Source of the DNA: a virus
Strand: one strand, 5' to 3'
IMG/VR virus record: IMGVR_UViG_3300025098_000044
Location: 1 to 59,241 of that record
Length of the DNA: 59,241 nucleotides
A model generated the notes under the pieces. The model ran no database searches, was not told where the DNA came from, and saw only the letters and a program-made list of their open reading frames with translations. The translations under genes and the position numbers were made by a program. Within the stretch, counting starts at the first letter, position 1. Each line of letters starts with the position of its first letter. This document shows positions 1 through 59,241 of the stretch, piece by piece.

Positions 1-533
1 ATCATGTATGGAGGTGAGGTTTTTTTGTGTGGTATTTAATCGAGTTGCTTCGCAATTGTTAGCGTCTTCAACAAACTTGTAAAAGTTTGATACCGACGGG
101 ATCTTTATCCGTTATTTTAGTCTCTTAAGCTCTGCGATCTTAACAGCCTAAAAACCTCCCCACTAAGCAAAAGCCTTTTTGAATAGGTCTTGGGGTTATA
201 GGGGGTAAGCGACGACTCGAGCCACATGCAGACTATGAGTCCGCACACCAACATGACGCAAGTCGTTGATGCTCAAGCACAACATTGACATTGACATCAG
301 TGTTGACCTTGACTTGACCCTCATCAGTCCTGATCTGACCCAAGACACCACCCCTATCCCCCGAGGTACCAACACTATCATCAGCCTCGATATTGAGTAT
401 ATATAGTATAAGGTAGTAGGTATCCTTTAGGCTTTTGATTACCAGCTCAGATTTTGGATGATATACAACCGATAGACCCCCCTATGGGGATGGGGTACCC
501 TAAAACGAAATTAAATGTAATTAGGGAACCCAT
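1..533. other. Left-end non-coding region
   Basis: No convincing gene lies here; the reverse-strand frame at 196-381 has no recognisable protein character. Visible structure includes a small hairpin at 43-57 (AGTTGC, TTC, GCAATT), a perfect 7-bp stem with a GTAA tetraloop at 72-89, and the TTGAC repeat cluster listed separately. An AT-rich TATATATAGTATAAG stretch at about 398-412 could hold a -10 element for the late block, but no good -35 sits at the right distance. The region precedes the packaging genes, where a packaging start or late promoter would be expected. That role is inference. Confidence 0.6.
285..318 (+). repeat. Tandem TTGAC repeat cluster
   Basis: TTGAC occurs five times in 34 bp, at 285, 291, 303, 309 and 314. 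Four of the copies fall on a 6-bp register. The cluster sits about 215 bp upstream of the first packaging gene. It could be a protein-binding array or a slipped-strand tandem repeat; the pentamer also resembles a -35 element. Confidence 0.6.
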
Positions 534-932
534 ATGGCAAAAAAACCTAGCAGAAAATATATGCAAGAAGATATCCACCGTTTTATGGAGGAGGATGACT
601 TCGCAAGTGCAGCTAATGTTCTAAGAACTGGCATGAAAGCCACCCATACCGTCCGTCGGAACCGCGAAGGCGGTGAAAGAGGGGTAGAATATGAGGAAGT
701 TGCCGACCATAGTACAAGATTAGCAGCTGCCCGACTCACATTGGAGTACGGATTCGGGAAACCAGCCACCAGACACGACATTACAATGACCAAAGAGACA
801 ACGACCACCGTAACACCGGCCGAAGTCATGCTCAGATTGAAGGAATCCGGTCAAGATTTGGCCGAAATTATCGATGTTTACTCTGAAGCAGTGAAAGAAG
901 CCCCAATAGAGATCGAAAATGGACGCGAATAG
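534..932 (+). CDS. Putative terminase small subunit / DNA-packaging protein
   Basis: A 132-residue protein opening the rightward late block, four genes upstream of the large terminase, which is the usual place for the small terminase subunit that recognises phage DNA. The central segment (residues 60-77, TRLAAARLTLEYGFGKP) has the helical alanine/arginine and GxGKP pattern often seen in small phage DNA-packaging and HTH proteins. The C-terminal third is acidic and helical. Start is ATG 534, with a weak AGGG upstream. The function rests on position and the short motif, so other DNA-binding roles remain possible. Confidence 0.45.
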   Translation: MAKKPSRKYMQEDIHRFMEEDDFASAANVLRTGMKATHTVRRNREGGERGVEYEEVADHSTRLAAARLTLEYGFGKPATRHDITMTKETTTTVTPAEVMLRLKESGQDLAEIIDVYSEAVKEAPIEIENGRE

Positions 933-1428
933 CCTTAAAAATTATTTTGATGTGTTGGAAGAGGCCGGAAAGAGGGGCGATTTTATGGATAAACACGCCC
1001 ATCCACAGCCCTACCAACCTCAAACTGTTCAGCTAAGGCCGGATAGCGAGATGCCCGAACCTTTTCACGGAAAACCCATCGAACTAGACGAATTCGGCTT
1101 AGCACCCCAAATGCTGGCTTTTGAAGGCGGGTTGGAGTTTGAGGATAATTATGTCCCACCATTAGAATTCGAAGACGGGCCAGAAACTCCCGTTTACGAT
1201 GTAGAGCCCCAAGCTCAACCTCAACCCCAAGGTTCATTTAGTATGGGTGGCGTAGATTACAAAATAATCAACGGAAAATGGACCGCTTTAAAACCCGACG
1301 GCACTCCTATGAGTCCAGGCGAGATGTACCAACACACAAGTCAAATGCACAAAAACCCCGGTCATGTAACCGGTAAACCACTTTTACCCTCCAAGCTGTT
1401 TCAAAAACCCACAATAGCACAACGATGA
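919..1428 (+). CDS. Hypothetical acidic/proline-rich protein
   Basis: A 169-residue protein whose ATG lies inside the end of the preceding gene (14-nt overlap), so the two are probably translationally coupled. The middle is rich in Pro, Glu, Phe and Gln, with repeated PLEFED/GLEFED-like phrases and a PQAQPQPQ stretch, suggesting an extended or disordered linker. A short ordered segment follows (YKIINGKWTALKPDGTPMSP). No family is recognised. Its place between the TerS-like gene and TerL suggests a packaging or head-associated role, by context only. Confidence 0.55.
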   Translation: MDANSLKNYFDVLEEAGKRGDFMDKHAHPQPYQPQTVQLRPDSEMPEPFHGKPIELDEFGLAPQMLAFEGGLEFEDNYVPPLEFEDGPETPVYDVEPQAQPQPQGSFSMGGVDYKIINGKWTALKPDGTPMSPGEMYQHTSQMHKNPGHVTGKPLLPSKLFQKPTIAQR

Positions 1429-1616
1429 CTAAAGAAATAAAAACACCCGAAGAGCAGTTTGAGCATGAATTATCTAATGTTTTCGTTCGCTGGTGGGAGG
1501 AATCCGACCTCGACGAGCTTGATATGTCTCAAATTGCAATAGAAGTAGTGGAACGCTTTTGCGACACCACCGTAGAATTCGAATCAGACATCGATCTGAG
1601 CGACATGGAAGAATAA
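1425..1616 (+). CDS. Small acidic hypothetical protein
   Basis: A 63-residue, strongly acidic protein rich in Glu and Asp. Its ATG overlaps the stop of the upstream gene in an ATGA arrangement typical of coupled phage genes. No known domain is visible. The acidic composition contrasts with the three very basic mini-proteins encoded immediately downstream. Confidence 0.6.
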   Translation: MTKEIKTPEEQFEHELSNVFVRWWEESDLDELDMSQIAIEVVERFCDTTVEFESDIDLSDMEE

Positions 1617-1620
1617 GTAG

Positions 1621-1758
1621 ATGCCCGCAAAAAAGAGAAAATCTAGTAAAAAAGACCCTTGTTGGAAGGGGTATAAAGCAATCGGTATGAAAAGTAAGGG
1701 CGGTAGAAAAGTCCCTAACTGCGTACCTAACAAATCAAAAGGGAGGAGTAAACGATGA
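1621..1758 (+). CDS. Small basic phage protein with DPCWKGY / VPNCVP motif
   Basis: A 45-residue ORF, four bases after the previous stop. It carries the phrase DPCWKGYKAIGMKSKGGRKV followed directly by PNCVP, a two-cysteine motif recurring in many marine phages, either as small proteins or as a segment of larger head-associated proteins. Biochemical function is not known. The ends are lysine-rich, which would suit nucleic-acid binding. The stop overlaps the ATG of the next ORF (ATGA). Confidence 0.7.
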   Translation: MPAKKRKSSKKDPCWKGYKAIGMKSKGGRKVPNCVPNKSKGRSKR

Positions 1759-1820
1759 CTCATTGCGGAACAAAGCGAAAGAAGAAAACCAAAAAGAAAA
1801 AAGGTTATGGCAGCAAGTAA
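1755..1820 (+). CDS. Very small lysine-rich peptide
   Basis: A 21-codon ORF, coupled by ATGA to the preceding gene and overlapping the start of the next by 14 nt. It is almost entirely Lys/Arg, ending in KKGYGSK. Tight packing on both sides argues that it is translated, but its size and low complexity make the call tentative. It could instead be a translational bridge between its neighbours. Confidence 0.4.
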   Translation: MTHCGTKRKKKTKKKKGYGSK

Positions 1821-2082
1821 AAGAAAGCCCAGTAAGCGCATACCTAAGACCACTAAGGGTAAAGGAGCGAATTACCGCACCGCAAAAGCTGGTGCTGGTA
1901 TGACAAAAAAAGGGGTAGCGGCGTATCGTAAAGCTAATCCCGGTTCCAAGCTAAAAACTGCGGTTACAGGTAAAGTCAAAAAGGGAAGTAAAGCGGCCAA
2001 ACGCCGTAAAGCATTTTGCGCAAGATCTAAGAGTTGGAATGGTGAAAGAGGCAAAGCCGCTCGCCGTCGCTGGAAGTGTTGA
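1807..2082 (+). CDS. DUF6321-like basic phage protein
   Basis: A 91-residue, highly basic protein. The segment TKKGVAAYRKANPGSKLKTA, then KKGSKAAKRRKAFCARSKSW and a final RRRWKC, is the signature of the DUF6321-type family common in phages, usually near terminase genes. This copy is somewhat shorter than the versions I recall, lacking part of the segment between FCAR and the C-terminal RRW-C. Function is unknown; the charge and the two conserved cysteines suggest nucleic-acid or capsid association. The stop overlaps the TerL ATG by one base (TGATG). Confidence 0.7.
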   Translation: MAASKRKPSKRIPKTTKGKGANYRTAKAGAGMTKKGVAAYRKANPGSKLKTAVTGKVKKGSKAAKRRKAFCARSKSWNGERGKAARRRWKC

Positions 2083-3839
2083 TGACCGAAAAAGAGCACC
2101 AAATTCAGGACTTAATTCGCATAGATCCAGAGGTGTGGTTTTCTACATTTGCGGTTATTAAGGACAAAAGGGGTAAGGATATTAAACCTAAAGCGAACAC
2201 GCTTCAAAAGCGTATGTTTGCTCATTATAGAAAGTGTCAATTAGAGCAAAAACCATGCAAAATGATCATATTAAAGCCTCGTCAGAAGGGGGCGAGCACA
2301 TGCGCTCAAGCTCTGACATACCACCACATGAGGAAGCACGAGAATTTAGCGGGCTCACTGATGGGGGATATAGCGGGAACCTCGGACAAGGTTTTCGAGA
2401 TTTACCGGAGATATGCGGAAAACGACGAGTTCCCCTGGAACGATACAGGAACAAACCTCGAGGACGGTGGAAGTCTCGCAGACGCGATCAAGCTGATCAG
2501 CAAAAGCGTCTACGGAAAAGAAACCGCCGGATCGAAAAACGCAGGTCGAAGTGGAACGATTCAGGTAGGTAACATGACCGAGGTTGCTTTCTGGCCGAAT
2601 ACTGGCCAAAAAGACCCAGCTCTTGGTTATCTACAATCTTTGTACGACGGTGACAATGTATCTTTGGTTGTTGCCGACTCTACACCAAATGGCCCAGCTG
2701 GTTGGTTTTACAATACATGGATTCAAGACAATGAATGGGCGAAGATATTCGCCGCATGGTGGGAGTTCGAAGATTCCGAAATTCCTTTCAAATCCGAAGA
2801 AGAGCTTCAGGATTTCAAGGATACCATGACCGATGATGAAAAGTCCGAAGTCGAGCGTTTCGATGTAAATTGGGAGCAGATGCATTGGAGAAGGAGAACT
2901 CTTCAGGACAAATGTAATGGTGATGTTTCTAAGTTCCGACAGGAGTACCCGTCCGATCCCGAAGAATGTTTCTTAATGTCATCCCGACCTCGCTTTCAAA
3001 TGGAAGTATTAAAGGAAATGGCTGATGCGGCGGAGAAACAGCATTTCAGAACAGGAAATCTGTCCCTACAAGATAACGGGTCAGTTTCATTCAATTTAGA
3101 TAGAGTAGGTGGGTGGAATATTTACGATGAGCCTGAGACCGACTCTAAGTACATAATAGGAGTGGACACTTGCACTGGTGAGGATCAGCAAATGCAGGGT
3201 CTTGCAGCCGATCCCGACTACCATTCCGTTCAGGTTTGGAAAGCTCCTTATGAGGATTGGCACGGTGATTGGCATGTAGCCCGTATGGTAGCTGTACATC
3301 ACTCCCGTGTGGATATCGGAGTATTAGCCGAAGAGATCCAGGCGGCAGCCCAATGGTACGGAGGTGCTTTTGTTGTACCCGAAGTCAACAACAGCGGTCT
3401 TGCTATAATTAAATATCTGCTTGAGGCGGGTGTGCATGTTTACCAAAGGCGAAAAGTAAACAACTCCACCGGTATGGTTGAAAAGTTCTACGGTTGGCAG
3501 ACTGATAAAATCACCCGAAAGACGGTAATTGACCATATGGCATCGGAATTGATGGATAGGAATTTTGATATTCCCGATAAAGGGATACTCCAGGAGATGA
3601 AGGTATTCGTTATTAACGATAAAGGTAAACCCGAAGCCGCTCCTGGTCACCACGACGATCATGTATTAGCCGCCGCACTTTGCTTATATAACATGGAGTC
3701 CGCTTCCACATTCAAAGGCCCGAAGAAGAAACAGATCACAAACCGGATGCTTCGTAAAAACCCAAGTTTGATGTGTCCCGATGGTTTTATGAGGGTTCCT
3801 TTAGGATCTATTAAACATAATTACAAGCGGTTGAGGTAG
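2082..3839 (+). CDS. terL: Terminase large subunit (packaging ATPase/nuclease)
   Basis: A 585-residue DNA-packaging motor. The ATPase domain has the Walker A-like KPRQKGAST at residues 65-73 and a Walker B-region EVAFW near residue 165. The C-terminal RuvC-fold nuclease begins with IIGVDTCTG near residue 360, followed by VVPEVNNSG and the acidic HHDDHVLAAAL near residue 530. An in-frame GTG lies at 2076, but ATG 2082 is preferred because it forms a TGATG junction with the previous stop. It translocates DNA through the portal into the prohead and cuts concatemers. Length is normal for the family. Confidence 0.92.
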   Translation: MTEKEHQIQDLIRIDPEVWFSTFAVIKDKRGKDIKPKANTLQKRMFAHYRKCQLEQKPCKMIILKPRQKGASTCAQALTYHHMRKHENLAGSLMGDIAGTSDKVFEIYRRYAENDEFPWNDTGTNLEDGGSLADAIKLISKSVYGKETAGSKNAGRSGTIQVGNMTEVAFWPNTGQKDPALGYLQSLYDGDNVSLVVADSTPNGPAGWFYNTWIQDNEWAKIFAAWWEFEDSEIPFKSEEELQDFKDTMTDDEKSEVERFDVNWEQMHWRRRTLQDKCNGDVSKFRQEYPSDPEECFLMSSRPRFQMEVLKEMADAAEKQHFRTGNLSLQDNGSVSFNLDRVGGWNIYDEPETDSKYIIGVDTCTGEDQQMQGLAADPDYHSVQVWKAPYEDWHGDWHVARMVAVHHSRVDIGVLAEEIQAAAQWYGGAFVVPEVNNSGLAIIKYLLEAGVHVYQRRKVNNSTGMVEKFYGWQTDKITRKTVIDHMASELMDRNFDIPDKGILQEMKVFVINDKGKPEAAPGHHDDHVLAAALCLYNMESASTFKGPKKKQITNRMLRKNPSLMCPDGFMRVPLGSIKHNYKRLR

Positions 3840-3865
3840 TAAATAATTAAAATTAAGGTAATCCA

Positions 3866-6511
<2,646 letters not shown>

Positions 6512-6516
6512 ATTAA

Positions 6517-9500
6517 ATGGGAGCTCTCGATGATCTAGATCTCGGCAAGGACCAGTACCAACCCGAGAAAGAACAGGACGATTTAGGTTTTAAAAATTAT
6601 CAAAGACCTCTTCGACCACAGCCTTTGCATGGCGAAATTCAGCGTTATGAGGATCCTGTCCCGCAAGAGCTTCCTCAACAACAGAGGCAGGCTTATAAAG
6701 ATATACAAACATTTGAAAACGACCTCAAAACTCTTAGTGACGGTGTCAAACGATACAAAAGTATATCCGAAACAAAAGAGCAGGCTTTAAATGATTTTTA
6801 CTCAACTAAGTTTAGCCCGTATTTCGACGAGAGCTACGCCGAAGATTTTAATGTAGTAGGTGGTGAGACTTTTAAGAGCTCCGACTTCTCTACTACAAAG
6901 TTCGATCAAGTAGACAAAGCATTTGATGCAATAGGCCGTGATTATGCCGATATTGAAGCTAGAGTAGCCGAAGGTGATACTAAATGGTTTGGTGACGATA
7001 CGGCTTTTCTTAGAGCACAGCAAAAACTTAAAGGTAAGAAAAGGTTTGAATTAATAAAAGCAAAGCATGACCGTATGCGTAAAGATTACGACCATGCTTT
7101 TAGAGCTCATGAGAATTCAGTAGCTCGAAAGAAAGGGATGACCGACGCATTTACAAGTTTGCCCCTTGGTATGCGAGAAGCTGCAAATAAGTGGAAGGAA
7201 GAAAACCCGGGAAAGAATCTTTCCGCCGATTCAATTAATAAACTTTTAGATTCCACTAAATTCGAAGATCCGAAGTATTCTCCTATGGGTCTGCTTTTAA
7301 ACCAGGACAAGGTTGATCCTAGAACTAACCTGGTTATGCACAAGGGTAACCGGGAAGAGGAACAACATCAAAAGCTCCAAGGTCGCAGGTTGGCGGCTGT
7401 AAAGAAAGAAGGTAAAGCCGCACTTGCAAGAGATATAAAAACTTTTGACCAGGAGACAAAGTTACGCGATCGGGGTTTAATGTATTCCGTTTTAGGTCGG
7501 TTAGCTAACCACTCAATCTATCTTAGTAAGGCAGAGAAAGAGGCGTTGCATATAGATAAATTAAAGAAAGACGGCTTTAATCAATATAAAGGTGTAGATA
7601 TAGCTAGTGCACAAGAAGCTCTTGGTGGGGAAGATCGTGTAATTGCAGCTAAAGCTATTGAGAATTTCGGTGAGGCTTTTACTAGCTTACAAGAAGCCGA
7701 AGTAAACTACGCTAAAAACAAGGAATCAAAAGGTATATCTAAAGCCAAAGAGATACGCGATCTTGCTCAACTTAATTATGATGAAGCTGTAAAATCCGTA
7801 ACTCAACTTGGGTTTTCAAAAGAGCTTTTAAAAAGGGGTCGCTCTAAGAGTTATTTTGGGCATCTCCGAGATTCTGCTACCAGAGGTAGTCTTTTGGATG
7901 ACGCCTCAGAGTTCGCTTTTGCATTGGACGGCTGGCAGGAATTTGGAACGGATAAAGCTTCCGAATTAATTTCTATAATGGAGCAAATGGAATCTCTCGA
8001 AGGTTCTCACGCTTTTAAAAAATTCGGCATGGCAGAATCCGAAGGACTGCTTGAAGCCTTCGGAAACCTATTTAGTAACTTTGAAGCAATACCCGAGCTT
8101 ATCACCGAAACTATCGTAGGTTTTGGTAGCTCATACTTTGATGCCGAAAGATTAGGGGCTACAGTAGGTGTGGGAGCTGGTACCGGTTTAGCCATAGGAT
8201 CTGCTGGGTTTAACCCGCTTACAGCCGGTGGAGGGGCCGCAACAGGTGCTTTATGGGGTGCCAGAATAAACGCGGGACTTGCTTCATTTGTAATGGAGTA
8301 TGTCGGGGAATTTCTCGGAGAATTAGATAAAGAGGGTGTAGATTGGCGTAATCCAAATGTATTAGTCGCGGCAGTTAACAATCCCGCATTAATGGATAAG
8401 GTCAGAGAGAAAGCTAGGACTAAATCGGGTACGGTTGCATTCTTTGATTTAGTAGCCGCCGGTATAGCTGGTAGGACGAATAGGTTGGTTAAAAAACCGT
8501 CCGCTATGAAAAAACTGCCTAAAGGTATTAAAGCTTTTAGACAAGAATTAGACGGAGCGGCTCATGCAAGTTGGTTTAGAAATTTAGCCGCCGGAGGTGC
8601 TGAGCTTGCCGTTCAGGGATCTCTCGGGGGTATGGGTGAGGGCTTTGGTCAATTACTTACTTTAGACCCAGGTGAAGAGATTGACTGGGATGCTATAGCG
8701 GCTGAAATCGGAATCGAAATGGTTGGCCCAGGTGGTATCGGTTTAGGTATTAATTCAATATCCGCAAAAAGCCGTGGACTGTTCGGCGATTTCGGAATGG
8801 AAGACATTAGTGGCGCAAGTGAGACTGTAATTAATCAAGGTAATACTGAGACCGAATACGGCCGTTTAGAACAAGTCGATAGGGCTGGGTGGAAACATGA
8901 AAGAAGACGGTTTAATACTTCCGAAGGTTTCATGCAAGCCTTGCAGGAGGTAGAAGGTTTTGATCCAAACTCTGCCAGTGGTTGGTTAATATCCCGTATT
9001 GCTGGTTTTGCGTATGGTATGGAAAAAAGAAACCTCGGCTTGGTTATTTCCGATAGAACCCCTTTTAGAAATTCAAAGACCAGGGGTGCTTATCAAGACG
9101 GTGTCGTCTATGTAAATACAAAAGCATTAAAAGACGGAGCTTCAACTAACTTAGTTTTACTACACGAGCTTGGCCACTTCATGCAGGATATGTTCTTCTC
9201 CGATCCCGCAAGTGTCGAGAATTTATACAACAGCCATCACGCCGGTAATGACGAAGTTCAAACCGCCGAAAACAAACTACTATCATGGGCACAGTATGTA
9301 TTAGGTAAAAGAGTCACCGATCTATCTGAACTCTCCCCTAGTGAGTTGAAGATGGCAAAAGACAAATTTCAAAACACTCCCGATAATGTGATTAGGGCAG
9401 AGTGGTTTACTACACAGTTTGGATTAGCTCTTGCGCAGGAATCCGGACTTGCATCGAGTGACAAACTTTCAAAAGAAATAAAGGTAGCCACTAAGAATTT

Positions 9501-12500
9501 CCTTAAAGCTATATTCGAAGGCCAAGATGAGGCTCTAGGACAATTCTTTCCTAACGCAGATGCTAATGTAGCTGGCGTAGAGGCTAGGATGTTAATGCTA
9601 GAAGCGCTCGGTTTTAATCCAAGAGATTTAACACACAACAGAGAAGAGCAATTCAGCAGATCGGGGCCTGATGCGATAGACTTAGACAGTCAAAGAAGCA
9701 CCTTCACAGTCAATATTGCGAACATTAAAAACTGGTCTCAACAGGCTAAGGATTTATATGCCAGACTGCTAGGTTTTGATAACTTTAAATCTCTTCCTAA
9801 TGAGTATAAAAACCCTCGCTATGGTAAAACTCAGGAGGTTATGGAGAAAGGCGGTGTTACCGAAACAACCGCCGATGTCGATCTTTTAGATCCTTCTTTC
9901 CAATCTAAATTTGATCAGGGTAAAGCAACCGAAACTCAGGAGGGTGGCACCGGTTTACGAGAAGCACTGTCTCCCGAAAAGCCCGAAAGCTCAACAACAA
10001 GAGCCGCTAAAGATGCGGCTAAGGTAGCAAGCAAAGCTAGGGTAACTGATGACGAGTTAGAAGAGCTCGGAATGACCCGTAAAGCATACGAAGAGCAAGC
10101 CGCGAAAAACGAGTTAAATCCAGGTAACACAGAGTACGCTAAAGATCTTTTAGAAAGAAGGGGTTTAGCTCCGCCGAGCAAGAAAGAAGTACAAGCCGAG
10201 AAGACCAAGAAATTAGAAGAAACCGCCAAAGAAGGTAAACTTACTAAAGGTGCCGAAAAGGTAATTGCCGATTCTGAAAAAAGCAAAGACAAGGTTAAGC
10301 CCGAAGCTAAGCCCGATCCAGAAGCCGCTGAGAAAGTAAAGAAAGCAAAAGCCAGAAGAGAATCAGCTTCTAAAACAAAAATAGCAATAGGTAAGAATCC
10401 CGAAGAATTAAAGGACACTCCTAAGAAAGAAGAAAGCACCGAAGAGGGGAAGCCCACACCAAGCGGTAAGTTTGACGAAAAGTTCGAAGAAGAGAGTTTA
10501 AAAAAGCTAGATCCACTTATTGAGCCTGCCCCAAAATCGGAAGACCAAGAAGCGAACGAAAAACTTCTCGAAGAAAAGGCGAAGGCTTATAAGGCTAAAA
10601 AAGCCGAAGAAGAAGTCGACGCTAAAACCGAATCTGAGGGATCCGCAAATGACTTCGAACTTAAAGCCAGGGCTAAGCTGGAAGGTCTGTTAAGTAAAAA
10701 CAATGCAGATTTTACTTACGAATATAAAAAAGCATCGAATGCCCTATTAAAAGAAAATAAATACCCAACTGCTTCCAGAATATTCTTTAAGATGTTGTCG
10801 GATATCGCCGGTGACGAGACTGTTCTTATAGATGAAACACCCGCTTTACAGGCCGCTATAAAAGAAGTCATAGGTAGTCCGTTAATAAGGCCAGGCAAAG
10901 AGGCAATTAATAAACTAATTACAATTCTAGAATCAGCGGTAAATGAGGATTTTAATCATTTAGCGAATAAAGAATTAAAAGTAGACGGTGTATTAATGCC
11001 CTTCGGAGTTCACCCTTTAGCAGATGTCGATTACGACAGAATTGAAATGGGTATACCCCGTTTGGCTATGAATTTTAGCACAAAGAATGGAGCTAAAAGA
11101 GACGATGTAAAAGGTGAGACTACGATGGAGTGGATTAAAAACGGTCAAAGAACCGCAACCACAAGAACAGAGGCTCAGGTCAGGGGTGTTAAACAAGGCG
11201 ATATAATTGAGTTTTACGATGGTAAAGAAACCGTATTAGTAAAAGTAACGCACGATCCTTATAGAGTTAATCACGAGACAATTTCCGAGGGTATGTGGAG
11301 TCGTTATGAAGGTTGGCACCAAGACATGTATAAACAAGTCATAAACGCCGATAAACCCAGATTCCAGTTTAGGTATAGACTTTTAAATAAAGAAGAAACT
11401 GAAGCAGCTAGAAAAGCTCCAATAAAATTAGAACTTAAAGAACACATCGGCCAGGAGGGTCAATATGTTAACTTTAGAAGAAGGAGCCAGAAAGCTCATC
11501 AAAGAGACACCTCATCATCTTTATACGCTTATAAAATAGTTAAGAATCGTAAAAGGTATAACGACGAATCAGCTTTTACTTTAGCAGCCGCATTGCAAAG
11601 ACTCATCGGTGAAACTCAAGATATATCAGATTATTTGTACGGTGTTCAAAGCGTAGCTGGTGAGTTTATAGACAAGAAAGATTTAGAATACGACAGCTCC
11701 GTTATAGCCGAAATGGCTGAAGTTTTCGAGTCTCCTCTAAAAGATAAAAACAATCCCGAAGGTACTACTTTAAAGGAAAAACAAGATAAAATTCAGTCAT
11801 TAAATCAAAAATTAACTTCTTTTTCTATACAGTTAGCAAAAGCAGCTTCAGATTGGAAAGAGTCGCACGACCCTAAAAAACCTTCAGAGGTTGCTTATTT
11901 AAAAAGAATGGAGGCAGCTCTTGAAACTCTTAAGAAAGATTACGGGGGGAGTAAAACTGAAAAAGAAGCTAAAGTCAGAATGGCTCAAATAGAGCGAAGT
12001 CTGAAACATATTGAGCTAGCTGAACAAAAATTTCGTAGAGATACTAAAAAAGATCCGTATGAAGTTGAACTAGTTCCTGTAAATAAAGAAGACGCAATAG
12101 AAAACGGTATCAACTGGTTAGATCTACCCGTGGGTTCTTTGCTATCCCGTGATAAGAAAAAAGGTCTTTGGAACCCATTCAGTTTAGATAATGATCTTCA
12201 AACTCTTTTCGGAGGTAAGGTTTACAAAAATAGAAACGGCGAAGTTCAAAGCCAATATATGACCGTACTCGGGGCTATGGTTGGTAAAAAGAAGATGAAA
12301 CTTTCATCCGGTGGTAAATTGGCTCAAGAAGGTAGCCCAAACAGAGAATCAGTCATGATGACCGATTATGTTTCTCTTTCTCAGGAGAACAGACTCGCCG
12401 CCCTCAGAAGAATGTTCGCAAAAGCAAAAGATGGGAAACAGCGTGTAAAACTTAAAAAACAGATTGAAGAGTTACAAAAGAAACAGCGAGAAGCCGACAG

Positions 12501-15500
12501 GGTTGGTTCTTTAAATACTAAATACCCACCTAAGAAAAACGATAACAACGCGCACATGATATCGTGGGAAGATTCTCTTAAAATCTATAACATGATAAAG
12601 CAGAGTTTCGAAACCACCGAAACACCGGCTGGTGCCGCCGTAGCTGCCGCCCAAACAAGATTGAAAGATCTGATGGATAAAGCATTCGAAGACATAGATG
12701 ATCAACGGGGCTTCCACAATACTACTTTAAAATCCGTAAGTCCTCTTGGAGCTTTATTTAAAAAGATCAGAGAACAGACCGAAGCAATAGACACCGATTT
12801 AAAACCACCCGCATTTGGGGACGACATCGGTGATTACATATCCGCCATTATTTCAGACCAACATGAATCACTAGGCTACGAGTATAAACAAAAACTGTAC
12901 CACGATTTCGTAAGAAGGTTGTACGAAGGTGACGCCGCTCAATCAAAGAAATCCTCCGAGCAGTTAGACCGTCTTAAGAACTCTGAGCCTGTCTTCAATA
13001 TGGTTGAGGATGATTCAAAAGAAACCGAGCTAGAAGACCGTAATAAATACGAAACTACGGCTAAAGAAACCGTGTTTTTAGTAGATGAGAAGGGTAGGGG
13101 TTATACAAGGACTAGAGTTATAGCCACCCCCGAACAAACCGATACTATCTGGGAAGATGAAGCTGCTCAAACGGCTATGACTACTGGTCAAGATCCTAAA
13201 GATGTCGGCGGGACTTCAGAAGCTAAATCATGGATATCTAAAAAAGTAGACCGGTTCGCAAAGTACTTCCCATCTTTATTAAAGGTGAGTATAGAAGAGG
13301 CAGAAAATACACCGAAACCTAGAGACGGAACTAAAGAAGATATGTGGTTACACGGGCTTAAACCCGGTAATAAAAAAGTCGGTTATGACTTTGTTGCAAG
13401 GATTCAAGAGTTTATAAGAACAAAATCAAAATCTAAAGTTGATTTAAGAGATGTTACATTTTTAGGTACAATATTAGAAGGTAAGGCTTTCCCCGAGCTT
13501 AACATCAAAGCCGCTTCTCTTTCTCGCGTAAAAGATATGAGACCCTGGCAGGTCCATAACTTATTACCCGTAGTAATCGCTAATATGGTTGAGCGAAATG
13601 GTCTAGATAATATTACCTCATTACCTAGTAAAAATACAATAGGTGAGATTACCGAAGGTGGTCTTGCAGGTGGTTGGATATTTAAATCAGGTATTCTAGG
13701 TGTTGCGGTAAATCACTACGGTGAAGTGTTTAAAGGTACTAATCGTATAGACGCGGGTATCACTGCAAAAGACTTGCTAGAAAGATCCGGAAAACAATTT
13801 GATGACATCGTAGCAAAATACCAGGCTTTAATAAATGATCCAAATGCCGACAATGTTTACGGCAGAAAGAAAGCTCAATCGGACTTAGAAAAATTGTACA
13901 AAATGTTCGGCGGACCGGTTAACCACTCTTTAGGTATGTTTGCCGAGGAGATAAGAAATGGCGAAGCAAGAGAGCGTTACCAAGCAATGTATTTTGCACA
14001 ATGGATAACTAAGAGAGTGGCCGAGATGGGTGGCCTAGAGTCTTCGTTCGGAGCTAAAGTTTTCGAGGATGCTCAAAACCCAGATGTTCTAACAGAAAGC
14101 CAGGAAAGAGACGCATCCGATAAAGCTAATGACGAAAATGATATGACTTCCGCCAGAGATTTAGCGGACGCTATGTCAGGTCTTAATGAAAAGTCAGAAG
14201 CTAAAACTAATGTAACAACATTAGCAGACACCGTATCGGATCCAGCCGAGAAGGTTATGGAGTCCGAAATAAAATCGGGAGCCTGGGAAGATGTTTATTC
14301 CGTAATAACCATGACCAACGAACAGCTTGTCAAAGACCCTCGATTCATGAGGTTGCTCAAAACAGGCGAAGTTACACCGGACATGGTTCGCAGGATGGCA
14401 GAGCTTACATTCGCAGATTCCTTAAATCAGTTAGGAACTGATGCAGAAGTTACGGCGGCATTGGACGCGATAATGGAAGATAACAAAAAGAAGTATGGGA
14501 AACCAACCGCTTTAGGTTCCGATATTTTGCTTGTTTCCGAGATGCCCGCTTTATTTAGCGAAAGATTTTCAGCGGCAACAAGAGCCGCTCTCGCTGGTGG
14601 TTGGAATAAATTACCCGAAGAATGGAAAAACCAGATGGAGAAGATGTGGTATGGGATTCGTGTAAGAATCTACAACCAGCATATTTCTTTAGAAGAGTTG
14701 TCCACACGGCTTAATAAAGAATTAAAACTTGGCTTCGGTGACACCGCCCGAGACTTCTTTGATGTCATGGGTATTATACTGCCAAGCTATGCAAAGGTTA
14801 AGATAGCCTCTCGTGTATTTGACGCTAAGTATAAGAAACCAATTCTTAATATATTAGAAGAGTATGGGGTTTCTGATAAACAGTTTGGTGAGTATGTTCA
14901 GGCGTTATCCGCAGGCGTTAATAATAGACATATCCGCAAACTTCTAAGTGATGAAAGATCTAAGTTAAAAGAAGATCTAAAAGTAGCCGAAGAAAGTTTA
15001 AAAAACGAAGAAAACAAAGATTATAAAAGTAAAAAAGAATCGGATATAAAAAAGCTCAAAGAGGAAATTGAACACTACGACGAAAGTAACTACAACAATG
15101 CAAATGGTGAGTTTGCAGCTTCGGGATACAGCAATGCAGAAGCTATTGTTCAGATAGAAAAATCATTAAGAGATCCACAGCTTAAAAAAGCGTTAGCTGA
15201 TAAAAGAAATCTAATGGGCTTGTTCCAGCAGATGAATGCATCAACTATCATAACAGCATGGCAGACTGGTCAAATTACACAGGAAGCTATGTTTAAAATG
15301 CTAGCCACTAAATCTCGTGCATCTTCAGCCGACAAACTCGTCGACACGATATTTGACATGCTTGCTCTCAATCCCGAAACGGGGGCTCCATTTAACAGAG
15401 AAGACTTTAAGGACGATATAGAAATTATAAAAAAGACTTGGGCTTCCAAATCTTGGGATCAGCAAAGAACAGAGGAAGGTGATGCAATACCCGACGGTTA

Positions 15501-17994
15501 TTACTACGCACCTATGCTTGGATTTGCCGACAACGAAATGCATTTCAAAGAAGAAGAATCTTTAGCTCAACTTACAGGAATGGGAAGTGGTTCAGGATCG
15601 GGTGGATGGAATGCTAGCCCATCTAAAAAACCCGTAGGCCCGTATAGTCAAGGCCGTAGAGGTATAAGCAGGCCCGATCCAAGATCCGCACTCTCTCATT
15701 CATTTTTAAAACATGACGAAATTGTTATGCGTGGTGCTAAACAAGAGCCCGGCAAAAGAGTAAGAGAGTGGTACGAATTGTTTCTCGAAATGAAGCAAAA
15801 CGAAAAAGCTATTCGTGAGCAGAAGCCAGTCGAATGGTCCGAAAACTTTCAGGGTATTATAGAGAACTATAATATGAAAGGTATATTTACCAACCCTTCA
15901 AAAACATCCGTTATATTTAATCAGTTCGATTCAATATTTGAATCTGTGCAAGAGCATCCCGATGGTAAGATGCCCACACAAAATAGAATCGTAGTAGAGC
16001 CTGTCGAGAGGGGTGGTAAACGGTTCGTATCACTTAGGAGAAAGGATGTGAGTCTTAGGACGACGGACAAAGGAATGTTTTTCGTAAAGAAAGAAGGTGA
16101 ATTAGAATTTGTAAAATTCAGACAGGATATTGGCGGTGTAAAAGGAGCTAGAATTTTCAATGAGCTTACCAACAACCAAGTAAATAAACTTCTCGGAGTA
16201 GACTTACAGAATAATTTAGTTCTAAGAACTATTAATTGGGGTACTAGAATGTTGGCTCAAGCATACACATCTTATAACCCCGATTTCATACTTACCAACC
16301 TTGTTAGGGATATGACTACGGCTACCCTAAACTTAGGGGAAGATGATAAAAAACGGATTACTAAAGCCTATACAAAACAGTTTAAAAAATTTCCATCGTA
16401 TATAAATAAAATACGAAAAGCCGAAGCCGCTCTTGATGAAGGTACCCGTTCTTTAAAGTTTAAAAACATGTCCGCAGAAGAGGCTGTTAAAAACATAGCT
16501 GACGATGACATAGCTCAATGGTTCCAGTTCTTTGAAGCTCACGGCATGAGGACTTCTTTTACGAAGCAAGAAAAGCAAACCGAGATGATGTCGGCGTTGC
16601 AGGATGCGATAGGTGATAAGAAGTTTCCAAAAGTTGAAAAAGTAAAAAATATTATAAATAACAAAGGCGTTCGTGGTTTTGTGGATTTTGTTGAAAACGC
16701 CAATGTGGGTGTTGAAAATGTATCCCGTGTTGTTGTAGCAAAAGAAATGCTTAAAAGTGGTAAATTTACCTTACAACAATCCGTAATGGCTGGTAGAAAT
16801 ATATCGGTGGATTTTAACAAAAAGGGTACTTGGAGCTCTGGGATAGGTTCTTTAATGCTGTTCTTTAATGCCGGTGTTCAGGGTAATATCAGATTTGTTA
16901 AATCCGTATTTAGCCACGGTAGTGGTAGAGCACAAAAACTAGCCGTAAGTATTATAGGTGCATCCATACTCCATTCAATGCTTCAAAGAATGTTGTCCGC
17001 CGAGGAGGATGATGAGGAAAACAATCATTATAATAACTTAGGTAGTTACATAAGAAACAACAATTTAGTTATATTCACAGGAGATAAAAAGCACATAACA
17101 ATCCCTCTTCCTTGGGGGTATAATATATTCTGGTCTATCGGTCAGAGAATTGCCCACGCTATGGCGGGAGGTAATATTATCGACGAAGGTGCGGGGATTG
17201 TAAATGATGTGCATAACACTTTAAATCCTTTAGCTGGTGGTATAACCCCCGGTGTCTTTGCTCCAATATCCGCCGTAATAGATAACGAAACCTTTTATGG
17301 AGCTCCATTAACTAAACCTAAAAGAGATTTTGATGTAGAAAAGCCACCAGCTTTTAGAGAGGTAAAAGGAACAAAGCAGGCTTTTATCGACATCTCCCGA
17401 GCTATGAATTCCTTTTTCGGTGGGGACTCGGTAAAACCGGCCACATTAAAAGGTTTGTTTACCGATGAAATACCCGAAGGTGATTTTGACATTAATTTAG
17501 CAATGTCAGGAAGTGCATTGGAACATCTATTCGAAGGCTACACCGGTGGGCCTGGAGCGTTCTTAAGTAGAATACTTTCGGGTGCCGCTTCTCTGGTGGA
17601 TGACGAGCCTATAGATATGAATTGGAATGAGGTTCCCGTAACCCGCCGTTTCTTTAAGGGTGACTATTCCAACTTCGCCATATCAAAAAGATTCTATAAC
17701 TTGAGAGACCGAGTACTAAAAGCGGATACCTATGTTAGAAATCTAAAAAACGGGGTTAGAATCGACGAGGCTAAACAAGGTATGAAGAACAATAAAGAAC
17801 TTCTTAGTATAAAAGCATCACTCGACGGAGCCGAATCACGGAGAAAAGATCTTCAAAGAATGTTAGATAAACTAGAACAATCTAATATACCACCCGCTGA
17901 GAAGAAGTTAAAAAGAGAAAAGTTAGAAAAGCAACGGGTAGACGCTTGGAAGAAAGTTTTATATAAAGCTAAACAGCGGGGCATCGATGTATAA
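6517..17994 (+). CDS. Giant large polyvalent protein (ejection/internal virion type)
   Basis: A 3825-residue protein occupying about a fifth of the window. A Gly/Ala-rich hydrophobic segment (residues ~548-600) is followed by EYVGEFLGELDKEGVDWRNP, a pattern of phage internal large proteins. A zinc protease motif HELGH is at 883-887. A 300-residue charged, probably coiled region (~1150-1450) precedes an ASCH-like domain (~1510-1630; RTATTRTEAQVRGVKQGDII). The C-terminal part (~3240-3550) resembles the LPD38 region, with YNPDFILTNLVRDM and FFNAGVQGNIRFVK. Position just before the portal and these domains suggest a packaged protein delivered with DNA. No phage N4 RNA-polymerase motifs were seen. 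Confidence 0.85.
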   Translation: MGALDDLDLGKDQYQPEKEQDDLGFKNYQRPLRPQPLHGEIQRYEDPVPQELPQQQRQAYKDIQTFENDLKTLSDGVKRYKSISETKEQALNDFYSTKFSPYFDESYAEDFNVVGGETFKSSDFSTTKFDQVDKAFDAIGRDYADIEARVAEGDTKWFGDDTAFLRAQQKLKGKKRFELIKAKHDRMRKDYDHAFRAHENSVARKKGMTDAFTSLPLGMREAANKWKEENPGKNLSADSINKLLDSTKFEDPKYSPMGLLLNQDKVDPRTNLVMHKGNREEEQHQKLQGRRLAAVKKEGKAALARDIKTFDQETKLRDRGLMYSVLGRLANHSIYLSKAEKEALHIDKLKKDGFNQYKGVDIASAQEALGGEDRVIAAKAIENFGEAFTSLQEAEVNYAKNKESKGISKAKEIRDLAQLNYDEAVKSVTQLGFSKELLKRGRSKSYFGHLRDSATRGSLLDDASEFAFALDGWQEFGTDKASELISIMEQMESLEGSHAFKKFGMAESEGLLEAFGNLFSNFEAIPELITETIVGFGSSYFDAERLGATVGVGAGTGLAIGSAGFNPLTAGGGAATGALWGARINAGLASFVMEYVGEFLGELDKEGVDWRNPNVLVAAVNNPALMDKVREKARTKSGTVAFFDLVAAGIAGRTNRLVKKPSAMKKLPKGIKAFRQELDGAAHASWFRNLAAGGAELAVQGSLGGMGEGFGQLLTLDPGEEIDWDAIAAEIGIEMVGPGGIGLGINSISAKSRGLFGDFGMEDISGASETVINQGNTETEYGRLEQVDRAGWKHERRRFNTSEGFMQALQEVEGFDPNSASGWLISRIAGFAYGMEKRNLGLVISDRTPFRNSKTRGAYQDGVVYVNTKALKDGASTNLVLLHELGHFMQDMFFSDPASVENLYNSHHAGNDEVQTAENKLLSWAQYVLGKRVTDLSELSPSELKMAKDKFQNTPDNVIRAEWFTTQFGLALAQESGLASSDKLSKEIKVATKNFLKAIFEGQDEALGQFFPNADANVAGVEARMLMLEALGFNPRDLTHNREEQFSRSGPDAIDLDSQRSTFTVNIANIKNWSQQAKDLYARLLGFDNFKSLPNEYKNPRYGKTQEVMEKGGVTETTADVDLLDPSFQSKFDQGKATETQEGGTGLREALSPEKPESSTTRAAKDAAKVASKARVTDDELEELGMTRKAYEEQAAKNELNPGNTEYAKDLLERRGLAPPSKKEVQAEKTKKLEETAKEGKLTKGAEKVIADSEKSKDKVKPEAKPDPEAAEKVKKAKARRESASKTKIAIGKNPEELKDTPKKEESTEEGKPTPSGKFDEKFEEESLKKLDPLIEPAPKSEDQEANEKLLEEKAKAYKAKKAEEEVDAKTESEGSANDFELKARAKLEGLLSKNNADFTYEYKKASNALLKENKYPTASRIFFKMLSDIAGDETVLIDETPALQAAIKEVIGSPLIRPGKEAINKLITILESAVNEDFNHLANKELKVDGVLMPFGVHPLADVDYDRIEMGIPRLAMNFSTKNGAKRDDVKGETTMEWIKNGQRTATTRTEAQVRGVKQGDIIEFYDGKETVLVKVTHDPYRVNHETISEGMWSRYEGWHQDMYKQVINADKPRFQFRYRLLNKEETEAARKAPIKLELKEHIGQEGQYVNFRRRSQKAHQRDTSSSLYAYKIVKNRKRYNDESAFTLAAALQRLIGETQDISDYLYGVQSVAGEFIDKKDLEYDSSVIAEMAEVFESPLKDKNNPEGTTLKEKQDKIQSLNQKLTSFSIQLAKAASDWKESHDPKKPSEVAYLKRMEAALETLKKDYGGSKTEKEAKVRMAQIERSLKHIELAEQKFRRDTKKDPYEVELVPVNKEDAIENGINWLDLPVGSLLSRDKKKGLWNPFSLDNDLQTLFGGKVYKNRNGEVQSQYMTVLGAMVGKKKMKLSSGGKLAQEGSPNRESVMMTDYVSLSQENRLAALRRMFAKAKDGKQRVKLKKQIEELQKKQREADRVGSLNTKYPPKKNDNNAHMISWEDSLKIYNMIKQSFETTETPAGAAVAAAQTRLKDLMDKAFEDIDDQRGFHNTTLKSVSPLGALFKKIREQTEAIDTDLKPPAFGDDIGDYISAIISDQHESLGYEYKQKLYHDFVRRLYEGDAAQSKKSSEQLDRLKNSEPVFNMVEDDSKETELEDRNKYETTAKETVFLVDEKGRGYTRTRVIATPEQTDTIWEDEAAQTAMTTGQDPKDVGGTSEAKSWISKKVDRFAKYFPSLLKVSIEEAENTPKPRDGTKEDMWLHGLKPGNKKVGYDFVARIQEFIRTKSKSKVDLRDVTFLGTILEGKAFPELNIKAASLSRVKDMRPWQVHNLLPVVIANMVERNGLDNITSLPSKNTIGEITEGGLAGGWIFKSGILGVAVNHYGEVFKGTNRIDAGITAKDLLERSGKQFDDIVAKYQALINDPNADNVYGRKKAQSDLEKLYKMFGGPVNHSLGMFAEEIRNGEARERYQAMYFAQWITKRVAEMGGLESSFGAKVFEDAQNPDVLTESQERDASDKANDENDMTSARDLADAMSGLNEKSEAKTNVTTLADTVSDPAEKVMESEIKSGAWEDVYSVITMTNEQLVKDPRFMRLLKTGEVTPDMVRRMAELTFADSLNQLGTDAEVTAALDAIMEDNKKKYGKPTALGSDILLVSEMPALFSERFSAATRAALAGGWNKLPEEWKNQMEKMWYGIRVRIYNQHISLEELSTRLNKELKLGFGDTARDFFDVMGIILPSYAKVKIASRVFDAKYKKPILNILEEYGVSDKQFGEYVQALSAGVNNRHIRKLLSDERSKLKEDLKVAEESLKNEENKDYKSKKESDIKKLKEEIEHYDESNYNNANGEFAASGYSNAEAIVQIEKSLRDPQLKKALADKRNLMGLFQQMNASTIITAWQTGQITQEAMFKMLATKSRASSADKLVDTIFDMLALNPETGAPFNREDFKDDIEIIKKTWASKSWDQQRTEEGDAIPDGYYYAPMLGFADNEMHFKEEESLAQLTGMGSGSGSGGWNASPSKKPVGPYSQGRRGISRPDPRSALSHSFLKHDEIVMRGAKQEPGKRVREWYELFLEMKQNEKAIREQKPVEWSENFQGIIENYNMKGIFTNPSKTSVIFNQFDSIFESVQEHPDGKMPTQNRIVVEPVERGGKRFVSLRRKDVSLRTTDKGMFFVKKEGELEFVKFRQDIGGVKGARIFNELTNNQVNKLLGVDLQNNLVLRTINWGTRMLAQAYTSYNPDFILTNLVRDMTTATLNLGEDDKKRITKAYTKQFKKFPSYINKIRKAEAALDEGTRSLKFKNMSAEEAVKNIADDDIAQWFQFFEAHGMRTSFTKQEKQTEMMSALQDAIGDKKFPKVEKVKNIINNKGVRGFVDFVENANVGVENVSRVVVAKEMLKSGKFTLQQSVMAGRNISVDFNKKGTWSSGIGSLMLFFNAGVQGNIRFVKSVFSHGSGRAQKLAVSIIGASILHSMLQRMLSAEEDDEENNHYNNLGSYIRNNNLVIFTGDKKHITIPLPWGYNIFWSIGQRIAHAMAGGNIIDEGAGIVNDVHNTLNPLAGGITPGVFAPISAVIDNETFYGAPLTKPKRDFDVEKPPAFREVKGTKQAFIDISRAMNSFFGGDSVKPATLKGLFTDEIPEGDFDINLAMSGSALEHLFEGYTGGPGAFLSRILSGAASLVDDEPIDMNWNEVPVTRRFFKGDYSNFAISKRFYNLRDRVLKADTYVRNLKNGVRIDEAKQGMKNNKELLSIKASLDGAESRRKDLQRMLDKLEQSNIPPAEKKLKREKLEKQRVDAWKKVLYKAKQRGIDV

Positions 17995-18005
17995 TAATTT
18001 ATAAC

Positions 18006-20045
18006 ATGAAGAGTACAAATCTAATACTTAATCAAGAACAAGAAGAGAAACTCGTAGAGTATGCTTTAGATAGAGTAGAAAGCCTCGCGGCGGACAATAG
18101 GGAGCGCATACTTAGCGATCAGTTAGCTTGGAAAACTTATCAAAATGACAGAAGTGACCGCCAAGATTTAGATTCTATATATTCTCAGTCTAACACCCCC
18201 GTACCATTAACAAGTTTAGTCGTAGACCACTTTTTAGCTAGAGCCGAAGACGAAATAACCGGTACAAGCCCGTATTTTGAATTTAAACCTCAAGGGGTTT
18301 CAGATACACAAGCGGCCGAAGAGTTTAACAGATACTTCCATTGGAAGTTGGAAGATAAAGGCAGAATTCGTGAAAGATTAGAAGAGAGTTTTCTCCATAT
18401 CTTTTTACAAAGAGCAGCTATATTTAAATCAGTTTACGAGGAAAGAAAGTCAACTTGGTATGATATGGAGCGTAATGCATTGTTCGACAATGAAGAACAA
18501 TCTTTCGTACAGCTTTTAGACATTGGACCAGTAATCGAGGGAGAGACTGAAATGATCCCCGAGATGAACCCAGAGACCGGCGAAATGGAGACCCGTTTAG
18601 CTGACGATCCATCTTTTTCAGTTATCCCAGGTAAACACGAATTTAAAGCATTTCCCCAAGGTGTACCGACTCAACAGATAAAGTACAAAGGTCCCAGGTC
18701 GGTGGTCGTAGATACAGACAGGTTTTTAGCACCTAGTAGTGTAGAACATTTAGAATACGCCGATTTTATTGCCGAACTTTACGACAAAGACTTAAATTGG
18801 TGCCGTGAGATATTCTTGGAAAGAGAATGGTTTTCTTACGCTGATTATGCAGAGGCTGCTAAAAAAGACCCAAATCCAAGAACTAAATCACAAAAGAACG
18901 AGGAATCTAAAGACTCTAAAAAGTTCGATAAGGAAAAAATCCCAATGGTTCCTATTGTGGAATGTTGGATTAGTCGTGATGTTTTAGGTACAGGCGAGCC
19001 TCAAGATTTCTGCGTATTCATAGACACGGAAACTAAAAAAGCTATTTATTACGAGTACACCGCAAAACTGACACCCGACAACCGCCCCCCTTATGTAACG
19101 GTTGCTATTGGTAAAATGCAGAACCGTTGGTGGGGGCCGAGTTTACCTGAGAAAATTAGAGTGTATCAGGAGTACATCGACAAACAATTTAATTCCGAAA
19201 GCTATAGAAACGAGCTTGCGGCTAATCCTATTATAGGAGTAAACCCGCAAGCCGTAGAGGACGAACCCGAAGATGTAGAGCTACATGCGGGTAAGTTATT
19301 TCAACTCAAAGATCAGTATGGTATGGAAGACTTTTTGTCTTTCTCAGCTCTACCTAATATGGATCAGAAAACACAGGAGCTCATAGACTTCGTTTTCGGT
19401 ATGGTTCAGTTGTGGCTTGGAGTTTCCAACATGGCTCAAGGAGATTACCAAGCGTTGTCCCCAGCTAACACGGCAACGGGGGTAGAGGCAACTCTTCGTG
19501 AAGCGTCTAAGATTGGTAGGCGTTGGATGCGTAGAATTGTCCGTGGATTTGAAGAGCATTTAACCAAGCTCATAAAACTTTCTATGGCCACTATGGATGA
19601 GGCTGAGATCTATGAGTATATGGAAGGTGAGGTTTCAGCTTTTGCCGAAATGACTCCCGAAAAAATAGCGGACTTAGAAATGAACTGTAAGGTCATAATG
19701 TCGCAGGACCAAGGTCAACGGGCGATAGAGAAGGCTAACTTAGCTCTCCAAGTTCAAGAGAGGTATTTAGAACATCCTCCCGAAATTAGACCATTCAGCC
19801 GACCAATGTTTAAAAGGATTTTAGATGCCCTAGGGTTTGAAAATATAGATGAATTACTTCCCGAAGCAGCGCCACCGAGCCCAAAAGGCGAAGCCGAGAT
19901 TATGAAACTCATGGCCGACGCACAAGGCGGTGGAGGTGGTGGAGGTGAAGTGCCTCAGGCAAACAATCAAATTGACGCTCAAATACAGGGAATGGGTAAC
20001 AGCAACCCTCAGGGCGAAAACCAATATCAACAACAAACAGGATAA
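18006..20045 (+). CDS. Portal protein
   Basis: A 679-residue protein matching podovirus portal architecture. The N-terminal helical segment contains TSLVVDHFLARAEDEITGTSP. A central wing follows, and then the conserved helical clip/stem-like region NMAQGDYQALSPANTATGVE and RRWMRRIVRGFEEHL. The last ~60 residues are low-complexity Gly/Gln/Asn, as often seen at the disordered portal barrel end. It forms the dodecameric DNA channel at the head vertex. It lies directly after the giant polyvalent gene, unlike the common TerL-portal adjacency; the intervening 14 kb holds two very large virion genes. Confidence 0.85.
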   Translation: MKSTNLILNQEQEEKLVEYALDRVESLAADNRERILSDQLAWKTYQNDRSDRQDLDSIYSQSNTPVPLTSLVVDHFLARAEDEITGTSPYFEFKPQGVSDTQAAEEFNRYFHWKLEDKGRIRERLEESFLHIFLQRAAIFKSVYEERKSTWYDMERNALFDNEEQSFVQLLDIGPVIEGETEMIPEMNPETGEMETRLADDPSFSVIPGKHEFKAFPQGVPTQQIKYKGPRSVVVDTDRFLAPSSVEHLEYADFIAELYDKDLNWCREIFLEREWFSYADYAEAAKKDPNPRTKSQKNEESKDSKKFDKEKIPMVPIVECWISRDVLGTGEPQDFCVFIDTETKKAIYYEYTAKLTPDNRPPYVTVAIGKMQNRWWGPSLPEKIRVYQEYIDKQFNSESYRNELAANPIIGVNPQAVEDEPEDVELHAGKLFQLKDQYGMEDFLSFSALPNMDQKTQELIDFVFGMVQLWLGVSNMAQGDYQALSPANTATGVEATLREASKIGRRWMRRIVRGFEEHLTKLIKLSMATMDEAEIYEYMEGEVSAFAEMTPEKIADLEMNCKVIMSQDQGQRAIEKANLALQVQERYLEHPPEIRPFSRPMFKRILDALGFENIDELLPEAAPPSPKGEAEIMKLMADAQGGGGGGGEVPQANNQIDAQIQGMGNSNPQGENQYQQQTG

Positions 20046-20050
20046 CTATC

Positions 20051-20254
20051 ATGGCTAATAAATATACACACTCAAAAGCACCTAATGCTTTCAAGCAAAA
20101 TAGAATTAACAATCGTAAAAAAGGAGCTTCTCTAGAAGTAGTTAAGCGCCAACTTGGGGCTAACTTCGGAAGCTACATCCACCCATTGGGAAAAGGGTAT
20201 GCCGTACTTACCGGCGTTATTTCTAAGACCAATAGAGCTCAATCTGTAGCTTAA
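20051..20254 (+). CDS. Small basic hypothetical protein
   Basis: A 67-residue basic protein starting 5 nt after the portal gene behind an AT-rich leader without a Shine-Dalgarno motif. The N-terminus is rich in Lys, Asn and Arg; the C-terminal half (HPLGKGYAVLTGVISKTNRA) could form a short beta sheet. No family is recognised. Its stop overlaps the next ATG (TAATG). Confidence 0.55.
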   Translation: MANKYTHSKAPNAFKQNRINNRKKGASLEVVKRQLGANFGSYIHPLGKGYAVLTGVISKTNRAQSVA

Positions 20255-20535
20255 TGAGCGACATCGTTCTATTTGATAAACTTTCCGATGTTAAAAGGCT
20301 TACAACGGATGAGGCTTTTGGGCATCTTGAAAAACGGTTTCAGACCGAAAGAGGAAGATACCTCTCCAGGATGCTTGACCGCGAAACAAGTCCCGAGGAA
20401 ACAATTGCTCTCAAGGCCGTCGTTAACGCGTTGGAAAACTTATCGCCGATGGCTCTCGCGGAGACGGTCATCAAAATAGAATCGAAGAATCTTAAGAAAC
20501 ATAACCCCGAAATGTTTAAGGTTAAAAAAGCGTGA
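20254..20535 (+). CDS. Hypothetical helical protein
   Basis: A 93-residue, mostly helical charged protein with no recognised domain. Both ends overlap neighbours (TAATG upstream, GTGA downstream), so it belongs to a tightly coupled portal-to-fibre translation unit. A head-completion or assembly role is possible from position only. Confidence 0.55.
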   Translation: MSDIVLFDKLSDVKRLTTDEAFGHLEKRFQTERGRYLSRMLDRETSPEETIALKAVVNALENLSPMALAETVIKIESKNLKKHNPEMFKVKKA

Positions 20536-22331
20536 GTACTTATTACGAAGAGAAGGTGGTAGACCCACCAGTGGGTGATCCAATACCTTTTAAATTAAAC
20601 TACTCACCCAGAGCTTATGAGTTACCAGGTCAACCTATCTCGGTAGATAAATCGGGTACAGTTGCGGCTAGACAAGTCGGGGGTGGGGTTCCCCGCAAAC
20701 CTTTTAGGGTTACCGCTATAACCGAAGCCGCCAAACCAGCCACAGTAACCGCGGGAGCTTTACCTGAAAAACCATTTAGTATTTCTGTACTTACCAGTGT
20801 TGACGCTCCTGACTCCGTAACCGTAGTCGCCGCTCCTCGTAAACCAAATACAGTTTCAGTCCAAGCTGATCCTATTAAACCCGCAAGCGTAACTGCGGAT
20901 GCGATGCCTTTTGCCCCTACTTCCGTAGTTGCAGAATCAGATCCTAAAAAACCTATATCTGTAGATGCTGATTATATACCTCATGCACCCGCAAGTGTAA
21001 CTGCGGATGCGATACCTTTTGCCCCTACTTCCGTAGTTGCAGAATCAGATCCTAAAAAACCTATATCTGTAGATGCTGATTATATACCTCATGCACCGGC
21101 TATCGTTGAAGTAAACGCAATGCCTATTGCTCCTGTTGGCGTTGCAGCTTTTTCTGATCCCAAAAAACCTATATCTGTAGATGCTGATTATATACCTTAT
21201 GCTCCTTCATCCGTAGATGCCGATTACATCCCCTATGCACCGTCTGTTGTATCCGTTAATGCAGATCCTAAACAACCTTTAACAGTAGACGCCGATTACA
21301 TACCTTACGGCCCAGCATCAGTTTCAGCTGGCCAGGTACCAACCGTTCCTTCTTTAGTAGAAGCCGGCTTAATCCCCGAAGCTCCATCCACAGTTTCCGT
21401 ACTAGCAGCTCCTAGACAACCTAGCCTAGCCTATGCATTTGAGCCGTTTGTTGTAGAAATAATGGAAACAGAAGCTGAGATTAGGGCTAGACCTGCTAGT
21501 ACGCCCGAAGGAACTGTTGCATTTGGAACAGACACTAAGAAACTATATGTGTTCAATCAAACAGGAATGGATTCATGGGGTGCATTTGCAGAAGACGGTT
21601 TCTTTAGAACATCTGCATATGTTCCAATGAAATCCGCAAGATTTGAGGGACATCCAACTAATGATTACGGTATTGCGACTAATATAAATAGATTAAACGG
21701 TAACACATGGACTAAGGAATCCCCCACCACAATGTCAGGGTTTTTAAAGTTTACCGGGTGGGGAGGTGATCCGTCACCTTTTGGTACTAGTGGATTGCAT
21801 CCGGGTACTACATGGAACCCTGCAAGGGGCTCGTATTCTGATGGATTTCATGTAAACTCATCGGGGCGAGCTTATATGTGGTTTGGAGGTGGTCAACGAT
21901 GGATAACTAAAGACTCTGTTGCTCTTTATTTAGTGCAAAACACTTGGTATCACTTTGCATATACTCACGACGGTTCAACTTTAAGATGTTTTTTAAATGG
22001 AGATGAGGTATTCCCATCAACTCCAAACCAAACTTCTAGAAGGATAGCAATTCCTCAAATTTATGTATCAAAAGGTCGTTGGAATCAATCAATGTTTGGA
22101 ATGGTGGATCAAGTAGCATTTTGGGACAGTGTTTTAGATCAAACCACAATACAGAGTATCGCTAGTGGCGACAGAAACACCACCCTTACATACAATCCGT
22201 TAGCTTACTACTCTATGGATACCGAATCCAACGACACAGTCCCTGATACAAGCGGAAACTCTCAGCCTGACATGTACATGATACAAGACAATGCATCGGG
22301 TGCTGATCTTGTAGAAGAGGAGCCTAACTAG
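20532..22331 (+). CDS. Repeat-stalk protein with LamG/concanavalin-like lectin domain
   Basis: A 599-residue protein starting at GTG 20532 (GTGA overlap). Residues ~1-300 are a long series of units of the form P-K-K-P-I-S-V-D-A-D-Y-I-P-x-A-P-x-S-V, predicted to form an extended stalk. Then comes GTVAFGTDTKKLYVFN, a phrase common at junctions in phage appendage proteins. The last ~200 residues resemble a LamG jelly-roll domain (NTWYHFAYTHDGSTLRCFLN, QVAFWDSVLDQTTIQSIASG, YNPLAYYSMD). A surface-binding appendage is the best reading. Which glycan it binds cannot be told. Confidence 0.7.
   Translation: MSTYYEEKVVDPPVGDPIPFKLNYSPRAYELPGQPISVDKSGTVAARQVGGGVPRKPFRVTAITEAAKPATVTAGALPEKPFSISVLTSVDAPDSVTVVAAPRKPNTVSVQADPIKPASVTADAMPFAPTSVVAESDPKKPISVDADYIPHAPASVTADAIPFAPTSVVAESDPKKPISVDADYIPHAPAIVEVNAMPIAPVGVAAFSDPKKPISVDADYIPYAPSSVDADYIPYAPSVVSVNADPKQPLTVDADYIPYGPASVSAGQVPTVPSLVEAGLIPEAPSTVSVLAAPRQPSLAYAFEPFVVEIMETEAEIRARPASTPEGTVAFGTDTKKLYVFNQTGMDSWGAFAEDGFFRTSAYVPMKSARFEGHPTNDYGIATNINRLNGNTWTKESPTTMSGFLKFTGWGGDPSPFGTSGLHPGTTWNPARGSYSDGFHVNSSGRAYMWFGGGQRWITKDSVALYLVQNTWYHFAYTHDGSTLRCFLNGDEVFPSTPNQTSRRIAIPQIYVSKGRWNQSMFGMVDQVAFWDSVLDQTTIQSIASGDRNTTLTYNPLAYYSMDTESNDTVPDTSGNSQPDMYMIQDNASGADLVEEEPN
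20881..21096 (+). repeat. 108-bp tandem repeat in stalk gene
   Basis: Two almost identical in-frame 108-bp (36-codon) units begin at 20881 and 20989. Degenerate third and further copies are recognisable as the repeated PISVDADYIP phrase to about 21310. Near identity of the first two implies a recent duplication or ongoing homogenisation. Confidence 0.85.
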
Positions 22332-22353
22332 TCTTTAATTAAATAATTTTATC

Positions 22354-23442
22354 ATGAGCACAATATCATCAGTTTTATCAACAGCAAAACCTGTAGACCC
22401 CAACCCCGGATCTCTTTTCTATTTCACCGACACCAATCAGATTGGGATATATCAAGGTAACGGTACTTACTATATGTATAATCGAGACACTCTTGCATAC
22501 TCTTCAGGTGGTGAAGAACAATTAAACTATATTGACGGTTTATTTAGCGACTCTAGCTCAGATTATTATGTATCAACTACACCGAAATTTCATTATGATG
22601 CTGAATTTGTAAACGGTATTGAGCCAACCGCTCTAACAGAGGACTTTGACTTTGGGAGTGAATGGGCTTTTTACACATCCGGAAATAAGGGTTGGAGAAA
22701 CCGAGGGTCGTCTGATAGAGAAATAGCCTCGCCACATGTTTCAATTACTCCGCTTGGAAGGATGCAATGGGATAGTGAATTAAGAGCTGTTTACATAGCT
22801 AGTGGTAGTCTTATTTCGGGACCGGGTAATCCGGGGGATCCTGCAAACTCAAGCTATACTTTTAATGCAGATAAAAAGTGGACAATATTCATGGTCGCAA
22901 TTCCTGCCTCTTCAGGTAAGTTCATGGCGTTTGGTCACTCAAGTAATGGCGACTACTCACCTTTCGCTATTGCTCCGGGGGCAGGTCAAACCACTATGGG
23001 TGGTAAAAAAAATTGGGGCTTGGATGCAAACAATACTCAAGCATCAGATACGATAGTAGGAAATCGTTTGTCGCTTTATGTAGCACAGTGCGAAGGAATT
23101 AATGGATATGCTAATTGGTACACTCCTTCAAGCGAATCTGCTACAACTGATTCTGAAGGAAGGCTTAGACCGCATGTCACAATTACTGCAAATAATTATA
23201 CTACACAAACAAATATATTTGGAACCGGACAGGGTCTTTATGCTAATTCTAATAAGTGGTGTGAAATAATTGTATATGACGGAGATATTACTCAGGAAGA
23301 GATGGATGTAACTACTAGGTATTTGTACAATAAATACACTAACCGCATTCACTCAAATTTTGGGGCTACTAATAAAATTATTTATAACGACCCAACCACA
23401 TGGAAACTATTTAAGAAAAATGTGCACTACACCGCGACTTAA
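22354..23442 (+). CDS. Putative tail appendage protein with lectin-like fold
   Basis: A 362-residue protein beginning with a short fibre-junction segment (PGSLFYFTDTNQIGIYQGN), similar in kind to the one in the upstream lectin gene. The rest has beta-rich character with a KKWTIFMVAIPASSGKFMAF core, and near the end EIIVYDGDITQEEMDVTTRY. This matches the closing strand and helix of concanavalin-like/LamG domains in phage proteins. It is probably a host-surface-binding appendage. There is no SD motif before the ATG. Confidence 0.55.
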   Translation: MSTISSVLSTAKPVDPNPGSLFYFTDTNQIGIYQGNGTYYMYNRDTLAYSSGGEEQLNYIDGLFSDSSSDYYVSTTPKFHYDAEFVNGIEPTALTEDFDFGSEWAFYTSGNKGWRNRGSSDREIASPHVSITPLGRMQWDSELRAVYIASGSLISGPGNPGDPANSSYTFNADKKWTIFMVAIPASSGKFMAFGHSSNGDYSPFAIAPGAGQTTMGGKKNWGLDANNTQASDTIVGNRLSLYVAQCEGINGYANWYTPSSESATTDSEGRLRPHVTITANNYTTQTNIFGTGQGLYANSNKWCEIIVYDGDITQEEMDVTTRYLYNKYTNRIHSNFGATNKIIYNDPTTWKLFKKNVHYTAT

Positions 23443-23489
23443 AATACAACCACTAGAAATTTACCTTATTAACCCTTATTTTAAAAACT

Positions 23490-23828
23490 ATGGCAACAGT
23501 ACAAATATCATTCACAGATGCTTCTAATAACGAAACATCATTTAAAGTTTTCAGAAGCGACAACGGCGCGAGCGCTCAAAACGACGATACGAAAAAAATC
23601 GGAGATATAACTTATGTTGGATCCGATTGGCAAATCGCAGCAGCGAATAGCTTTGCTTCCGTAACTTTATATAGTAAACCAGCCTCAGGCTCAGGCCCAG
23701 ATGCTCAGGGACAGCAGTTCTCAGTAAGATATGAAGAAAGTGATTCTGGCGATTATAAATACGGAGTAGTAGCCTCAAACGATATCGGAGATTCAGATCT
23801 TACAGAAAGTTCAGTTGTATCGGTTTAA
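23490..23828 (+). CDS. Fibronectin type III-like single-domain protein
   Basis: A 112-residue protein with the strand pattern of an Fn3 domain: ISFTDASNNETSFKVFRS at the start and YKYGVVASNDIGDSDLTESS at the end, the latter the typical Fn3 F-G hairpin. Such domains decorate virions or space out fibre modules. A second single-domain Fn3-like gene lies at 45249, and the protein at 42977 starts with a comparable domain. Confidence 0.65.
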   Translation: MATVQISFTDASNNETSFKVFRSDNGASAQNDDTKKIGDITYVGSDWQIAAANSFASVTLYSKPASGSGPDAQGQQFSVRYEESDSGDYKYGVVASNDIGDSDLTESSVVSV

Positions 23829-23843
23829 GGGTAAAATCGTGTC

Positions 23844-24050
23844 GTGGCTAACCCAATTAAAGTATTAACAGGGCCACCCGTTCCCGATATAAATCCAAAC
23901 ACCCCCGCTACTGAATCGGTTAAATCTTACATAGACCGGTTACTTAGCTATTATACTACAAAAACGGATTTTTCGGAAAATTCTACTACGACCACTTGCT
24001 ATGTATTAGACGGTGGCGACTCTGGAAGTCAGCCGTGCGATGATTCATGA
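23844..24050 (+). CDS. Small hypothetical virion-region protein
   Basis: A 68-residue protein, GTG start, coupled by ATGA to the next gene. It begins with a proline-rich stretch (GPPVPDINPNTPATESVKSY) that may be a linker, followed by a short helix and a polar C-terminus with two cysteines. No family is recognised. Confidence 0.5.
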   Translation: MANPIKVLTGPPVPDINPNTPATESVKSYIDRLLSYYTTKTDFSENSTTTTCYVLDGGDSGSQPCDDS

Positions 24051-24280
24051 GTGTGTCCATAAGAATTCGTCGGGATACCGAGGCTCGGTGGCTCGAAAAT
24101 GACCCCGTACCCCATCAAGGTGAGCTGTGTATGGACATTACGAATCATAAAATCAAACTAGGCGACGGCTTCAATGAATGGAGCAAACTACCATACATGG
24201 AATCGAGCGGAGTTGACGCACTCAGAGAAGAGTACGGAAATGAAACCGATTTCACTATTAACTACGAACTGTTTAAATAA
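24047..24280 (+). CDS. Mtd N-terminal-like / fibre attachment domain protein
   Basis: A 77-residue protein with the pattern IRRDTEARWLENDPVPHQGE, then a KIKLGDGFNEWSKLPY phrase. This is the signature of the short N-terminal domain of major-tropism-determinant-like and phage hyaluronate-lyase-like fibre proteins, which anchors fibres to the baseplate. Here the domain is a separate small gene, suggesting an adaptor between the tail and the fibre proteins encoded just downstream. Confidence 0.65.
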   Translation: MSVSIRIRRDTEARWLENDPVPHQGELCMDITNHKIKLGDGFNEWSKLPYMESSGVDALREEYGNETDFTINYELFK

Positions 24281-24288
24281 TAACTATT

Positions 24289-24927
24289 ATGTCAGACCCA
24301 ACAACAATTTTAGGAAAAGTCGGTAAGAAAGTCGGAGAAGAATTAAAAACCTTCCGAACAACTAGCGACAACACATACGCGACGCAAGTATCATTAGGCA
24401 CAACAGCATCGGTAGCATCTAGTAATGCAGAAGCTATTGTTAGTTTATCAAGCAACATAGGTAGTGTTTCTGGTGTAGCTAACGCTACTAAAGTGTCTTT
24501 AGACAACTACCGTACAGGTAGTTATGTTTTCCAACTTTTAAATGCAACAAGAGCTGAGACTACTGGTGATTTAACCGTAGGAGGTGATCTTACTGTTAAT
24601 GGAACAACCACAACGATAAATACTCAGACACTTGAAGTTGAAGATAACATCATCGAAGTTAACTTAGCATCTGATGGAACAGAAACAGCTCAAACCGCCG
24701 GTATTGAAGTTAACCGAGGAGATGGTGAAGATAAAGCTCAAGTACTTTGGAATGACGGAGACGGAGAGTTTCAATTATTAAAAGGATCTTCCGATGCTTC
24801 TCTTGATGTGGGCAGTGTGGATGCCGAAGAAGTATTAATACCATCAGGCGGTAATATTAAAATAAACAGCGTTTCACTTGGAGATTACTCACTATTCGCG
24901 AGTGCCCTCGATACAGCAAAAGCGTAA
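24289..24927 (+). CDS. Tail fibre-type protein with intertwined beta repeats
   Basis: A 212-residue protein. The N-terminal half is helical and Ser/Ala/Val-rich, probably a trimeric coiled coil. The C-terminal half carries GDLTVGGDLTVNGTTTTINT and VEDNIIEVNLASDG, a pattern very common in phage tail fibre shafts. It lies between the Mtd-N-like gene and the larger fibre gene, consistent with a multi-protein fibre. Confidence 0.7.
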   Translation: MSDPTTILGKVGKKVGEELKTFRTTSDNTYATQVSLGTTASVASSNAEAIVSLSSNIGSVSGVANATKVSLDNYRTGSYVFQLLNATRAETTGDLTVGGDLTVNGTTTTINTQTLEVEDNIIEVNLASDGTETAQTAGIEVNRGDGEDKAQVLWNDGDGEFQLLKGSSDASLDVGSVDAEEVLIPSGGNIKINSVSLGDYSLFASALDTAKA

Positions 24928-24930
24928 GAT

Positions 24931-25251
24931 GTGGCTTCGATTCTCGCACAGATCGGTACTAAGGTAGGGACTGAGTTAAAGTCCTTATCTACTCGTATTG
25001 ATAATATTGGGGGTGTCAGTTTAACTGACAATTACTCAGAGCTTACATTTGACGAAGGTCTGCTTACAGCATTGACCACATGGACTAATAGTGGAAAAGG
25101 GACAAAGGTTTCTTCAAAAGCGTTTACATATACAGACGGTAATCTGACAAGCGTAGTCGAAAAAGACGGCTCAGATGTCACTACTCTCACCAAGACCTTA
25201 ACATACGACGCAGAGGGTAACCTTGCATCAATTACGAAGGATTACGCATAA
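24931..25251 (+). CDS. Putative short fibre-associated protein
   Basis: A 106-residue protein starting at GTG 24931. Its N-terminus (ILAQIGTKVGTELKSLSTRI) closely parallels that of the upstream fibre gene (ILGKVGKKVGEELKTF), so the two probably share an assembly motif. The C-terminal half (KTLTYDAEGNLASITKDYA) resembles a YD/RHS-type beta-hairpin unit. The last base overlaps the next ATG. Confidence 0.5.
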   Translation: MASILAQIGTKVGTELKSLSTRIDNIGGVSLTDNYSELTFDEGLLTALTTWTNSGKGTKVSSKAFTYTDGNLTSVVEKDGSDVTTLTKTLTYDAEGNLASITKDYA

Positions 25252-27632
25252 TGGCACTCACAACTCCATATAAATCTGGCTCAATATCTAGTGTAAATGG
25301 AACTAGTCTAGTAGGCACTGGTATTACATTTGCGTCAACGGATGTTGGTAGGCTTATTATCCTCACCAATGGCAATGGAAAACTTCAGCATAGAAAAATT
25401 GTAACCTATACATCAGCAACAGAAGTTGAAGTTGACCATGCATGGAATACGACTCCTTGGCTTGATACTGTCCAAGATGCTGAACCAAGTACAGGGGATT
25501 CATTTGTAGTTTCTTATCTCCAATCTGACTCTGCATTCACTGGAGAAACTCAAGTTACAGATAGTGGCGAGCAGGTAAGAATTGATGGTATTAATCTTAG
25601 TGGGGGTGCGTATGTTCATTTCACGAATAAGCAAGTAGACCTCAACTCAAGCTATATTAGGATTGGTCTAGGTGCTGGAATGATTTTTGGATGGTATAAG
25701 TACATTGCTGGAGAGGATGCACAAGTTACTGATTCGTGTCATATTATTGATGACTCTCTAGGTGTTGTGTCAAATTATCCTCCCTCGTGGGGAACTGGTG
25801 GCACTGAATTTGGTATGCTCGATATTTATGGAGGTACAATTCTCGTAGATGAAGGCCCAGTCTTTTGGCGATTGTATTGCAATGATGGAGCGAATAAAGT
25901 GCAATCACGAATCATTAATGCCCAATCTTTTGGCGAATATGGTATCGGCTGTCGAGTAGATGGAAATCGCTCAATTTTCATAGCAACCATCGTTGGTACT
26001 AACAATGTTAATAGTGCTTGTAATGCTCGGACTGCGGTGAGTAGGATTTCCATAACTGCGATTGACTCACTTCAAGCAGGGTATGTTTGGTTGCATTCTA
26101 CACAAGGAGGAGCAAGCGGACGATTAATTTTCCCACGATTAAACAGCTTAGACAGAGTAATTCGTTCAAACAACAGCGGAAACTCGGGAAATAAAGTAAT
26201 GGAGGTCATTGCTAAAAAGTCAGAAGTAGACCAAATCCCTGTTTTTATCCAAGGCGGAGGCAGCGTAAATGGAACTCACACTTTTAGATATGGAAACTTA
26301 TTGAAACCTAAATATGTGGATGATTCCAATTCTGTAGTTACAGACACAATCAAAACCGCAGTAATTGATTCGACTGACACTATTGTCGATACCGAAAATG
26401 TTACCACAGGTTCTAGGTCTGAATTATTTATTCGTCATTCTGACATAGCCACAAGGGATGGTAACATGGTGCTAGAGAATAGTGATGGAACTTTACCATC
26501 CTATGTTACAAAATATGCTCCCTATGAGTTAAATAGCTTCTTGTTTGGTAAGCAGATAAATTCTGCAATTGTCACGGCTGAAGATTTCTACGGAACAACT
26601 CAGACATTACTAAATGACCTAGTGCTCACCGAAACTGATAAAGCTACTATTGATGCCTATACAGAAATTGATACACCACAGAAGTTTTACGACAGAGCAA
26701 ATGCCTACCTTTATGACAACTATGCAGGCGAGTCTTCAACTTTGGTGTCTAGGGATGGTAACACAATAAATGCAGGCACTTATGATGTAGTGCTGAGTAG
26801 TTCAGCAACTGAAGTGCTTTCTTTAAGTAGTAACACTCTCACCATTAAGTCATCTGCTTTTATTGGAAACATTACAACAAGCGGAGCCGTAACTTTAGAT
26901 AATACAGATTTCGGAGGCACAATTGTTGATATTAATGGCACGAGGTCATTTGGGTCATATCAGATTAAAAACTTAATAAGTGGTAGTCGTGTACAAATTT
27001 ATAATATTACAACAGGCACAGAGGCTTTTAATAGTATAGTTAACAATGTCATTTTAACTAAAAGTTTTAGCACTGAAATGTCTGAAAATGATGCAATTAG
27101 AATAAGAATTACATATCAAAATTCATCAACTGCAAAAGAACCACAAGAAATCTTAGCAACTTGCAAAACACCCTCTTGGGAGGTTTCCGCAAATCAGCAA
27201 GATGCATTGCAATATAACGATTTCCAACTTGATGGGAGCGAAGTTACAGAAGTTTCTTTAGATTTAGCTAATGGAAAAATTGAAATAGATATTACTGATG
27301 ATGATAACGCTACAACGATTCAAAGGATTGGGGCTTTTTACTATTCGGAATTAATGACTAGTGATGGAATTGCTAATTTATTCGGTGCTGTAAATTGGTT
27401 ATCCGCCAATCAAATTTCCATAGATCAAGACAAGGTTGATTTAAAAATCGACAACAAGAAAAGCGCACCACTAATGCTAACAGGTGGAAGACTTTATAGA
27501 CTAGACGGCTCTACAATTATTTCTAGCACTAGTAATTCGGTTCAAATTGATTACTCACCAGTATATATCACTAATGCTCCATTGATTGAGATAATTGATA
27601 AGAACACAAAACTAATCCCAGCCCTGCTATGA
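25251..27632 (+). CDS. Putative tail spike/fibre protein
   Basis: A 793-residue beta-rich protein at the end of the fibre run. It opens with a small beta domain (GRLIILTNGNGKLQHRKIVT). The body consists of short repeated strands with regularly spaced Ile, Val and Asn, suggestive of a right-handed beta helix. A C-terminal segment of DGSEVTEVSLDLANGKIEID type follows. Spike-like depolymerase or receptor-binding function is possible, but no catalytic signature is visible. The codons look more A/T- and Asn-rich than neighbouring late genes, as is common for exchangeable receptor-binding genes. Confidence 0.55.
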   Translation: MALTTPYKSGSISSVNGTSLVGTGITFASTDVGRLIILTNGNGKLQHRKIVTYTSATEVEVDHAWNTTPWLDTVQDAEPSTGDSFVVSYLQSDSAFTGETQVTDSGEQVRIDGINLSGGAYVHFTNKQVDLNSSYIRIGLGAGMIFGWYKYIAGEDAQVTDSCHIIDDSLGVVSNYPPSWGTGGTEFGMLDIYGGTILVDEGPVFWRLYCNDGANKVQSRIINAQSFGEYGIGCRVDGNRSIFIATIVGTNNVNSACNARTAVSRISITAIDSLQAGYVWLHSTQGGASGRLIFPRLNSLDRVIRSNNSGNSGNKVMEVIAKKSEVDQIPVFIQGGGSVNGTHTFRYGNLLKPKYVDDSNSVVTDTIKTAVIDSTDTIVDTENVTTGSRSELFIRHSDIATRDGNMVLENSDGTLPSYVTKYAPYELNSFLFGKQINSAIVTAEDFYGTTQTLLNDLVLTETDKATIDAYTEIDTPQKFYDRANAYLYDNYAGESSTLVSRDGNTINAGTYDVVLSSSATEVLSLSSNTLTIKSSAFIGNITTSGAVTLDNTDFGGTIVDINGTRSFGSYQIKNLISGSRVQIYNITTGTEAFNSIVNNVILTKSFSTEMSENDAIRIRITYQNSSTAKEPQEILATCKTPSWEVSANQQDALQYNDFQLDGSEVTEVSLDLANGKIEIDITDDDNATTIQRIGAFYYSELMTSDGIANLFGAVNWLSANQISIDQDKVDLKIDNKKSAPLMLTGGRLYRLDGSTIISSTSNSVQIDYSPVYITNAPLIEIIDKNTKLIPALL

Positions 27633-28105
27633 GTAGGGGGTATGTAGCTTTATTCCTAGATGTGTTGCTCATAATAGCGATGATCCTTCTTACGCAATCC
27701 TGCACGATTTCCCAATGGTATCCCGTTGGCGGAGCAGTTATTGGTGGAGCATCAGGCTCAGTTTTAGGACCCGCTGGAGGTGGGATCGGAGCAGGGGTCG
27801 GATATGCAGGCGGAAAAACCGCACAAATGATGTCTGAGAATGAAGATCTCAAAGAAACCGTAGACGCTTTAACTCACGGAGATGTTTCAAAACTTGTTGA
27901 AAAAGGGCTAGAGTCTCAACAGTCGGGTTTTCAAGAATTTACGGGAACTATAAAAAATATACTAACGGTAGCGGGCTCAGTGCTTCTAGCTTACCTTTGT
28001 ATTCCTATTCTACTTGCTAGGAGAAGCGCCCAAAAGGAAGTTCAGAAATGCGTAACCAAGGCACCGTTCCCAGTAAGACCGGTAAGACCATCCGATCACA
28101 AATGA
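27629..28105 (+). CDS. Glycine-zipper membrane protein, possible lysis-related lipoprotein
   Basis: A 158-residue protein with an N-terminal hydrophobic segment ending in LLTQSC, a weak lipobox (residues ~8-25). Next is a glycine-zipper region (GGAVIGGASGSVLGPAGGG), a helical stretch, and a second membrane segment near residues 112-132 (LTVAGSVLLAYLCIPILLA). ATGA-coupled to the spike gene and overlapping the next small membrane-protein gene. Position suggests a lysis or membrane-penetration role; spanin-like or virion membrane function cannot be separated here. Confidence 0.5.
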   Translation: MSRGYVALFLDVLLIIAMILLTQSCTISQWYPVGGAVIGGASGSVLGPAGGGIGAGVGYAGGKTAQMMSENEDLKETVDALTHGDVSKLVEKGLESQQSGFQEFTGTIKNILTVAGSVLLAYLCIPILLARRSAQKEVQKCVTKAPFPVRPVRPSDHK

Positions 28106-28218
28106 AAAACTTTAAATTACTCAAAGACTATTACGGAACATTATCATGCAAAGGGAAACTAATTTTCGCAACAGTGGCACTTGTAGCAGTGTATCTAATA
28201 CTGGACACCATATCATGA
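28102..28218 (+). CDS. Small single-span membrane protein
   Basis: A 38-codon ORF overlapping the ends of both neighbours. It has a charged N-terminus (MKNFKLLKDYYG) and one transmembrane segment (LIFATVALVAVYLILDTI). Coupled starts and membrane topology make it a candidate holin or holin modulator, together with the next gene. The tight overlaps are the main evidence that it is real. Confidence 0.5.
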   Translation: MKNFKLLKDYYGTLSCKGKLIFATVALVAVYLILDTIS

Positions 28219-28370
28219 CGGACAGCACACCAATCATCGGGATGATCGGCACAGGTCTCTCTTTTACATTAGGCCAGTGGAACGATTTAGTCGGGTTAAT
28301 AGCCGGTGTTTTAACATGTGGCTACATGCTTTGGAAACTTTACAGATTTTATAAAAATGAAGAAAAATAA
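28215..28370 (+). CDS. Putative holin-like small membrane protein
   Basis: A 51-residue protein from ATG 28215, chosen over the in-frame ATG 28146 because it forms an ATGA overlap with the preceding stop. It has a first hydrophobic/Gly-rich segment (PIIGMIGTGLSFTLG), a strong transmembrane helix (LVGLIAGVLTCGYMLWKLY) and a positively charged tail. Size and topology fit a class II-type holin. No endolysin gene lies alongside, so the lysis role is inferred only. Confidence 0.5.
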   Translation: MTDSTPIIGMIGTGLSFTLGQWNDLVGLIAGVLTCGYMLWKLYRFYKNEEK

Positions 28371-28500
28371 AAAAGAAGAGTTTAAAACTTGTGCAAGATG
28401 CCCTTACCCAAAAGATTGTAAAAAAGAAGGTAAGTGTAAGCTAAGTAAACCTAAAAAGAAACCGGCAAAACCGGGTAGTTTGAAATTCTACAACAGGTAA
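28357..28500 (+). CDS. Small cysteine motif basic protein
   Basis: A 47-residue protein starting at ATG 28357 inside the end of the previous gene. It carries four cysteines in CARCPYPKDCKKEGKC and a long Lys/Pro tail. The compact four-Cys pattern could bind zinc. Comparable short Cys-Pro-Tyr-Pro proteins occur beside structural genes in other phages; function unknown. Confidence 0.55.
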   Translation: MKKNKKEEFKTCARCPYPKDCKKEGKCKLSKPKKKPAKPGSLKFYNR

Positions 28501-28544
28501 TACAACCGGTTTTCAGACCCGTATAACATTAGTATTGTACGAGA

Positions 28545-29594
28545 ATGGAAGAACAAACCGAGGTGGTTGATTCCCCTCAACAAAACGAATTAAATCTTGC
28601 GGATGTGTCTACTGACGACCTTCGACAAGCATTATCAACGCAGCAGCTTCCCGAAGCTACAGAACAGATTGAACAAGCCGAACCTGAGGGGCAACCCCAA
28701 GAAGAAGCGCCCGTTCAAGAAGAACCAGTAGCCGAAGAGCCTCAAGCACCCGAGGAAACGCCTGTTCCCGAGGAAAGTGAAGAGGATAGGTTGGCTAAAA
28801 GAAGGATTAGACCTAAGAGCGAATTAGACCAGCAAGTCATAGATCTTTACAGATCTGAAGGCTTTAGCGGGACATTTGCGGATGCGTCTAGGATTATCTA
28901 CGGCCAAGAAGTTGCACCGAATCAACCAAACCCGCAACCCGCTCAACAATCAACTGAGCAACCAATTTCAAATTCGTATGAAGGGTTGGCGGAGACTCTG
29001 AACGCCGAAATAGCCGAACTTGAATCGGAAGTTACTCAAGCCGCCGATGACTTAGACACGGTCAAAGCTTTGCAGTTGCAAAGGGAGATCATGAAAAAGG
29101 AATTGGAAGTTAGAGATTTAAACTTCAGAAAAGAACGAGCACAAGAAAAAGCATATGAGGCGCACAGCTCAAACCAGCGTAGTAAAGCTCAAGAGAGTAG
29201 GGATCGTGCATTTGAATCTTACCCAGATCTGTCAGACAAATCTACCGTCTACAGAAAAGAGTTCGATGATTTTGTATCTCAAGCTCAAAATGATGCAGAC
29301 TACGAAGCGGTTTTTCAGTCACCAAGGTGGCCGGAAATGATGGCACATGATTTTGCTGCTAGAAAAGGCTACCAAGCCCCAGCACAAAACGCTTCAAATC
29401 CAGCTCCCGAAATACCAAGGCAAGTCAGCCCTCAGATGGGTAATCAAGCTAAAGTATTAACGACAGGACAAACTGCGCAACCCGCAAACACTCAAATAAC
29501 ACCGGAGTATGTTTCTAACAACATCGGTCAAATGTCCAACGATCAGCTTTATCAGCTTCTAGGACACGATGACGGTAGAAAATTCCTCCGTTAA
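28545..29594 (+). CDS. Putative scaffolding protein
   Basis: A 349-residue protein immediately upstream of the capsid gene. The first ~90 residues are extremely acidic and Gln/Pro-rich (QEEAPVQEEPVAEEPQAPEE). A short ordered domain follows (DQQVIDLYRSEGFSGTFADA), then a long predicted coiled coil (~145-220), and a Pro/Gln-rich tail ending with a small helical segment. This is classic scaffold composition and position: it would direct capsid assembly from inside the prohead and be lost before packaging. No protease gene is apparent nearby. Confidence 0.7.
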   Translation: MEEQTEVVDSPQQNELNLADVSTDDLRQALSTQQLPEATEQIEQAEPEGQPQEEAPVQEEPVAEEPQAPEETPVPEESEEDRLAKRRIRPKSELDQQVIDLYRSEGFSGTFADASRIIYGQEVAPNQPNPQPAQQSTEQPISNSYEGLAETLNAEIAELESEVTQAADDLDTVKALQLQREIMKKELEVRDLNFRKERAQEKAYEAHSSNQRSKAQESRDRAFESYPDLSDKSTVYRKEFDDFVSQAQNDADYEAVFQSPRWPEMMAHDFAARKGYQAPAQNASNPAPEIPRQVSPQMGNQAKVLTTGQTAQPANTQITPEYVSNNIGQMSNDQLYQLLGHDDGRKFLR

Positions 29595-29613
29595 CTATTA
29601 AATATTAATTATC

Positions 29614-31059
29614 ATGGCTAATAAATCATCAGCAGCAGCAGCACAGTCAGCACCCGGAACTTTCGGTAATGTTGACTTAATGAATGTAAATACTAATTAC
29701 TCAGGAGATATCTTCGGAGATTCAAACTTGCGCACCAGACTCTGGTCCGAGCTTGTAACTCGTGACGCTCGTGAGAAAAATGTATTTTCAAAATTTATCG
29801 GATCCGAAGGATCTGGTTCTCCAGTAGTGGAAAAACGCGATCTTAGCGCAGGCGGATCAGACAAGGTAACTTTTACAACAGTTGCTCCAATTCGTGGACA
29901 GGGCGTTCGTGGGGAAGAAATCCTCAAGAACTCAACTGGTAAGCTCAAATTTGGAACATTTAGTGTTGAAGTTGATCTTATCAGACACGCAGTAGCTTGG
30001 ACACAAGTTATCAAACTTATGCGTTTCACAGGTAAAACCATTGACCAGCTTTCAGCTGAAGTCATGTCCGAGTGGGCAGGACGCACTGAGCAGGATCATA
30101 TTCAAATGGTTCTCCGTGATACTTGCTTGAATGTAGCTACTTCTAACCTTATCTCAGGTTATGGTGCAGGGTCTAATCTTCAATACACAGAAGGTCTTAG
30201 TACTGACATCATTCAGGAAGCTAAACAAGCATTGATCGCCCAAGGTGGTGAGCCAATGAATGTTGGCGGTGATGACAAGACTGAAATCCCCGGTTACTTG
30301 TTCTTCGCACCAGACGCAGTTCTTCGCCCACTTCGTTCAGACCCTGACTACCTCGAAGCTATTTTACAAGCTGACGAGCGTAGCGGTTCTAACAAGTTGT
30401 ACAGCGGTAACTACGCAATGTGGGACGGTAATGTAATTGCTAACCATAATGTGTTGATTGACACAGCCGACGGACGCCAAGGTTCTCCTTTGCTTCCAAC
30501 AGCTTTGACAACCGCGTCTTTTTCTCCAGCTAACGGTGGGAATTTAGATCTTGGTAATGATACATTTGCTAATTTCCTAGGTTTTGACGCTAGAATCCCT
30601 GGCGCAGGCGGAGCAGTCTACAATGTATCCTCAGCTGGGCACTTCCTTATCGTAGCGCCTAACGGATCGTACTCATGCTTCGGTTATGGAAGTAACGACG
30701 GAGCTGCTCTTAAAACTCTCGCTTATAATGACATAAGCGGTGGTCAAGGCTCGAATCAGGAAGCTGATGGGACAGCGTTCCCAGCCGGTTCGATGATCTA
30801 TCAGTGTAACGCTGACGGAACCCCAATCGGATATGCATTGGCAATGGGTAAGAGTGCTTTGTACTACGCTAAAGGTGCAGTATCGAACGAGCAGATCTTC
30901 CATTATGACGATTTCGCAAATAGCGGAAACGAAGCTCACTTGTCAGCCGTAGGTATCCAGTCCGTTTACGGAATGGCTGCTTATCAAGACACCAACGGAA
31001 GAATTCCAGGTGTTCAGCTTGTCGAAGCAGTTCGTCAAATCCCCGGATTTAGCTATTAA
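29614..31059 (+). CDS. Major capsid protein, N4-gp56 type
   Basis: A 481-residue protein. The N-terminal half has a HK97-like layout of the N4-gp56 family: LRTRLWSELVTRDAREKNVF at the start, then GSDKVTFTTVAPIRGQGVRG, a central helix around TIDQLSAEVMSEWAG, and a long loop-rich C-terminal half. It sits behind the scaffold gene and is followed within 40 bp by a strong terminator, as expected for the most abundant virion protein. The start (AATATTAATTATC before ATG) lacks a Shine-Dalgarno motif. Confidence 0.85.
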   Translation: MANKSSAAAAQSAPGTFGNVDLMNVNTNYSGDIFGDSNLRTRLWSELVTRDAREKNVFSKFIGSEGSGSPVVEKRDLSAGGSDKVTFTTVAPIRGQGVRGEEILKNSTGKLKFGTFSVEVDLIRHAVAWTQVIKLMRFTGKTIDQLSAEVMSEWAGRTEQDHIQMVLRDTCLNVATSNLISGYGAGSNLQYTEGLSTDIIQEAKQALIAQGGEPMNVGGDDKTEIPGYLFFAPDAVLRPLRSDPDYLEAILQADERSGSNKLYSGNYAMWDGNVIANHNVLIDTADGRQGSPLLPTALTTASFSPANGGNLDLGNDTFANFLGFDARIPGAGGAVYNVSSAGHFLIVAPNGSYSCFGYGSNDGAALKTLAYNDISGGQGSNQEADGTAFPAGSMIYQCNADGTPIGYALAMGKSALYYAKGAVSNEQIFHYDDFANSGNEAHLSAVGIQSVYGMAAYQDTNGRIPGVQLVEAVRQIPGFSY

Positions 31060-31097
31060 GCTTTTGAGAATATCCACCATATTCCAATCCTAAACAC

Positions 31098-31132
31098 AAC
31101 CTCTCCTCTGCGTAGCGGGGGAGAGGTTTTTT
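31098..31132 (+). terminator. Rho-independent terminator after capsid gene
   Basis: A perfect 9-bp stem (AACCTCTCC with GGAGAGGTT) and an 11-13 nt loop, followed by a run of six T. It lies about 40 bp after the capsid stop and 10 bp before the next gene, so it should limit or attenuate readthrough into the tail genes. Confidence 0.9.
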
Positions 31133-31142
31133 ATATAAAACT

Positions 31143-31481
31143 ATGAAAATTATAATCATCGGAAAAAGAGACCAAATGGGAACTACTCCCGTAATAAGAG
31201 TTAAAGGAATGAGCCGTCTTCAGTATGTTTTTAACTGGGATAAGGAAAGTAGGCATTATGCTTATGAGCCAAAAGACCAGCGAGAAGCCGACGACATATT
31301 CCGCACTCAAGGTAGGCTTTATAAAAGAATGTTCTTTTCAGTTCTTATGGACGAGAAAAAAGAGCCAGAAGCCGACCATCACTTTGTAAAAGAAAAACCT
31401 GCTCCTAAAAAGAAGCAAAAAGCTAAGGTTGAAAAAATGGATCGTGCTCCCGAATTACAAGCGGTGGTTGAAAAAGATTAA
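31143..31481 (+). CDS. Hypothetical protein downstream of capsid
   Basis: A 112-residue protein. The N-terminal ~80 residues form a plausible mixed alpha/beta domain (KIIIIGKRDQMGTTPVIRVK); the C-terminal 30 are Lys/Glu-rich and probably disordered. No family is recognised. Position between capsid and adaptor suggests a head-completion or decoration role. Confidence 0.5.
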   Translation: MKIIIIGKRDQMGTTPVIRVKGMSRLQYVFNWDKESRHYAYEPKDQREADDIFRTQGRLYKRMFFSVLMDEKKEPEADHHFVKEKPAPKKKQKAKVEKMDRAPELQAVVEKD

Positions 31482-31499
31482 CTTATGTAAGTTAATGGA

Positions 31500-32465
31500 A
31501 TGTCAACCGTTCCACCAAATGCAAACCAAGCTCCTACGGGTTTAAACAGAACGGGGTCGCCGCAAAACCCTTGTGGATCTATAAGGTTTACGGCGTCTCC
31601 TCAAGAGCAAGTTGCACTATCAAATGTAATTGTTTCTCCTAACCAAAGTCCAACGGGTTTATCAGTTTCCGCCGTGTCACCTACTCAAGCCGAAGCTCCT
31701 TCTGGGATCGTAAGTGAGAGTCTTATAATGTTCACAGACATACTTGATCAAATCGCGAGTATGTTAGGTGCAGACCAGTGGGAAGATCTACCAAAAATAG
31801 ATCGGGAAAGAGTTAAAATAGTTGCTAATCAAGCGTACAGAGAATGTTATGCGCCGATCGACGGTCACAGGCCAAGGTGGGCTTCTCGAAAAATGTCCGT
31901 GTCTTTCTTAGAAGACCAACAGTCAGTACGGCTGCCTAAAGATGTAATCGATATTGAAAAAGTACCCGTATTAGCGGGGCATGGGCCATTATCGCCTATG
32001 AATGCGAGGACTGACGAGATCACCGCAAGAAGTCATTATGCTGGAGATTTTAGACCCGTGGGTGGATATCAGGGAAGTTTCCCATCAATCGATATGGATG
32101 ACCCCGAAAAAGAAAGACCTATATGGTATTACATAGATCAAACGGATGAAGGGTCTGATAATTTTATAGTAGTGCCGAGATTAGTTTTATACCCAATACC
32201 CGACAGAACATACACCGTAGATCTAGTGGCTAATATCATGCCCACTTTATTGAATGAAGGAGACAGTCCAAGGTTACCCGGTGACGCAATTTGGGATATA
32301 ATGCTTCCGATAGCTCAATATAAGCTGTTAACCGACCCTCGGTATAACGGGGATAACCGAGAAGTCATTGTACAATCGGCAAGAGAGGCCAGAAGAAAAT
32401 TAAAACATTTCTCTTCACCGCAGAAACAAAGAACTATTAGAATAGTCAGAAGAAGGGGTTGGTAG
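31500..32465 (+). CDS. Putative head-tail adaptor / tail tubular A-like protein
   Basis: A 321-residue protein. The first ~75 residues are Pro/Ser-rich with QAPTGL, QSPTGL and EAPSGI repeats similar to those of the protein at 42977. From about residue 80 it has the helical start and beta core typical of podovirus adaptor or gatekeeper proteins (MFTDILDQIASMLGADQWED), with PRLPGDAIWDIMLPIAQYKL near the end and a basic C-terminus. Its place after capsid and before the large tail genes supports an adaptor role. The repeat-bearing N-terminal extension is unusual for such proteins. Confidence 0.5.
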   Translation: MSTVPPNANQAPTGLNRTGSPQNPCGSIRFTASPQEQVALSNVIVSPNQSPTGLSVSAVSPTQAEAPSGIVSESLIMFTDILDQIASMLGADQWEDLPKIDRERVKIVANQAYRECYAPIDGHRPRWASRKMSVSFLEDQQSVRLPKDVIDIEKVPVLAGHGPLSPMNARTDEITARSHYAGDFRPVGGYQGSFPSIDMDDPEKERPIWYYIDQTDEGSDNFIVVPRLVLYPIPDRTYTVDLVANIMPTLLNEGDSPRLPGDAIWDIMLPIAQYKLLTDPRYNGDNREVIVQSAREARRKLKHFSSPQKQRTIRIVRRRGW

Positions 32466-32466
32466 A

Positions 32467-34284
32467 ATGCCGAACGATTTACGAATTAGGCAAATCGGTA
32501 GGGCTAAGATTGAAAAAGACTCAGCCGCCGGTTTTCAAAAGCTGACCCGTAAATATGCGGTCGAAGGTCCGAAAGCTAGTAAGATTGGTTTAGACGGCTC
32601 TTTAGATGGTGTGGCTTTGTTCAGAGAATACGGCGAACCTGATGAAGAATTCACAGATCACTATTTAATAAATCAAGCAATAGCCCCAGGCACTACTGTA
32701 GATAAAGCCACATTAACCCGTCAGTATGCACAACTAAGAGATACTTGGTACGGGTTGCAAACAAGCGAAAGCGGTCAGCTTAAAAAAATGACCCGTAAAT
32801 TTGTGGTTATTAAAAACAGTAACCATATACTTTCACAGTTGGGCGCTCCTAATTTAGGATACGATACCGAAGCCTGGAGCTTACACCCAAAGACCGGCCA
32901 AAATTCACCCGATGAAGCGGATAACTGGGACATGCTTCCAACTATAGTTAAACAAACCGAACCGGTTAATGTGTCCTATGCCGATGGTGATGCATCTGGA
33001 ACCATACCCCCAATAAAGCAACTATCATCGGAAAATGAGAACACAAGAGTTCTATTCCCCCGAGTTGTAAAAGTTCTCAGTAACACAAATGGGGATGTTG
33101 AACTAGAAGTTGTAGGCTCATCTCCGTGGAAATTGGGAGAACAAGCGTTTGAAAGTACTGAAGGTAAGGCTGAACTAGACACCAAACAAACATTTAATGT
33201 TGATGAAGAGTTTGTAGTTTTAGCGGATCCAAGATCGACTCCTTTTGCAATAGACGACCCGTCGACCTACGATCCATCGGATCTATATACATCTAGCATT
33301 GGTACGCTGGACATCGGCTCGACGCTTACACTTTCGGATTCAAATATAAAACCGGTCAAAGCAAATGTCCCATCCGTTTACTCTCAAACCGATGATGCTG
33401 ATGTTTTATACTCGTTACAAAATGCTACAAGAACTACTAATTTTGTTGAAGATTTAGCGGTACTCGAGAATAGAATTCCCACCCAGGAGGAAGCCACAAA
33501 CACGACGGTTGGAAACTTAATATGGGTAAGAGGAGCGTGTTCAGTAGACACAAGTAACCCAGGTATAGATCTGTGGACTGTCTCTTATGTGGCCCCGATT
33601 GCGTCTTATTGGACAGTTGGTTCTACGAGAGAAAAAGATATAAACCAACCCGTTATTGTGGCTTTTGACCATTTAGGTCTGAAAACATTTAAAACAACTT
33701 CCAAAAGGGTAGGTGGTTCTGCGGTATTTACTTATTTTACAGTTCAGGAACAGGTACCAATTCAGAGCTCTTCTTACACAAAGAACTCCGGATCAGTGTC
33801 TATGGATGTAAAAATCATCGGTATTAATGGAAGTAATGCTACGGCTACATTTAGACAGTCATTTAAAAATGCCGCTATGTATAAAACCGTAAGCGGTGGC
33901 GGAGGTAAGGGCGGTTCCACTGGGGTTCGTATGATGTGGCCTACAAAATACAAAATAATAGGTCTTCAATTTGGTAATTCCGTAGATTACCAACAAGTCG
34001 CCTGTTACGGAAGTGCTTGTTCTGATCAAGATTGGTTAACCGAGCCTCATTCCGACATGACCGATCGATCTTGGAAGTTTCATTGGCAAGCTGATGATAC
34101 TTTAGATACAATGAATCATCCGTGTTTTCAAGGTGAGCCTATTCAGTTAGCCGCGGGTCATATTACTTGGGATTCTACAATTTGGAACACTAGGGTTACA
34201 GCAACACCTTCGAATTTTAAAGTTACACCTATATTTTTCCATAATAAATTAAAAATCTGGAAAGTCGAAGTAACCTATTTTTAA
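32467..34284 (+). CDS. Putative tail structural protein
   Basis: A 605-residue, mostly beta protein starting one base after the adaptor gene. The N-terminus contains AAGFQKLTRKYAVEGPKASK, and TRKYAVEG/TRKFVVIK phrases recur about 90 residues apart. The C-terminal portion is Gly- and Trp-rich (SGGGGKGGSTGVRMMWPTKY). No catalytic motif is seen. By order it may be part of the tail tube or nozzle, but it is not confidently assigned to a family. Confidence 0.5.
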   Translation: MPNDLRIRQIGRAKIEKDSAAGFQKLTRKYAVEGPKASKIGLDGSLDGVALFREYGEPDEEFTDHYLINQAIAPGTTVDKATLTRQYAQLRDTWYGLQTSESGQLKKMTRKFVVIKNSNHILSQLGAPNLGYDTEAWSLHPKTGQNSPDEADNWDMLPTIVKQTEPVNVSYADGDASGTIPPIKQLSSENENTRVLFPRVVKVLSNTNGDVELEVVGSSPWKLGEQAFESTEGKAELDTKQTFNVDEEFVVLADPRSTPFAIDDPSTYDPSDLYTSSIGTLDIGSTLTLSDSNIKPVKANVPSVYSQTDDADVLYSLQNATRTTNFVEDLAVLENRIPTQEEATNTTVGNLIWVRGACSVDTSNPGIDLWTVSYVAPIASYWTVGSTREKDINQPVIVAFDHLGLKTFKTTSKRVGGSAVFTYFTVQEQVPIQSSSYTKNSGSVSMDVKIIGINGSNATATFRQSFKNAAMYKTVSGGGGKGGSTGVRMMWPTKYKIIGLQFGNSVDYQQVACYGSACSDQDWLTEPHSDMTDRSWKFHWQADDTLDTMNHPCFQGEPIQLAAGHITWDSTIWNTRVTATPSNFKVTPIFFHNKLKIWKVEVTYF

Positions 34285-37200
34285 TGACAAACGAAGATTT
34301 ACAACAGGCTCTCAGAGAACTTGAAGAGCGTATTGACGGTATGGAGATCGATCTGACTCCACCCGAAGACGCTATGAGTAATTTTACCGTCTTTGAAAAT
34401 GAAGCTGGTGATCGTCAGATGATTGTCCACTTTATTGATGTAGCAGATTATGAAGTTGATCTGCCTAAGAGCAGAGAGGAAGCTAGAGCTGTTTTTCTTA
34501 AGGTTATAAAAGAGCATCAGAATCACCAAAATAGAGCGATCACGCATGGCGATTTAATGGTTCTTAATTGCCAGCCTTGTAATTACTATTGCTATGTTGC
34601 TAAGGTCGATAAAACTGGAGGAACCGGGTTTCAGGCTGAAGATAAGCTAGACCCGCCAGCAGCTATTACCGATCAACGCGGAGAGAGAATTTTGCACGAG
34701 CTTGTGATATGGACTGAGACTTACCCAAATGATGGGGGTTCTTCTCCAATATCAAGCTCTCTAATTAATATAACTGACGGAGATACTAATACTTTTAAAG
34801 TAACCGAGCTTTATTTAGAAGAACCAGAACCCTGCCCAGAAGTTACCGTAATCCCCGATATGTGGGATGTATTAGTCGAGTATAATATTGGCGATGAAGT
34901 TGAATACAACGGTAAGTATTATAAATCGAGATCTGTAAATGACGCCAGCCCGCCGGGCGAAGGTCTTGGGGGTGAGTTTCCCGATTGGATAGAAATAGAT
35001 GAGGAAGATTTAACTAAAAAAGAAGATTGCCCAAATCAAGTAGAACTCACAATACCAAAAGTAAAAATAGTTGATTCGGATGACTCCGAAACTAATGCTA
35101 ATTTTAAAGCTCGGTCTTTGGATATAGTTGTAACCCCTGGTACGGCTAAAACAATTGAGCATTATACACCAAATACAACTATCGTTGATTTAGACTGTGA
35201 TAAGGTTTTAACACCTATAATACCAGCTCTTTATACGGGATCAATCAGGTATGAGGCAGGTGATTATGTAAGCTATGCGGGGAAGTATTATAGAGCAAAA
35301 GAAGTCACAATAGACGACCCTCCCGACGATCCTATTGGTGAGGAATACTGGGAAGAAGTAGATGAAGCTGATTTACCTCAGGACACTCAAGATCCGTGTG
35401 TATTTGGTACTGCAAAAATTGATATTGAGCAACAAGCTGATATTAACGGGCCTCAGGAATTTAAGTCTTACAATATAGACACCACACCGGGTAATTTTGT
35501 AAAAGACGGAGCTCCTTTTAATATGCCTACGGTAACAGTTTCCATCGGTAATACGGGTACTCCTCAACCTTTTGACATGTACGCGATTACGCTGGCCCCT
35601 TGCGACCCCGTACCACCACCCGATTGGGATTCTAACACACTATACAACGGGGGTGAGATTGTTGGTTATAATGGTAAATTTTACCAAGCTTCAGACATCA
35701 GTCAGGGTAACTTTCCGGATGATGCAAATAATGCAGATCTTTGGACCGAAATACCTGAAGAGGATGCACAACAACCAGATCCCGAATGTGAATTTGACGA
35801 GACTTTTAATTTTGCAGCTCCTCAACTAAAAGACACAGATACCAAATCTCCAATTAATGTAGTAACTGGACTTCAGTTAGAAGCTAAGTGTAAATATGTA
35901 GACGATGGCTATGTAGAACTTTTATCAAAGTCCGATTTAGCAGAAACTGCCGAGGAATTCGCGGGCGGTACTGTCGATAGCAGTACTCTTAGATTTTTAA
36001 CAAGCCTTACTAAAAAAGATCAAAAGGACGGTGATCAGGAAAATGACGGAAGTCCTCAAAATATAATTACGGGTATAAATAGTTTAGCATTTTCAAATGG
36101 TGATTTCACATCCTCTGGATCACCAAAAAATGTGGTTTCTGAAATATCCAATATAGAAATAGATTCAGGAACACCTACTCCCGATGGTGAGTTTGAGGTA
36201 GTAATATCCGAATCTCAAGGAAGTCCCGATATTACAAACACACCCGTTTTCGAAACTTCGACGGGTTCTGACTGCGGAGGTTGTTTCGTAGTTAAACAAA
36301 CGGGTCAGCTTAAAATTACTAAAGAAACTTTTAAAGAAACTAAAAAAGTTTACGAAGTTGTAGAAACCCCATCTACTTTAAAAATAAATGGTAAAACTAT
36401 ACCTTTAGAACCGGGATACATACCTACCACCGTTTCAGCGGCCTATGCAACAGTGGATGCTCAAGGTAAGAAAAAACCATCTCAACTAACACTGGAAGCG
36501 GGTACTGCTTATTACTCCCCTATAACGGGTACTAAAGAGTTAGTTTTATCTGGTGAGAAAGAAAGAGTCACGGTTACGAACAGTACAAACCAGTTTAAGG
36601 TTAAAGGTACAACAAAAGACATTGTTCAGGTTGATAAGGTTTATGAATACAAAGGTAAACAGCTTTATATAAAAGGAAGTAAGCAGTTTTTAAACGCTAC
36701 AAAATCTACCGTAACATTTACATCCCTAGACTACAATATCGTAGTTTCTGATAACAAAAAACAACTGTATAAGAGAACGGATACCATCTACTTCAATAAT
36801 GGTAACAAACTTACTTTAACGCCTTATTTAACTAAAATAGTCCTCGATTATCAAAGAATGTATAAGCTAGATCGATCTAGCGTTTACATTGGTTGGACTG
36901 GTCATAAAAAGAAACTTACTCCCGAAGAAGCTAACATAACTTTAAGCGAAGAGTATGATGTAACTATTAAAAATGAAGATATTAAAGAAATTCATTTTGA
37001 AGAACTTAAAAAGTTAAAATTAATTCCTAAAACCTATACTTTAAAAAAATATTTACATGACTTAGAATTCACCGCTAAAAACCTTTCAGTAAGTACAACT
37101 AGCGCAAGTTTAGAATCAACAGAGTGTCAGACAGTTAAAGTAGAAACGGGGCCTACATCTAATAACGATTTTCAACTTCAATCGGGAACTGTTAATCTTA

Positions 37201-38432
37201 GTGAAACACCGGTAGAAGATGATTTAAACACTTTAGAAATAGAAGATGAAGGAACCGAACCAGGTGTTATATTTAAATCGTCAAAACTAGAGGCAACTTC
37301 CGAATACACTAAGCCCGCAGATACTAAAAAGATAAACGGTACTAAAGTAGAGGATGACACTCCACCTACACCACCAACTCCTCTAAACCGTAATGTTGCA
37401 GATGTAATAAATACGGAAACAAAGCCTAAAGATGAATACGAGATAAACCATGTAGATGTAGAGCTTGAGCCTTTAGATGACGATTACATAACTATTGAAA
37501 GTTTTAAGCTCGAAGATGAAACGGGTGGCGGTAGTACTCCATACCCAATTCAAAGCAGTTCGGTAAATGTAGGTAGCCCAGTCCCGCAAGCTGCTCAAAG
37601 AATGGATCTATTGGAAGTCGAATATGATGATGATCCAAACGGTGATTTAGGAGATGTTACAAGTACTCAATTAACAACTAATGATGGCACATCTATAGAC
37701 ACTGGCTATATAGATGGTTGTACAAGTTCTAAAGTAGCAATCGAAGATGGCACTGATCCAGAAGATGCAACAGTAACTATTGTAGACAGACATGCGGCTG
37801 TAGGTTTAGATGAGGAAAAAAAAGAGATAACCGTAGATATAGATATCCAATCTTTATCTTTTGAAAACCCAGGCACGACTACTGATTCAGATATAACCGG
37901 ACCAAATATAACCGGCATAACTATTGGAGCTGAATCCGCAACCAAAGAACTAGCCAACACCAGCGGGCCGACTTTTAAGACCATACAATTAAAAAATGCA
38001 GGTGCCGAAAAAACTATAACAAAAGCGACAACTGAGTTTGTAGAATCAGACCCTTCAAGCGTTGACTTGTTTATACCCCAACTGTCTAAATGCCCAGTTA
38101 ATAATGACACAATACATGTCCTGGACGATGACGCAACCGGTTCATCAACTGTAAGTATAAACTCTACCGCAAACATACTGTGCTTAAAAACGCAGATACC
38201 TTTCAAGAATTATACTATTGACTGCGGAGTTCTTTCTGGCGCGGGGGACACCGCAAATTATTCTTTTAACCATTGTTTTAATCTCCAACCATACTGGATG
38301 CATACTCTACAGGTATGTAATGCGAGCGGTCAGCCTGATAATATTACGGTGATGACAACTACGGATCCGTCTGTAGACGGTAATAAGGTTACGCCAGCTG
38401 GCTACACGATTCTTTCAGGAAGCTCGACTTAG
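34284..38432 (+). CDS. 1382-aa tail protein with three chitin-binding-like modules
   Basis: Starts in a TAATG overlap. The N-terminal ~180 residues are a mixed domain. Three modules of CBM5/12 type follow at roughly residues 195-235, 315-360 and 445-490, each with the pattern Y-x-x-G-(D/E)-x-V-x-Y-x-G-K-(Y/F)-Y and a terminal W-x-E-(I/V/L). A lysine-rich beta domain occupies ~675-930, and long acidic Ser/Thr/Asp-rich stretches make up the rest. CBM5/12 modules usually bind chitin or related glycans, so attachment to a polysaccharide surface is the likely role. Confidence 0.6.
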   Translation: MTNEDLQQALRELEERIDGMEIDLTPPEDAMSNFTVFENEAGDRQMIVHFIDVADYEVDLPKSREEARAVFLKVIKEHQNHQNRAITHGDLMVLNCQPCNYYCYVAKVDKTGGTGFQAEDKLDPPAAITDQRGERILHELVIWTETYPNDGGSSPISSSLINITDGDTNTFKVTELYLEEPEPCPEVTVIPDMWDVLVEYNIGDEVEYNGKYYKSRSVNDASPPGEGLGGEFPDWIEIDEEDLTKKEDCPNQVELTIPKVKIVDSDDSETNANFKARSLDIVVTPGTAKTIEHYTPNTTIVDLDCDKVLTPIIPALYTGSIRYEAGDYVSYAGKYYRAKEVTIDDPPDDPIGEEYWEEVDEADLPQDTQDPCVFGTAKIDIEQQADINGPQEFKSYNIDTTPGNFVKDGAPFNMPTVTVSIGNTGTPQPFDMYAITLAPCDPVPPPDWDSNTLYNGGEIVGYNGKFYQASDISQGNFPDDANNADLWTEIPEEDAQQPDPECEFDETFNFAAPQLKDTDTKSPINVVTGLQLEAKCKYVDDGYVELLSKSDLAETAEEFAGGTVDSSTLRFLTSLTKKDQKDGDQENDGSPQNIITGINSLAFSNGDFTSSGSPKNVVSEISNIEIDSGTPTPDGEFEVVISESQGSPDITNTPVFETSTGSDCGGCFVVKQTGQLKITKETFKETKKVYEVVETPSTLKINGKTIPLEPGYIPTTVSAAYATVDAQGKKKPSQLTLEAGTAYYSPITGTKELVLSGEKERVTVTNSTNQFKVKGTTKDIVQVDKVYEYKGKQLYIKGSKQFLNATKSTVTFTSLDYNIVVSDNKKQLYKRTDTIYFNNGNKLTLTPYLTKIVLDYQRMYKLDRSSVYIGWTGHKKKLTPEEANITLSEEYDVTIKNEDIKEIHFEELKKLKLIPKTYTLKKYLHDLEFTAKNLSVSTTSASLESTECQTVKVETGPTSNNDFQLQSGTVNLSETPVEDDLNTLEIEDEGTEPGVIFKSSKLEATSEYTKPADTKKINGTKVEDDTPPTPPTPLNRNVADVINTETKPKDEYEINHVDVELEPLDDDYITIESFKLEDETGGGSTPYPIQSSSVNVGSPVPQAAQRMDLLEVEYDDDPNGDLGDVTSTQLTTNDGTSIDTGYIDGCTSSKVAIEDGTDPEDATVTIVDRHAAVGLDEEKKEITVDIDIQSLSFENPGTTTDSDITGPNITGITIGAESATKELANTSGPTFKTIQLKNAGAEKTITKATTEFVESDPSSVDLFIPQLSKCPVNNDTIHVLDDDATGSSTVSINSTANILCLKTQIPFKNYTIDCGVLSGAGDTANYSFNHCFNLQPYWMHTLQVCNASGQPDNITVMTTTDPSVDGNKVTPAGYTILSGSST

Positions 38433-39119
38433 ATGGCTACATATAGTTTACCCAATTCAGCTGACTGCTGTGAAAGCGATGGTACTTTAAAGTGCCCCGA
38501 TACCCCGTGCGGGAAATGTACTAATTGTACACCTCTTTATTGCGTAACAATACCCCCATATCCTACTCTCTACAACACCGTCTTAGCTACTGACATAAAT
38601 GGAAACCCAGCTATGGGTGGGCCTCCAGATTCGCAGGAATGTTTGCATATCCCATATCAAATGGGAACACCCCCGCCTACTGATAGATGGGTAGACTCGC
38701 CTAATGTTTCAGCTTCTTTGGAAAGTATATTTACGCCAGGCTCTTCTTTTGATTGCGACCCTAACTATTGCGAAAATAACCCATACGATCCCGATTGTAG
38801 CTGCCACCCAGAAGAAGATTTTAAATGGAACGGGCAGGAAAGTGTAGTAATAAGTCGTTACGGGTGGGACTACATGGTTACTGGTGATCATTACCTGGAT
38901 TACACCTTCACTCTGCCCTGGGATAAAGAGCTCTGTGGTTATATCTCGGATACCGACGAATGGCCCAGCGTGAATTACTTTTTATATTACACAGAACTTA
39001 CCGGTTGGGTTCTTGAAAGTGGGATAACATGGCAGCTTCCGTATCAAAATCCTAATAATAATATTTTCACATATGTGGGCAGAGACCCCAGCATTAGCGA
39101 CTACTATGAAATATCTTAA
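38433..39119 (+). CDS. Cysteine-rich virion-region protein
   Basis: A 228-residue protein starting right after the previous stop. The first ~40 residues contain ten cysteines (including DCCESDGTLKCPDTPCGKC), and a second cluster near residues 105-130 (CDPNYCENNPYDPDCSCHPE) adds five more. The C-terminal ~90 residues are Trp/Tyr-rich beta. The Cys clusters could bind metal or form disulfides in an extracellular virion part. No family is recognised. Confidence 0.55.
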   Translation: MATYSLPNSADCCESDGTLKCPDTPCGKCTNCTPLYCVTIPPYPTLYNTVLATDINGNPAMGGPPDSQECLHIPYQMGTPPPTDRWVDSPNVSASLESIFTPGSSFDCDPNYCENNPYDPDCSCHPEEDFKWNGQESVVISRYGWDYMVTGDHYLDYTFTLPWDKELCGYISDTDEWPSVNYFLYYTELTGWVLESGITWQLPYQNPNNNIFTYVGRDPSISDYYEIS

Positions 39120-39125
39120 ATTATT

Positions 39126-39422
39126 ATGAAAACTAAAGAAGAATTAGCTAAAGAAATTATGAATATTAAGCGTTCTATGGTCTCTAATAGAAAATCTAAG
39201 GACTTTTGTACGCATAAAGAGAAAGCATTGCAGCGAGAATTAGTGACTAAAGGTTTAGAATTACAGAAAATTCAACCTGATAACAAAAGCAAAGGCTTAG
39301 GTGATACCGTTAAAAAAGTAACGGAAAAGCTAGGAATAAAACAGTGTGGAGGTTGTAAAAGGCGCCAAGAAAAACTCAACCGGTTGTTTCCTTACGGTAA
39401 AGACGGTAAAAAAGAAGGGTGA
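39126..39422 (+). CDS. Small protein with GLGDTVKKVTEKLGI / CGGC motif
   Basis: A 98-residue basic protein. The N-terminal half is helical with a Cys and a His. The C-terminal half has LGDTVKKVTEKLGIKQCGGC followed by KRRQEKLNRLFPY, a phrase recurring in many phage and prophage proteins, often as the tail of larger virion polypeptides. The CGGCxxR segment may coordinate metal. Coupled to the next gene through a GTGA overlap. Confidence 0.6.
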   Translation: MKTKEELAKEIMNIKRSMVSNRKSKDFCTHKEKALQRELVTKGLELQKIQPDNKSKGLGDTVKKVTEKLGIKQCGGCKRRQEKLNRLFPYGKDGKKEG

Positions 39423-41659
39423 GGTACTTCCGGATTCCAAACTTCACCGGGATCGAGGCTCATCGTGATGACGCCGATCGCGGTTCCCTTCGCGTTGTCG
39501 AGGGTTGCTTGCCCCAAGGGCCGGGGGGCGTGAGCAGCGGTCCCGTGTGGAAAAAAGTAGGAGATGTAGATTCTACACTACTATCCACGGACAAAAACTT
39601 AGCCGTAACATCTTCCGCTGATAAGAATGGTAACGCCTTTATTTTTGCATCCAGACATAGTGAAGTCCACGACATCCATTTTATGCCCGAACCAAACACG
39701 GTTTTAGGTGAGCTTGAGGATGATGTAGAAGTTTACAAGTCAAGCGGGGAGATGGATCAAAGAAAAGCCTATTTTAACTCAATAGGGAATAGAACTTTAA
39801 TGATCGGAGAGGGTTCCACTGACCCGTTGGCCGTAGGTAAAGGGCCGCCGAGAGAGGAAGAGCAGAAAGTAGCATATGACGGTCGTATATACAGCTTAGA
39901 GTGGTCTGTTTTTAAAAGATGTAAATATTTCGTAGTTGGGCCGAATAAAACTATTTTTGCAGCTGGGTCGTGTCTTGAACCGTTGACGGTTTATGTATCG
40001 GAACCCGCGGGTCTAACAACTCCATTTAGAGACTCTCCTTATTCAAATAATGATATCAGCAAGGTAGACATCCTCATGTCGAACGCTACTATCATAACGG
40101 GGCTTTCCGTACTTAATAATCAGGTAGTAGTTCATACGGATGACGGATGCCATATTCTTTATGAACCTAAACCCGACCAAGCTGAAACGGGTTACAGAGT
40201 AGAACAAAAACCATCGTCGGTATTTAGTGCCGCCGTAACAAATGCAGTTGTAAATCGAGCTTGTGGATCCAGTCCTTTTTGGCTCGGTCATGACAAATCA
40301 ATTTATAAGGATGAAAGCTCAAAGCGTGGGCAAGATGAGAAAAATGAAAACACAGATCGTGACCAAGCATCTTATAAATCCAAAGGTGCGTGGGAGCACG
40401 AGCTACCACAGAATTTAGAAAACTCATTTGGTGTGTACGACCCTTTCTCGGGATCTTATATCGTATATGTAGAATCCAGGGAACACTTAGCTTGGAAAAA
40501 AGCTAACAACAAAACTATAATCGAAGAGGATGATTTTATATGTCCCGCTGACGAGGATGTGCCAAATTCCGATCCTATTATTTTAGAACACCCCGAGCCA
40601 AACCCCGAACCAGATCCAGTAAAAGTTCAACCACCAGAAGAACCCACAATACCCGGTGACCCTGTTATGGCTGAACCTTGTGGGTCTGGCGAGGTTGTCC
40701 ATTCGGGTGGTAAAAGTTACCCAGAACCGCATGTAATAGAATTTGATCTCGGCCCTGAAACCGGTGAGGTAACTTTAGAAGTAGATCCAATTGTAGATCC
40801 CGACAGGTTTGTAGTGGAATTTGATGGGGAAGAGGTAATCGACACAGGTTTCTTAAGTAAAAACCCAGCCGTAGGTGCATCTCGAATGGGCGAAGCCGAG
40901 GGAGAAGAAATTATCGACTGGGAAGAAAGTGGTGGTATTTTTAGATTTAATAAGAAAAGCAGAAATGCGATAGCCAAAATCAAAGTATACGCACCTGGAG
41001 AAAAAACTCGGTGGACTGTTAAAATGAGCTGTCCCGATCCTGATACAAGTGCACCAGCTTCTTGCCCTTTAGAAGATATAACGGAAAACTTTGTAGTATT
41101 TAATACATTTTATTTAAGGGCGGGTAGGCTAACTAAAGAAACTTTAGACTGTTTAATAGATTACTTTGACCGTGATGATCTCAGAGATGAGCTTCACGAA
41201 TTATTCGACCAATCTGAAGAATGGGGCATACCTGTCTGGATCGGTAATCCATCAGCTACAGACGCTCATGCTTTTTACGGCCCAGGTCCGTCGTCGGTTA
41301 GTGGTTTGCAAAACCAAGTATTAATAGCTATGGGTGGTGAAAAAGGTTTAATCATGGTACACGGGCATACATTACCCGCTGATGGAGTAAACAAACCATT
41401 AGAACAATTTACGGAATCATTTAGACACGAAATGGTTCACGCCGCACAAGATGTAGAAGCCGGGATAAATAACACAACTCTTGAAACCGTAAGTACGGAC
41501 AATAGAAAAGTATTTAACCAACACGGTCAAAAAGAAGTAGATACATTTTACTCAACAAAGAGCCCCCTAATTCAAGCTTTAGAGTTAGAGGCTAACTCGG
41601 CTGAAATTGATATGGACTTAGTAAGATTAGCTTTTGAATTATCGGAGGACGGGGTATGA
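39419..41659 (+). CDS. Tail protein with C-terminal HExxH zincin-like domain
   Basis: A 746-residue protein, GTG start. Residues ~1-370 have the repeated beta pattern of podovirus tail tubular/propeller-like proteins (IPNFTGIEAHRDDADRGSLR near the start). A Pro/Glu-rich linker follows (residues ~375-440), then a beta domain. The C-terminal ~190 residues contain HEMVH at 670-674 and, 65 residues on, ELEANSAEID, resembling the third-ligand helix of gluzincin-like metalloproteases. This suggests a tail-borne peptidase, perhaps for host-surface penetration or virion maturation. Activity is inferred, not shown. Confidence 0.6.
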   Translation: MRYFRIPNFTGIEAHRDDADRGSLRVVEGCLPQGPGGVSSGPVWKKVGDVDSTLLSTDKNLAVTSSADKNGNAFIFASRHSEVHDIHFMPEPNTVLGELEDDVEVYKSSGEMDQRKAYFNSIGNRTLMIGEGSTDPLAVGKGPPREEEQKVAYDGRIYSLEWSVFKRCKYFVVGPNKTIFAAGSCLEPLTVYVSEPAGLTTPFRDSPYSNNDISKVDILMSNATIITGLSVLNNQVVVHTDDGCHILYEPKPDQAETGYRVEQKPSSVFSAAVTNAVVNRACGSSPFWLGHDKSIYKDESSKRGQDEKNENTDRDQASYKSKGAWEHELPQNLENSFGVYDPFSGSYIVYVESREHLAWKKANNKTIIEEDDFICPADEDVPNSDPIILEHPEPNPEPDPVKVQPPEEPTIPGDPVMAEPCGSGEVVHSGGKSYPEPHVIEFDLGPETGEVTLEVDPIVDPDRFVVEFDGEEVIDTGFLSKNPAVGASRMGEAEGEEIIDWEESGGIFRFNKKSRNAIAKIKVYAPGEKTRWTVKMSCPDPDTSAPASCPLEDITENFVVFNTFYLRAGRLTKETLDCLIDYFDRDDLRDELHELFDQSEEWGIPVWIGNPSATDAHAFYGPGPSSVSGLQNQVLIAMGGEKGLIMVHGHTLPADGVNKPLEQFTESFRHEMVHAAQDVEAGINNTTLETVSTDNRKVFNQHGQKEVDTFYSTKSPLIQALELEANSAEIDMDLVRLAFELSEDGV

Positions 41660-42396
41660 TCGAAGATATAACAGCTCAAACAACTAAGGAAATATTAGTC
41701 GAAGGTAAAAGACCCGACTTTTTAGGTTGGGCAAGACCTCCTAAATATAAAGGATATATTTTTAGCGAGAACAATAGCTCACTTGCCGGGCCTATATCTC
41801 AACACAATTTAACAACTATAACTTCCGATCAAAAAGCGGGTAATATGTATGGAGTTAATGAGTCAAATGAGCTCCTGGAATCTAACATAAAAGAAATAAA
41901 CGATCAGGTGTTTTCTAAAGCACCTGATGATTTATGGTGGGATATCGAGTACCCACTCGGTATAGATGAACACGGTATAGTTGGTTCCGAAACGGACGGG
42001 GCTTTTGCGTACAGAGGTAAAGCTTTGCAGGCTCCTTTCCACGAGCCAATGACCGGCGAAGCATACATTACAGATCCATTATATTTTAGAAACTCGTACC
42101 TTTCTATTATAGAAACAAACTGGGTTCACTTGGGTGACGAGCATAATGAAAAACAGTTGCACCGAATAGATCTTTCTTTTCATAAAAACTCCACGGGTCA
42201 CTTGTGGGGTTATGGTAAATCGGACGACGGGTTGGTTAAGGGTCAATATAAAGGGCTTATCCAAGAGCATATGAAAGTATTTATGAATCTTCGAGGTCGT
42301 CGGTTTAAATTTAAATTATTCGTAGCTACTCATAACAACTACCCGTGGGCACTTAGGGAAATGTCAATAGGGCACCTTTTTGGAAAGTCTTTTTAA
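41656..42396 (+). CDS. Putative tail protein
   Basis: A 246-residue protein coupled by ATGA to the zincin-bearing tail gene. Its C-terminal half (EKQLHRIDLSFHKNSTGHLW, then LRGRRFKFKLFVATHNNYPW) resembles a beta domain seen at the end of many podovirus tail tubular proteins. Here it is encoded as a separate polypeptide, so the usual single tail protein may be divided between this gene and the previous one. Confidence 0.55.
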   Translation: MIEDITAQTTKEILVEGKRPDFLGWARPPKYKGYIFSENNSSLAGPISQHNLTTITSDQKAGNMYGVNESNELLESNIKEINDQVFSKAPDDLWWDIEYPLGIDEHGIVGSETDGAFAYRGKALQAPFHEPMTGEAYITDPLYFRNSYLSIIETNWVHLGDEHNEKQLHRIDLSFHKNSTGHLWGYGKSDDGLVKGQYKGLIQEHMKVFMNLRGRRFKFKLFVATHNNYPWALREMSIGHLFGKSF

Positions 42397-42950
42397 TGAG
42401 TGAATTAATTACTAAAGCGGAAGTTAACGAGAATATAGAAATATTACTCGGGCTTCCTCGTAAAATAGAAGCTGGTGTACAAACATCTATTAATTATGTT
42501 GTAATTTGCACTCATGCTGGAACACCCGAGCTTGTGTCTAGTGAGAATGATTTAATCATTGTACGAGACGAAGAAGGTAGAGATGTTACGGGTTATTATT
42601 GGTGGGCTAGGCCGGGCAAATATACCGTAGATGTTGTTAGTTTTGCAATATGCCCAGCTATTGGGCCTGAAAAAGCTCCACGAGATCTTACATATTTAAC
42701 AAACCCACCACCTGTGTCGGGGTTAAAGAGTTACGATTATGATAAACTAAGAGCGGCTTTAGATGCCAACCCTCCGTCTAGCCTTAAAGCCGAGGATAAA
42801 TCGTTCACCCACAGATCGAGCCCTTTTAATGCAAAATTAATTAATTTAAGATTGGATATAGAACCATCAAACGCGACGGTATCGAATTTAGATTTTAACA
42901 GTAATTCAAAGTCTCAACCTACAGATGTTCAATTACAAACGCTTACCTAG
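42396..42950 (+). CDS. Hypothetical virion-region protein
   Basis: A 184-residue protein in TAATG overlap with the gene before it. The N-terminal ~100 residues look like one beta domain (YYWWARPGKYTVDVVSFAIC). The remainder is polar and probably extended. No family is recognised; position implies a tail or appendage component. Confidence 0.5.
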   Translation: MSELITKAEVNENIEILLGLPRKIEAGVQTSINYVVICTHAGTPELVSSENDLIIVRDEEGRDVTGYYWWARPGKYTVDVVSFAICPAIGPEKAPRDLTYLTNPPPVSGLKSYDYDKLRAALDANPPSSLKAEDKSFTHRSSPFNAKLINLRLDIEPSNATVSNLDFNSNSKSQPTDVQLQTLT

Positions 42951-42976
42951 GATTAACTCTAAACTATATTTAAAAT

Positions 42977-45178
42977 ATGGCTGACATAAGAATTAACTGG
43001 GAACCTCCCATAGACAAATCAATAGTAGATTCGATATCAATTTATAGATATGCGGGGGAAACATCCGATTGTAATATAATCCTTAGTGACGGGGTTTTAG
43101 TTGTTGAAAATTTAGCTGCCGACTCAAATAATTATGATGATCTAGGTATAGTTGATTCAAACCACTATAGTTACGGTGTGTTTTCTAAAAATGTTACAGG
43201 CTTCTCACCTTGTGCTCATGCTAGTCTTTCTTTAGTTCCTACGGTAGACGGGGCTCCAACTGATTTAACAGCCGTTTATGTTGCAGCCGCACCGGTAGAA
43301 GGGCCAACTAATATAATCCCCACACTTGAGGTAGCGCCGAAATATGGGATTGATACGGGTGTTTTTGTTTACCCATTATTTTTAACTGAAGCGGAGTCTA
43401 AGTATTACGATTCTCAAAACGGTGGAACTGGAACAGGTCATACAATGACTTATAATTCCGTGACTTATTATATGCCGGACAATGGTAGCACTCACGCCGG
43501 TACGGTGGCACCTGTAGGGGTGGCTATAAATGGTATTGAATTTAATTATGCTCAGATCGTAACTGGGTTTGAATATGGCCGTAAACCAACCAATAATCAA
43601 GGGCCGACATCACTTACTCTCAAAGTCGATATGGACGAAGATGGGTTTTATGCTGATGTCGACCTCGATGACAATGATAATTCGGTAAATGTTGCACCCG
43701 ATGCAAACAGTGCTCCTACCGATTTAACATCCACAGAACAAGCAACCGCCCCAGCGAGTGGGCCATCCGATTTAGGAACCGTCGCGAGCCCTAATGAAGC
43801 TCCTTCTGCTTTGGGGACAACGGCGAGCCCTAATGAAGCTCCTTCGGATTTAAGCACCACCGCAAGTCCTAGTGAAACACCTTCGGATTTAAGCACCATT
43901 GCAAACCCATCGCACAGCCCTATTAATTTAACTTCTGTTGAAGAAATATTAGCTCCAACTTTCGGACCGACTGATTTAATTACCACAACTTCTCCGGGGT
44001 CTCAATCTTCGGCGGATTCTTTTTCAGACTTACTTTATCCAATACCTGGGGGAATTATAAACGGGTTTTATGAAATGTACACGGGTCAAGGGGTGTTAGA
44101 AATTACGGCAACCACCGCTACCTGGGATGATGGTCTAGGGACGAATGTAGTTATCTGGAGTCAAAGTGGTGGGGATAGCCTTGCAACTACGACTAACTTT
44201 CTCGCGGGTTGGAATATTACAGCTTCAAACTACTTAAATGGTGCCTATCAGGATGTAACTATTTCCTACACCGCTACAAACCCTGAAGCTCCTTCCGGTT
44301 TAAGTACCCTTCTCGACGCCGATGAGGATGGTCACTATGCTGATGTAGACCTGGATGACAACGACAGTAGTACGGGCTTATACCCCGATAATGTCGAGCT
44401 TACTTATAATGGTGCTTTTACCTCAACTACGCCCGAGCTTCGTTACATACAAGGATATGGCCGTATAAAGAAAAATGGCGATACCCCGATGAATGGTGGA
44501 ACCTATATTTATATTATACAAGGTCAGACGGTTACTTTTACAAATGACACGACCAGTATGTTTTATCTCAGAAAACAAAACGATAGCGAAAATTTACTTT
44601 CAATAATGGGCCGACTCGCTCCTTCGAACACAGGCAGTTATACTTTCAACGAATTGGGTGACCACGGGTTCTCTACATCTAGTGTTGGGTCAATAACCCC
44701 AAGATTTAGGGTTGTACCGGAAACCGCCTTACTCGACACATTCGATGTTTTAGACCAGGGAGCAGCAGCCGGTCAAAATTTCGCGGGTAACTATAATTGG
44801 GATAATTACGAAAATAACCCTTCATCAATTGGTTGGTTACAAGGCATAGTGGATCACGGTAATACTGCAGGTCTTACCATTGTAGGAACAGTACCGTCGG
44901 GTTATTCAACTACACACGGGGCTATCATCTATAGAAAATCGGGTACAGATACATCCTCAAACGATGCAGATGCTGGTTTATTTAGATTTGAAACTATTAG
45001 CAACGGACAAGACACTAAGAAGTATCTTTATGCTTCTTTCGGGAGTGGGTCTTATAATAATCAGAAATTTTTTATTTACGAAATCACCGATCAAAGACCC
45101 TACACATATGGAGAGGCTCTTCCGAGTTGGTTCATAAGTGAACTAGCGGCAGAAGGTTACCATATATCATACACCTAA
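42977..45178 (+). CDS. Modular appendage protein: Fn3-like, SPxEAPSDL repeats, TSP3-like calcium motifs
   Basis: A 733-residue protein. The N-terminus (IRINWEPPIDKSIVDSISIY) is Fn3-like. Two thrombospondin type 3-like stretches (DMDEDGFYADVDLDDND near residue 220 and a near copy near 455) have the D-x-D-x-D-G spacing of calcium-binding loops. Between them is a run of 13-residue ASPNEAPSDL-type repeats (nt 43784-43900 at DNA level). The C-terminal ~250 residues are a beta-rich putative binding domain. A multi-domain fibre or surface adhesin is the best interpretation. Confidence 0.6.
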   Translation: MADIRINWEPPIDKSIVDSISIYRYAGETSDCNIILSDGVLVVENLAADSNNYDDLGIVDSNHYSYGVFSKNVTGFSPCAHASLSLVPTVDGAPTDLTAVYVAAAPVEGPTNIIPTLEVAPKYGIDTGVFVYPLFLTEAESKYYDSQNGGTGTGHTMTYNSVTYYMPDNGSTHAGTVAPVGVAINGIEFNYAQIVTGFEYGRKPTNNQGPTSLTLKVDMDEDGFYADVDLDDNDNSVNVAPDANSAPTDLTSTEQATAPASGPSDLGTVASPNEAPSALGTTASPNEAPSDLSTTASPSETPSDLSTIANPSHSPINLTSVEEILAPTFGPTDLITTTSPGSQSSADSFSDLLYPIPGGIINGFYEMYTGQGVLEITATTATWDDGLGTNVVIWSQSGGDSLATTTNFLAGWNITASNYLNGAYQDVTISYTATNPEAPSGLSTLLDADEDGHYADVDLDDNDSSTGLYPDNVELTYNGAFTSTTPELRYIQGYGRIKKNGDTPMNGGTYIYIIQGQTVTFTNDTTSMFYLRKQNDSENLLSIMGRLAPSNTGSYTFNELGDHGFSTSSVGSITPRFRVVPETALLDTFDVLDQGAAAGQNFAGNYNWDNYENNPSSIGWLQGIVDHGNTAGLTIVGTVPSGYSTTHGAIIYRKSGTDTSSNDADAGLFRFETISNGQDTKKYLYASFGSGSYNNQKFFIYEITDQRPYTYGEALPSWFISELAAEGYHISYT
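43784..43900 (+). repeat. 39-bp in-frame tandem repeats
   Basis: Units beginning at 43784, 43823 and 43862 share most of a 39-bp sequence encoding A-S-P-N-E-A-P-S-(D/A)-L-(S/G)-T-T. The similar peptide AP(T/S)(D/G)L recurs outside the block in this gene and in the N-terminus of the adaptor-like gene at 31500. Confidence 0.8.
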
Positions 45179-45248
45179 AGACCAACTGATTCGCCAGCAG
45201 ATATTACAACCGCTTTAAACTAACCTTAAACTCAAATATATTCAAATC

Positions 45249-45590
45249 ATGGCAAATGTACTATTAAATTGGACAGCTCCCGCGGATACATCTAATATCA
45301 CGGGCATCGTAATCTTAAAAAAATCCGTATCAGCGGGCTCATCCGTTCCATCATGTGGCGATTTTATTCCAGATGAAAAAATTAGAGGTGCCAACACGGC
45401 AGCCGACTTAACGGATAGCACTGTTTCTCAAGTAGGCTCGGATATTACCGACCCGGCTACTGTCGCGGCAAATGGTTCCGTTACTGAAACTGGTGTAACG
45501 GCTGGGAGCTACTATTACGCAGCATTTTCTTACAACGCGGCGGGATATTCCCCTTGCGATGTGACGAATTCCGAGCTTGTAATTTCTTAA
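45249..45590 (+). CDS. Fibronectin type III-like single-domain protein
   Basis: A 112-residue-class protein (113 codons) with an Fn3-like outline: VLLNWTAPADTSNITGIVIL at the start, YYYAAFSYNAAGYSPCDVTN near the end. It is the last gene of the rightward late block. Its stop overlaps the integrase stop on the other strand by 4 bp. It resembles the Fn3-like starts of the proteins at 23490 and 42977, so these may be alternative decoration modules of one set. Confidence 0.65.
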   Translation: MANVLLNWTAPADTSNITGIVILKKSVSAGSSVPSCGDFIPDEKIRGANTAADLTDSTVSQVGSDITDPATVAANGSVTETGVTAGSYYYAAFSYNAAGYSPCDVTNSELVIS

Positions 45591-46741
45591 GCTACCCACA
45601 ATGCCAGCATATCTTTGCTTGGCATTAATTTGGCGTAGTATTTTGAAGTAACTTGAGGGCTTGTGTGTCTTAGATAACTCTGGGCTACATACAAGCCCTT
45701 AGTTGTTGCTAGATAAGATCCGTATAGCTTTCTTAACTCGTGCAAAGGGCTTTGTCGTGTCCAGCCGATATCTCTTAAAGAGTCAGTGACAACTTTCATC
45801 GTTTTTTCGGCAGTCCTAGCACGATCCGTTACAAGATAATCAAACCCCTCTGATTTATCTAAAATCTTTGAACCCCACGCGGCACTACCTGCCGTGTAAC
45901 CATCCATACCTCCTTTCGGTTTAAACTTACCTTCGGATTTAATACAGATAGCACAGCGATCGTCGTCAATATCTAACCAGTTCCGCTTAGCAAAAAAGAT
46001 CTCTTTCCGCCTCATACCAAAATGCAAGGCTAAAGCCATGATTACAAAATGATCACCGTCCACTTCATTCATTAATTTAAAAGTATCTTCGATTAACGAT
46101 GTCTCCGGTAATGTATAATCCTTCTTAACTCGGTTGAAAAATATCTCTTTCTTTAGGTAACTAAGACCTTCAAAACTCCAGCTCTCAGGATAATATGCCA
46201 TAGCGGTCTCGGAAAATACCGATTTAGCATTTCTAAGAAGAGTATTATATGATCTTTTCTTCTCACCTAGGGTAACTAAATCTTTAATACCCTCGACCCT
46301 ACGCTTTTTTTCTTCACGAAGCATCTTCTTAGTCAACTTCTTTAAAGGCAGTCCCATCGCTTCTTCGTCCGATAAACCTGTGACTCTATATAAACCTCTA
46401 CGATAACACTGAACCGTACGATCGCTTATACCGACTAAATTTTTATTTTCCTTAAGCATGTCGACAATCAACCCTAAGGTCGGCTGTATTCGGTCGTCGG
46501 GCTTAGGTGTTGGAGCGGGTTTACCTTGTTGTTTTTGTGGTGAATATTTTAATAAGGTTTCGGACACCGTATTAAAAACTAAGTAGGCATCGATCTCATC
46601 AGCCATCTCTTTAGCAATGTTTAAATCTTTTCCTAAATTAAAATACAGAGTTTTTTTATCTCTAACTATTCTGTAAGTCCAGTTTTTAGAACTTTGATTT
46701 CTTTTATATACGCGATTACCGCGTTTCGTTGTATACTTCAT
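45587..46741 (-). CDS. int: Tyrosine recombinase / integrase
   Basis: A 384-residue protein from ATG 46741, chosen because a good AAAAAAGG Shine-Dalgarno lies just upstream; an extended frame to 46804 lacks one. Catalytic residues of the tyrosine recombinase family are all visible: R244 in GMRRKE, H334 and R337 in HELRKLYGS, H359 in YLRHTSPQVTS and a Tyr in SKYYA (368/369). The N-terminal ~60 residues form a small basic domain fitting an arm-binding domain. It would integrate the phage at the attP-like block 115 bp upstream, making the phage temperate. Confidence 0.92.
   Translation of the reverse strand: MKYTTKRGNRVYKRNQSSKNWTYRIVRDKKTLYFNLGKDLNIAKEMADEIDAYLVFNTVSETLLKYSPQKQQGKPAPTPKPDDRIQPTLGLIVDMLKENKNLVGISDRTVQCYRRGLYRVTGLSDEEAMGLPLKKLTKKMLREEKKRRVEGIKDLVTLGEKKRSYNTLLRNAKSVFSETAMAYYPESWSFEGLSYLKKEIFFNRVKKDYTLPETSLIEDTFKLMNEVDGDHFVIMALALHFGMRRKEIFFAKRNWLDIDDDRCAICIKSEGKFKPKGGMDGYTAGSAAWGSKILDKSEGFDYLVTDRARTAEKTMKVVTDSLRDIGWTRQSPLHELRKLYGSYLATTKGLYVAQSYLRHTSPQVTSKYYAKLMPSKDMLALWVA
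45600..45626 (+). terminator. Hairpin at convergent late/int ends
   Basis: A perfect 7-bp stem (AATGCCA with TGGCATT) and a 13-nt loop, ten bases past the last late-gene stop and inside the 3' end of the integrase gene. It is followed by AATTT rather than a true T run, so it is at best a weak terminator for the late transcript. Confidence 0.3.
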
Positions 46742-46783
46742 GTTGTACCTTTTTTTGACCCTTTTATGTTGATGTTTAAACAC

Positions 46784-46847
46784 CACATATTGTGTAAGTG
46801 TCATTTAAAAGCCAGTAGTGGTGCGGATAACTACCACATGTTGTGGT
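46784..46847. promoter_or_regulatory. Two matching dyads upstream of integrase
   Basis: CACATATTGTG at 46784-46794 and ACCACATGTTGTGGT at 46833-46847 are perfect inverted repeats. Both fit the consensus CACAA(C/T)ATGTGG on the reverse strand. Their centres are 51 bp apart, close to five helical turns, so one face of the DNA is presented. They lie between the integrase start and the tRNA-Tyr block. They could be integrase/excisionase arm sites or repressor operators controlling int. Confidence 0.65.
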
Positions 46848-46857
46848 TTTTGCTAAA

Positions 46858-46897
46858 ATTTACAGTCCGCATCCTTTAGCCACTTGGATACCCTACC
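46858..46897 (-). other. Candidate attP: 5' half of tRNA-Tyr(GUA)
   Basis: Read on the reverse strand from 46897, the sequence has every landmark of the first 39-40 nt of a bacterial tRNA-Tyr. It has an acceptor strand GGTAGGG, a D arm with TCC/GGA pairing and GTGG loop, the anticodon stem 5' strand GCGGA, and the anticodon loop CTGTAAA with GTA. Spacing equals that of E. coli tRNA-Tyr as I know it. Pairing stops just after the loop and no T arm follows, so it is not a tRNA gene. Placement beside int makes it the probable attachment core. Confidence 0.8.
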
Positions 46898-46907
46898 AGG
46901 CAGTTGA

Positions 46908-46936
46908 TTGACAATGCTTTACAAAAATGTGATATT
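46908..46936 (+). promoter_or_regulatory. Sigma70-type promoter
   Basis: A perfect -35 TTGACA (46908-46913), a 17-bp spacer and a -10 GATATT (46931-46936). It lies 34 bp before the first of two small rightward genes and 11 bp outside the attP-like block. It is the best promoter match in this part of the window. Confidence 0.75.
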
Positions 46937-46969
46937 TATATTGGAAATGCGTGACCCTCTTTTGAACTT

Positions 46970-47218
46970 ATGGATTGGTTAAAAAATAGTGGAGAATTAG
47001 AAAAGCCTTTAATTAAAACGATTGGTGAAAGTGTAGAAGCTCTTGTGGATGAGTTGATACCTGAGCTGAAACTTGCCGCCTATGAAAATGATTCTACGGC
47101 TAATGTCGAGTGTAAAATAAATGTGACATTTAAAGACGACACTTTTGAAGTAGAAACCATTGGTCAAGTCGAGTTCCCGGCTAGGATAATAAAAATCAAC
47201 GCGGTAGAAGATGCTTGA
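46970..47218 (+). CDS. Small hypothetical protein, early/lysogeny region
   Basis: An 82-residue protein directly behind the TTGACA promoter. The N-terminal half is an amphipathic acidic helix; the C-terminal half is a beta segment (VECKINVTFKDDTFEVETIG). No family is recognised. No SD motif is seen before the ATG. It overlaps the following HTH gene by 8 nt, so the pair should be co-expressed, perhaps during establishment of lysogeny or early infection. Confidence 0.55.
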   Translation: MDWLKNSGELEKPLIKTIGESVEALVDELIPELKLAAYENDSTANVECKINVTFKDDTFEVETIGQVEFPARIIKINAVEDA

Positions 47219-47519
47219 AGAGCTCGGCTTAACTAAAGATTTTGTTCAAAACTCATTTGGGGTTCTACCCAATGAAGTAAAGGTAGAGGAAAAAAATTAC
47301 CTTGATGTCGAAGATCAGAAACGAATTCGAAGGAGACTTAAGCAATATTCTAATTTTATTATAGCAAGATTTGAGCAAGGTTATGCTCCTTGTATAATCG
47401 CACAATTGCTAGGAGTGTCCGAAGAGTCTATCAGGTCGAGACTTAGGAAGGCGGGTTTGTTTAATTCAGAAGGACCTGGTCGTCCGAAGAAAAACCGAAG
47501 TATTTCCAACGGTCTCTAA
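47211..47519 (+). CDS. Helix-turn-helix DNA-binding protein
   Basis: A 102-residue protein with a clear HTH segment (APCIIAQLLGVSEESIRSRL, residues ~65-84), of sigma4/LuxR-like or Trp-repressor-like type. A basic tail containing GPGRPKKNR follows, an AT-hook-like GRP core. It is the second gene of the rightward pair next to int and attP. A regulator of the integration/early switch is a reasonable guess. Its last 59 nt overlap the convergent nuclease gene. Confidence 0.6.
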   Translation: MLEELGLTKDFVQNSFGVLPNEVKVEEKNYLDVEDQKRIRRRLKQYSNFIIARFEQGYAPCIIAQLLGVSEESIRSRLRKAGLFNSEGPGRPKKNRSISNGL

Positions 47520-47919
47520 ATTTTTCGTACTGGCCTCTTGAATTTCTTTTGTGTGGGTACACATGTACAATAGTAGCACTTATATCTTTAACGGGTACCA
47601 TATACCAAGCATCTAGCTCGGCTATGTAAATCACTAAATACTGCACATTAGTATCTCGAAGATGTACACGGTCGCCCATACATGTCGCCTTTGCTTGATA
47701 TCGAATAGACTCTTCAGATAATCCGTGGTCTAGCTTACTCCCCGTTCTAACTTGAGTGATAATAGGCTTTCCGGTTTTTTTATTGATGATAACAATGTCA
47801 AAACAAGCGGGGTCGCCCCATGGAACACAAGGACACAAACCCCTATTGTAAGCTTCAAAACAAAAACGCAGTTCCCCCGCTGTACCTCGCTCGGAATTTA
47901 TTCCCGTTTTATAATCCAT
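47461..47919 (-). CDS. PD-(D/E)XK nuclease / Holliday-resolvase-like protein
   Basis: A 152-residue protein with the compact PD-(D/E)XK outline of archaeal-type resolvases and related homing-type endonucleases. E16 is in AGELRF, D41 in PACFDIVII, and the third strand is ITQVRTG (Q56-V57-R58). The usual (D/E/Q)xK reads QxR here, so the catalytic Lys is replaced by Arg. It is the last gene of the leftward replication block and overlaps the primase-helicase by 22 nt. A recombination-intermediate or nicking role is likely. Confidence 0.55.
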   Translation of the reverse strand: MDYKTGINSERGTAGELRFCFEAYNRGLCPCVPWGDPACFDIVIINKKTGKPIITQVRTGSKLDHGLSEESIRYQAKATCMGDRVHLRDTNVQYLVIYIAELDAWYMVPVKDISATIVHVYPHKRNSRGQYEKFRDRWKYFGFSSDDQVLLN

Positions 47920-49994
47920 CTATACACACCTTTTTTATCATCCCTTTTTAACCAAGGAAGACCCTTGGAAACCATGTGCTTTAAACCCCAACCCAATTTC
48001 TTAGGGTTCACATCACGAAGTAGTATCTCAACGCCTGTCACCTTACTCAGATGCTTCAAAAGTTCGGAACAGGTGCCAACCCACTCTTCCCCTTTCTCAA
48101 GTTGAGAATCTCTAAATATTTCCAAAAGTTCTACAATATGAGAATACCTGCCGTCAGCGTGAGAAAGAGCTTCAATCACAGGTGACAAATACGCTTTTAC
48201 TCCAAACCTAAAGTCTTTGTGCTCTTCGGGAACTTTATAATCGCGTAACCAAGCACAGAAGTGGGGTAACTCTTTTAACATGACATCAAGCCAACCTTCG
48301 TAAAAACCTGTAAATTTTTCACAGTTAAACACCATCAACTTATCGCGGGTCGACATATCTAAGTCGGGCAACATACGCATCGACATTGGATCGTTATTAC
48401 ATGTGATACTCAACCTACCACACCAAAACACACGACCTGATTTTTTGAATTTTGCATTAACAACAAAGGTATCGTTGGCTACAAACTCCTTAATCTTCGA
48501 TGAGAATTTAACATGTGACTCACCACTAGCTCCAGCCTCGTCATCCACAGTCCATAAACCACTTTCAAAAAGATGGTCATTGAACTCGGTTCTGCCTACT
48601 AAGTATTCTGAACACTTAATATGGCCGCCAAAAATTGAAGCCAGCAGTTTCGTGTTCCACATAGTCTTACCGCAGTTGCTCGGGCCTACCAGAATGTGGC
48701 AGTGGCCTTTCTTTGGTATGCCTTTTAAAAAACCTTGATATGCGTATGCCAACCAAGACTGCTCCCAAGGGAGTTGTTCTTTCCCGAACATACCTTCAGC
48801 CCACTCGGCTATAAAAGGAAAGTCTTCACCCCACTTTTTAGATTTTTCAACGGGATGTAGTGGTGCAATTCGAGAAGTGTTAAAGTAACGCTTACCTTCA
48901 AAGTTAACTATTACATTTTTATCAAATACAAAAGGTACTGCGGATTCAACACGCTTAACCGTTTGCACTTGATGCAATGCTTTATTCGCTTCGGATAAAA
49001 CATCACCACGCAGCCTCTGATTACTTAAATTATGACGAGCTTGAAGATCTAAAAACGCTTCTTCTTTAGCGGCCGTTATAAAGTTACCGGTGTCTTGCTC
49101 AATGTGGTAATTCTTACCATCGTACCAATACTTTTCAATACACTGACCGATCCTACCGATTTCAAACTGAGACACAAAACGGGATCCTAATATATCAGCC
49201 CAAGTATAGAATGGTTTGTCGGCAGAAAAACACTGCATCCCTTCAGCTCTTACTATACACGCGGTGGGGTTCCAATTGGGGTTAGCTCCTGGCCCCCAAA
49301 ACCAAATACCCCGTGAGCCTTCTTGAAAAGCCCCATTCCATAAATTTGGAAACTGTTTTTTAACTTCTTCATAGACGAGGTCTAGAGGTATAATAGTTCC
49401 ACGACCGTCAAAGTCATCCGCCCGACTAGTTTCGTATTGCCAATAATGTAAGGTACTTGAAGGGATTTTGATATCGCTAACCTTCTTCCAATCAATGCCT
49501 AGATTATAGTAAGTATGAGGGTTGGAAAATGCCGGTTTATCAAAACCACGACACAGCTTATCAAGTTCTAGCTCGGCTGAGATCCTTTGAAGCAACCTCT
49601 TAGTGGCTTTAGATCCGTGAAGCATAATTGGTTTTTCAAATTCCCATGTAGCGTGAACACCACCGGAATAAGATCGTGAGACGCGGGTACACGGGTATTG
49701 TAAATCGATCATCCGTTTCATTACATCCGTGAACTCATCATCACTTAACTTGGCATCCCAATCAGCGGTCACTGAGTGTAGGTACATCGGAGGGTTCTGA
49801 GAAGTAACCCGTTGGCTAGGGTCGACACCTTCGGAACCGCAGTACAATAAATACTTAGTTGTCGGGAAAGCTATCCACTGGCGAAACTTAGCTTTAGATT
49901 CAAATTTAGGAAGCTCGATCTCCTCATTCCAAGGTTCTTTTTCCTCGACTATATGAGCGGAAACATTAGGGATGCAAAAATACTTAGTAGACAT
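47898..49994 (-). CDS. Primase-helicase (AEP-like primase plus SF3-type helicase)
   Basis: A 698-residue protein from ATG 49994, preceded by GGAAGG seven bases upstream; an upstream in-frame TTG at 50009 is less likely. The N-terminal half resembles archaeo-eukaryotic-type primase/polymerases, with DWD at 78-80 and SGGVH at 110-114. The C-terminal half is an SF3/D5-like ATPase, with Walker A GPSNCGKT at 437-444, a Walker B-type LWTVDDEAG and the sensor-like ITCNNDP. It would prime synthesis and unwind the fork for the DNA polymerase encoded two genes upstream. It overlaps the kinase gene by 11 nt. Confidence 0.8.
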   Translation of the reverse strand: MSTKYFCIPNVSAHIVEEKEPWNEEIELPKFESKAKFRQWIAFPTTKYLLYCGSEGVDPSQRVTSQNPPMYLHSVTADWDAKLSDDEFTDVMKRMIDLQYPCTRVSRSYSGGVHATWEFEKPIMLHGSKATKRLLQRISAELELDKLCRGFDKPAFSNPHTYYNLGIDWKKVSDIKIPSSTLHYWQYETSRADDFDGRGTIIPLDLVYEEVKKQFPNLWNGAFQEGSRGIWFWGPGANPNWNPTACIVRAEGMQCFSADKPFYTWADILGSRFVSQFEIGRIGQCIEKYWYDGKNYHIEQDTGNFITAAKEEAFLDLQARHNLSNQRLRGDVLSEANKALHQVQTVKRVESAVPFVFDKNVIVNFEGKRYFNTSRIAPLHPVEKSKKWGEDFPFIAEWAEGMFGKEQLPWEQSWLAYAYQGFLKGIPKKGHCHILVGPSNCGKTMWNTKLLASIFGGHIKCSEYLVGRTEFNDHLFESGLWTVDDEAGASGESHVKFSSKIKEFVANDTFVVNAKFKKSGRVFWCGRLSITCNNDPMSMRMLPDLDMSTRDKLMVFNCEKFTGFYEGWLDVMLKELPHFCAWLRDYKVPEEHKDFRFGVKAYLSPVIEALSHADGRYSHIVELLEIFRDSQLEKGEEWVGTCSELLKHLSKVTGVEILLRDVNPKKLGWGLKHMVSKGLPWLKRDDKKGVYRWIIKRE

Positions 49995-50544
49995 TAGACA
50001 TCCTTCCAACTTCGAGTTTATGTATCAATGCCTCGACTGCTAAAACAAGATCGCTCTCATAGCATGAAACATTTTTAAATTGATAATCAATCAAATGCTC
50101 AGCTATTCCTTGCTCAGAAGGGTGGGGGTCTTTTTCAGCATAGTATGATTCATCCCTGACAACCTCTACTATCACTCCTCCCTCTTCTTGAATAGCCTCA
50201 GCCTCGTTGTTAAAGCGTACATCATCAATGATTACATTGTCCATAGCATCGCCTCGGAAACGCTCTATTAAATGGTCAATCCATATTGTCTGCGACACAC
50301 ATTCTCTACCCCATGCCGTACCCAAACTCTGGAGTAACTGTCTTGGCGTTTTATATCCGAACACCCAATTAGTACCATTTTCTTTAAGTTTCGGGTCGTT
50401 AAGCATGTCTTTGGGGATGCCTAATGCGTTTAACATATCTCTAAGAGGGTCTGCAAAACTCATGGTATTATAACCATAAGGCTCCCCCGCTTTTGCCACG
50501 GATGATTTTCCGCAACCTTTTCTACCACACAATCCTATTATCAT
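49984..50544 (-). CDS. Deoxynucleoside monophosphate kinase
   Basis: A 186-residue P-loop kinase. The N-terminus IIGLCGRKGCGKSSVAKA contains the Walker A motif (residues 7-15). SFADPLRDMLNALG and NVIIDDVRFNNEAEAI match the layout of phage dNMP kinases, which phosphorylate dNMPs to dNDPs for replication. A strong AAAGGCGAG precedes the ATG. It sits between polymerase and primase-helicase, linking nucleotide supply to replication. Confidence 0.8.
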   Translation of the reverse strand: MIIGLCGRKGCGKSSVAKAGEPYGYNTMSFADPLRDMLNALGIPKDMLNDPKLKENGTNWVFGYKTPRQLLQSLGTAWGRECVSQTIWIDHLIERFRGDAMDNVIIDDVRFNNEAEAIQEEGGVIVEVVRDESYYAEKDPHPSEQGIAEHLIDYQFKNVSCYESDLVLAVEALIHKLEVGRMSNVY

Positions 50545-50553
50545 ATCTCGCCT

Positions 50554-52476
50554 TTACTTTGTATACCTCTCCATAATCACGGTGTCCGAATCAAGTGGGA
50601 TATCGCACCATGTCGGAGGGGTAGTCATTATTCTTTTTATGTCTTTTTTGGCTTGGTGAAGTTTTTCATTTTCAACTTCAACAACAACCTCGTCGTGAAC
50701 AGTCATGACGATTTTGTAACCAAGCCTATCAATTTCAATCATGTGCTCCGAAAACAGATTCCGAGCGTTTGCTTGAACTTCATTTTGAAATAAGTTAGCC
50801 CCGTAATAGTTACTCCTACGGCCTCCGCCTTTTTGTAGCTTCGCTTTAGTCTGATCTTTTTCCTCGCGGATGTTCCAGAAATTAATCAAGCGACCATTCA
50901 TCAACTCAATTTGCATATCGTCACCATCATTTCGTGACTTATACTCCGAATCGTACTCACGCCATTTTTTGACAATTTTCGGGTTTTTATCACGGTAATC
51001 CATGACTTGAATAAATGCGTTTACCCAATGTTTTTTCGTAATAGAGTCGGCGGCATTAAACCATGCTAAATACTTTTTCTGATAAGAGTCTAAAAAGTTA
51101 GTAAATCTTTTCTTATCACCGAGGGCATACTCGCCTTCTAAGATTTTTAATTGCCCGAAAGATTGAACCGTCTCGTAAAATTTGTGCCAACCACAACCGT
51201 ATCCAAGTTGAAGGACACGGGTCTTAGCTAGCAAGTAGAGATCGGGGTCTTCATCTTTAAGTTTACCACCCGTCCACCCCATAGTATTTATAGCATGAGC
51301 CTCATACGGGTTGTAACCTTTGCGAACAAGATCAAGAGACTCAGTGTCGCCAACACACGCCCAAATTAAACGGGCTTCAATTTGACTAAGGTCACTTACA
51401 ATAAATGAATGACCATCGGGTGCTTTTATGCAGTTTCTGATATTAACACCGAACTTTGTGTCCCGTGGTAAATTCTGCATATTAAATCCACCAGCTCCAC
51501 TCCATCGGCCGGTGACTTCTGCACCGAAATACATTAAAGAGTAGGGCATCCTACCATGTATGTTGATACGGTCGTGCATCGTCTTTAAAGTCTTCAGATG
51601 CTTGTTGATGCGATTGTAGTTCTGCATATCCGCAACAAAATTTAATTTGTCTTTATACTTAGCCACCCACTTCTCCGTTTCCTTGTCTCCCTGGGCGAGG
51701 GACTTAGGTGGAGGGATACCTCTTTTGCGACATTCTAATGCCAAGGCTTTCTTGGAATATACTACATAAGGTTTTTTAGTGTCGGGGTCGATTTGATCGT
51801 ACCAAGGAAGATTTCTTTTAGCCTCCCATAAAGCCTTTTCCAGTTTATCAATTCCCGCCTCGACGGTGGGCTCGCATATTTTAACACCCTCCTCGCCCAT
51901 TCTTATTGTTAAATCTTCAAGCTCAAGTTCGATCTCGGGAATCTGTGGGTACAAATGTTCTAACAGTCTCCACTCGAGAACTGCATCTTGTTTCGCGTAA
52001 TTTACTACATCATCCCATTTACCTTCCGCTTTTATATCTTCGGGAGTCTTACCTTTCATGTAATCTCTTACTTCTTTTGACATGTCCTCATCAAATGCAC
52101 CCCGCATCGCATCTTGAAGACTACGACCAAGCTGCAAATAACAAGACATTGCGGAAGTATCGTGCCATCCTTTGATTTCGATATCGGGCATAAGACCCAT
52201 CTCGATTGCTTTAAGGGTGACGGGATAATCGAATCCTCTATTATGGGCTACGGCAATCCTACCTTCGAGCCTACCCCAATCAAACTCTCGGGGGTCACCC
52301 GCCCAAGATTCGTCTTTCCCGCCACCCCAAGCTAATCCCACGAGATAAGGATGAAATCGTTCGTGCTTACAGTACTCCCAAGTAGTTGTACCTTTTATTG
52401 TACAGTCTTTGTCATAGTAGGTTTCCCAGTCTATGACGAAATAGTTATCTTTTAAAAATTGTCTTCTCGTGGTCAT
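50554..52476 (-). CDS. Family A DNA polymerase with 3'-5' exonuclease
   Basis: A 640-residue T7/Pol I-type enzyme. The exonuclease domain is intact: D16/E18 in VIDWETYY, AHNRGFD, and YAKQDA. Polymerase motif A is VSDLSQIEARL (~357), motif B AKTRVLQLGYGCGW (~412) and motif C TVHDEVVVEV (~592). The residue matching E. coli Phe762 is Leu, a state linked in viral family A polymerases with temperate lifestyle, which agrees with the integrase. The position matching Arg754 appears to be Tyr. No SD is visible before the ATG. Confidence 0.92.
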   Translation of the reverse strand: MTTRRQFLKDNYFVIDWETYYDKDCTIKGTTTWEYCKHERFHPYLVGLAWGGGKDESWAGDPREFDWGRLEGRIAVAHNRGFDYPVTLKAIEMGLMPDIEIKGWHDTSAMSCYLQLGRSLQDAMRGAFDEDMSKEVRDYMKGKTPEDIKAEGKWDDVVNYAKQDAVLEWRLLEHLYPQIPEIELELEDLTIRMGEEGVKICEPTVEAGIDKLEKALWEAKRNLPWYDQIDPDTKKPYVVYSKKALALECRKRGIPPPKSLAQGDKETEKWVAKYKDKLNFVADMQNYNRINKHLKTLKTMHDRINIHGRMPYSLMYFGAEVTGRWSGAGGFNMQNLPRDTKFGVNIRNCIKAPDGHSFIVSDLSQIEARLIWACVGDTESLDLVRKGYNPYEAHAINTMGWTGGKLKDEDPDLYLLAKTRVLQLGYGCGWHKFYETVQSFGQLKILEGEYALGDKKRFTNFLDSYQKKYLAWFNAADSITKKHWVNAFIQVMDYRDKNPKIVKKWREYDSEYKSRNDGDDMQIELMNGRLINFWNIREEKDQTKAKLQKGGGRRSNYYGANLFQNEVQANARNLFSEHMIEIDRLGYKIVMTVHDEVVVEVENEKLHQAKKDIKRIMTTPPTWCDIPLDSDTVIMERYTK

Positions 52477-52487
52477 TTTTATTAGGG

Positions 52488-52534
52488 GAAAAAGGCGGGG
52501 CGCTGGAGAGAAAGGAAAAAACCCCCAGCGCCCC
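52488..52534 (-). terminator. Leftward hairpin terminator upstream of DNA polymerase
   Basis: A perfect 10-bp GC-rich stem (GGGGCGCTGG at 52497-52506 with CCAGCGCCCC at 52525-52534). On the reverse strand it is followed by GCC and TTTTT. It lies between the preceding leftward gene and the polymerase, so it probably acts as an attenuator separating their expression. Confidence 0.8.
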
Positions 52535-52567
52535 TATGGTATAACTAATATTACAATTCTAGTGGAA

Positions 52568-53233
52568 CTACATGAATTCCCCTAAAAATGTTTGAAACTC
52601 CTCGGAGTTAGCTCCGGATCGCTTCAAAGTGTTCACCCAATATGAACCTTTTGATCCGTCCACTTTCTTAGGCTCCATAGTGAAACTTCCACCACGGATA
52701 TTGTTTTTAAGAAAGGTACTATCAGCGGTCACAATAGGTTTCGCGGCTGTTGCGTAACTTGTACCTTTAATTCTCCAAGCGCAGAACATGAAGTTGTTAC
52801 CTTCAAATTCATATGGGAACTGTTGTGGGTCTGCATTTTCAGGCCCATGCACACAGATCATAGTGTCCATAAGTGCGTTGGCCGATGGTCGTTGGTTGTC
52901 TACCCACTTGAGGCTAAGACCAGCTTCTAATAACTCTTCTTCAGTATCAAAGAATCGAGATGTTTCGTCAGCCCCAAAAGGGATGTACTCCACATACGAT
53001 TTCTTATAACTCATCACGGTTACAATCGCCGGCTTATCTATCTCGAACTCGTTATCAACCACAAGTTTACCCTTTTGCCAATCACCCCATGCTCCTGCCC
53101 CTTGGGCTAGTCGAAGCTCGGGCATAATTATATCGGAGGCTTGGAAGTCCCCTTGTGCATAAGAGCCGGTTGCGATAGCAACTTCATTCGTTTCTGTTTC
53201 TGTTTCTTTTGGTTTTTCTGCTGTTTTTGGCAT
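52568..53233 (-). CDS. Hypothetical replication-associated protein, possibly ssDNA-binding
   Basis: A 221-residue protein with a Lys/Glu/Thr-rich N-terminal tail (~20 residues) followed by a beta-rich domain beginning SDIIMPELRLAQGAGAWGDW. The C-terminus is acidic-aromatic (EEFQTFLGEFM), as often seen in phage ssDNA-binding proteins. The gene lies between the exonuclease and polymerase genes, where such proteins are commonly encoded. I do not recognise the family with confidence. A ssDNA-binding or recombination cofactor role is inferred from position and tail. Confidence 0.5.
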   Translation of the reverse strand: MPKTAEKPKETETETNEVAIATGSYAQGDFQASDIIMPELRLAQGAGAWGDWQKGKLVVDNEFEIDKPAIVTVMSYKKSYVEYIPFGADETSRFFDTEEELLEAGLSLKWVDNQRPSANALMDTMICVHGPENADPQQFPYEFEGNNFMFCAWRIKGTSYATAAKPIVTADSTFLKNNIRGGSFTMEPKKVDGSKGSYWVNTLKRSGANSEEFQTFLGEFM

Positions 53234-53337
53234 AACTTAGTTGGTTTTTAGGTTTGTTTGTTTCAGTAGCGTATAAAAAAATTATACACTCTAGTTAAAA
53301 CTTAATATGCGTTGAAAGTCGCGGGGTGTGACAAATT

Positions 53338-54186
53338 TCATGATTTTGTTTTTGTTAAGTAAGGTGTTCTTGAGTCTTGCTCATCATCATCGCTGGCAAT
53401 GACTCCACTCTTTAATAAGGCTAATTCAATTTTGGCTCGGGCATCTTTCTTCTCACCCCGTGGAAGTTTAGATGCGTAGGCTTTCGATAAAGCGGGTAGG
53501 GTGACCTTACACGCTTTGACAAATTCCTCCGGTGCTAGAAGTTGCTCCAAGGCATCAAACGCGTCCTGTGCATCATTGATCTTTGCCGCTGGTGATCGGT
53601 ATCTAAGATCGAAACCTGGAATATCATACCCCTCATCGGTGGCTAGCTCTAGAGCCCTAGCATTTACGGCTGAAGTCCAACGGTCGAGCACCATAGACAC
53701 AATCTTCATCTGTCCGATGGTCGCAGGATCGTCGATAAGTGCGGGATCCATCTTATCTAAAAGAGAAATCTCAAACTCATCAACCTTGTCGGCGTACTTC
53801 TTAGCGATTGGCAAGAGCTTATCAGATAGGGCGGGGCAGGTAATCCTTTCCCCACAAAATCTACAAGCCTCGGTATCGGGGTTCAACTGCTTCTTATCAG
53901 AAATTGCTCTCTCGATAATAAGTCTAATCCGAGCAACCTTTTCCAAAACCTCTTCCCGTGTAAAAATGTGGGATAATACTTCGTTACGCCTTGGGCATAC
54001 AAAATATATCTCCACAGTCTCCACCCACTCGTATCTTTGCAGGAGTCCGATAGCATAGGCCAATGACTGCGGGTTAATGTCCGCAGGCTCGATAGCCCCG
54101 TATCCAAACTTATAGTCAACTAACTTAGCTAACTTAAGCTGCTTGAATAGTATTATTTCGTCTGCTGTCCCGAATATTGAACGCAT
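53338..54186 (-). CDS. Cas4/RecB-like (DUF2800-type) exonuclease, C-terminal fragment
   Basis: A 282-residue polypeptide carrying the catalytic half of a PD-(D/E)XK exonuclease: GTADEII (D9), LVDYKFGYG (D24, K26), Q40 in NPQSLAYAIG. It also has a three-cysteine cluster C108-x2-C111-x5-C117, the usual C-terminal part of a [4Fe-4S] site in Cas4/AddB-like nucleases. The matching N-terminal part is a separate cistron at 54337-54603 in the same frame, separated by 153 nt with three in-frame stops. End-processing for recombination is the expected role. No SD is visible before ATG 54186. Confidence 0.75.
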   Translation of the reverse strand: MRSIFGTADEIILFKQLKLAKLVDYKFGYGAIEPADINPQSLAYAIGLLQRYEWVETVEIYFVCPRRNEVLSHIFTREEVLEKVARIRLIIERAISDKKQLNPDTEACRFCGERITCPALSDKLLPIAKKYADKVDEFEISLLDKMDPALIDDPATIGQMKIVSMVLDRWTSAVNARALELATDEGYDIPGFDLRYRSPAAKINDAQDAFDALEQLLAPEEFVKACKVTLPALSKAYASKLPRGEKKDARAKIELALLKSGVIASDDDEQDSRTPYLTKTKS

Positions 54187-54340
54187 TGCAAAAATTTAAG
54201 AATTGGGCGTCGCAAGTGAACTCGGCAAGTTGGTACAGCATTCCGTCTGCGCCTTTAACTTTGTAAACTCCGTCGTGTTGTTGAACATATTTAACAGGCA
54301 CTTGTTTGCGCCTCATAGTGGTAGTAAGAGTATGGGTCAT
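54134..54340 (-). CDS. Small ORF between exonuclease fragments
   Basis: A 68-residue protein starting in an ATGA overlap with the N-terminal exonuclease cistron and ending 52 nt inside the C-terminal cistron, in another frame. It has a basic N-terminus and a central beta-hairpin-like DGVYKVKGADGMLYQLAEFT. No family is recognised. The coupled start makes translation likely. It may be an inserted gene or a bridge that keeps ribosomes moving between the two exonuclease parts. Confidence 0.5.
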   Translation of the reverse strand: MTHTLTTTMRRKQVPVKYVQQHDGVYKVKGADGMLYQLAEFTCDAQFLNFCNAFNIRDSRRNNTIQAA

Positions 54341-54603
54341 GTTATATCTATGGTTAGCTTTGTTTCTTTAATGACCTCATCCGCACCCTCTCGTAATGGG
54401 CGCACTACATCTAAGACTTTATTAACAAGAGCTATCTGATCTTCTGTAAGACCTTCAAAGTTCTCAGTCTCGGTAGCATGGTGAAGAAGTGTGCCTTCCT
54501 CAGCCGCTGGATTAGTCTCCCCCGAATTCCTAAAGCCTGGACAAATTTCCAGATGCTTTAAAGTACTCGGGCCAAATTTGTGGTGATCAATCGGACTTGC
54601 CAT
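54337..54603 (-). CDS. Cas4/RecB-like exonuclease, N-terminal fragment
   Basis: An 88-residue polypeptide matching the start of DUF2800-type nucleases: FGPSTLKHLEICPGF with the single N-terminal cysteine (C21) expected to be the first iron-sulfur ligand, then AAEEGTLLHHATE and a long helix. It ends at VIKETKLTIDIT, where the intact family continues into the GTAD strand found at the start of the 53338-54186 cistron. The first 17 nt overlap the upstream gene. It probably pairs with the C-terminal fragment, or both are remnants of a broken gene. Confidence 0.65.
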   Translation of the reverse strand: MASPIDHHKFGPSTLKHLEICPGFRNSGETNPAAEEGTLLHHATETENFEGLTEDQIALVNKVLDVVRPLREGADEVIKETKLTIDIT

Positions 54604-54910
54604 CCGATAACTCTGCGACCTTAGTCGATAACGCGGCTATGTTAATCTTAAGATAAGCCAACTCCATTACAAAAGGAGTCAGTATTGCCGCTAATTGATC
54701 AATGTCCTCACCTTTAGTCTCCAAATCTTTAACTGCCCTATCCGCGCCATCTTGAAGAGACTGAGAAAGGTGCGCGGCATTAATGCTCACTAACTCTTTC
54801 ATGTCTTCGGGTAGGTCTTCGACATTCTTTAAAGAAAGCAAAAGGTTAGTTTCAGAGGCTTCCGGCTCTTCGGGTTTTTCGGGACTTTCGTCGTCAATTT
54901 TATATCTCAT
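54587..54910 (-). CDS. Hypothetical acidic helical protein
   Basis: A 107-residue protein with an acidic Pro/Glu-rich N-terminal third and a predominantly helical remainder (LAAILTPFVMELAYLKINIA). No family is recognised. It leads the exonuclease group and overlaps its first cistron, so co-expression is likely. A TTGACA hexamer at 55030-55035 lies upstream on the reverse strand but has no convincing -10. Confidence 0.5.
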   Translation of the reverse strand: MRYKIDDESPEKPEEPEASETNLLLSLKNVEDLPEDMKELVSINAAHLSQSLQDGADRAVKDLETKGEDIDQLAAILTPFVMELAYLKINIAALSTKVAELSDGKSD

Positions 54911-55061
54911 ATTTTATGTGGGTTTATTTGTTACTTAGAGCCTAGGTGGCTTGGTTAATTTCCCCTCTCGAGGCCAAGGCTTATCCACCTCCTGCTTGGA
55001 AAGTCTACCTTGCATGTATTTTTTTACTTTGTCAAACAAAATATAAAATTGTTTTACAATG

Positions 55062-56411
55062 TTATACAAAAATTGGATTAAGTTCGTCATCGTTTATTAA
55101 ATCTAAATGGTTAAGTTTCTTTTTAACGGCTGCACAGACACGCATCTCAATGCTTCCGGCTGCAAATATTATTTTCTGAATGGCGGGACTCTTGGAGCCT
55201 GCTCTGTGAATTCTACCCAAGGTCTGTCTAAGCTCAATCGCACTGAAACCTGGACTTATTAATGAGACTCTTGGATGATTGCCATGAGTGTCATGTAAGC
55301 TGATACCAACACCGCCCGCTTGAATCATACAAATAATAATCCTAGCCTCGTCCCGCTGAAATCTGTTTATATGCACTTCCCTTACATCGTCCGCCTGACC
55401 ACCCTCTATTATGGAAACCATACAAAGGTCGCTGATACGCTGGGCGATGGCCTCAAGAGTGGCTTTGAAATTTACAAATATAGCAACACTACTTCCCTCA
55501 GCATAAGCATCATGAGCCAGCTCTACAAAAGTTGGTACCTTCATTAGCTCAATCTGCTGACGAGCCCTTAGCTGAACGGTTAATGGATTCTCATCCTCAT
55601 CCTGATCAACCTTTTCCTGTAAAGCCTCAAGCTCTGCCGCCATGTTGTGGTAAATAGAATCTATATCCTCATCCAAACTATAACCATCGGGGATAATTAA
55701 ATTTTCGGGAAAAGTCCCCTTGGGCAAATCCGCAATCCGGATACGGGAACCATACCCCTCATAGATATGTTTATGAAATCTCTTTAGCACCGGCTTAGGG
55801 TTTCGGAACTCTAGGGAGAAGCGGCCTTTCTTACACCCATTTTTCTGACACCAGTTCCACCAGTCCTTACCGCTATGCATGTCGAGGGCATAACCCATCG
55901 CCCGCATCTCCAACGGATTTGAGCAACTAGTGGCTCCGAGTAGGAGTATCCGAAACCCTAAGGCTTTGGCACTAATGAGTATCTTAGAATTTAGAGACTT
56001 ATGCCCTTTCATCCTATGATCCTCATCAAAAATAATTAACATCTTATCGGGATCCAATGTCTTCCACCGAAAGAATCCACGCTTGGGTATCCAACCCCAA
56101 TCAGTCTTACCACCACGCAACTTCTCATAATTAATTACATAGTTTATATTCTGATTAAAATTTAACATCCATTCCTGCCACGCGGGAATAACACTCTTCG
56201 GGCAAACAACAAAAGGTTCAAGCCCAAGTCGCCTCGCAACTTCCATCGCAATCACAGTCTTCCCGGTCCCGGTATCACTACCATCCTTAGCCACACCATG
56301 TGCCTTAATACTTTGAGTAAGATTATCGCAATGATCCTTCTGCCAATCGTAAAGCTCAGGAACAAGCTTGTTCTTAGTACTCTGCCTAATCATACCTTCT
56401 ATAGTGCTCAA
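55062..56411 (-). CDS. SNF2-like superfamily 2 DNA helicase/ATPase
   Basis: A 449-residue SF2 helicase. Motif I is SDTGTGKT (residues 45-52), motif II LIIFDEDH (~132-139), motif III LLLGATSC, and the C-terminal lobe ends with motif VI QTLGRIHRAG (~394). A DEDH rather than DEAH Walker B is normal for SNF2-like phage enzymes. The start is TTG 56411, supported by GAGGAG eight bases upstream and a TTGA overlap with the sigma4-like gene. It probably remodels replication or recombination intermediates. Confidence 0.8.
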   Translation of the reverse strand: MSTIEGMIRQSTKNKLVPELYDWQKDHCDNLTQSIKAHGVAKDGSDTGTGKTVIAMEVARRLGLEPFVVCPKSVIPAWQEWMLNFNQNINYVINYEKLRGGKTDWGWIPKRGFFRWKTLDPDKMLIIFDEDHRMKGHKSLNSKILISAKALGFRILLLGATSCSNPLEMRAMGYALDMHSGKDWWNWCQKNGCKKGRFSLEFRNPKPVLKRFHKHIYEGYGSRIRIADLPKGTFPENLIIPDGYSLDEDIDSIYHNMAAELEALQEKVDQDEDENPLTVQLRARQQIELMKVPTFVELAHDAYAEGSSVAIFVNFKATLEAIAQRISDLCMVSIIEGGQADDVREVHINRFQRDEARIIICMIQAGGVGISLHDTHGNHPRVSLISPGFSAIELRQTLGRIHRAGSKSPAIQKIIFAAGSIEMRVCAAVKKKLNHLDLINDDELNPIFV

Positions 56412-56584
56412 TATTGAAACTCCTCTAAATCTATTTTGTCGTCTTTTGCTATCTTGTGCATCTTACACCTTAACTTTCTAATCGCTACTTCCTCGATCTG
56501 ACGAATCCGCTCACGACTAACACCAACAAAGTCAGCTATCTCCTGCAATGTATGAGGATTCCCCGGCTTAGCTTCCATTACCAT
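56408..56584 (-). CDS. Sigma-70 region 4-like protein
   Basis: From ATG 56584 this encodes 58 residues dominated by a region 4 HTH: HTLQEIADFVGVSRERIRQI then EEVAIRKLR. The open frame extends to GTG 56842, but that N-terminal part overlaps the zinc-ribbon gene, is Ser/Lys low-complexity and has no SD, so the short start is preferred. There is no region 2, so it cannot be a full sigma factor. It may compete with or recruit host sigma at -35 elements, or act as an independent activator. Confidence 0.6.
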   Translation of the reverse strand: MVMEAKPGNPHTLQEIADFVGVSRERIRQIEEVAIRKLRCKMHKIAKDDKIDLEEFQY

Positions 56585-56600
56585 TTGTCTTAGCTTGATA

Positions 56601-56858
56601 TCAACCAGCGTTAACTTCTTCGCGGACTTCTGCTTCGAGTGAATGTTGATCGATTCCGAGGGCTTTTTCGAAGACTTGGGTCTTTTTTCTAAGCGTTTTG
56701 TTTTCGAGGATGAGGTTGTGGATGAAGTCTCCCTCGATTTCGCGGGTCGTGAACCGATGGCCGCAAGTAAAACAGCTACGGCGTCTTCTCCAACTAGCCC
56801 CAGGTCCTTGGCGAGAGTCTTTGACGGATGTTCTTTTCTCACACTTAGGACACTTCAT
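56601..56858 (-). CDS. NrdR-like zinc-ribbon protein
   Basis: An 85-residue protein whose first 40 residues match the NrdR zinc ribbon: C3/C6 in MKCPKC, VKDSRQG, RRRRSC (C29), TCGHRFTTRE (C32). NrdR normally continues with an ATP-cone and represses ribonucleotide reductase genes. Here a short coiled-coil-like tail replaces it, so this is a stand-alone DNA-binding ribbon. It overlaps the upstream coiled-coil gene by 14 nt and is followed 16 nt later by the sigma4-like start. Confidence 0.7.
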   Translation of the reverse strand: MKCPKCEKRTSVKDSRQGPGASWRRRRSCFTCGHRFTTREIEGDFIHNLILENKTLRKKTQVFEKALGIDQHSLEAEVREEVNAG

Positions 56859-57042
56859 GGGATACTAGAGACTTCGACTTCCTCAATCGCTCGGAAAAAG
56901 CTAAAGCCGCATTCTTGGCAACAGCCTCACGCTCCTTTAACTTTTTCTCCAAAGTTGCGACTCGATCGACTAGGCCATCAAGGGTGTGCTCCATTATATT
57001 AAGCTGATTTTCTATTCTATTTAGATCTATATTTAATGTCAT
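56845..57042 (-). CDS. Small coiled-coil protein
   Basis: A 65-residue protein with a clear heptad pattern (LDGLVDRVATLEKKLKEREA) and a basic C-terminal third. Its 3' end overlaps the zinc-ribbon gene by 14 nt, giving a three-gene cluster (coiled coil, zinc ribbon, sigma4-like) upstream of the helicase. A TTGACA hexamer lies about 30 bp upstream on the reverse strand. Function unknown. Confidence 0.55.
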   Translation of the reverse strand: MTLNIDLNRIENQLNIMEHTLDGLVDRVATLEKKLKEREAVAKNAALAFSERLRKSKSLVSHEVS

Positions 57043-57131
57043 TCCTTCATCGTATGCATTTGTTATACATTGTCAAATAAATTATAAAAAAAATATACGG
57101 AAGGTCGAAAAACCGGTGTTCAACAAAGGTT

Positions 57132-57167
57132 TAAAAAGATAAAACCTGGTTCGGAGGTCTCCTCCGA
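57132..57167 (-). terminator. Leftward hairpin terminator
   Basis: A perfect 7-bp stem (TCGGAGG with CCTCCGA, 57151-57167) and a 3-nt loop lie just after the stop of the 57171 gene on the reverse strand. T-rich sequence follows (GGTTTTATCTTTTT), though the T runs start several bases downstream of the stem. It separates the 57171-58049 genes from the sigma4/helicase block. Confidence 0.6.
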
Positions 57168-57170
57168 CTC

Positions 57171-57392
57171 CTATTCCGATTTATCGACTGATTTTTTTAA
57201 ATCTAAAATCTTACCACCAAGGTGAGTATCTCGCAATATATGACGAACACCAACTTCAAAAAAGTCTCGATCACCAGCTACCTCCTGGCCAAGCTCGACA
57301 ACTTGCTCATAAAGCATGTCGTTTACATTTAAATCCACGGACACGCAGTTATAAGCCTCTTCGTGAGTTTCAGGTTGGTCTAAATTTGACAT
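57171..57392 (-). CDS. Small acidic hypothetical protein
   Basis: A 73-residue protein, acidic overall and helical, with VSVDLNVNDMLYEQVVELGQ in the middle and a lysine-containing C-terminus. No family is recognised. It follows the RuvC-like gene after 37 bp and is bounded downstream by a hairpin terminator. Confidence 0.5.
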   Translation of the reverse strand: MSNLDQPETHEEAYNCVSVDLNVNDMLYEQVVELGQEVAGDRDFFEVGVRHILRDTHLGGKILDLKKSVDKSE

Positions 57393-57429
57393 AATTTACG
57401 ATGGTTTATCTTAATTTTAATACTTTAAG

Positions 57430-57870
57430 TCAATTATGTTTTACGGTTTTAGCATAATTTAATACTAACAAAGCATCACATGTAGCATTTGTAATACCTT
57501 TCAATGCGGGATACATACGAATCGCATTATCCTTTAAAATCCTTTTCCTTTGAGCGTAACTCAATTTGGGACGGATCCCCGACAAACCCTTCTGCCATTT
57601 CTTAGGCGATACGAGCTCCACCGGAAAGGCAAAAGCCCGGCAAGCACCCATTATAAATCCAAAGTTATAACCTAGCTTAAAAGAAGAAGAATTACTTGTT
57701 GCAGAGCTAACAAATACGGGAACATCTTCCACAAATATGCGAGTCTTGCGGTCAAAATTTTCTATGATTTTCAGATAATCAGATTCAGTTGTAAATTTAT
57801 CAAGGTAGATATCCTCACCATCGTAGTAAGCAACACCACCACCCTTCCCTGGATCAAATGCAGCTATCAT
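57430..57870 (-). CDS. RuvC-like Holliday junction resolvase
   Basis: A 146-residue protein of the RuvC/RNase H-fold resolvase group. D6 is in AAFDPGKGGG, E48 in IFVEDVP, SPKKWQKGL is in the middle, and D132 in ATCDALLVLNYA. These match the acidic catalytic set of phage and poxvirus RuvC-like enzymes, which cut four-way junctions before packaging. AGGG precedes the ATG, which overlaps the RHH gene stop (ATGA). Confidence 0.75.
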   Translation of the reverse strand: MIAAFDPGKGGGVAYYDGEDIYLDKFTTESDYLKIIENFDRKTRIFVEDVPVFVSSATSNSSSFKLGYNFGFIMGACRAFAFPVELVSPKKWQKGLSGIRPKLSYAQRKRILKDNAIRMYPALKGITNATCDALLVLNYAKTVKHN

Positions 57871-58049
57871 TTCCCTATGATCTCTAGCTGACGCTCGAGC
57901 TTCTTATTACGCTCCCGTCGCTCCAACTCCCTACGAATAGCCTCTCTAGCTATCTGAGAACGCGTTGTCCCAGCATCCTCTGCCTCTTTAGAGAGCTTGC
58001 CGTCCGTATCGTCGTCAAGACGAATGTTGAGTTGTGTTACCCATCTCAT
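57867..58049 (-). CDS. Ribbon-helix-helix regulator (leftward)
   Basis: A 60-residue protein from ATG 58049, the start that leaves a clean RHH: VTQLNIRLDDDTDGKLSKEA (ribbon and first helix), TTRSQIAREAIRRELERRER (second helix), then a basic helical tail. The open frame runs further upstream, but that part is hydrophobic, non-conserved-looking and crosses the regulatory region. RHH proteins of the Arc/CopG type bind operator dyads as dimers. It diverges from a second RHH gene across a 129-bp region holding a dyad. Confidence 0.75.
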   Translation of the reverse strand: MRWVTQLNIRLDDDTDGKLSKEAEDAGTTRSQIAREAIRRELERRERNKKLERQLEIIGK

Positions 58050-58093
58050 AGGCCATAGTATCATTGGTCGTCGGTCGTAGGGCAAAGAAAAGT

Positions 58094-58121
58094 TTGATAA
58101 ACACAATATTTTGTATATCAA
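58094..58121. promoter_or_regulatory. 28-bp operator-like dyad
   Basis: TTGATA at 58094-58099 pairs with TATCAA at 58116-58121 around a central AATATT. 24 of 28 positions are symmetrical. It is centred between the divergent RHH genes and ends 3 bp before the rightward -35. Its arms and length suit binding by RHH dimers or tetramers. Confidence 0.75.
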
Positions 58122-58124
58122 TAG

Positions 58125-58152
58125 TTGACATATGTATAAACTATGGTGTAAA
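58125..58152 (+). promoter_or_regulatory. Rightward promoter of RHH gene
   Basis: A perfect -35 TTGACA at 58125-58130, a 16-bp spacer and TGTAAA at 58147-58152 as a weak -10. It lies 26 bp before ATG 58178. The adjoining dyad suggests repression by one or both RHH proteins. Confidence 0.6.
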
Positions 58153-58177
58153 AGATGATACAAAAGGAAAAATATAT

Positions 58178-58471
58178 ATGAAAAAGACAATTAATTCAAA
58201 GGACGAGACGGCCGCTAAGGATATTACCTGTGCGGTTCGATTCAACCACAGCATGTATGAGCGCTTGAAAGAGACTGCTCATGACATGAACCTTTCCTTG
58301 TCCGATGTTATTCGGCAAGCGTTAGTAGACTACATGGAATCACACAGCAAATCATTACTGGAGAAAAAACTCGAGGAAATCGAGTTAAGAAAGAAAGTCA
58401 CTGAAGCGACGGCTAATGAAGATCAAAGTCTAAGAGACACTTTATTAGAATTGCTTAATAAGGCAAGCTAG
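58178..58471 (+). CDS. Ribbon-helix-helix regulator (rightward)
   Basis: A 97-residue protein from ATG 58178, chosen for the AAAGGAAAAA leader at SD distance; upstream in-frame codons cross the promoter. The RHH core is DITCAVRFNHSMYERLKETA and LSLSDVIRQALVDYMESHSK, followed by a ~35-residue charged helix that may oligomerise. Together with the divergent RHH gene it has the layout of a two-repressor immunity region such as Arc/Mnt. It is the only gene reading toward the AT-rich repeat region. Confidence 0.75.
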   Translation: MKKTINSKDETAAKDITCAVRFNHSMYERLKETAHDMNLSLSDVIRQALVDYMESHSKSLLEKKLEEIELRKKVTEATANEDQSLRDTLLELLNKAS

Positions 58472-58859
58472 CAGTAGAATAAGTCAGAAAGGTGGCTTGG
58501 CGGCTTAACCAACGCGCTGTTGGAGGCAATTTCTTTGAATTATTGCGAATTATGGTTTAAAATGAAGAGTTTATGGTTTCTTAAAAAAAAACCATATTTC
58601 ATAAGTCGTTGATAATTCCTTATCTTATATTCCTATTTATTATTATATTGTTTATATATATATATTAATAGTAAAAGAAGAGAAGAGAAGAAAAAGAGGG
58701 TAGGATAAAAAGAAGATAAGAGGGATATAGAAGAGAGACTAAGAAAACAAAACCATAAAACCATATTTCTCCCTTAAATCGTTGCTTGACAACATGTTAG
58801 TTTCCAAATGGTTTCCATGGTTTTAAAAAAAACCATAAAGTCGATGTGGTGCGCTGGAT
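58472..58859. other. AT-rich iteron-like region, candidate replication origin
   Basis: No gene was found. Exact AAACCATA occurs at 58589, 58750, 58758 and 58830, and its complement TATGGTTT at 58551 and 58572. The copies at 58750 and 58758 are head-to-tail. One-mismatch copies lie near 58807 and 58816. Between them are an almost pure A/T stretch (about 58630-58670), suited to strand opening, and a long polypurine tract (about 58672-58750). A CCAAC/GTTGG hairpin at 58509-58523 may end the RHH transcript. Repeats plus an AT-rich element is the layout of an origin. Confidence 0.6.
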
Positions 58860-59132
58860 TTAACCCTTTTTTCGCTTAAAACTTCTATTCTTAGATTTAC
58901 TAACCGCTCTTAAGTTTTTCCTACTATTATCGGCCGTATTTCTATTTTTGTGGTCGACATCCTTGCCATCACCCTTGCGTACAACACCCGCTTTCGTCAT
59001 CTTGCGCCTTGCGGCGTTTCTTTGGGCCCTCCTCTTCTTCTGTCGAGGCTTCTTATGGTACTTGTCGTACTCGGATCTGTAGTTCCTTTTAGCAGGCTTC
59101 CTGCGCTTCGGTGCTTTTTTTCTTACTGGCAT
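58860..59132 (-). CDS. Small basic HNH-like protein
   Basis: A 90-residue, extremely basic protein. The first ~45 residues are Lys/Arg-rich. The C-terminal half has GKDVDHKNRNTADNSRKNLR then SKSKNRSFKRK, the D-H-x-N...N-x-x-N-L pattern of phage HNH-like small proteins often found near packaging genes. No zinc-ribbon cysteines are present, so catalytic activity is uncertain. If the genome is circularly closed, it would lie about 640 bp from the packaging genes at 534. Confidence 0.65.
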   Translation of the reverse strand: MPVRKKAPKRRKPAKRNYRSEYDKYHKKPRQKKRRAQRNAARRKMTKAGVVRKGDGKDVDHKNRNTADNSRKNLRAVSKSKNRSFKRKKG

Positions 59133-59241
59133 GTTTATATTTTAGTTAAATACCGGCATGTTTCTACCGCTTGCATTGGCTAGGGCTTATCATTTGGCTA
59201 GCTACTATCATTTAAAGTGAGTATGTACTGTATCTGTAGTG
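59133..59241. other. Right-end non-coding stretch
   Basis: 109 bp without a gene. GGCTAG occurs twice about 28 bp apart (59170 and 59198). I see no direct repeat with the first bases of the window. Joined to 1-533 it would make a single non-coding gap of about 640 bp between the HNH-like and packaging genes. Confidence 0.5.

Follow-up and report, generated by a model that had tools for sequence, protein, structure and literature searches.

The region analyzed here lies in a virus record (IMG/VR record IMGVR_UViG_3300025098_000044), all 59,241 nucleotides of which we refer to as the window. All genes of the module under study are on the minus strand of the window. In the direction of transcription, their order is a SNF2-like helicase, an ORF of 107 amino acids, an N-terminal piece of an exonuclease (N), a small embedded gene (mid), a C-terminal piece of the exonuclease (C), a gene placed where other phages have the Gp2.5 ssDNA-binding protein, and a DNA polymerase of family A. 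This gene set matches that of the duf2800-gp2.5-polA module, which is known from many phages (PMC8093625), except that the exonuclease is split. The 107-aa ORF has no Pfam or PHROG family match. The coordinates of these genes and of the overlaps between them are collected in the table below. Related loci are cited by L numbers where they need to be told apart.

Table. Genes and overlaps of the split-exonuclease module in the window, listed in the direction of transcription.
Feature	Position	Strand	Evidence and remarks
SNF2-like helicase	55062..56411	-	Upstream of exonuclease; Pfam Helicase_C, E 1.7e-7; N-terminus STIEGMIRQSTKN
107-aa ORF	54587..54910	-	Between helicase and exonuclease; overlaps start of N
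Exonuclease N piece, 88 aa	54337..54603	-	ORF; helix with C21 (EICPGFR), EEGTLLH motif (H41)
ATGA stop/start overlap of N and mid, 4 nt	54337..54340	-	Sequence
mid, embedded small gene, 68 aa	54134..54340	-	ORF; -1 frame relative to both exonuclease pieces
Overlap of mid end and C start, 53 nt	54134..54186	-	Sequence; same overlap in L004
Exonuclease C piece, 282 aa	53338..54186	-	GTAD and VDYK (D/D/K), Q..Y motif, Cx2Cx5C triad CRFCGERITC
Gene in Gp2.5/DUF2815 ssDNA-binding protein position	52568..53233	-	Identity from position only; no family match
Family A DNA polymerase, module member	50554..52476	-	Pfam DNA_pol_A, E 6.5e-20

Two additional, overlapping ORFs (56408..56858, minus strand) were recognized by eye only. 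One resembles a short C4 zinc-ribbon protein (MKCPKCEKRTSVKDSR...). The other has a helix-turn-helix of the region-4 type (LQEIADFVGVSRERIRQIE) and resembles a sigma-factor-like DNA-binding protein.

The C piece is readily assigned to a family, matching both Pfam DUF2800 (PF10926; E 2.9e-19, profile positions 117-334 of 368, 69.9 bits against a cut-off of 21) and the PHROG 69 exonuclease (E 1.3e-22). The N piece alone has no Pfam match, and we assign it to the exonuclease because intact relatives carry stretches homologous to N and C as one ORF. A preliminary description of this DNA had suggested such a comparison with intact homologues, and the two stretches are indeed joined in L009, L020, L028, and L068. 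When N plus C are searched against PF10926, the score is 74.7 bits and the match still begins only at residue 88, while the single-ORF protein of L068 scores 103.1 bits over residues 48-328. The window enzyme shares with the DUF2800/PHROG 69 exonucleases its sequence family, the D/D/K residues, and four cysteines as in AddB and Cas4, and it is likewise located upstream of an SSB-position gene and a family A polymerase (PMC8093625). Known members, however, are encoded by one ORF, as are the enzymes of L009, L068, and Paenibacillus phage Pd_22F, whereas the window enzyme occupies two ORFs with a third gene between them.

Active-site and cysteine residues are retained throughout. Specifically, 54 of 54 alignment rows, split or unsplit and among them all 32 tripartite rows, agree in C21, the histidine of the EEGTxxH motif, both catalytic aspartates, the lysine, the QxxxY motif, and the C-terminal cysteine triad. 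An H...D...D-x-K active site with four cysteines, one followed by three, is the pattern expected of a RecB/Cas4-like PD-(D/E)XK Fe-S nuclease. The Fe-S nuclease domains of Cas4 and AddB have the same single N-terminal cysteine and C-terminal triad around the PD-(D/E)XK core, although in the window enzyme the Cx2Cx5C triad is on a separate chain. No match to a Cas4 family was obtained for the window protein.

These observations agree in part with the preliminary description, which had proposed an exonuclease split into two cistrons that divide its iron-sulfur ligands. C21 is indeed found on the N cistron, and the D/D/K residues and Cx2Cx5C triad on the C cistron, but the account of the N cistron was incomplete, as the conserved H41 is also located there. 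Recomputed coordinates and ORFs likewise confirm that N and C are in one frame, that they are 153 nt apart when the first stop codon is included, and that this frame is interrupted by three stops. The two-cistron picture itself is wrong because the 153-nt segment forms the body of a conserved third gene, mid. The division of probable cluster ligands between two chains stands by comparison, given the invariant residues, the constraint on both pieces, and the single-ORF relatives nested in the split clade, as described below.

The N piece ends in KLTIDIT, the first strand of an interrupted beta-hairpin. Since single-ORF relatives read through at the junction (for example, EEKLAIAGGLTFGTAD in L009 and EMRVKVVYREDGSSIFGTVD in L068), the break maps to the hairpin loop just before the GTxD motif. 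AlphaFold was used to model the window read-through from N to C as one chain, with an alignment of split and single-ORF relatives (mean pLDDT 69, pTM 0.48). The predicted strands 76-86 and 142-153 flank a linker of very low confidence (90-139), such that a normal nuclease core would form with the spacer looped out and disordered; a model of a single joined chain does not prove that separate chains meet. The top PDB hits obtained with Foldseek all belong to the RecB/Cas4-like nuclease kind, namely AdnAB, the Cas4-family protein ACE1, AddAB, RecE, Cas4, and MGME1, the best with an E value of 0.0046 and a probability of 1.00, and none below 0.001. A sequence-profile search of solved structures gave no relevant match.

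An HMM scan of all forward frames recovers the N/mid/C order in 38 viral contigs, comprising this phage and at least 37 related ones. These represent 35 distinct DNA regions, and 32 distinct proteins were used in the tree. One contig is 99.97% identical to the window over 6.8 kb and has the same arrangement, while profile scans reach relatives with as little as ~45% identity in the C piece. Scans of sequenced bacterial genomes revealed no homologues. Of 32 distinct loci, all 32 have an open mid frame, compared to 0-3 for the other five frames, a contrast that is partly by construction because the mid frame was chosen by its HMM match. All mid matches fall between N and C, and a search of 12 contigs gave one match or none per contig. 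L022 and L026 look like two-piece loci that lack mid, either genuinely or through single-base frame errors, and were left out of the tripartite count. The preliminary description had raised the concern that the 153-nt segment might be an assembly artefact; this is excluded because independent contigs carry the same arrangement. The comparison therefore indicates that the split is real and evolutionarily conserved, and that it is neither an assembly error nor a plain division into two pieces.

Estimates of selection point in the same direction. Over 14 pairs, and where dS was measurable, dN/dS is 0.03-0.20 for the N piece and 0.01-0.13 for the C piece, whereas mid evolves faster, with values of 0.1-0.5 in the pairs that allowed an estimate of dS; saturation affects several of the dS values. 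Between the window and L004, mid differs at 16, 7, and 22 sites in the first, second, and third codon positions, respectively, which fits coding in the mid frame. These ratios place both exonuclease pieces under strong purifying selection, and selection acts on all three ORFs.

The manner in which the three ORFs overlap is informative with regard to their translation. The frame relations of N, mid, and C are 0,-1,0 in the window lineage, 0,+1,+2 in most others, and 0,+1,0 in L056. In all 32 distinct loci, a start codon for mid is found close to the N stop codon, the overlap between the two ranging from -7 to +14 nt. The overlap between the end of mid and the start of C is usually 8-29 nt long, but reaches 53-59 nt in L004, L096, and the window. 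Of the 32 C starts, 20 have a Shine-Dalgarno-like match in front of them, compared to 24% at random positions (the rows are related), although the window C start has none; mid starts show no excess (8 of 32). Given the start-stop overlaps, and a Shine-Dalgarno-like excess at C only, we suggest that mid is translated by reinitiation and that C is initiated independently in many lineages. Because frame relations vary and a ribosome-binding site often belongs to the C piece itself, the arrangement is best read as three overlapping cistrons with separate initiation, and not as a case of read-through, frameshifting, or splicing.

The embedded protein has no Pfam or PHROG match, and no convincing homologue was found in phage records, nor any paralogue elsewhere in phage contigs. 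Its family was aligned from 16 contigs, and across the clade it is 55-77 amino acids long, a size that, together with the lack of a Pfam or PHROG match, does not fit a homing endonuclease. AlphaFold predicts a small beta-barrel or beta-rich domain plus a helix (pLDDT 79, from 3 sequences), with low confidence in the last ~14 residues, which are overprinted by the C piece. Fold searches with mid gave nothing beyond insignificant matches, SH3/Tudor-like or other (E > 0.1), and so we assign no fold.

A possible link to the helicase comes from a short peptide, IEGxIRQSTxNP, which opens mid in many lineages, whereas the window and the L096 contig carry it at the start of the helicase instead. In the form (S/V)TIEGxIRQSTxN(P), it occurs in the window helicase, in L098, and in the mid proteins of L021, L023, L035, L036, L038, L044, L047, L050, L056, L059, L061, and L062. 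A pattern search found at most one copy per contig, and the helicases of L021 and L036, lineages where mid carries the peptide, are without it. The shared peptide may be a docking tag that has moved between proteins. Because the same N-terminal peptide stands on one or the other, this pattern hints at a partner that both mid and the helicase can serve.

With the junction omitted, a tree built from the concatenated N and C sequences places the 32 tripartite rows in one clade together with L068, L020, and L022. In both L068 and L020 the exonuclease is one ORF and mid is absent from their contigs, yet they are nested within the tripartite clade. Trees that hold them outside the tripartite rows are rejected, both for L068 (p-AU 0.013) and for L020 together with L022 (p-AU 0.0018). 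Because these single-ORF enzymes nest in the tripartite clade, the simplest reading would be one split followed by two re-fusions with loss of mid, assuming that the root is outside the clade. L020 is the weaker case for re-fusion, since a frame break near its C end means that its sequence may contain errors.

L020 also has a long loop (YSDGSEKMDKPSGLPPVPAHGM; L020:2737-2820) exactly at the position that mid occupies in its relatives. This loop is possibly a re-fusion scar.

A second clade (L078-L082, L091-L093, and L095) presents a similar situation. Here helicase and exonuclease share one ORF, and the split, seen in 7 tree rows, is ~16 residues upstream of the site used in the window. It is caused by one to three quite different small ORFs, one of which encodes a 109-aa coiled-coil protein. 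The sisters of this clade (L083-L090 and L094) are unsplit helicase-exonuclease fusions. Because the second clade has its own split and other small ORFs, fission by small-gene insertion has occurred at least twice in this enzyme.

How might the products of such a locus function? The conserved arrangement and residues, the selection on three ORFs, the varied frames, and the nested single-ORF relatives are established by sequence comparison, and on this basis we consider it probable that the locus encodes a DUF2800 (RecB/Cas4-like) nuclease with its gene in pieces: one ancestral split produced three cistrons, the chains reassemble, and mid is an accessory subunit. Under this model, a small gene would have inserted once, in the ancestor of a large phage clade, into the beta-hairpin loop before the GTxD motif of a PD-(D/E)XK exonuclease, yielding three cistrons that overlap and are each initiated separately. 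Reinitiation would be possible where the N stop overlaps the mid start, and C would start within mid or at its end, often from a ribosome-binding site that belongs to C. The two exonuclease chains would most likely assemble non-covalently into one nuclease, with C21 of the putative cluster supplied by N and the other three cysteines plus D/D/K supplied by C. That the break has been long kept and occasionally undone suggests that the pieces probably assemble into a working enzyme. The mid protein, made in step with both halves, would most likely be the accessory subunit, perhaps one that docks close to the interrupted hairpin or that connects the nuclease with other proteins of replication.

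Several alternatives would make a joined or dead protein from the same DNA. Recoding, by two programmed frameshifts (N to mid to C) or by a ribosomal hop over mid, is an improbable route. A double shift is possible in principle, as N and C of the window are in one frame and each overlaps with mid, and as the shift from mid to C is +1 in nearly all loci. However, the different frame relations among lineages would need different signals, and therefore no single recoding signal explains a joined product; moreover, no canonical slippery heptamer was seen by eye at the junctions, each junction has a start codon, and many C starts follow a Shine-Dalgarno-like site. It is more improbable still that the insert is removed from RNA or protein as a small intron or intein. 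Clean removal of an insertion in a hairpin loop would indeed yield a normal nuclease, but the insert codes for a protein, its own reading frame is subject to purifying selection, and it is shorter than typical group I introns or inteins. In addition, there is no Pfam intein match, and no Rfam match in window positions 52500-55500 even at E up to 1 or in the second clade at the gathering threshold. That stop codons interrupt the reading frame might suggest the leftovers of a decaying pseudogene, an explanation to which we give very little credence given that all catalytic and cysteine residues are kept and that dN/dS is far below 1 in both pieces in many lineages. An assembly or sequencing artefact must be considered for metagenome-derived contigs; this has a negligible chance of being correct and is already refuted for the window, as 38 contigs, one of them nearly identical, share the arrangement, and possible frame errors are confined to L022 and L020.

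The role of mid is less certain. Its conservation could have causes unrelated to the exonuclease, and the main rival to an accessory role is a variant of the reassembly model in which mid is an independent passenger, selfish or host-directed, in a tolerated site, with N and C reassembling without it. We regard this variant as a serious contender, while leaning against it. The faster evolution of mid, the quite different small ORFs at a nearby site in the other clade, and the single-ORF lineages that do without mid are all in its favor. Against it, mid was never found elsewhere in the 12 contigs searched, is kept in 38 contigs, and has an N-terminal peptide that in other lineages stands on the helicase of this operon. 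We also entertain, more tentatively and as a rather unlikely arrangement, an obligate heterotrimer in which mid fills or bridges the hairpin and couples assembly of the two-chain cluster to the replisome, a role it would have in common with the helicase tag. Overall, a role of mid as a subunit or tether is likely, though unproven.

Most of the split enzymes known from phages arose through homing endonucleases and are restricted to a few phages. Among the precedents for phage replication enzymes that work in pieces after gene insertion are T4 topoisomerase 39/60, the 43A/43B polymerase of Aeromonas phage 25, whose split halves co-purify with activity, and NrdA-a/NrdA-b of phage Aeh1, where insertion of mobE leaves a split NrdA that is fully active (PMC2988022). 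A start/stop overlap with the upstream gene is also reported for several such endonuclease genes, such as mobE after T4 nrdA (PMC2988022). As with Aeh1 NrdA, an inserted gene splits the window enzyme and unsplit relatives exist. In contrast, the insert of the Aeh1 type is a homing endonuclease found in one or few phages, whereas that of the window encodes a non-endonuclease of 55-77 amino acids, the split is kept in a wide clade, and mid is absent where the exonuclease is a single ORF. A literature search, which left out most subscription journals, yielded no relevant paper on a split DUF2800 or other split phage exonuclease.

The split described here is of interest because it places probable Fe-S cluster ligands and active-site residues on two chains and persists across a large clade. 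It also has a non-endonuclease gene embedded in it, was apparently reversed twice, and is resembled by the split in the second clade. These loci thus offer a natural set of split and unsplit enzymes with which to ask how an enzyme tolerates gene fission, why the divided state persists, and how two chains can build one metal cluster between them. In practical terms, annotation of such loci hides both the N-terminus of the enzyme and a new small protein family.

Finally, a DUF2800-like exonuclease at L013:2492-3575 (MW202496.1), which may be a real split or a sequencing error, is annotated as two overlapping CDSs with a frame change near the end of the nuclease core.

Follow-up and report, generated by a model that had tools for sequence, protein, structure and literature searches.

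Two small genes, RHH1 and RHH2, are transcribed away from each other in a virus record of 59,241 bases (G000; the whole of this stretch of DNA is referred to here as the window). Both encode ribbon-helix-helix (RHH) proteins, and the gap between them contains a 28-bp symmetric dyad and candidate promoters for both genes (Table 1). RHH1 is the first gene of a leftward early operon, and its stop codon overlaps the ATG of a RuvC-like gene that adjoins RHH1 in relatives as well. The mechanically listed open reading frames with TTG starts run too far upstream; the frame listed for RHH2, at 58064, begins too early.

Table 1. Positions of the genes, repeats and candidate signals discussed in the text (window coordinates).
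Feature	Position	Strand	Description
RHH1	57867–58049	minus	60 aa, RHH, Arc-sized; recognition strand Q6-x-N8-x-R10
RHH2	58178–58471	plus	97 aa, RHH with C-terminal helical extension (Mnt-like build); strand T-C-A-V-R
RuvC-like Holliday junction resolvase	57430–57870	minus	phrog_1770, 1.4e-18; second gene of the leftward operon
Dyad TTGATAAACACAATATTTTGTATATCAA	58094–58121		28 bp, 12/14 pairs (24/28 symmetric)
Dyad half-site TTGATAAACA	58094–58103	plus
Dyad half-site TTGATATACA	58112–58121	minus
Third, weaker half-site TTGACATATG	58125–58134	plus	Overlaps TTGACA; G002 version TTGACAAACA
Candidate RHH2 promoter	58125–58152	plus	TTGACA (58125–58130), 16 bp, TGTAAA as a weak −10; predicted from sequence
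Candidate RHH1 leftward promoter	58055–58085	minus	TTGCCC (58085–58080), 19 bp, TACTAT (58060–58055); directly upstream of the ATG; predicted
Second-site word TTGTTATACA	57060–57069	plus	Upstream of early gene 56845–57042 (minus); same place in G002
Tyrosine integrase	45587–46804	minus	phrog_1, 9.6e-16; motif residues R, HxxR, RH, Y
attP-like core GGTAGGGTATCCAAGTGGCTAAAGGATGCGGACTGTAAAT	46858–46897	minus	40 nt matching nt 1–40 of tRNA-Tyr(GTA); between integrase and ORF82
ORF82	46970–47218		Upstream of the small HTH gene
Small HTH protein	47211–47519	plus	Beside the integrase; weak sigma-r4/HTH_23 matches

Fold assignment of RHH1 and RHH2

RHH1 matches the Pfam RHH_1 model well above its cut-off (E=1.5e-8; 34.7 bits, cut-off 20.5), which places it in the RHH superfamily. 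RHH2 falls just under the same cut-off (E=0.001, 19.2 bits). Against RHH chains of the ORF56/CopG type, RHH2 gives E=2.9e-5 with a two-row profile and 5.6e-6 with a 13-row profile, the closest solved chain being the plasmid protein ORF56 (2k9i, E 5.6e-6), and it also matches Arc-like (E 2.1e-5) and CopG-like PHROGs. The ORF56 chain, the Arc-like PHROGs and a match to the RHH1 profile establish that RHH2 is a member of the superfamily. An earlier reading of the sequence alone (the sequence-only reading) had proposed two divergent RHH regulators, which these matches bear out. It had also called the two unrelated-looking, which does not hold, since the RHH1 and RHH2 families match each other in profile-profile comparison (hhalign probability 95%).

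Structure prediction, proposed in the same reading for both proteins, gave a clear answer for RHH1 and a weaker one for RHH2. The AlphaFold model of RHH1 (pLDDT 82.7) matches RHH chains with Z up to 7.3 (VIA; rmsd 1.1 over 57 residues) and Arc entries with Z of 5.4–5.9. The model of RHH2 (pLDDT 75, best Z 4.8) has a disordered start (residues 1–19 below 50) and a long C-terminal helical part. RNase H rows returned by the solved-structure search of A9 have only a two-helix stretch in common and were taken as chance.

The closest structural matches of the RHH1 model are antitoxins and PutA, and RHH2 resembles the copy-control protein ORF56, as would be expected if RHH1 or RHH2 were an antitoxin, a copy-control protein or a partition protein. 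Such likenesses reflect the RHH superfamily in general, however. Neither gene adjoins a toxin or partition ATPase gene, the neighbors being the resolvase and HNH genes, and the phage has an integrase and attP rather than plasmid maintenance. We consider a role of this type highly improbable.

Half-sites and candidate promoters between the genes

The sequence-only reading had drawn attention to the 24/28 dyad, and its symmetry stands out against shuffled sequence. Dinucleotide shuffles of the RHH1–RHH2 gap reached at most 22/28, none of 2000 attaining 24/28, and when dyad lengths between 16 and 40 were all allowed, none in 100 shuffles of the gap was as improbable. The 59-kb window has a single further 28-mer with 24/28 symmetry. 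The half-site, TTGAYAWACA, occurs twice in the window, both times within the dyad. The dyad could be a chance or structural feature lying between two independent neighbors; the full dyad is found in this species only, and the region is AT-rich. The shuffles argue otherwise, as does G002, a relative at ~70% nucleotide identity with the same divergent RHH pair, which keeps a half-site and TTGACA in a diverged gap; the pair also stays together throughout the clade described below. We judge a chance origin very unlikely.

The comparison with G002 bears on the form of the candidate operator. The middle half-site and TTGACA are identical in the two phages, the far half-site has decayed in G002, and the TTGACA-side half-site is better there (TTGACAAACA); the full 28-bp dyad is specific to the phage of the window. 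Because G002 keeps only the TTGACA-adjacent and TTGACA-side half-sites, the candidate operator is more aptly viewed as several half-sites than as a single fixed dyad.

A TTGACA promoter beside the dyad had been proposed as well, and half of this claim stands. TTGACA lies 3 bp off the dyad, but a good −10 element is absent downstream of it, and the consensus scan omits the candidate RHH2 promoter. G002 keeps TTGACA, there with an 18-bp spacer to TATTTT. The G002 counterpart of the candidate RHH1 promoter, TTGCCA-18-TACCAT, is listed by the consensus scan, and other relatives have TTGxxx-17/18-TATAAM at this position, with the −10 located 6–7 nt before the ATG. The short distance from −10 to ATG in several relatives would possibly make the RHH1 message leaderless.

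Sites of this kind are concentrated in intergenic regions. Exact matches to TTGWTAWACA in the 59 kb are confined to the two dyad half-sites and the site at 57060, and other members of the clade have a related word, TTGTTATACA, close to both gene starts. With up to one mismatch, TTGWTAWACA has 18 sites in 12 independent intergenic regions, compared with 3.0 (maximum 8) in shuffles; with the window and G002 removed the count is 13 vs 2.4 and is reached in 0/200 shuffles. The density is 10 per kb in the intergenic regions vs 0.6 per kb in the background. The early thirds of G014, G010 and G009 have 7, 7 and 4 copies of the core TGTTATACA, respectively, and the remainder of each genome has one. 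The dyad half-site TTGATAWACA, taken alone, is weakly enriched on the other relatives (4 vs 1.0, reached in 5/200 shuffles). This distribution is suggestive of an early regulon and falls short of proof, because the TTGWTATACA word resembles and overlaps likely −10 boxes (TATAAC/TATACA); part of the enrichment may be promoter signal. The exact pattern ATTTTGTATATCAATNGTTGACA retrieved one extra contig (L006), where it is a chance match within coding sequence.

Conservation of the divergent pair

The RHH2 alignment contains 12 further contigs at 38–51% identity, in which an RHH1 gene is divergent from RHH2. A helicase-based search of viral contigs, from which 80 loci were kept, gave the order HNH - RHH2 / RHH1 - RuvC - helicase in 16 different viral contigs. 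Residues Q6, N8 and R10 of RHH1, the Arc base-contact pattern QxNxR, are invariant in 14/14 homologues, and T17–R21 of RHH2 (TCAVR) are invariant in 13/13; the remainder of the two proteins drops to ~30% identity. The invariance of these strands suggests that both proteins keep their DNA specificity. At one locus (L071) RHH2 has drifted (strand TMSLRL), yet an RHH gene still fills the divergent slot. Neither tblastn of RHH1 and RHH2 nor megablast of the window gave a match among cultured phages.

In the helicase tree, the RHH pair and its integrase family fall within a single clade (support 99/97), made up of uncultured, mostly marine phages that appear to integrate at tRNA genes. Among the phages sampled outside this clade the pair is absent, and an integrase was either not found or is of a different type; some of these phages have weak HTH_3 matches a few hundred bases from their other-type integrase.

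Several other features were observed in these genomes. Some relatives carry a third RHH gene across the HNH gene (L055 3986–4216; L025 1480–1668); none is present in the window or in G003, a 99.9% identical contig that extends 8.9 kb beyond the right end of the window. The interval from the end of RHH2 to the HNH gene (58471–58860) is a conserved noncoding element, a candidate replication origin or RNA, in which ATATGGTTTTATGGTTTT ... AAAACCATAAAACCATATT form inverted clusters that flank an AT- or purine-rich tract; ATCAACGACTTATGAAA is frequently present. The word AACCATA/TATGGTT occurs at 12.9 per kb in the element vs 0.1 per kb elsewhere. The element is also present in L012, L044, L047, L054–L056, L058, L059 and L064; L060 and L067 lack it. 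In the part of G003 that lies to the right of the window (L019 1553–4724), a rightward early block has 707- and 327-aa ORFs that by eye look rIIA- and rIIB-type. Elsewhere in the window, an 881-aa ORF without a PHROG match (3866–6511) is followed by a 3825-aa ORF (6517–17994) that adjoins the portal gene.

Integrase and probable attachment site

The tyrosine integrase sits at the far end of the leftward gene block, and its motif residues are kept in relatives (alignment A7). An integrase-profile survey detected the same family wherever a contig with the full pair extends into the int region (G000/G003, G002, G007, G009, G010, G014, G024 and G026, with G021 at its contig end); G008 and G016 end near the helicase, short of this region. 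The Pfam Phage_integrase model misses this family at its cut-off, so a negative result with it was not taken as evidence of absence.

The attP-like core GGTAGGGTATCCAAGTGGCTAAAGGATGCGGACTGTAAAT is identical in G002 and has 2–3 mismatches to tRNA-Tyr(GTA) genes (two bacterial genomes, phylum of a Verrucomicrobia MAG). Rfam did not recognize the half tRNAs, which were identified by matching whole tRNA-Tyr genes. G007, G009, G010, G014 and G022 have GCCCGGATGGCGGAATTGGTAGACGCGC(C/T)GGATTCAAAAT at the attP position, which we take to be the 5' half of tRNA-Leu(CAA). A 5' half of tRNA-Tyr or tRNA-Leu adjoins int in 6/6 relatives read, and we infer that these halves are attP cores. The attachment tRNA has apparently switched within the clade, with a tRNA-Tyr 5' half in the window and a tRNA-Leu 5' half in relatives. 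The phage carries both an integrase and an attP, and with a tRNA 5' half beside int lysogeny is therefore very plausible.

A search of bacterial genomes with RHH2 found none, and no pair-carrying lysogen was present among 84,980 genomes. The helicase search of bacterial genomes returned only three short MAG contigs, all without the pair. The helicase relatives L040–L042, short contigs from two Verrucomicrobia MAGs and one bacterial MAG, give a hint of the host group.

Search for a CI-like repressor and the HTH gene beside int

The sequence-only reading had noted no obvious CI-like repressor in the window, and profile searches agree. No HTH_3 or CI-like repressor was found in the window or in G003, including the 8.9 kb beyond the right end, the sole HTH_3 signal in the window being a weak match to a sigma-region-4 ORF (E 0.009). 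HTH_3 searches of G009, G010, G014 and G026 returned nothing at E 0.001.

Two of the leftward reading frames overlap: an NrdR-like zinc-ribbon ORF (56601–56858, minus, Pfam 2.8e-12) and a sigma-region-4-only ORF (56408–56842, minus, Pfam 2.8e-11) share ~240 bp on the same strand in different frames. The same overlap is present in L003 (4693–5010 / 4754–5188) and L004 (7474–7668 / 7490–7942).

ORF82 and the small HTH gene (46970–47519) are divergent from int and stay beside it across the clade; they could encode an excisionase or regulator. The HTH gene raises an alternative to an RHH-based switch, namely that the RHH pair merely times early lytic transcription, with autorepression of the leftward operon and moderation of the small rightward unit, and that another protein, most plausibly this HTH protein, holds lysogeny. 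The gene is kept beside int in eight relatives (G002, G007, G009, G010, G014, G022, G027 and G028), its product has HTH_23/sigma-r4-like matches, and G027 (L069) lacks RHH2 while carrying int, RHH1 and the HTH gene, all of which favor this alternative. However, a CI-like effector domain is missing from the HTH protein, and its gene is far from the early promoter region.

A 68-kb genome nested in the clade, G004, provides a further comparison. No integrase was found in G004 by the integrase profile, Pfam or tblastn. G004 also lacks RHH2 but retains RHH1, ORF82 and the HTH gene (51% identity). Loss of the integrase was thus accompanied by loss of RHH2 but not of the HTH gene, whose presence is uncoupled from lysogeny in this genome. 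The pattern points to RHH2 as the regulator on the lysogeny side. The co-loss is a single event, G004 being the only sampled genome of the clade that lost the integrase, and G027 is the opposite case; in G028, a close relative of G027, the RHH2 position is occupied by a diverged RHH gene. We regard maintenance of lysogeny by the HTH protein as possible and, on balance, unlikely.

Discussion

In the best-studied phages HTH repressors hold lysogeny, and RHH proteins are known from the secondary immunity region of P22 and from the archaeal virus SSV1. The reading of the present locus that we consider most likely, at about even odds, is that two RHH regulators replace the CI/Cro HTH pair and together form the primary switch between lysis and lysogeny in a temperate phage. 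Our confidence falls somewhat short of even for the broader proposal that a large, uncultured, mostly marine, tRNA-integrating clade uses an all-RHH primary immunity switch with no HTH repressor, RHH2 alone giving lysogeny and immunity at early-promoter half-sites.

A mechanism can be outlined for the proposed switch. RHH1, the Arc-like protein, would head the leftward early operon, whose genes for the resolvase, sigma-like factor, helicase and DNA polymerase lead in the direction of the integrase. Transcribed the opposite way, the Mnt-like RHH2 could make tetramers through its C-terminal helix. Dimers of RHH1, RHH2 or both would occupy the intergenic half-sites, and the assignment of each protein to particular sites is tentative. 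Bound at the dyad, RHH2 would presumably repress the leftward early promoter and thereby hold lysogeny; beside or over its own −35, RHH2 would hold its own level. RHH1, which would be produced once early transcription starts, would take the part of Cro or Arc, first turning RHH2 off and afterwards lowering expression of its own operon. This scheme starts from features observed directly (both genes, the dyad, the clade-wide pair with its conserved recognition strands, the integrase, attP and the co-loss), and from these we infer half-site occupancy, the signs of regulation and immunity.

The RHH pair seems to be all that stands in for CI/Cro in a whole clade with integrases and tRNA attachment sites. 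If so, lifestyle predictors keyed to CI-like genes would miss such temperate phages, and the two invariant strands with their short half-sites would make up a small two-component switch that is directly testable. In the non-subscription literature covered, no paper dealt with this clade or described a primary RHH/RHH phage switch.

Comparison with known systems

The locus is like the CI/Cro region of phage lambda, where divergent regulators share operators beside an early promoter. The lambda regulators differ in being HTH proteins, and CI has a cleavable C-terminal domain; neither was found here by the HTH_3 searches. CopG and ORF56, the closest solved sequences to RHH2, differ in being single autoregulators of plasmid replication, with no divergent RHH partner and no integrase context.

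SSV1 F55, a small RHH protein that maintains lysogeny and binds early promoters and its own (PMC5569661), is a precedent for an RHH lysogeny repressor. It differs from the present locus in that a single regulator acts, on tandem repeats ATAGATAG at archaeal promoters, and no divergent second RHH gene has been described.

The immI region of P22 resembles this locus in having two divergent RHH genes that encode proteins of comparable length (mnt, minus strand, 83 aa, compared with 97 aa for RHH2; arc, plus strand, 53 aa, compared with 60 aa for RHH1). The Arc and Mnt operators of P22 lie in a short gap of 90 bp, and the candidate operators here in one of about 128–130 bp. The Arc/Mnt-like layout claimed in the sequence-only reading, in preference to a CI/Cro one, thus agrees with the annotated P22 record, and no CI/Cro HTH pair was found. 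The Q-N-R strand of Arc aligns with RHH1 (hhalign 83%, E 9e-6). RHH2 homologues match phrog_795, the P22 Mnt family, weakly in 11/13 members (best 7.5e-4), and the RHH2 profile against Mnt alone is not significant (probability 0.6%). In P22, Mnt represses arc and ant, and Arc represses mnt (PMC11016777).

The layout, the gene sizes and the phrog_795 matches would also fit an accessory immunity region in the strict immI sense, in which RHH2 and RHH1 control an antirepressor acting on an unrecognized primary repressor. In P22, immI ranks second to the c2/cro region and governs an antirepressor, whereas RHH1 here heads a replication/early operon, and neither an antirepressor nor a C2-like repressor was seen. 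In the position of ant, downstream of the arc equivalent, is the RuvC-like resolvase, in relatives likewise; a primary CI-like repressor was not found in the pair phages searched, and conservation of the pair is far above the need of an accessory module. An accessory region of this kind therefore appears improbable to us, and we favor a primary switch: the locus would work like immI without being immI, as the RHH1 operon is not that of an antirepressor.

Follow-up and report, generated by a model that had tools for sequence, protein, structure and literature searches.

We propose that positions 58551-58837 of the window, the whole 59,241-bp IMG/VR record that was analysed here, form an iteron origin of replication that the phage's own primase-helicase would read through its winged helix, a reading to which we assign a probability of roughly two in three. 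A cluster of short repeats occupies this interval; its dyad architecture is conserved in related phages, the iteron itself is replaced between them, and changes in the wing of the primase-helicase accompany the iteron types. This gives an uncultivated lineage of marine phages a candidate origin together with a candidate initiator.

Genome setting

The window encodes a terminase large subunit, a portal, a major head protein, an integrase, a family A polymerase, an SF2-type helicase, a RuvC-like resolvase and an SF3 helicase protein. It carries no terminal repeats, and a viral contig (G001) that is 99.87% identical to it over 30.9 kb extends 8.9 kb beyond its right end, so that the record is a partial phage genome and a circular window was rejected. 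Two relatives, G008 (68,875 bp) and G010, are circularly permuted maps, the ends of G008 lying about 50 bp apart in G010. Searches of 50,697 phage records, at the sensitivities used, found no close relative of the lineage; Klebsiella phage Klyazma was rejected as a relative, its match being confined to its HNH gene. A scan of genomes for hosts or prophages with the helicase alignment returned 0 loci and no prophage, and the SF3 alignment matched two MAG contigs (14.3 and 6.9 kb), which are perhaps stray phage contigs. The window integrase (45587-46804), unlike the rest of the replication module, has a detectable homolog in only one of the compared loci, L003. Tandem repeats within coding sequence occur at 5312-5541, 5705-5739 and 20879-21202 (111 bp x2.1, GCTCCG x5.8 and 108 bp x3, respectively), and beyond the element G001 (L026, 1553-8421) carries HATPase (rIIA-like), GP88, DUF932 and HhH glycosylase genes. 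The features used below are as follows.

47898..50009, minus strand: proposed initiator, 703 aa, PrimPol-like + SF3 helicase + C-terminal winged helix
47901..48092, minus strand: predicted C-terminal winged-helix domain (about residues 640-703), with the wing at about 47901-47954
50554..52476, minus strand: family A DNA polymerase, same replication module as the SF3 protein
57867..58142, minus strand: RHH2, second ribbon-helix-helix gene, start codon uncertain
58178..58471, plus strand: RHH1, ribbon-helix-helix protein adjoining the element (rival binder)
58551..58558, minus strand: iteron, exact AAACCATA (exact-match count)
58572..58579, minus strand: iteron, exact AAACCATA, kept in L003 (exact-match count and L003 comparison)
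58589..58596, plus strand: iteron, exact AAACCATA (exact-match count)
58602..58614, minus strand: motif B TATCAACGACTTA, fits the IHF consensus WATCAANNNNTTR, kept in relatives (motif scan)
58612..58749, no strand: core, an AT-rich half and then a purine-rich tract at about 58671-58746 (composition, alignment)
58637..58656, minus strand: degenerate remnant of the left tandem pair, ATGGTTTTATGGTTT in AAACCAT relatives (placed from alignment)
58750..58757, plus strand: iteron AAACCATA, right tandem pair, copy 1 (exact match, 8-bp period)
58758..58765, plus strand: iteron AAACCATA, right tandem pair, copy 2 (exact match, 8-bp period)
58808..58814, minus strand: iteron, 7-mer copy AAACCAT (7-mer count)
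58817..58823, minus strand: iteron, 7-mer copy AAACCAT (7-mer count)
58830..58837, plus strand: iteron, exact AAACCATA (exact-match count)
58860..59132, minus strand: HNH endonuclease gene, far side of the element

The repeat cluster

A sequence-only reading of this DNA had described six exact 8-mers in both orientations, two of them head to tail, with near copies, crowded beyond chance into a gene-free stretch, and each part of that description was borne out. An exact count gives seven copies of AAACCATA across the window, six of them within 58551-58837 and a lone seventh at 55415, with no similar cluster elsewhere. Since 3.49 copies (sd 1.92) are expected over the whole window, it is the clustering alone that is unusual. 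The copies at 58750 and 58758 stand head to tail with a period of 8 bp, and two further AAACCAT 7-mers lie at 58808(-) and 58817(-). This 7-mer occurs 25 times in the window against 12.4 expected, a count reached in 0 of 100 shuffles, and eight of the 25 lie inside the interval. No other 8-mer cluster of the record is as dense as this one, with its six copies in 287 bp; clusters in 60 Markov-3 simulated records never held more than four copies, nor did any of 3,000 simulated 287-bp stretches of local composition. The interval is free of genes, and the RHH1 and HNH genes converge upon it. The element is 72% A+T, and its two iteron sets (58551-58596 and 58750-58837) flank the AT-rich 58612-58749, as in origins of the SaPI/PICI type; an intact left tandem pair is missing and is degenerate in the alignment.

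Conservation and replacement of the iterons

Scans of viral contigs with an exact 20-mer and with a gapped dyad pattern yielded eight more contigs besides G001 and the record of L003, in which repeats and core are kept and the spacer adjoining RHH1 has diverged. In all nine contigs matching the gapped pattern, which permitted gaps of 88-108 bp, tandem 8-bp pairs face each other 90-103 bp apart. A repeat cluster also lies beside the HNH gene in 13 of 13 distinct loci matched by an HNH signature, eleven with AAACCAT, one with AAAACTACA (L052) and one with AAAACGTA (L087), and a cluster search added a second AAAACGTA element (L138, from the record of L128). The distant relatives L058 and L060 carry iteron sets of CCCTAACA, and L134 carries sets of CCCTACCC; these three elements lie downstream of the SF3 gene, at about 1.0-1.1 kb, and are just 49-51% A+T, which counts against an origin. 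Five iteron types are found on one architecture, in which iteron sets, for the most part tandem 8-bp pairs, face each other in inverted orientation across a core and are accompanied by an IHF-consensus motif; the alignment shows an AT-rich stretch on one side to be common to most cores. The architecture persists while the iteron gets replaced.

Two-orientation 7-mer clusters number 41 in 148 sequences (1.9 Mb, overlaps included), and 36 of them are these elements when overlapping records are counted separately. No such cluster was found in the 18 kb searched of L135, an SF3 relative at 29%, which counts against an origin. Many of the SF3 loci are incomplete and do not include the stretch from helicase to HNH gene, and for this reason a missing cluster in them is not evidence. 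L061 has eight copies of GCTTACGA in both orientations at 5451-5860, upstream of a 41% helicase relative, and to judge from the repeats this array is possibly another iteron type. L087 bears an AGCACCA tandem array at 233-320, beyond the HNH gene and separate from its iteron element.

The IHF consensus WATCAANNNNTTR is at chance level across the window as a whole. It occurs 12 times in 16 elements (0.42 expected; present in 10 of 16), occurrences that are not independent and are partly shared by descent. IHF may have a role at the element.

The candidate initiator

The 703-aa protein was modelled with AF2 at a pLDDT of 84.7 and in this model ends in a winged helix, with a helix at residues 669-681 followed by the wing at 687-701. 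In Foldseek searches its helicase is nearest to NrS-1 PrimPol, then to D5/E5, ASFV PrimPol and the SaPI5 primase-helicase. The N-terminus aligns with a DYD/DWD motif, and the full-length Foldseek matches are PrimPol, D5 and E5; a Pfam primase match is absent. When the C-terminal domain is folded by itself, its matches are generic winged helices (best VIA Z 7.5), and no P4 origin-binding domain is among the Foldseek or VIA matches listed for it, an absence without evidential weight.

All 9 AAACCAT records have the wing motif Y[GR]W and none of the 6 others does (20 records were tabulated, 15 with both an SF3 C-terminus and an element, the window and G001 being counted apart), a co-variation confounded with kinship, as G011 and G012 are relatives and G019 and G020 are nearly identical. 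Between L052 and L100 identity is 96-98% in PrimPol and helicase, 93% in the helices and only 59% in the wing, the AAACCAT type of L100 being predicted, with its element lying off the contig. Judged from these sequences, iteron changes track the C-terminal wing of the primase-SF3 helicase. In G007 (L129, 10001-12063) the SF3 gene reads with stop codons, perhaps through an assembly error or a frameshift.

We infer the remaining steps, namely initiator binding, melting, the direction of replication and the part played by RHH1. The element would serve a temperate tailed phage as its iteron origin of replication, and the primase-SF3 helicase of this phage (47898-50009) would bind the 8-bp iterons with its C-terminal winged helix and assemble on the two facing iteron sets, presumably as two rings. 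It would then melt the AT-rich core and prime synthesis for the phage family A polymerase, while the flanking IHF-like site would bend the DNA. More tentatively, and with rather less than even confidence, we suggest that at least five iteron types share one scaffold and are rewritten mainly through changes in the wing, the recognition helix staying constant along with the TTTT half in three of the types. If this is true, a modular, allele-swapping origin would sort marine phages into replication compatibility groups, with pressure perhaps coming from co-infecting relatives or from origin-mimicking satellites.

GC skew

Cumulative GC skew was rejected as support for an origin. In the 69-kb relatives G007 and G008 it passes through the element without change of direction and turns elsewhere; in G008, whose element lies at 60.1 kb, it peaks at 44.6 kb and reaches its minimum near 68.8 kb. 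The apparent turn close to 58 kb of the window comes from a single 1-kb bin that contains a purine-rich tract. At 61-68 kb of G008 the skew is negative though most genes there are on the plus strand, indicating that it does not simply follow coding direction. The iteron-like origin of the sequence-only reading is partly supported: the lone cluster, its conservation with turnover and the co-variation of the primase-helicase speak for it, and the skew speaks against it. The distance between element and initiator gene in the window and the missing intact left tandem pair also weigh against an origin.

Alternative explanations

RHH1 is the next gene to the element, its ribbon KD[IV]TCAVR is near invariant, and ribbon-helix-helix proteins classically bind tandem short boxes. 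The element could on these grounds be a partition centromere or an operator, its 8-bp boxes bound by RHH1 for plasmid-prophage segregation or gene repression, yet we consider this unlikely. In L052 the iterons have changed to AAAACTACA with the RHH1 ribbon unchanged, and the RHH1 profile finds nothing in the L087, L138, L058, L060 and L134 loci, all of which have elements and show weak RHH2 matches only; both results weaken RHH1 as the iteron binder, and by sequence the SF3 protein appears to fit that role better. Moreover, both flanking genes have their 3' ends towards the interval, and a ParA-type ATPase was found in 0 of 5 records (control 14 of 14). A ParM-type NTPase search likewise gave 0 of 5, with a control that was itself silent. 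Among other initiators, a Rep_3 gene was found in 0 of 5 records, the control being positive in 2 of 14 genomes. TTWTNCACA is the DnaA box consensus, and the window holds seven matches to it, none within 58.5-58.9 kb.

The integrase gene of the window invites comparison with a phage attachment site, in which the repeats would be integrase arm sites beside IHF sites; IHF-like sites and short arm repeats do occur in lambda-type attP. This reading is barely credible, for the integrase lies 12 kb from the element at the other end of the module, and the element is shared by loci without an integrase homolog. Some other cis element (a packaging site, a convergent terminator or an enhancer) or chance repeats would suit a position between convergent genes but are very improbable: 58551-58837 contains no terminator-like hairpin, the terminase genes are located elsewhere in the window, and chance repeats are excluded because the element is conserved with iteron turnover. 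Recognition of the origin as a large stem-loop instead of iterons, as proposed for pRN1, is a somewhat better prospect, though still a poor one. In the relatives the inner tandem pairs are inverted with respect to each other and enclose a loop of 90-103 nt, and PMC4234260 proposes stem-loop origins for primase-SF3-winged-helix proteins. Against this, the window is without an intact left arm, the outer copies, which run in both orientations, are not part of the stem, and the unit occurs as a repeat whose turnover is sequence-specific. The iteron origin is the likeliest reading of the element.

Comparison with known systems

The window element is best read as working like the PICI, SaPI and P4 origins, an interpretation by analogy. 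SaPI/PICI origins consist of two short-iteron sets flanking an AT-rich stretch (PMC6092414), the SaPI Rep helicase recognises iterons by its C-terminal domain (PMC7581432), and no other known bacterial replicon is said to share this organisation (PMC6092414). The window has a like arrangement of iterons, and its initiator would read them similarly. SaPIs and PICIs are, however, satellites with the origin just 3' of rep, whereas the window is a full tailed phage (portal, terminase large subunit, major head protein) whose element lies 5' of the initiator gene at a distance of 8.5 kb. Given these capsid genes and this position, the window element is not a PICI. P4, with ori/crr and alpha, offers a primase-helicase that binds origin repeats with a winged helix, as we propose for the window protein; according to PMC4234260, alpha has a Toprim primase, in contrast to the apparently PrimPol-like N-terminus here.

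In domain make-up the window protein resembles pRN1 ORF904 and the phage BIP-1 protein (AEP primase, SF3 helicase, winged helix). The same source describes pRN1 as lacking iteron structure and proposes stem-loop recognition for BIP-1 (PMC4234260), whereas the window has an iteron array. A repressor gene, orf56, is also part of pRN1; RHH1 matches the ORF56 family weakly, below cut-off. NrS-1 PrimPol, the nearest solved structure to the window helicase region, recognises an 8-nt motif, but the NrS-1 genome has two copies only and no array, and primase sites of the NrS-1 style were rejected for this reason. A tandem-motif query against phages gave weak matches only, and the available text of the literature consulted (including PMC6092414, PMC4234260, PMC7581432, PMC7145576, PMC8718748, PMC7102993 and PMC5862659) did not yield such an element in this kind of phage.

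What is new here is that a free-standing lineage of marine phages has an iteron alphabet that can be exchanged while the scaffold stays fixed. The finding extends to a full phage an organisation that had been reported as peculiar to chromosomal islands, and pairs it with a proposed PrimPol-type initiator, a kind of protein whose origin had been proposed to be a stem-loop. The iteron and wing variants form a natural series well suited to working out how these initiators read DNA.
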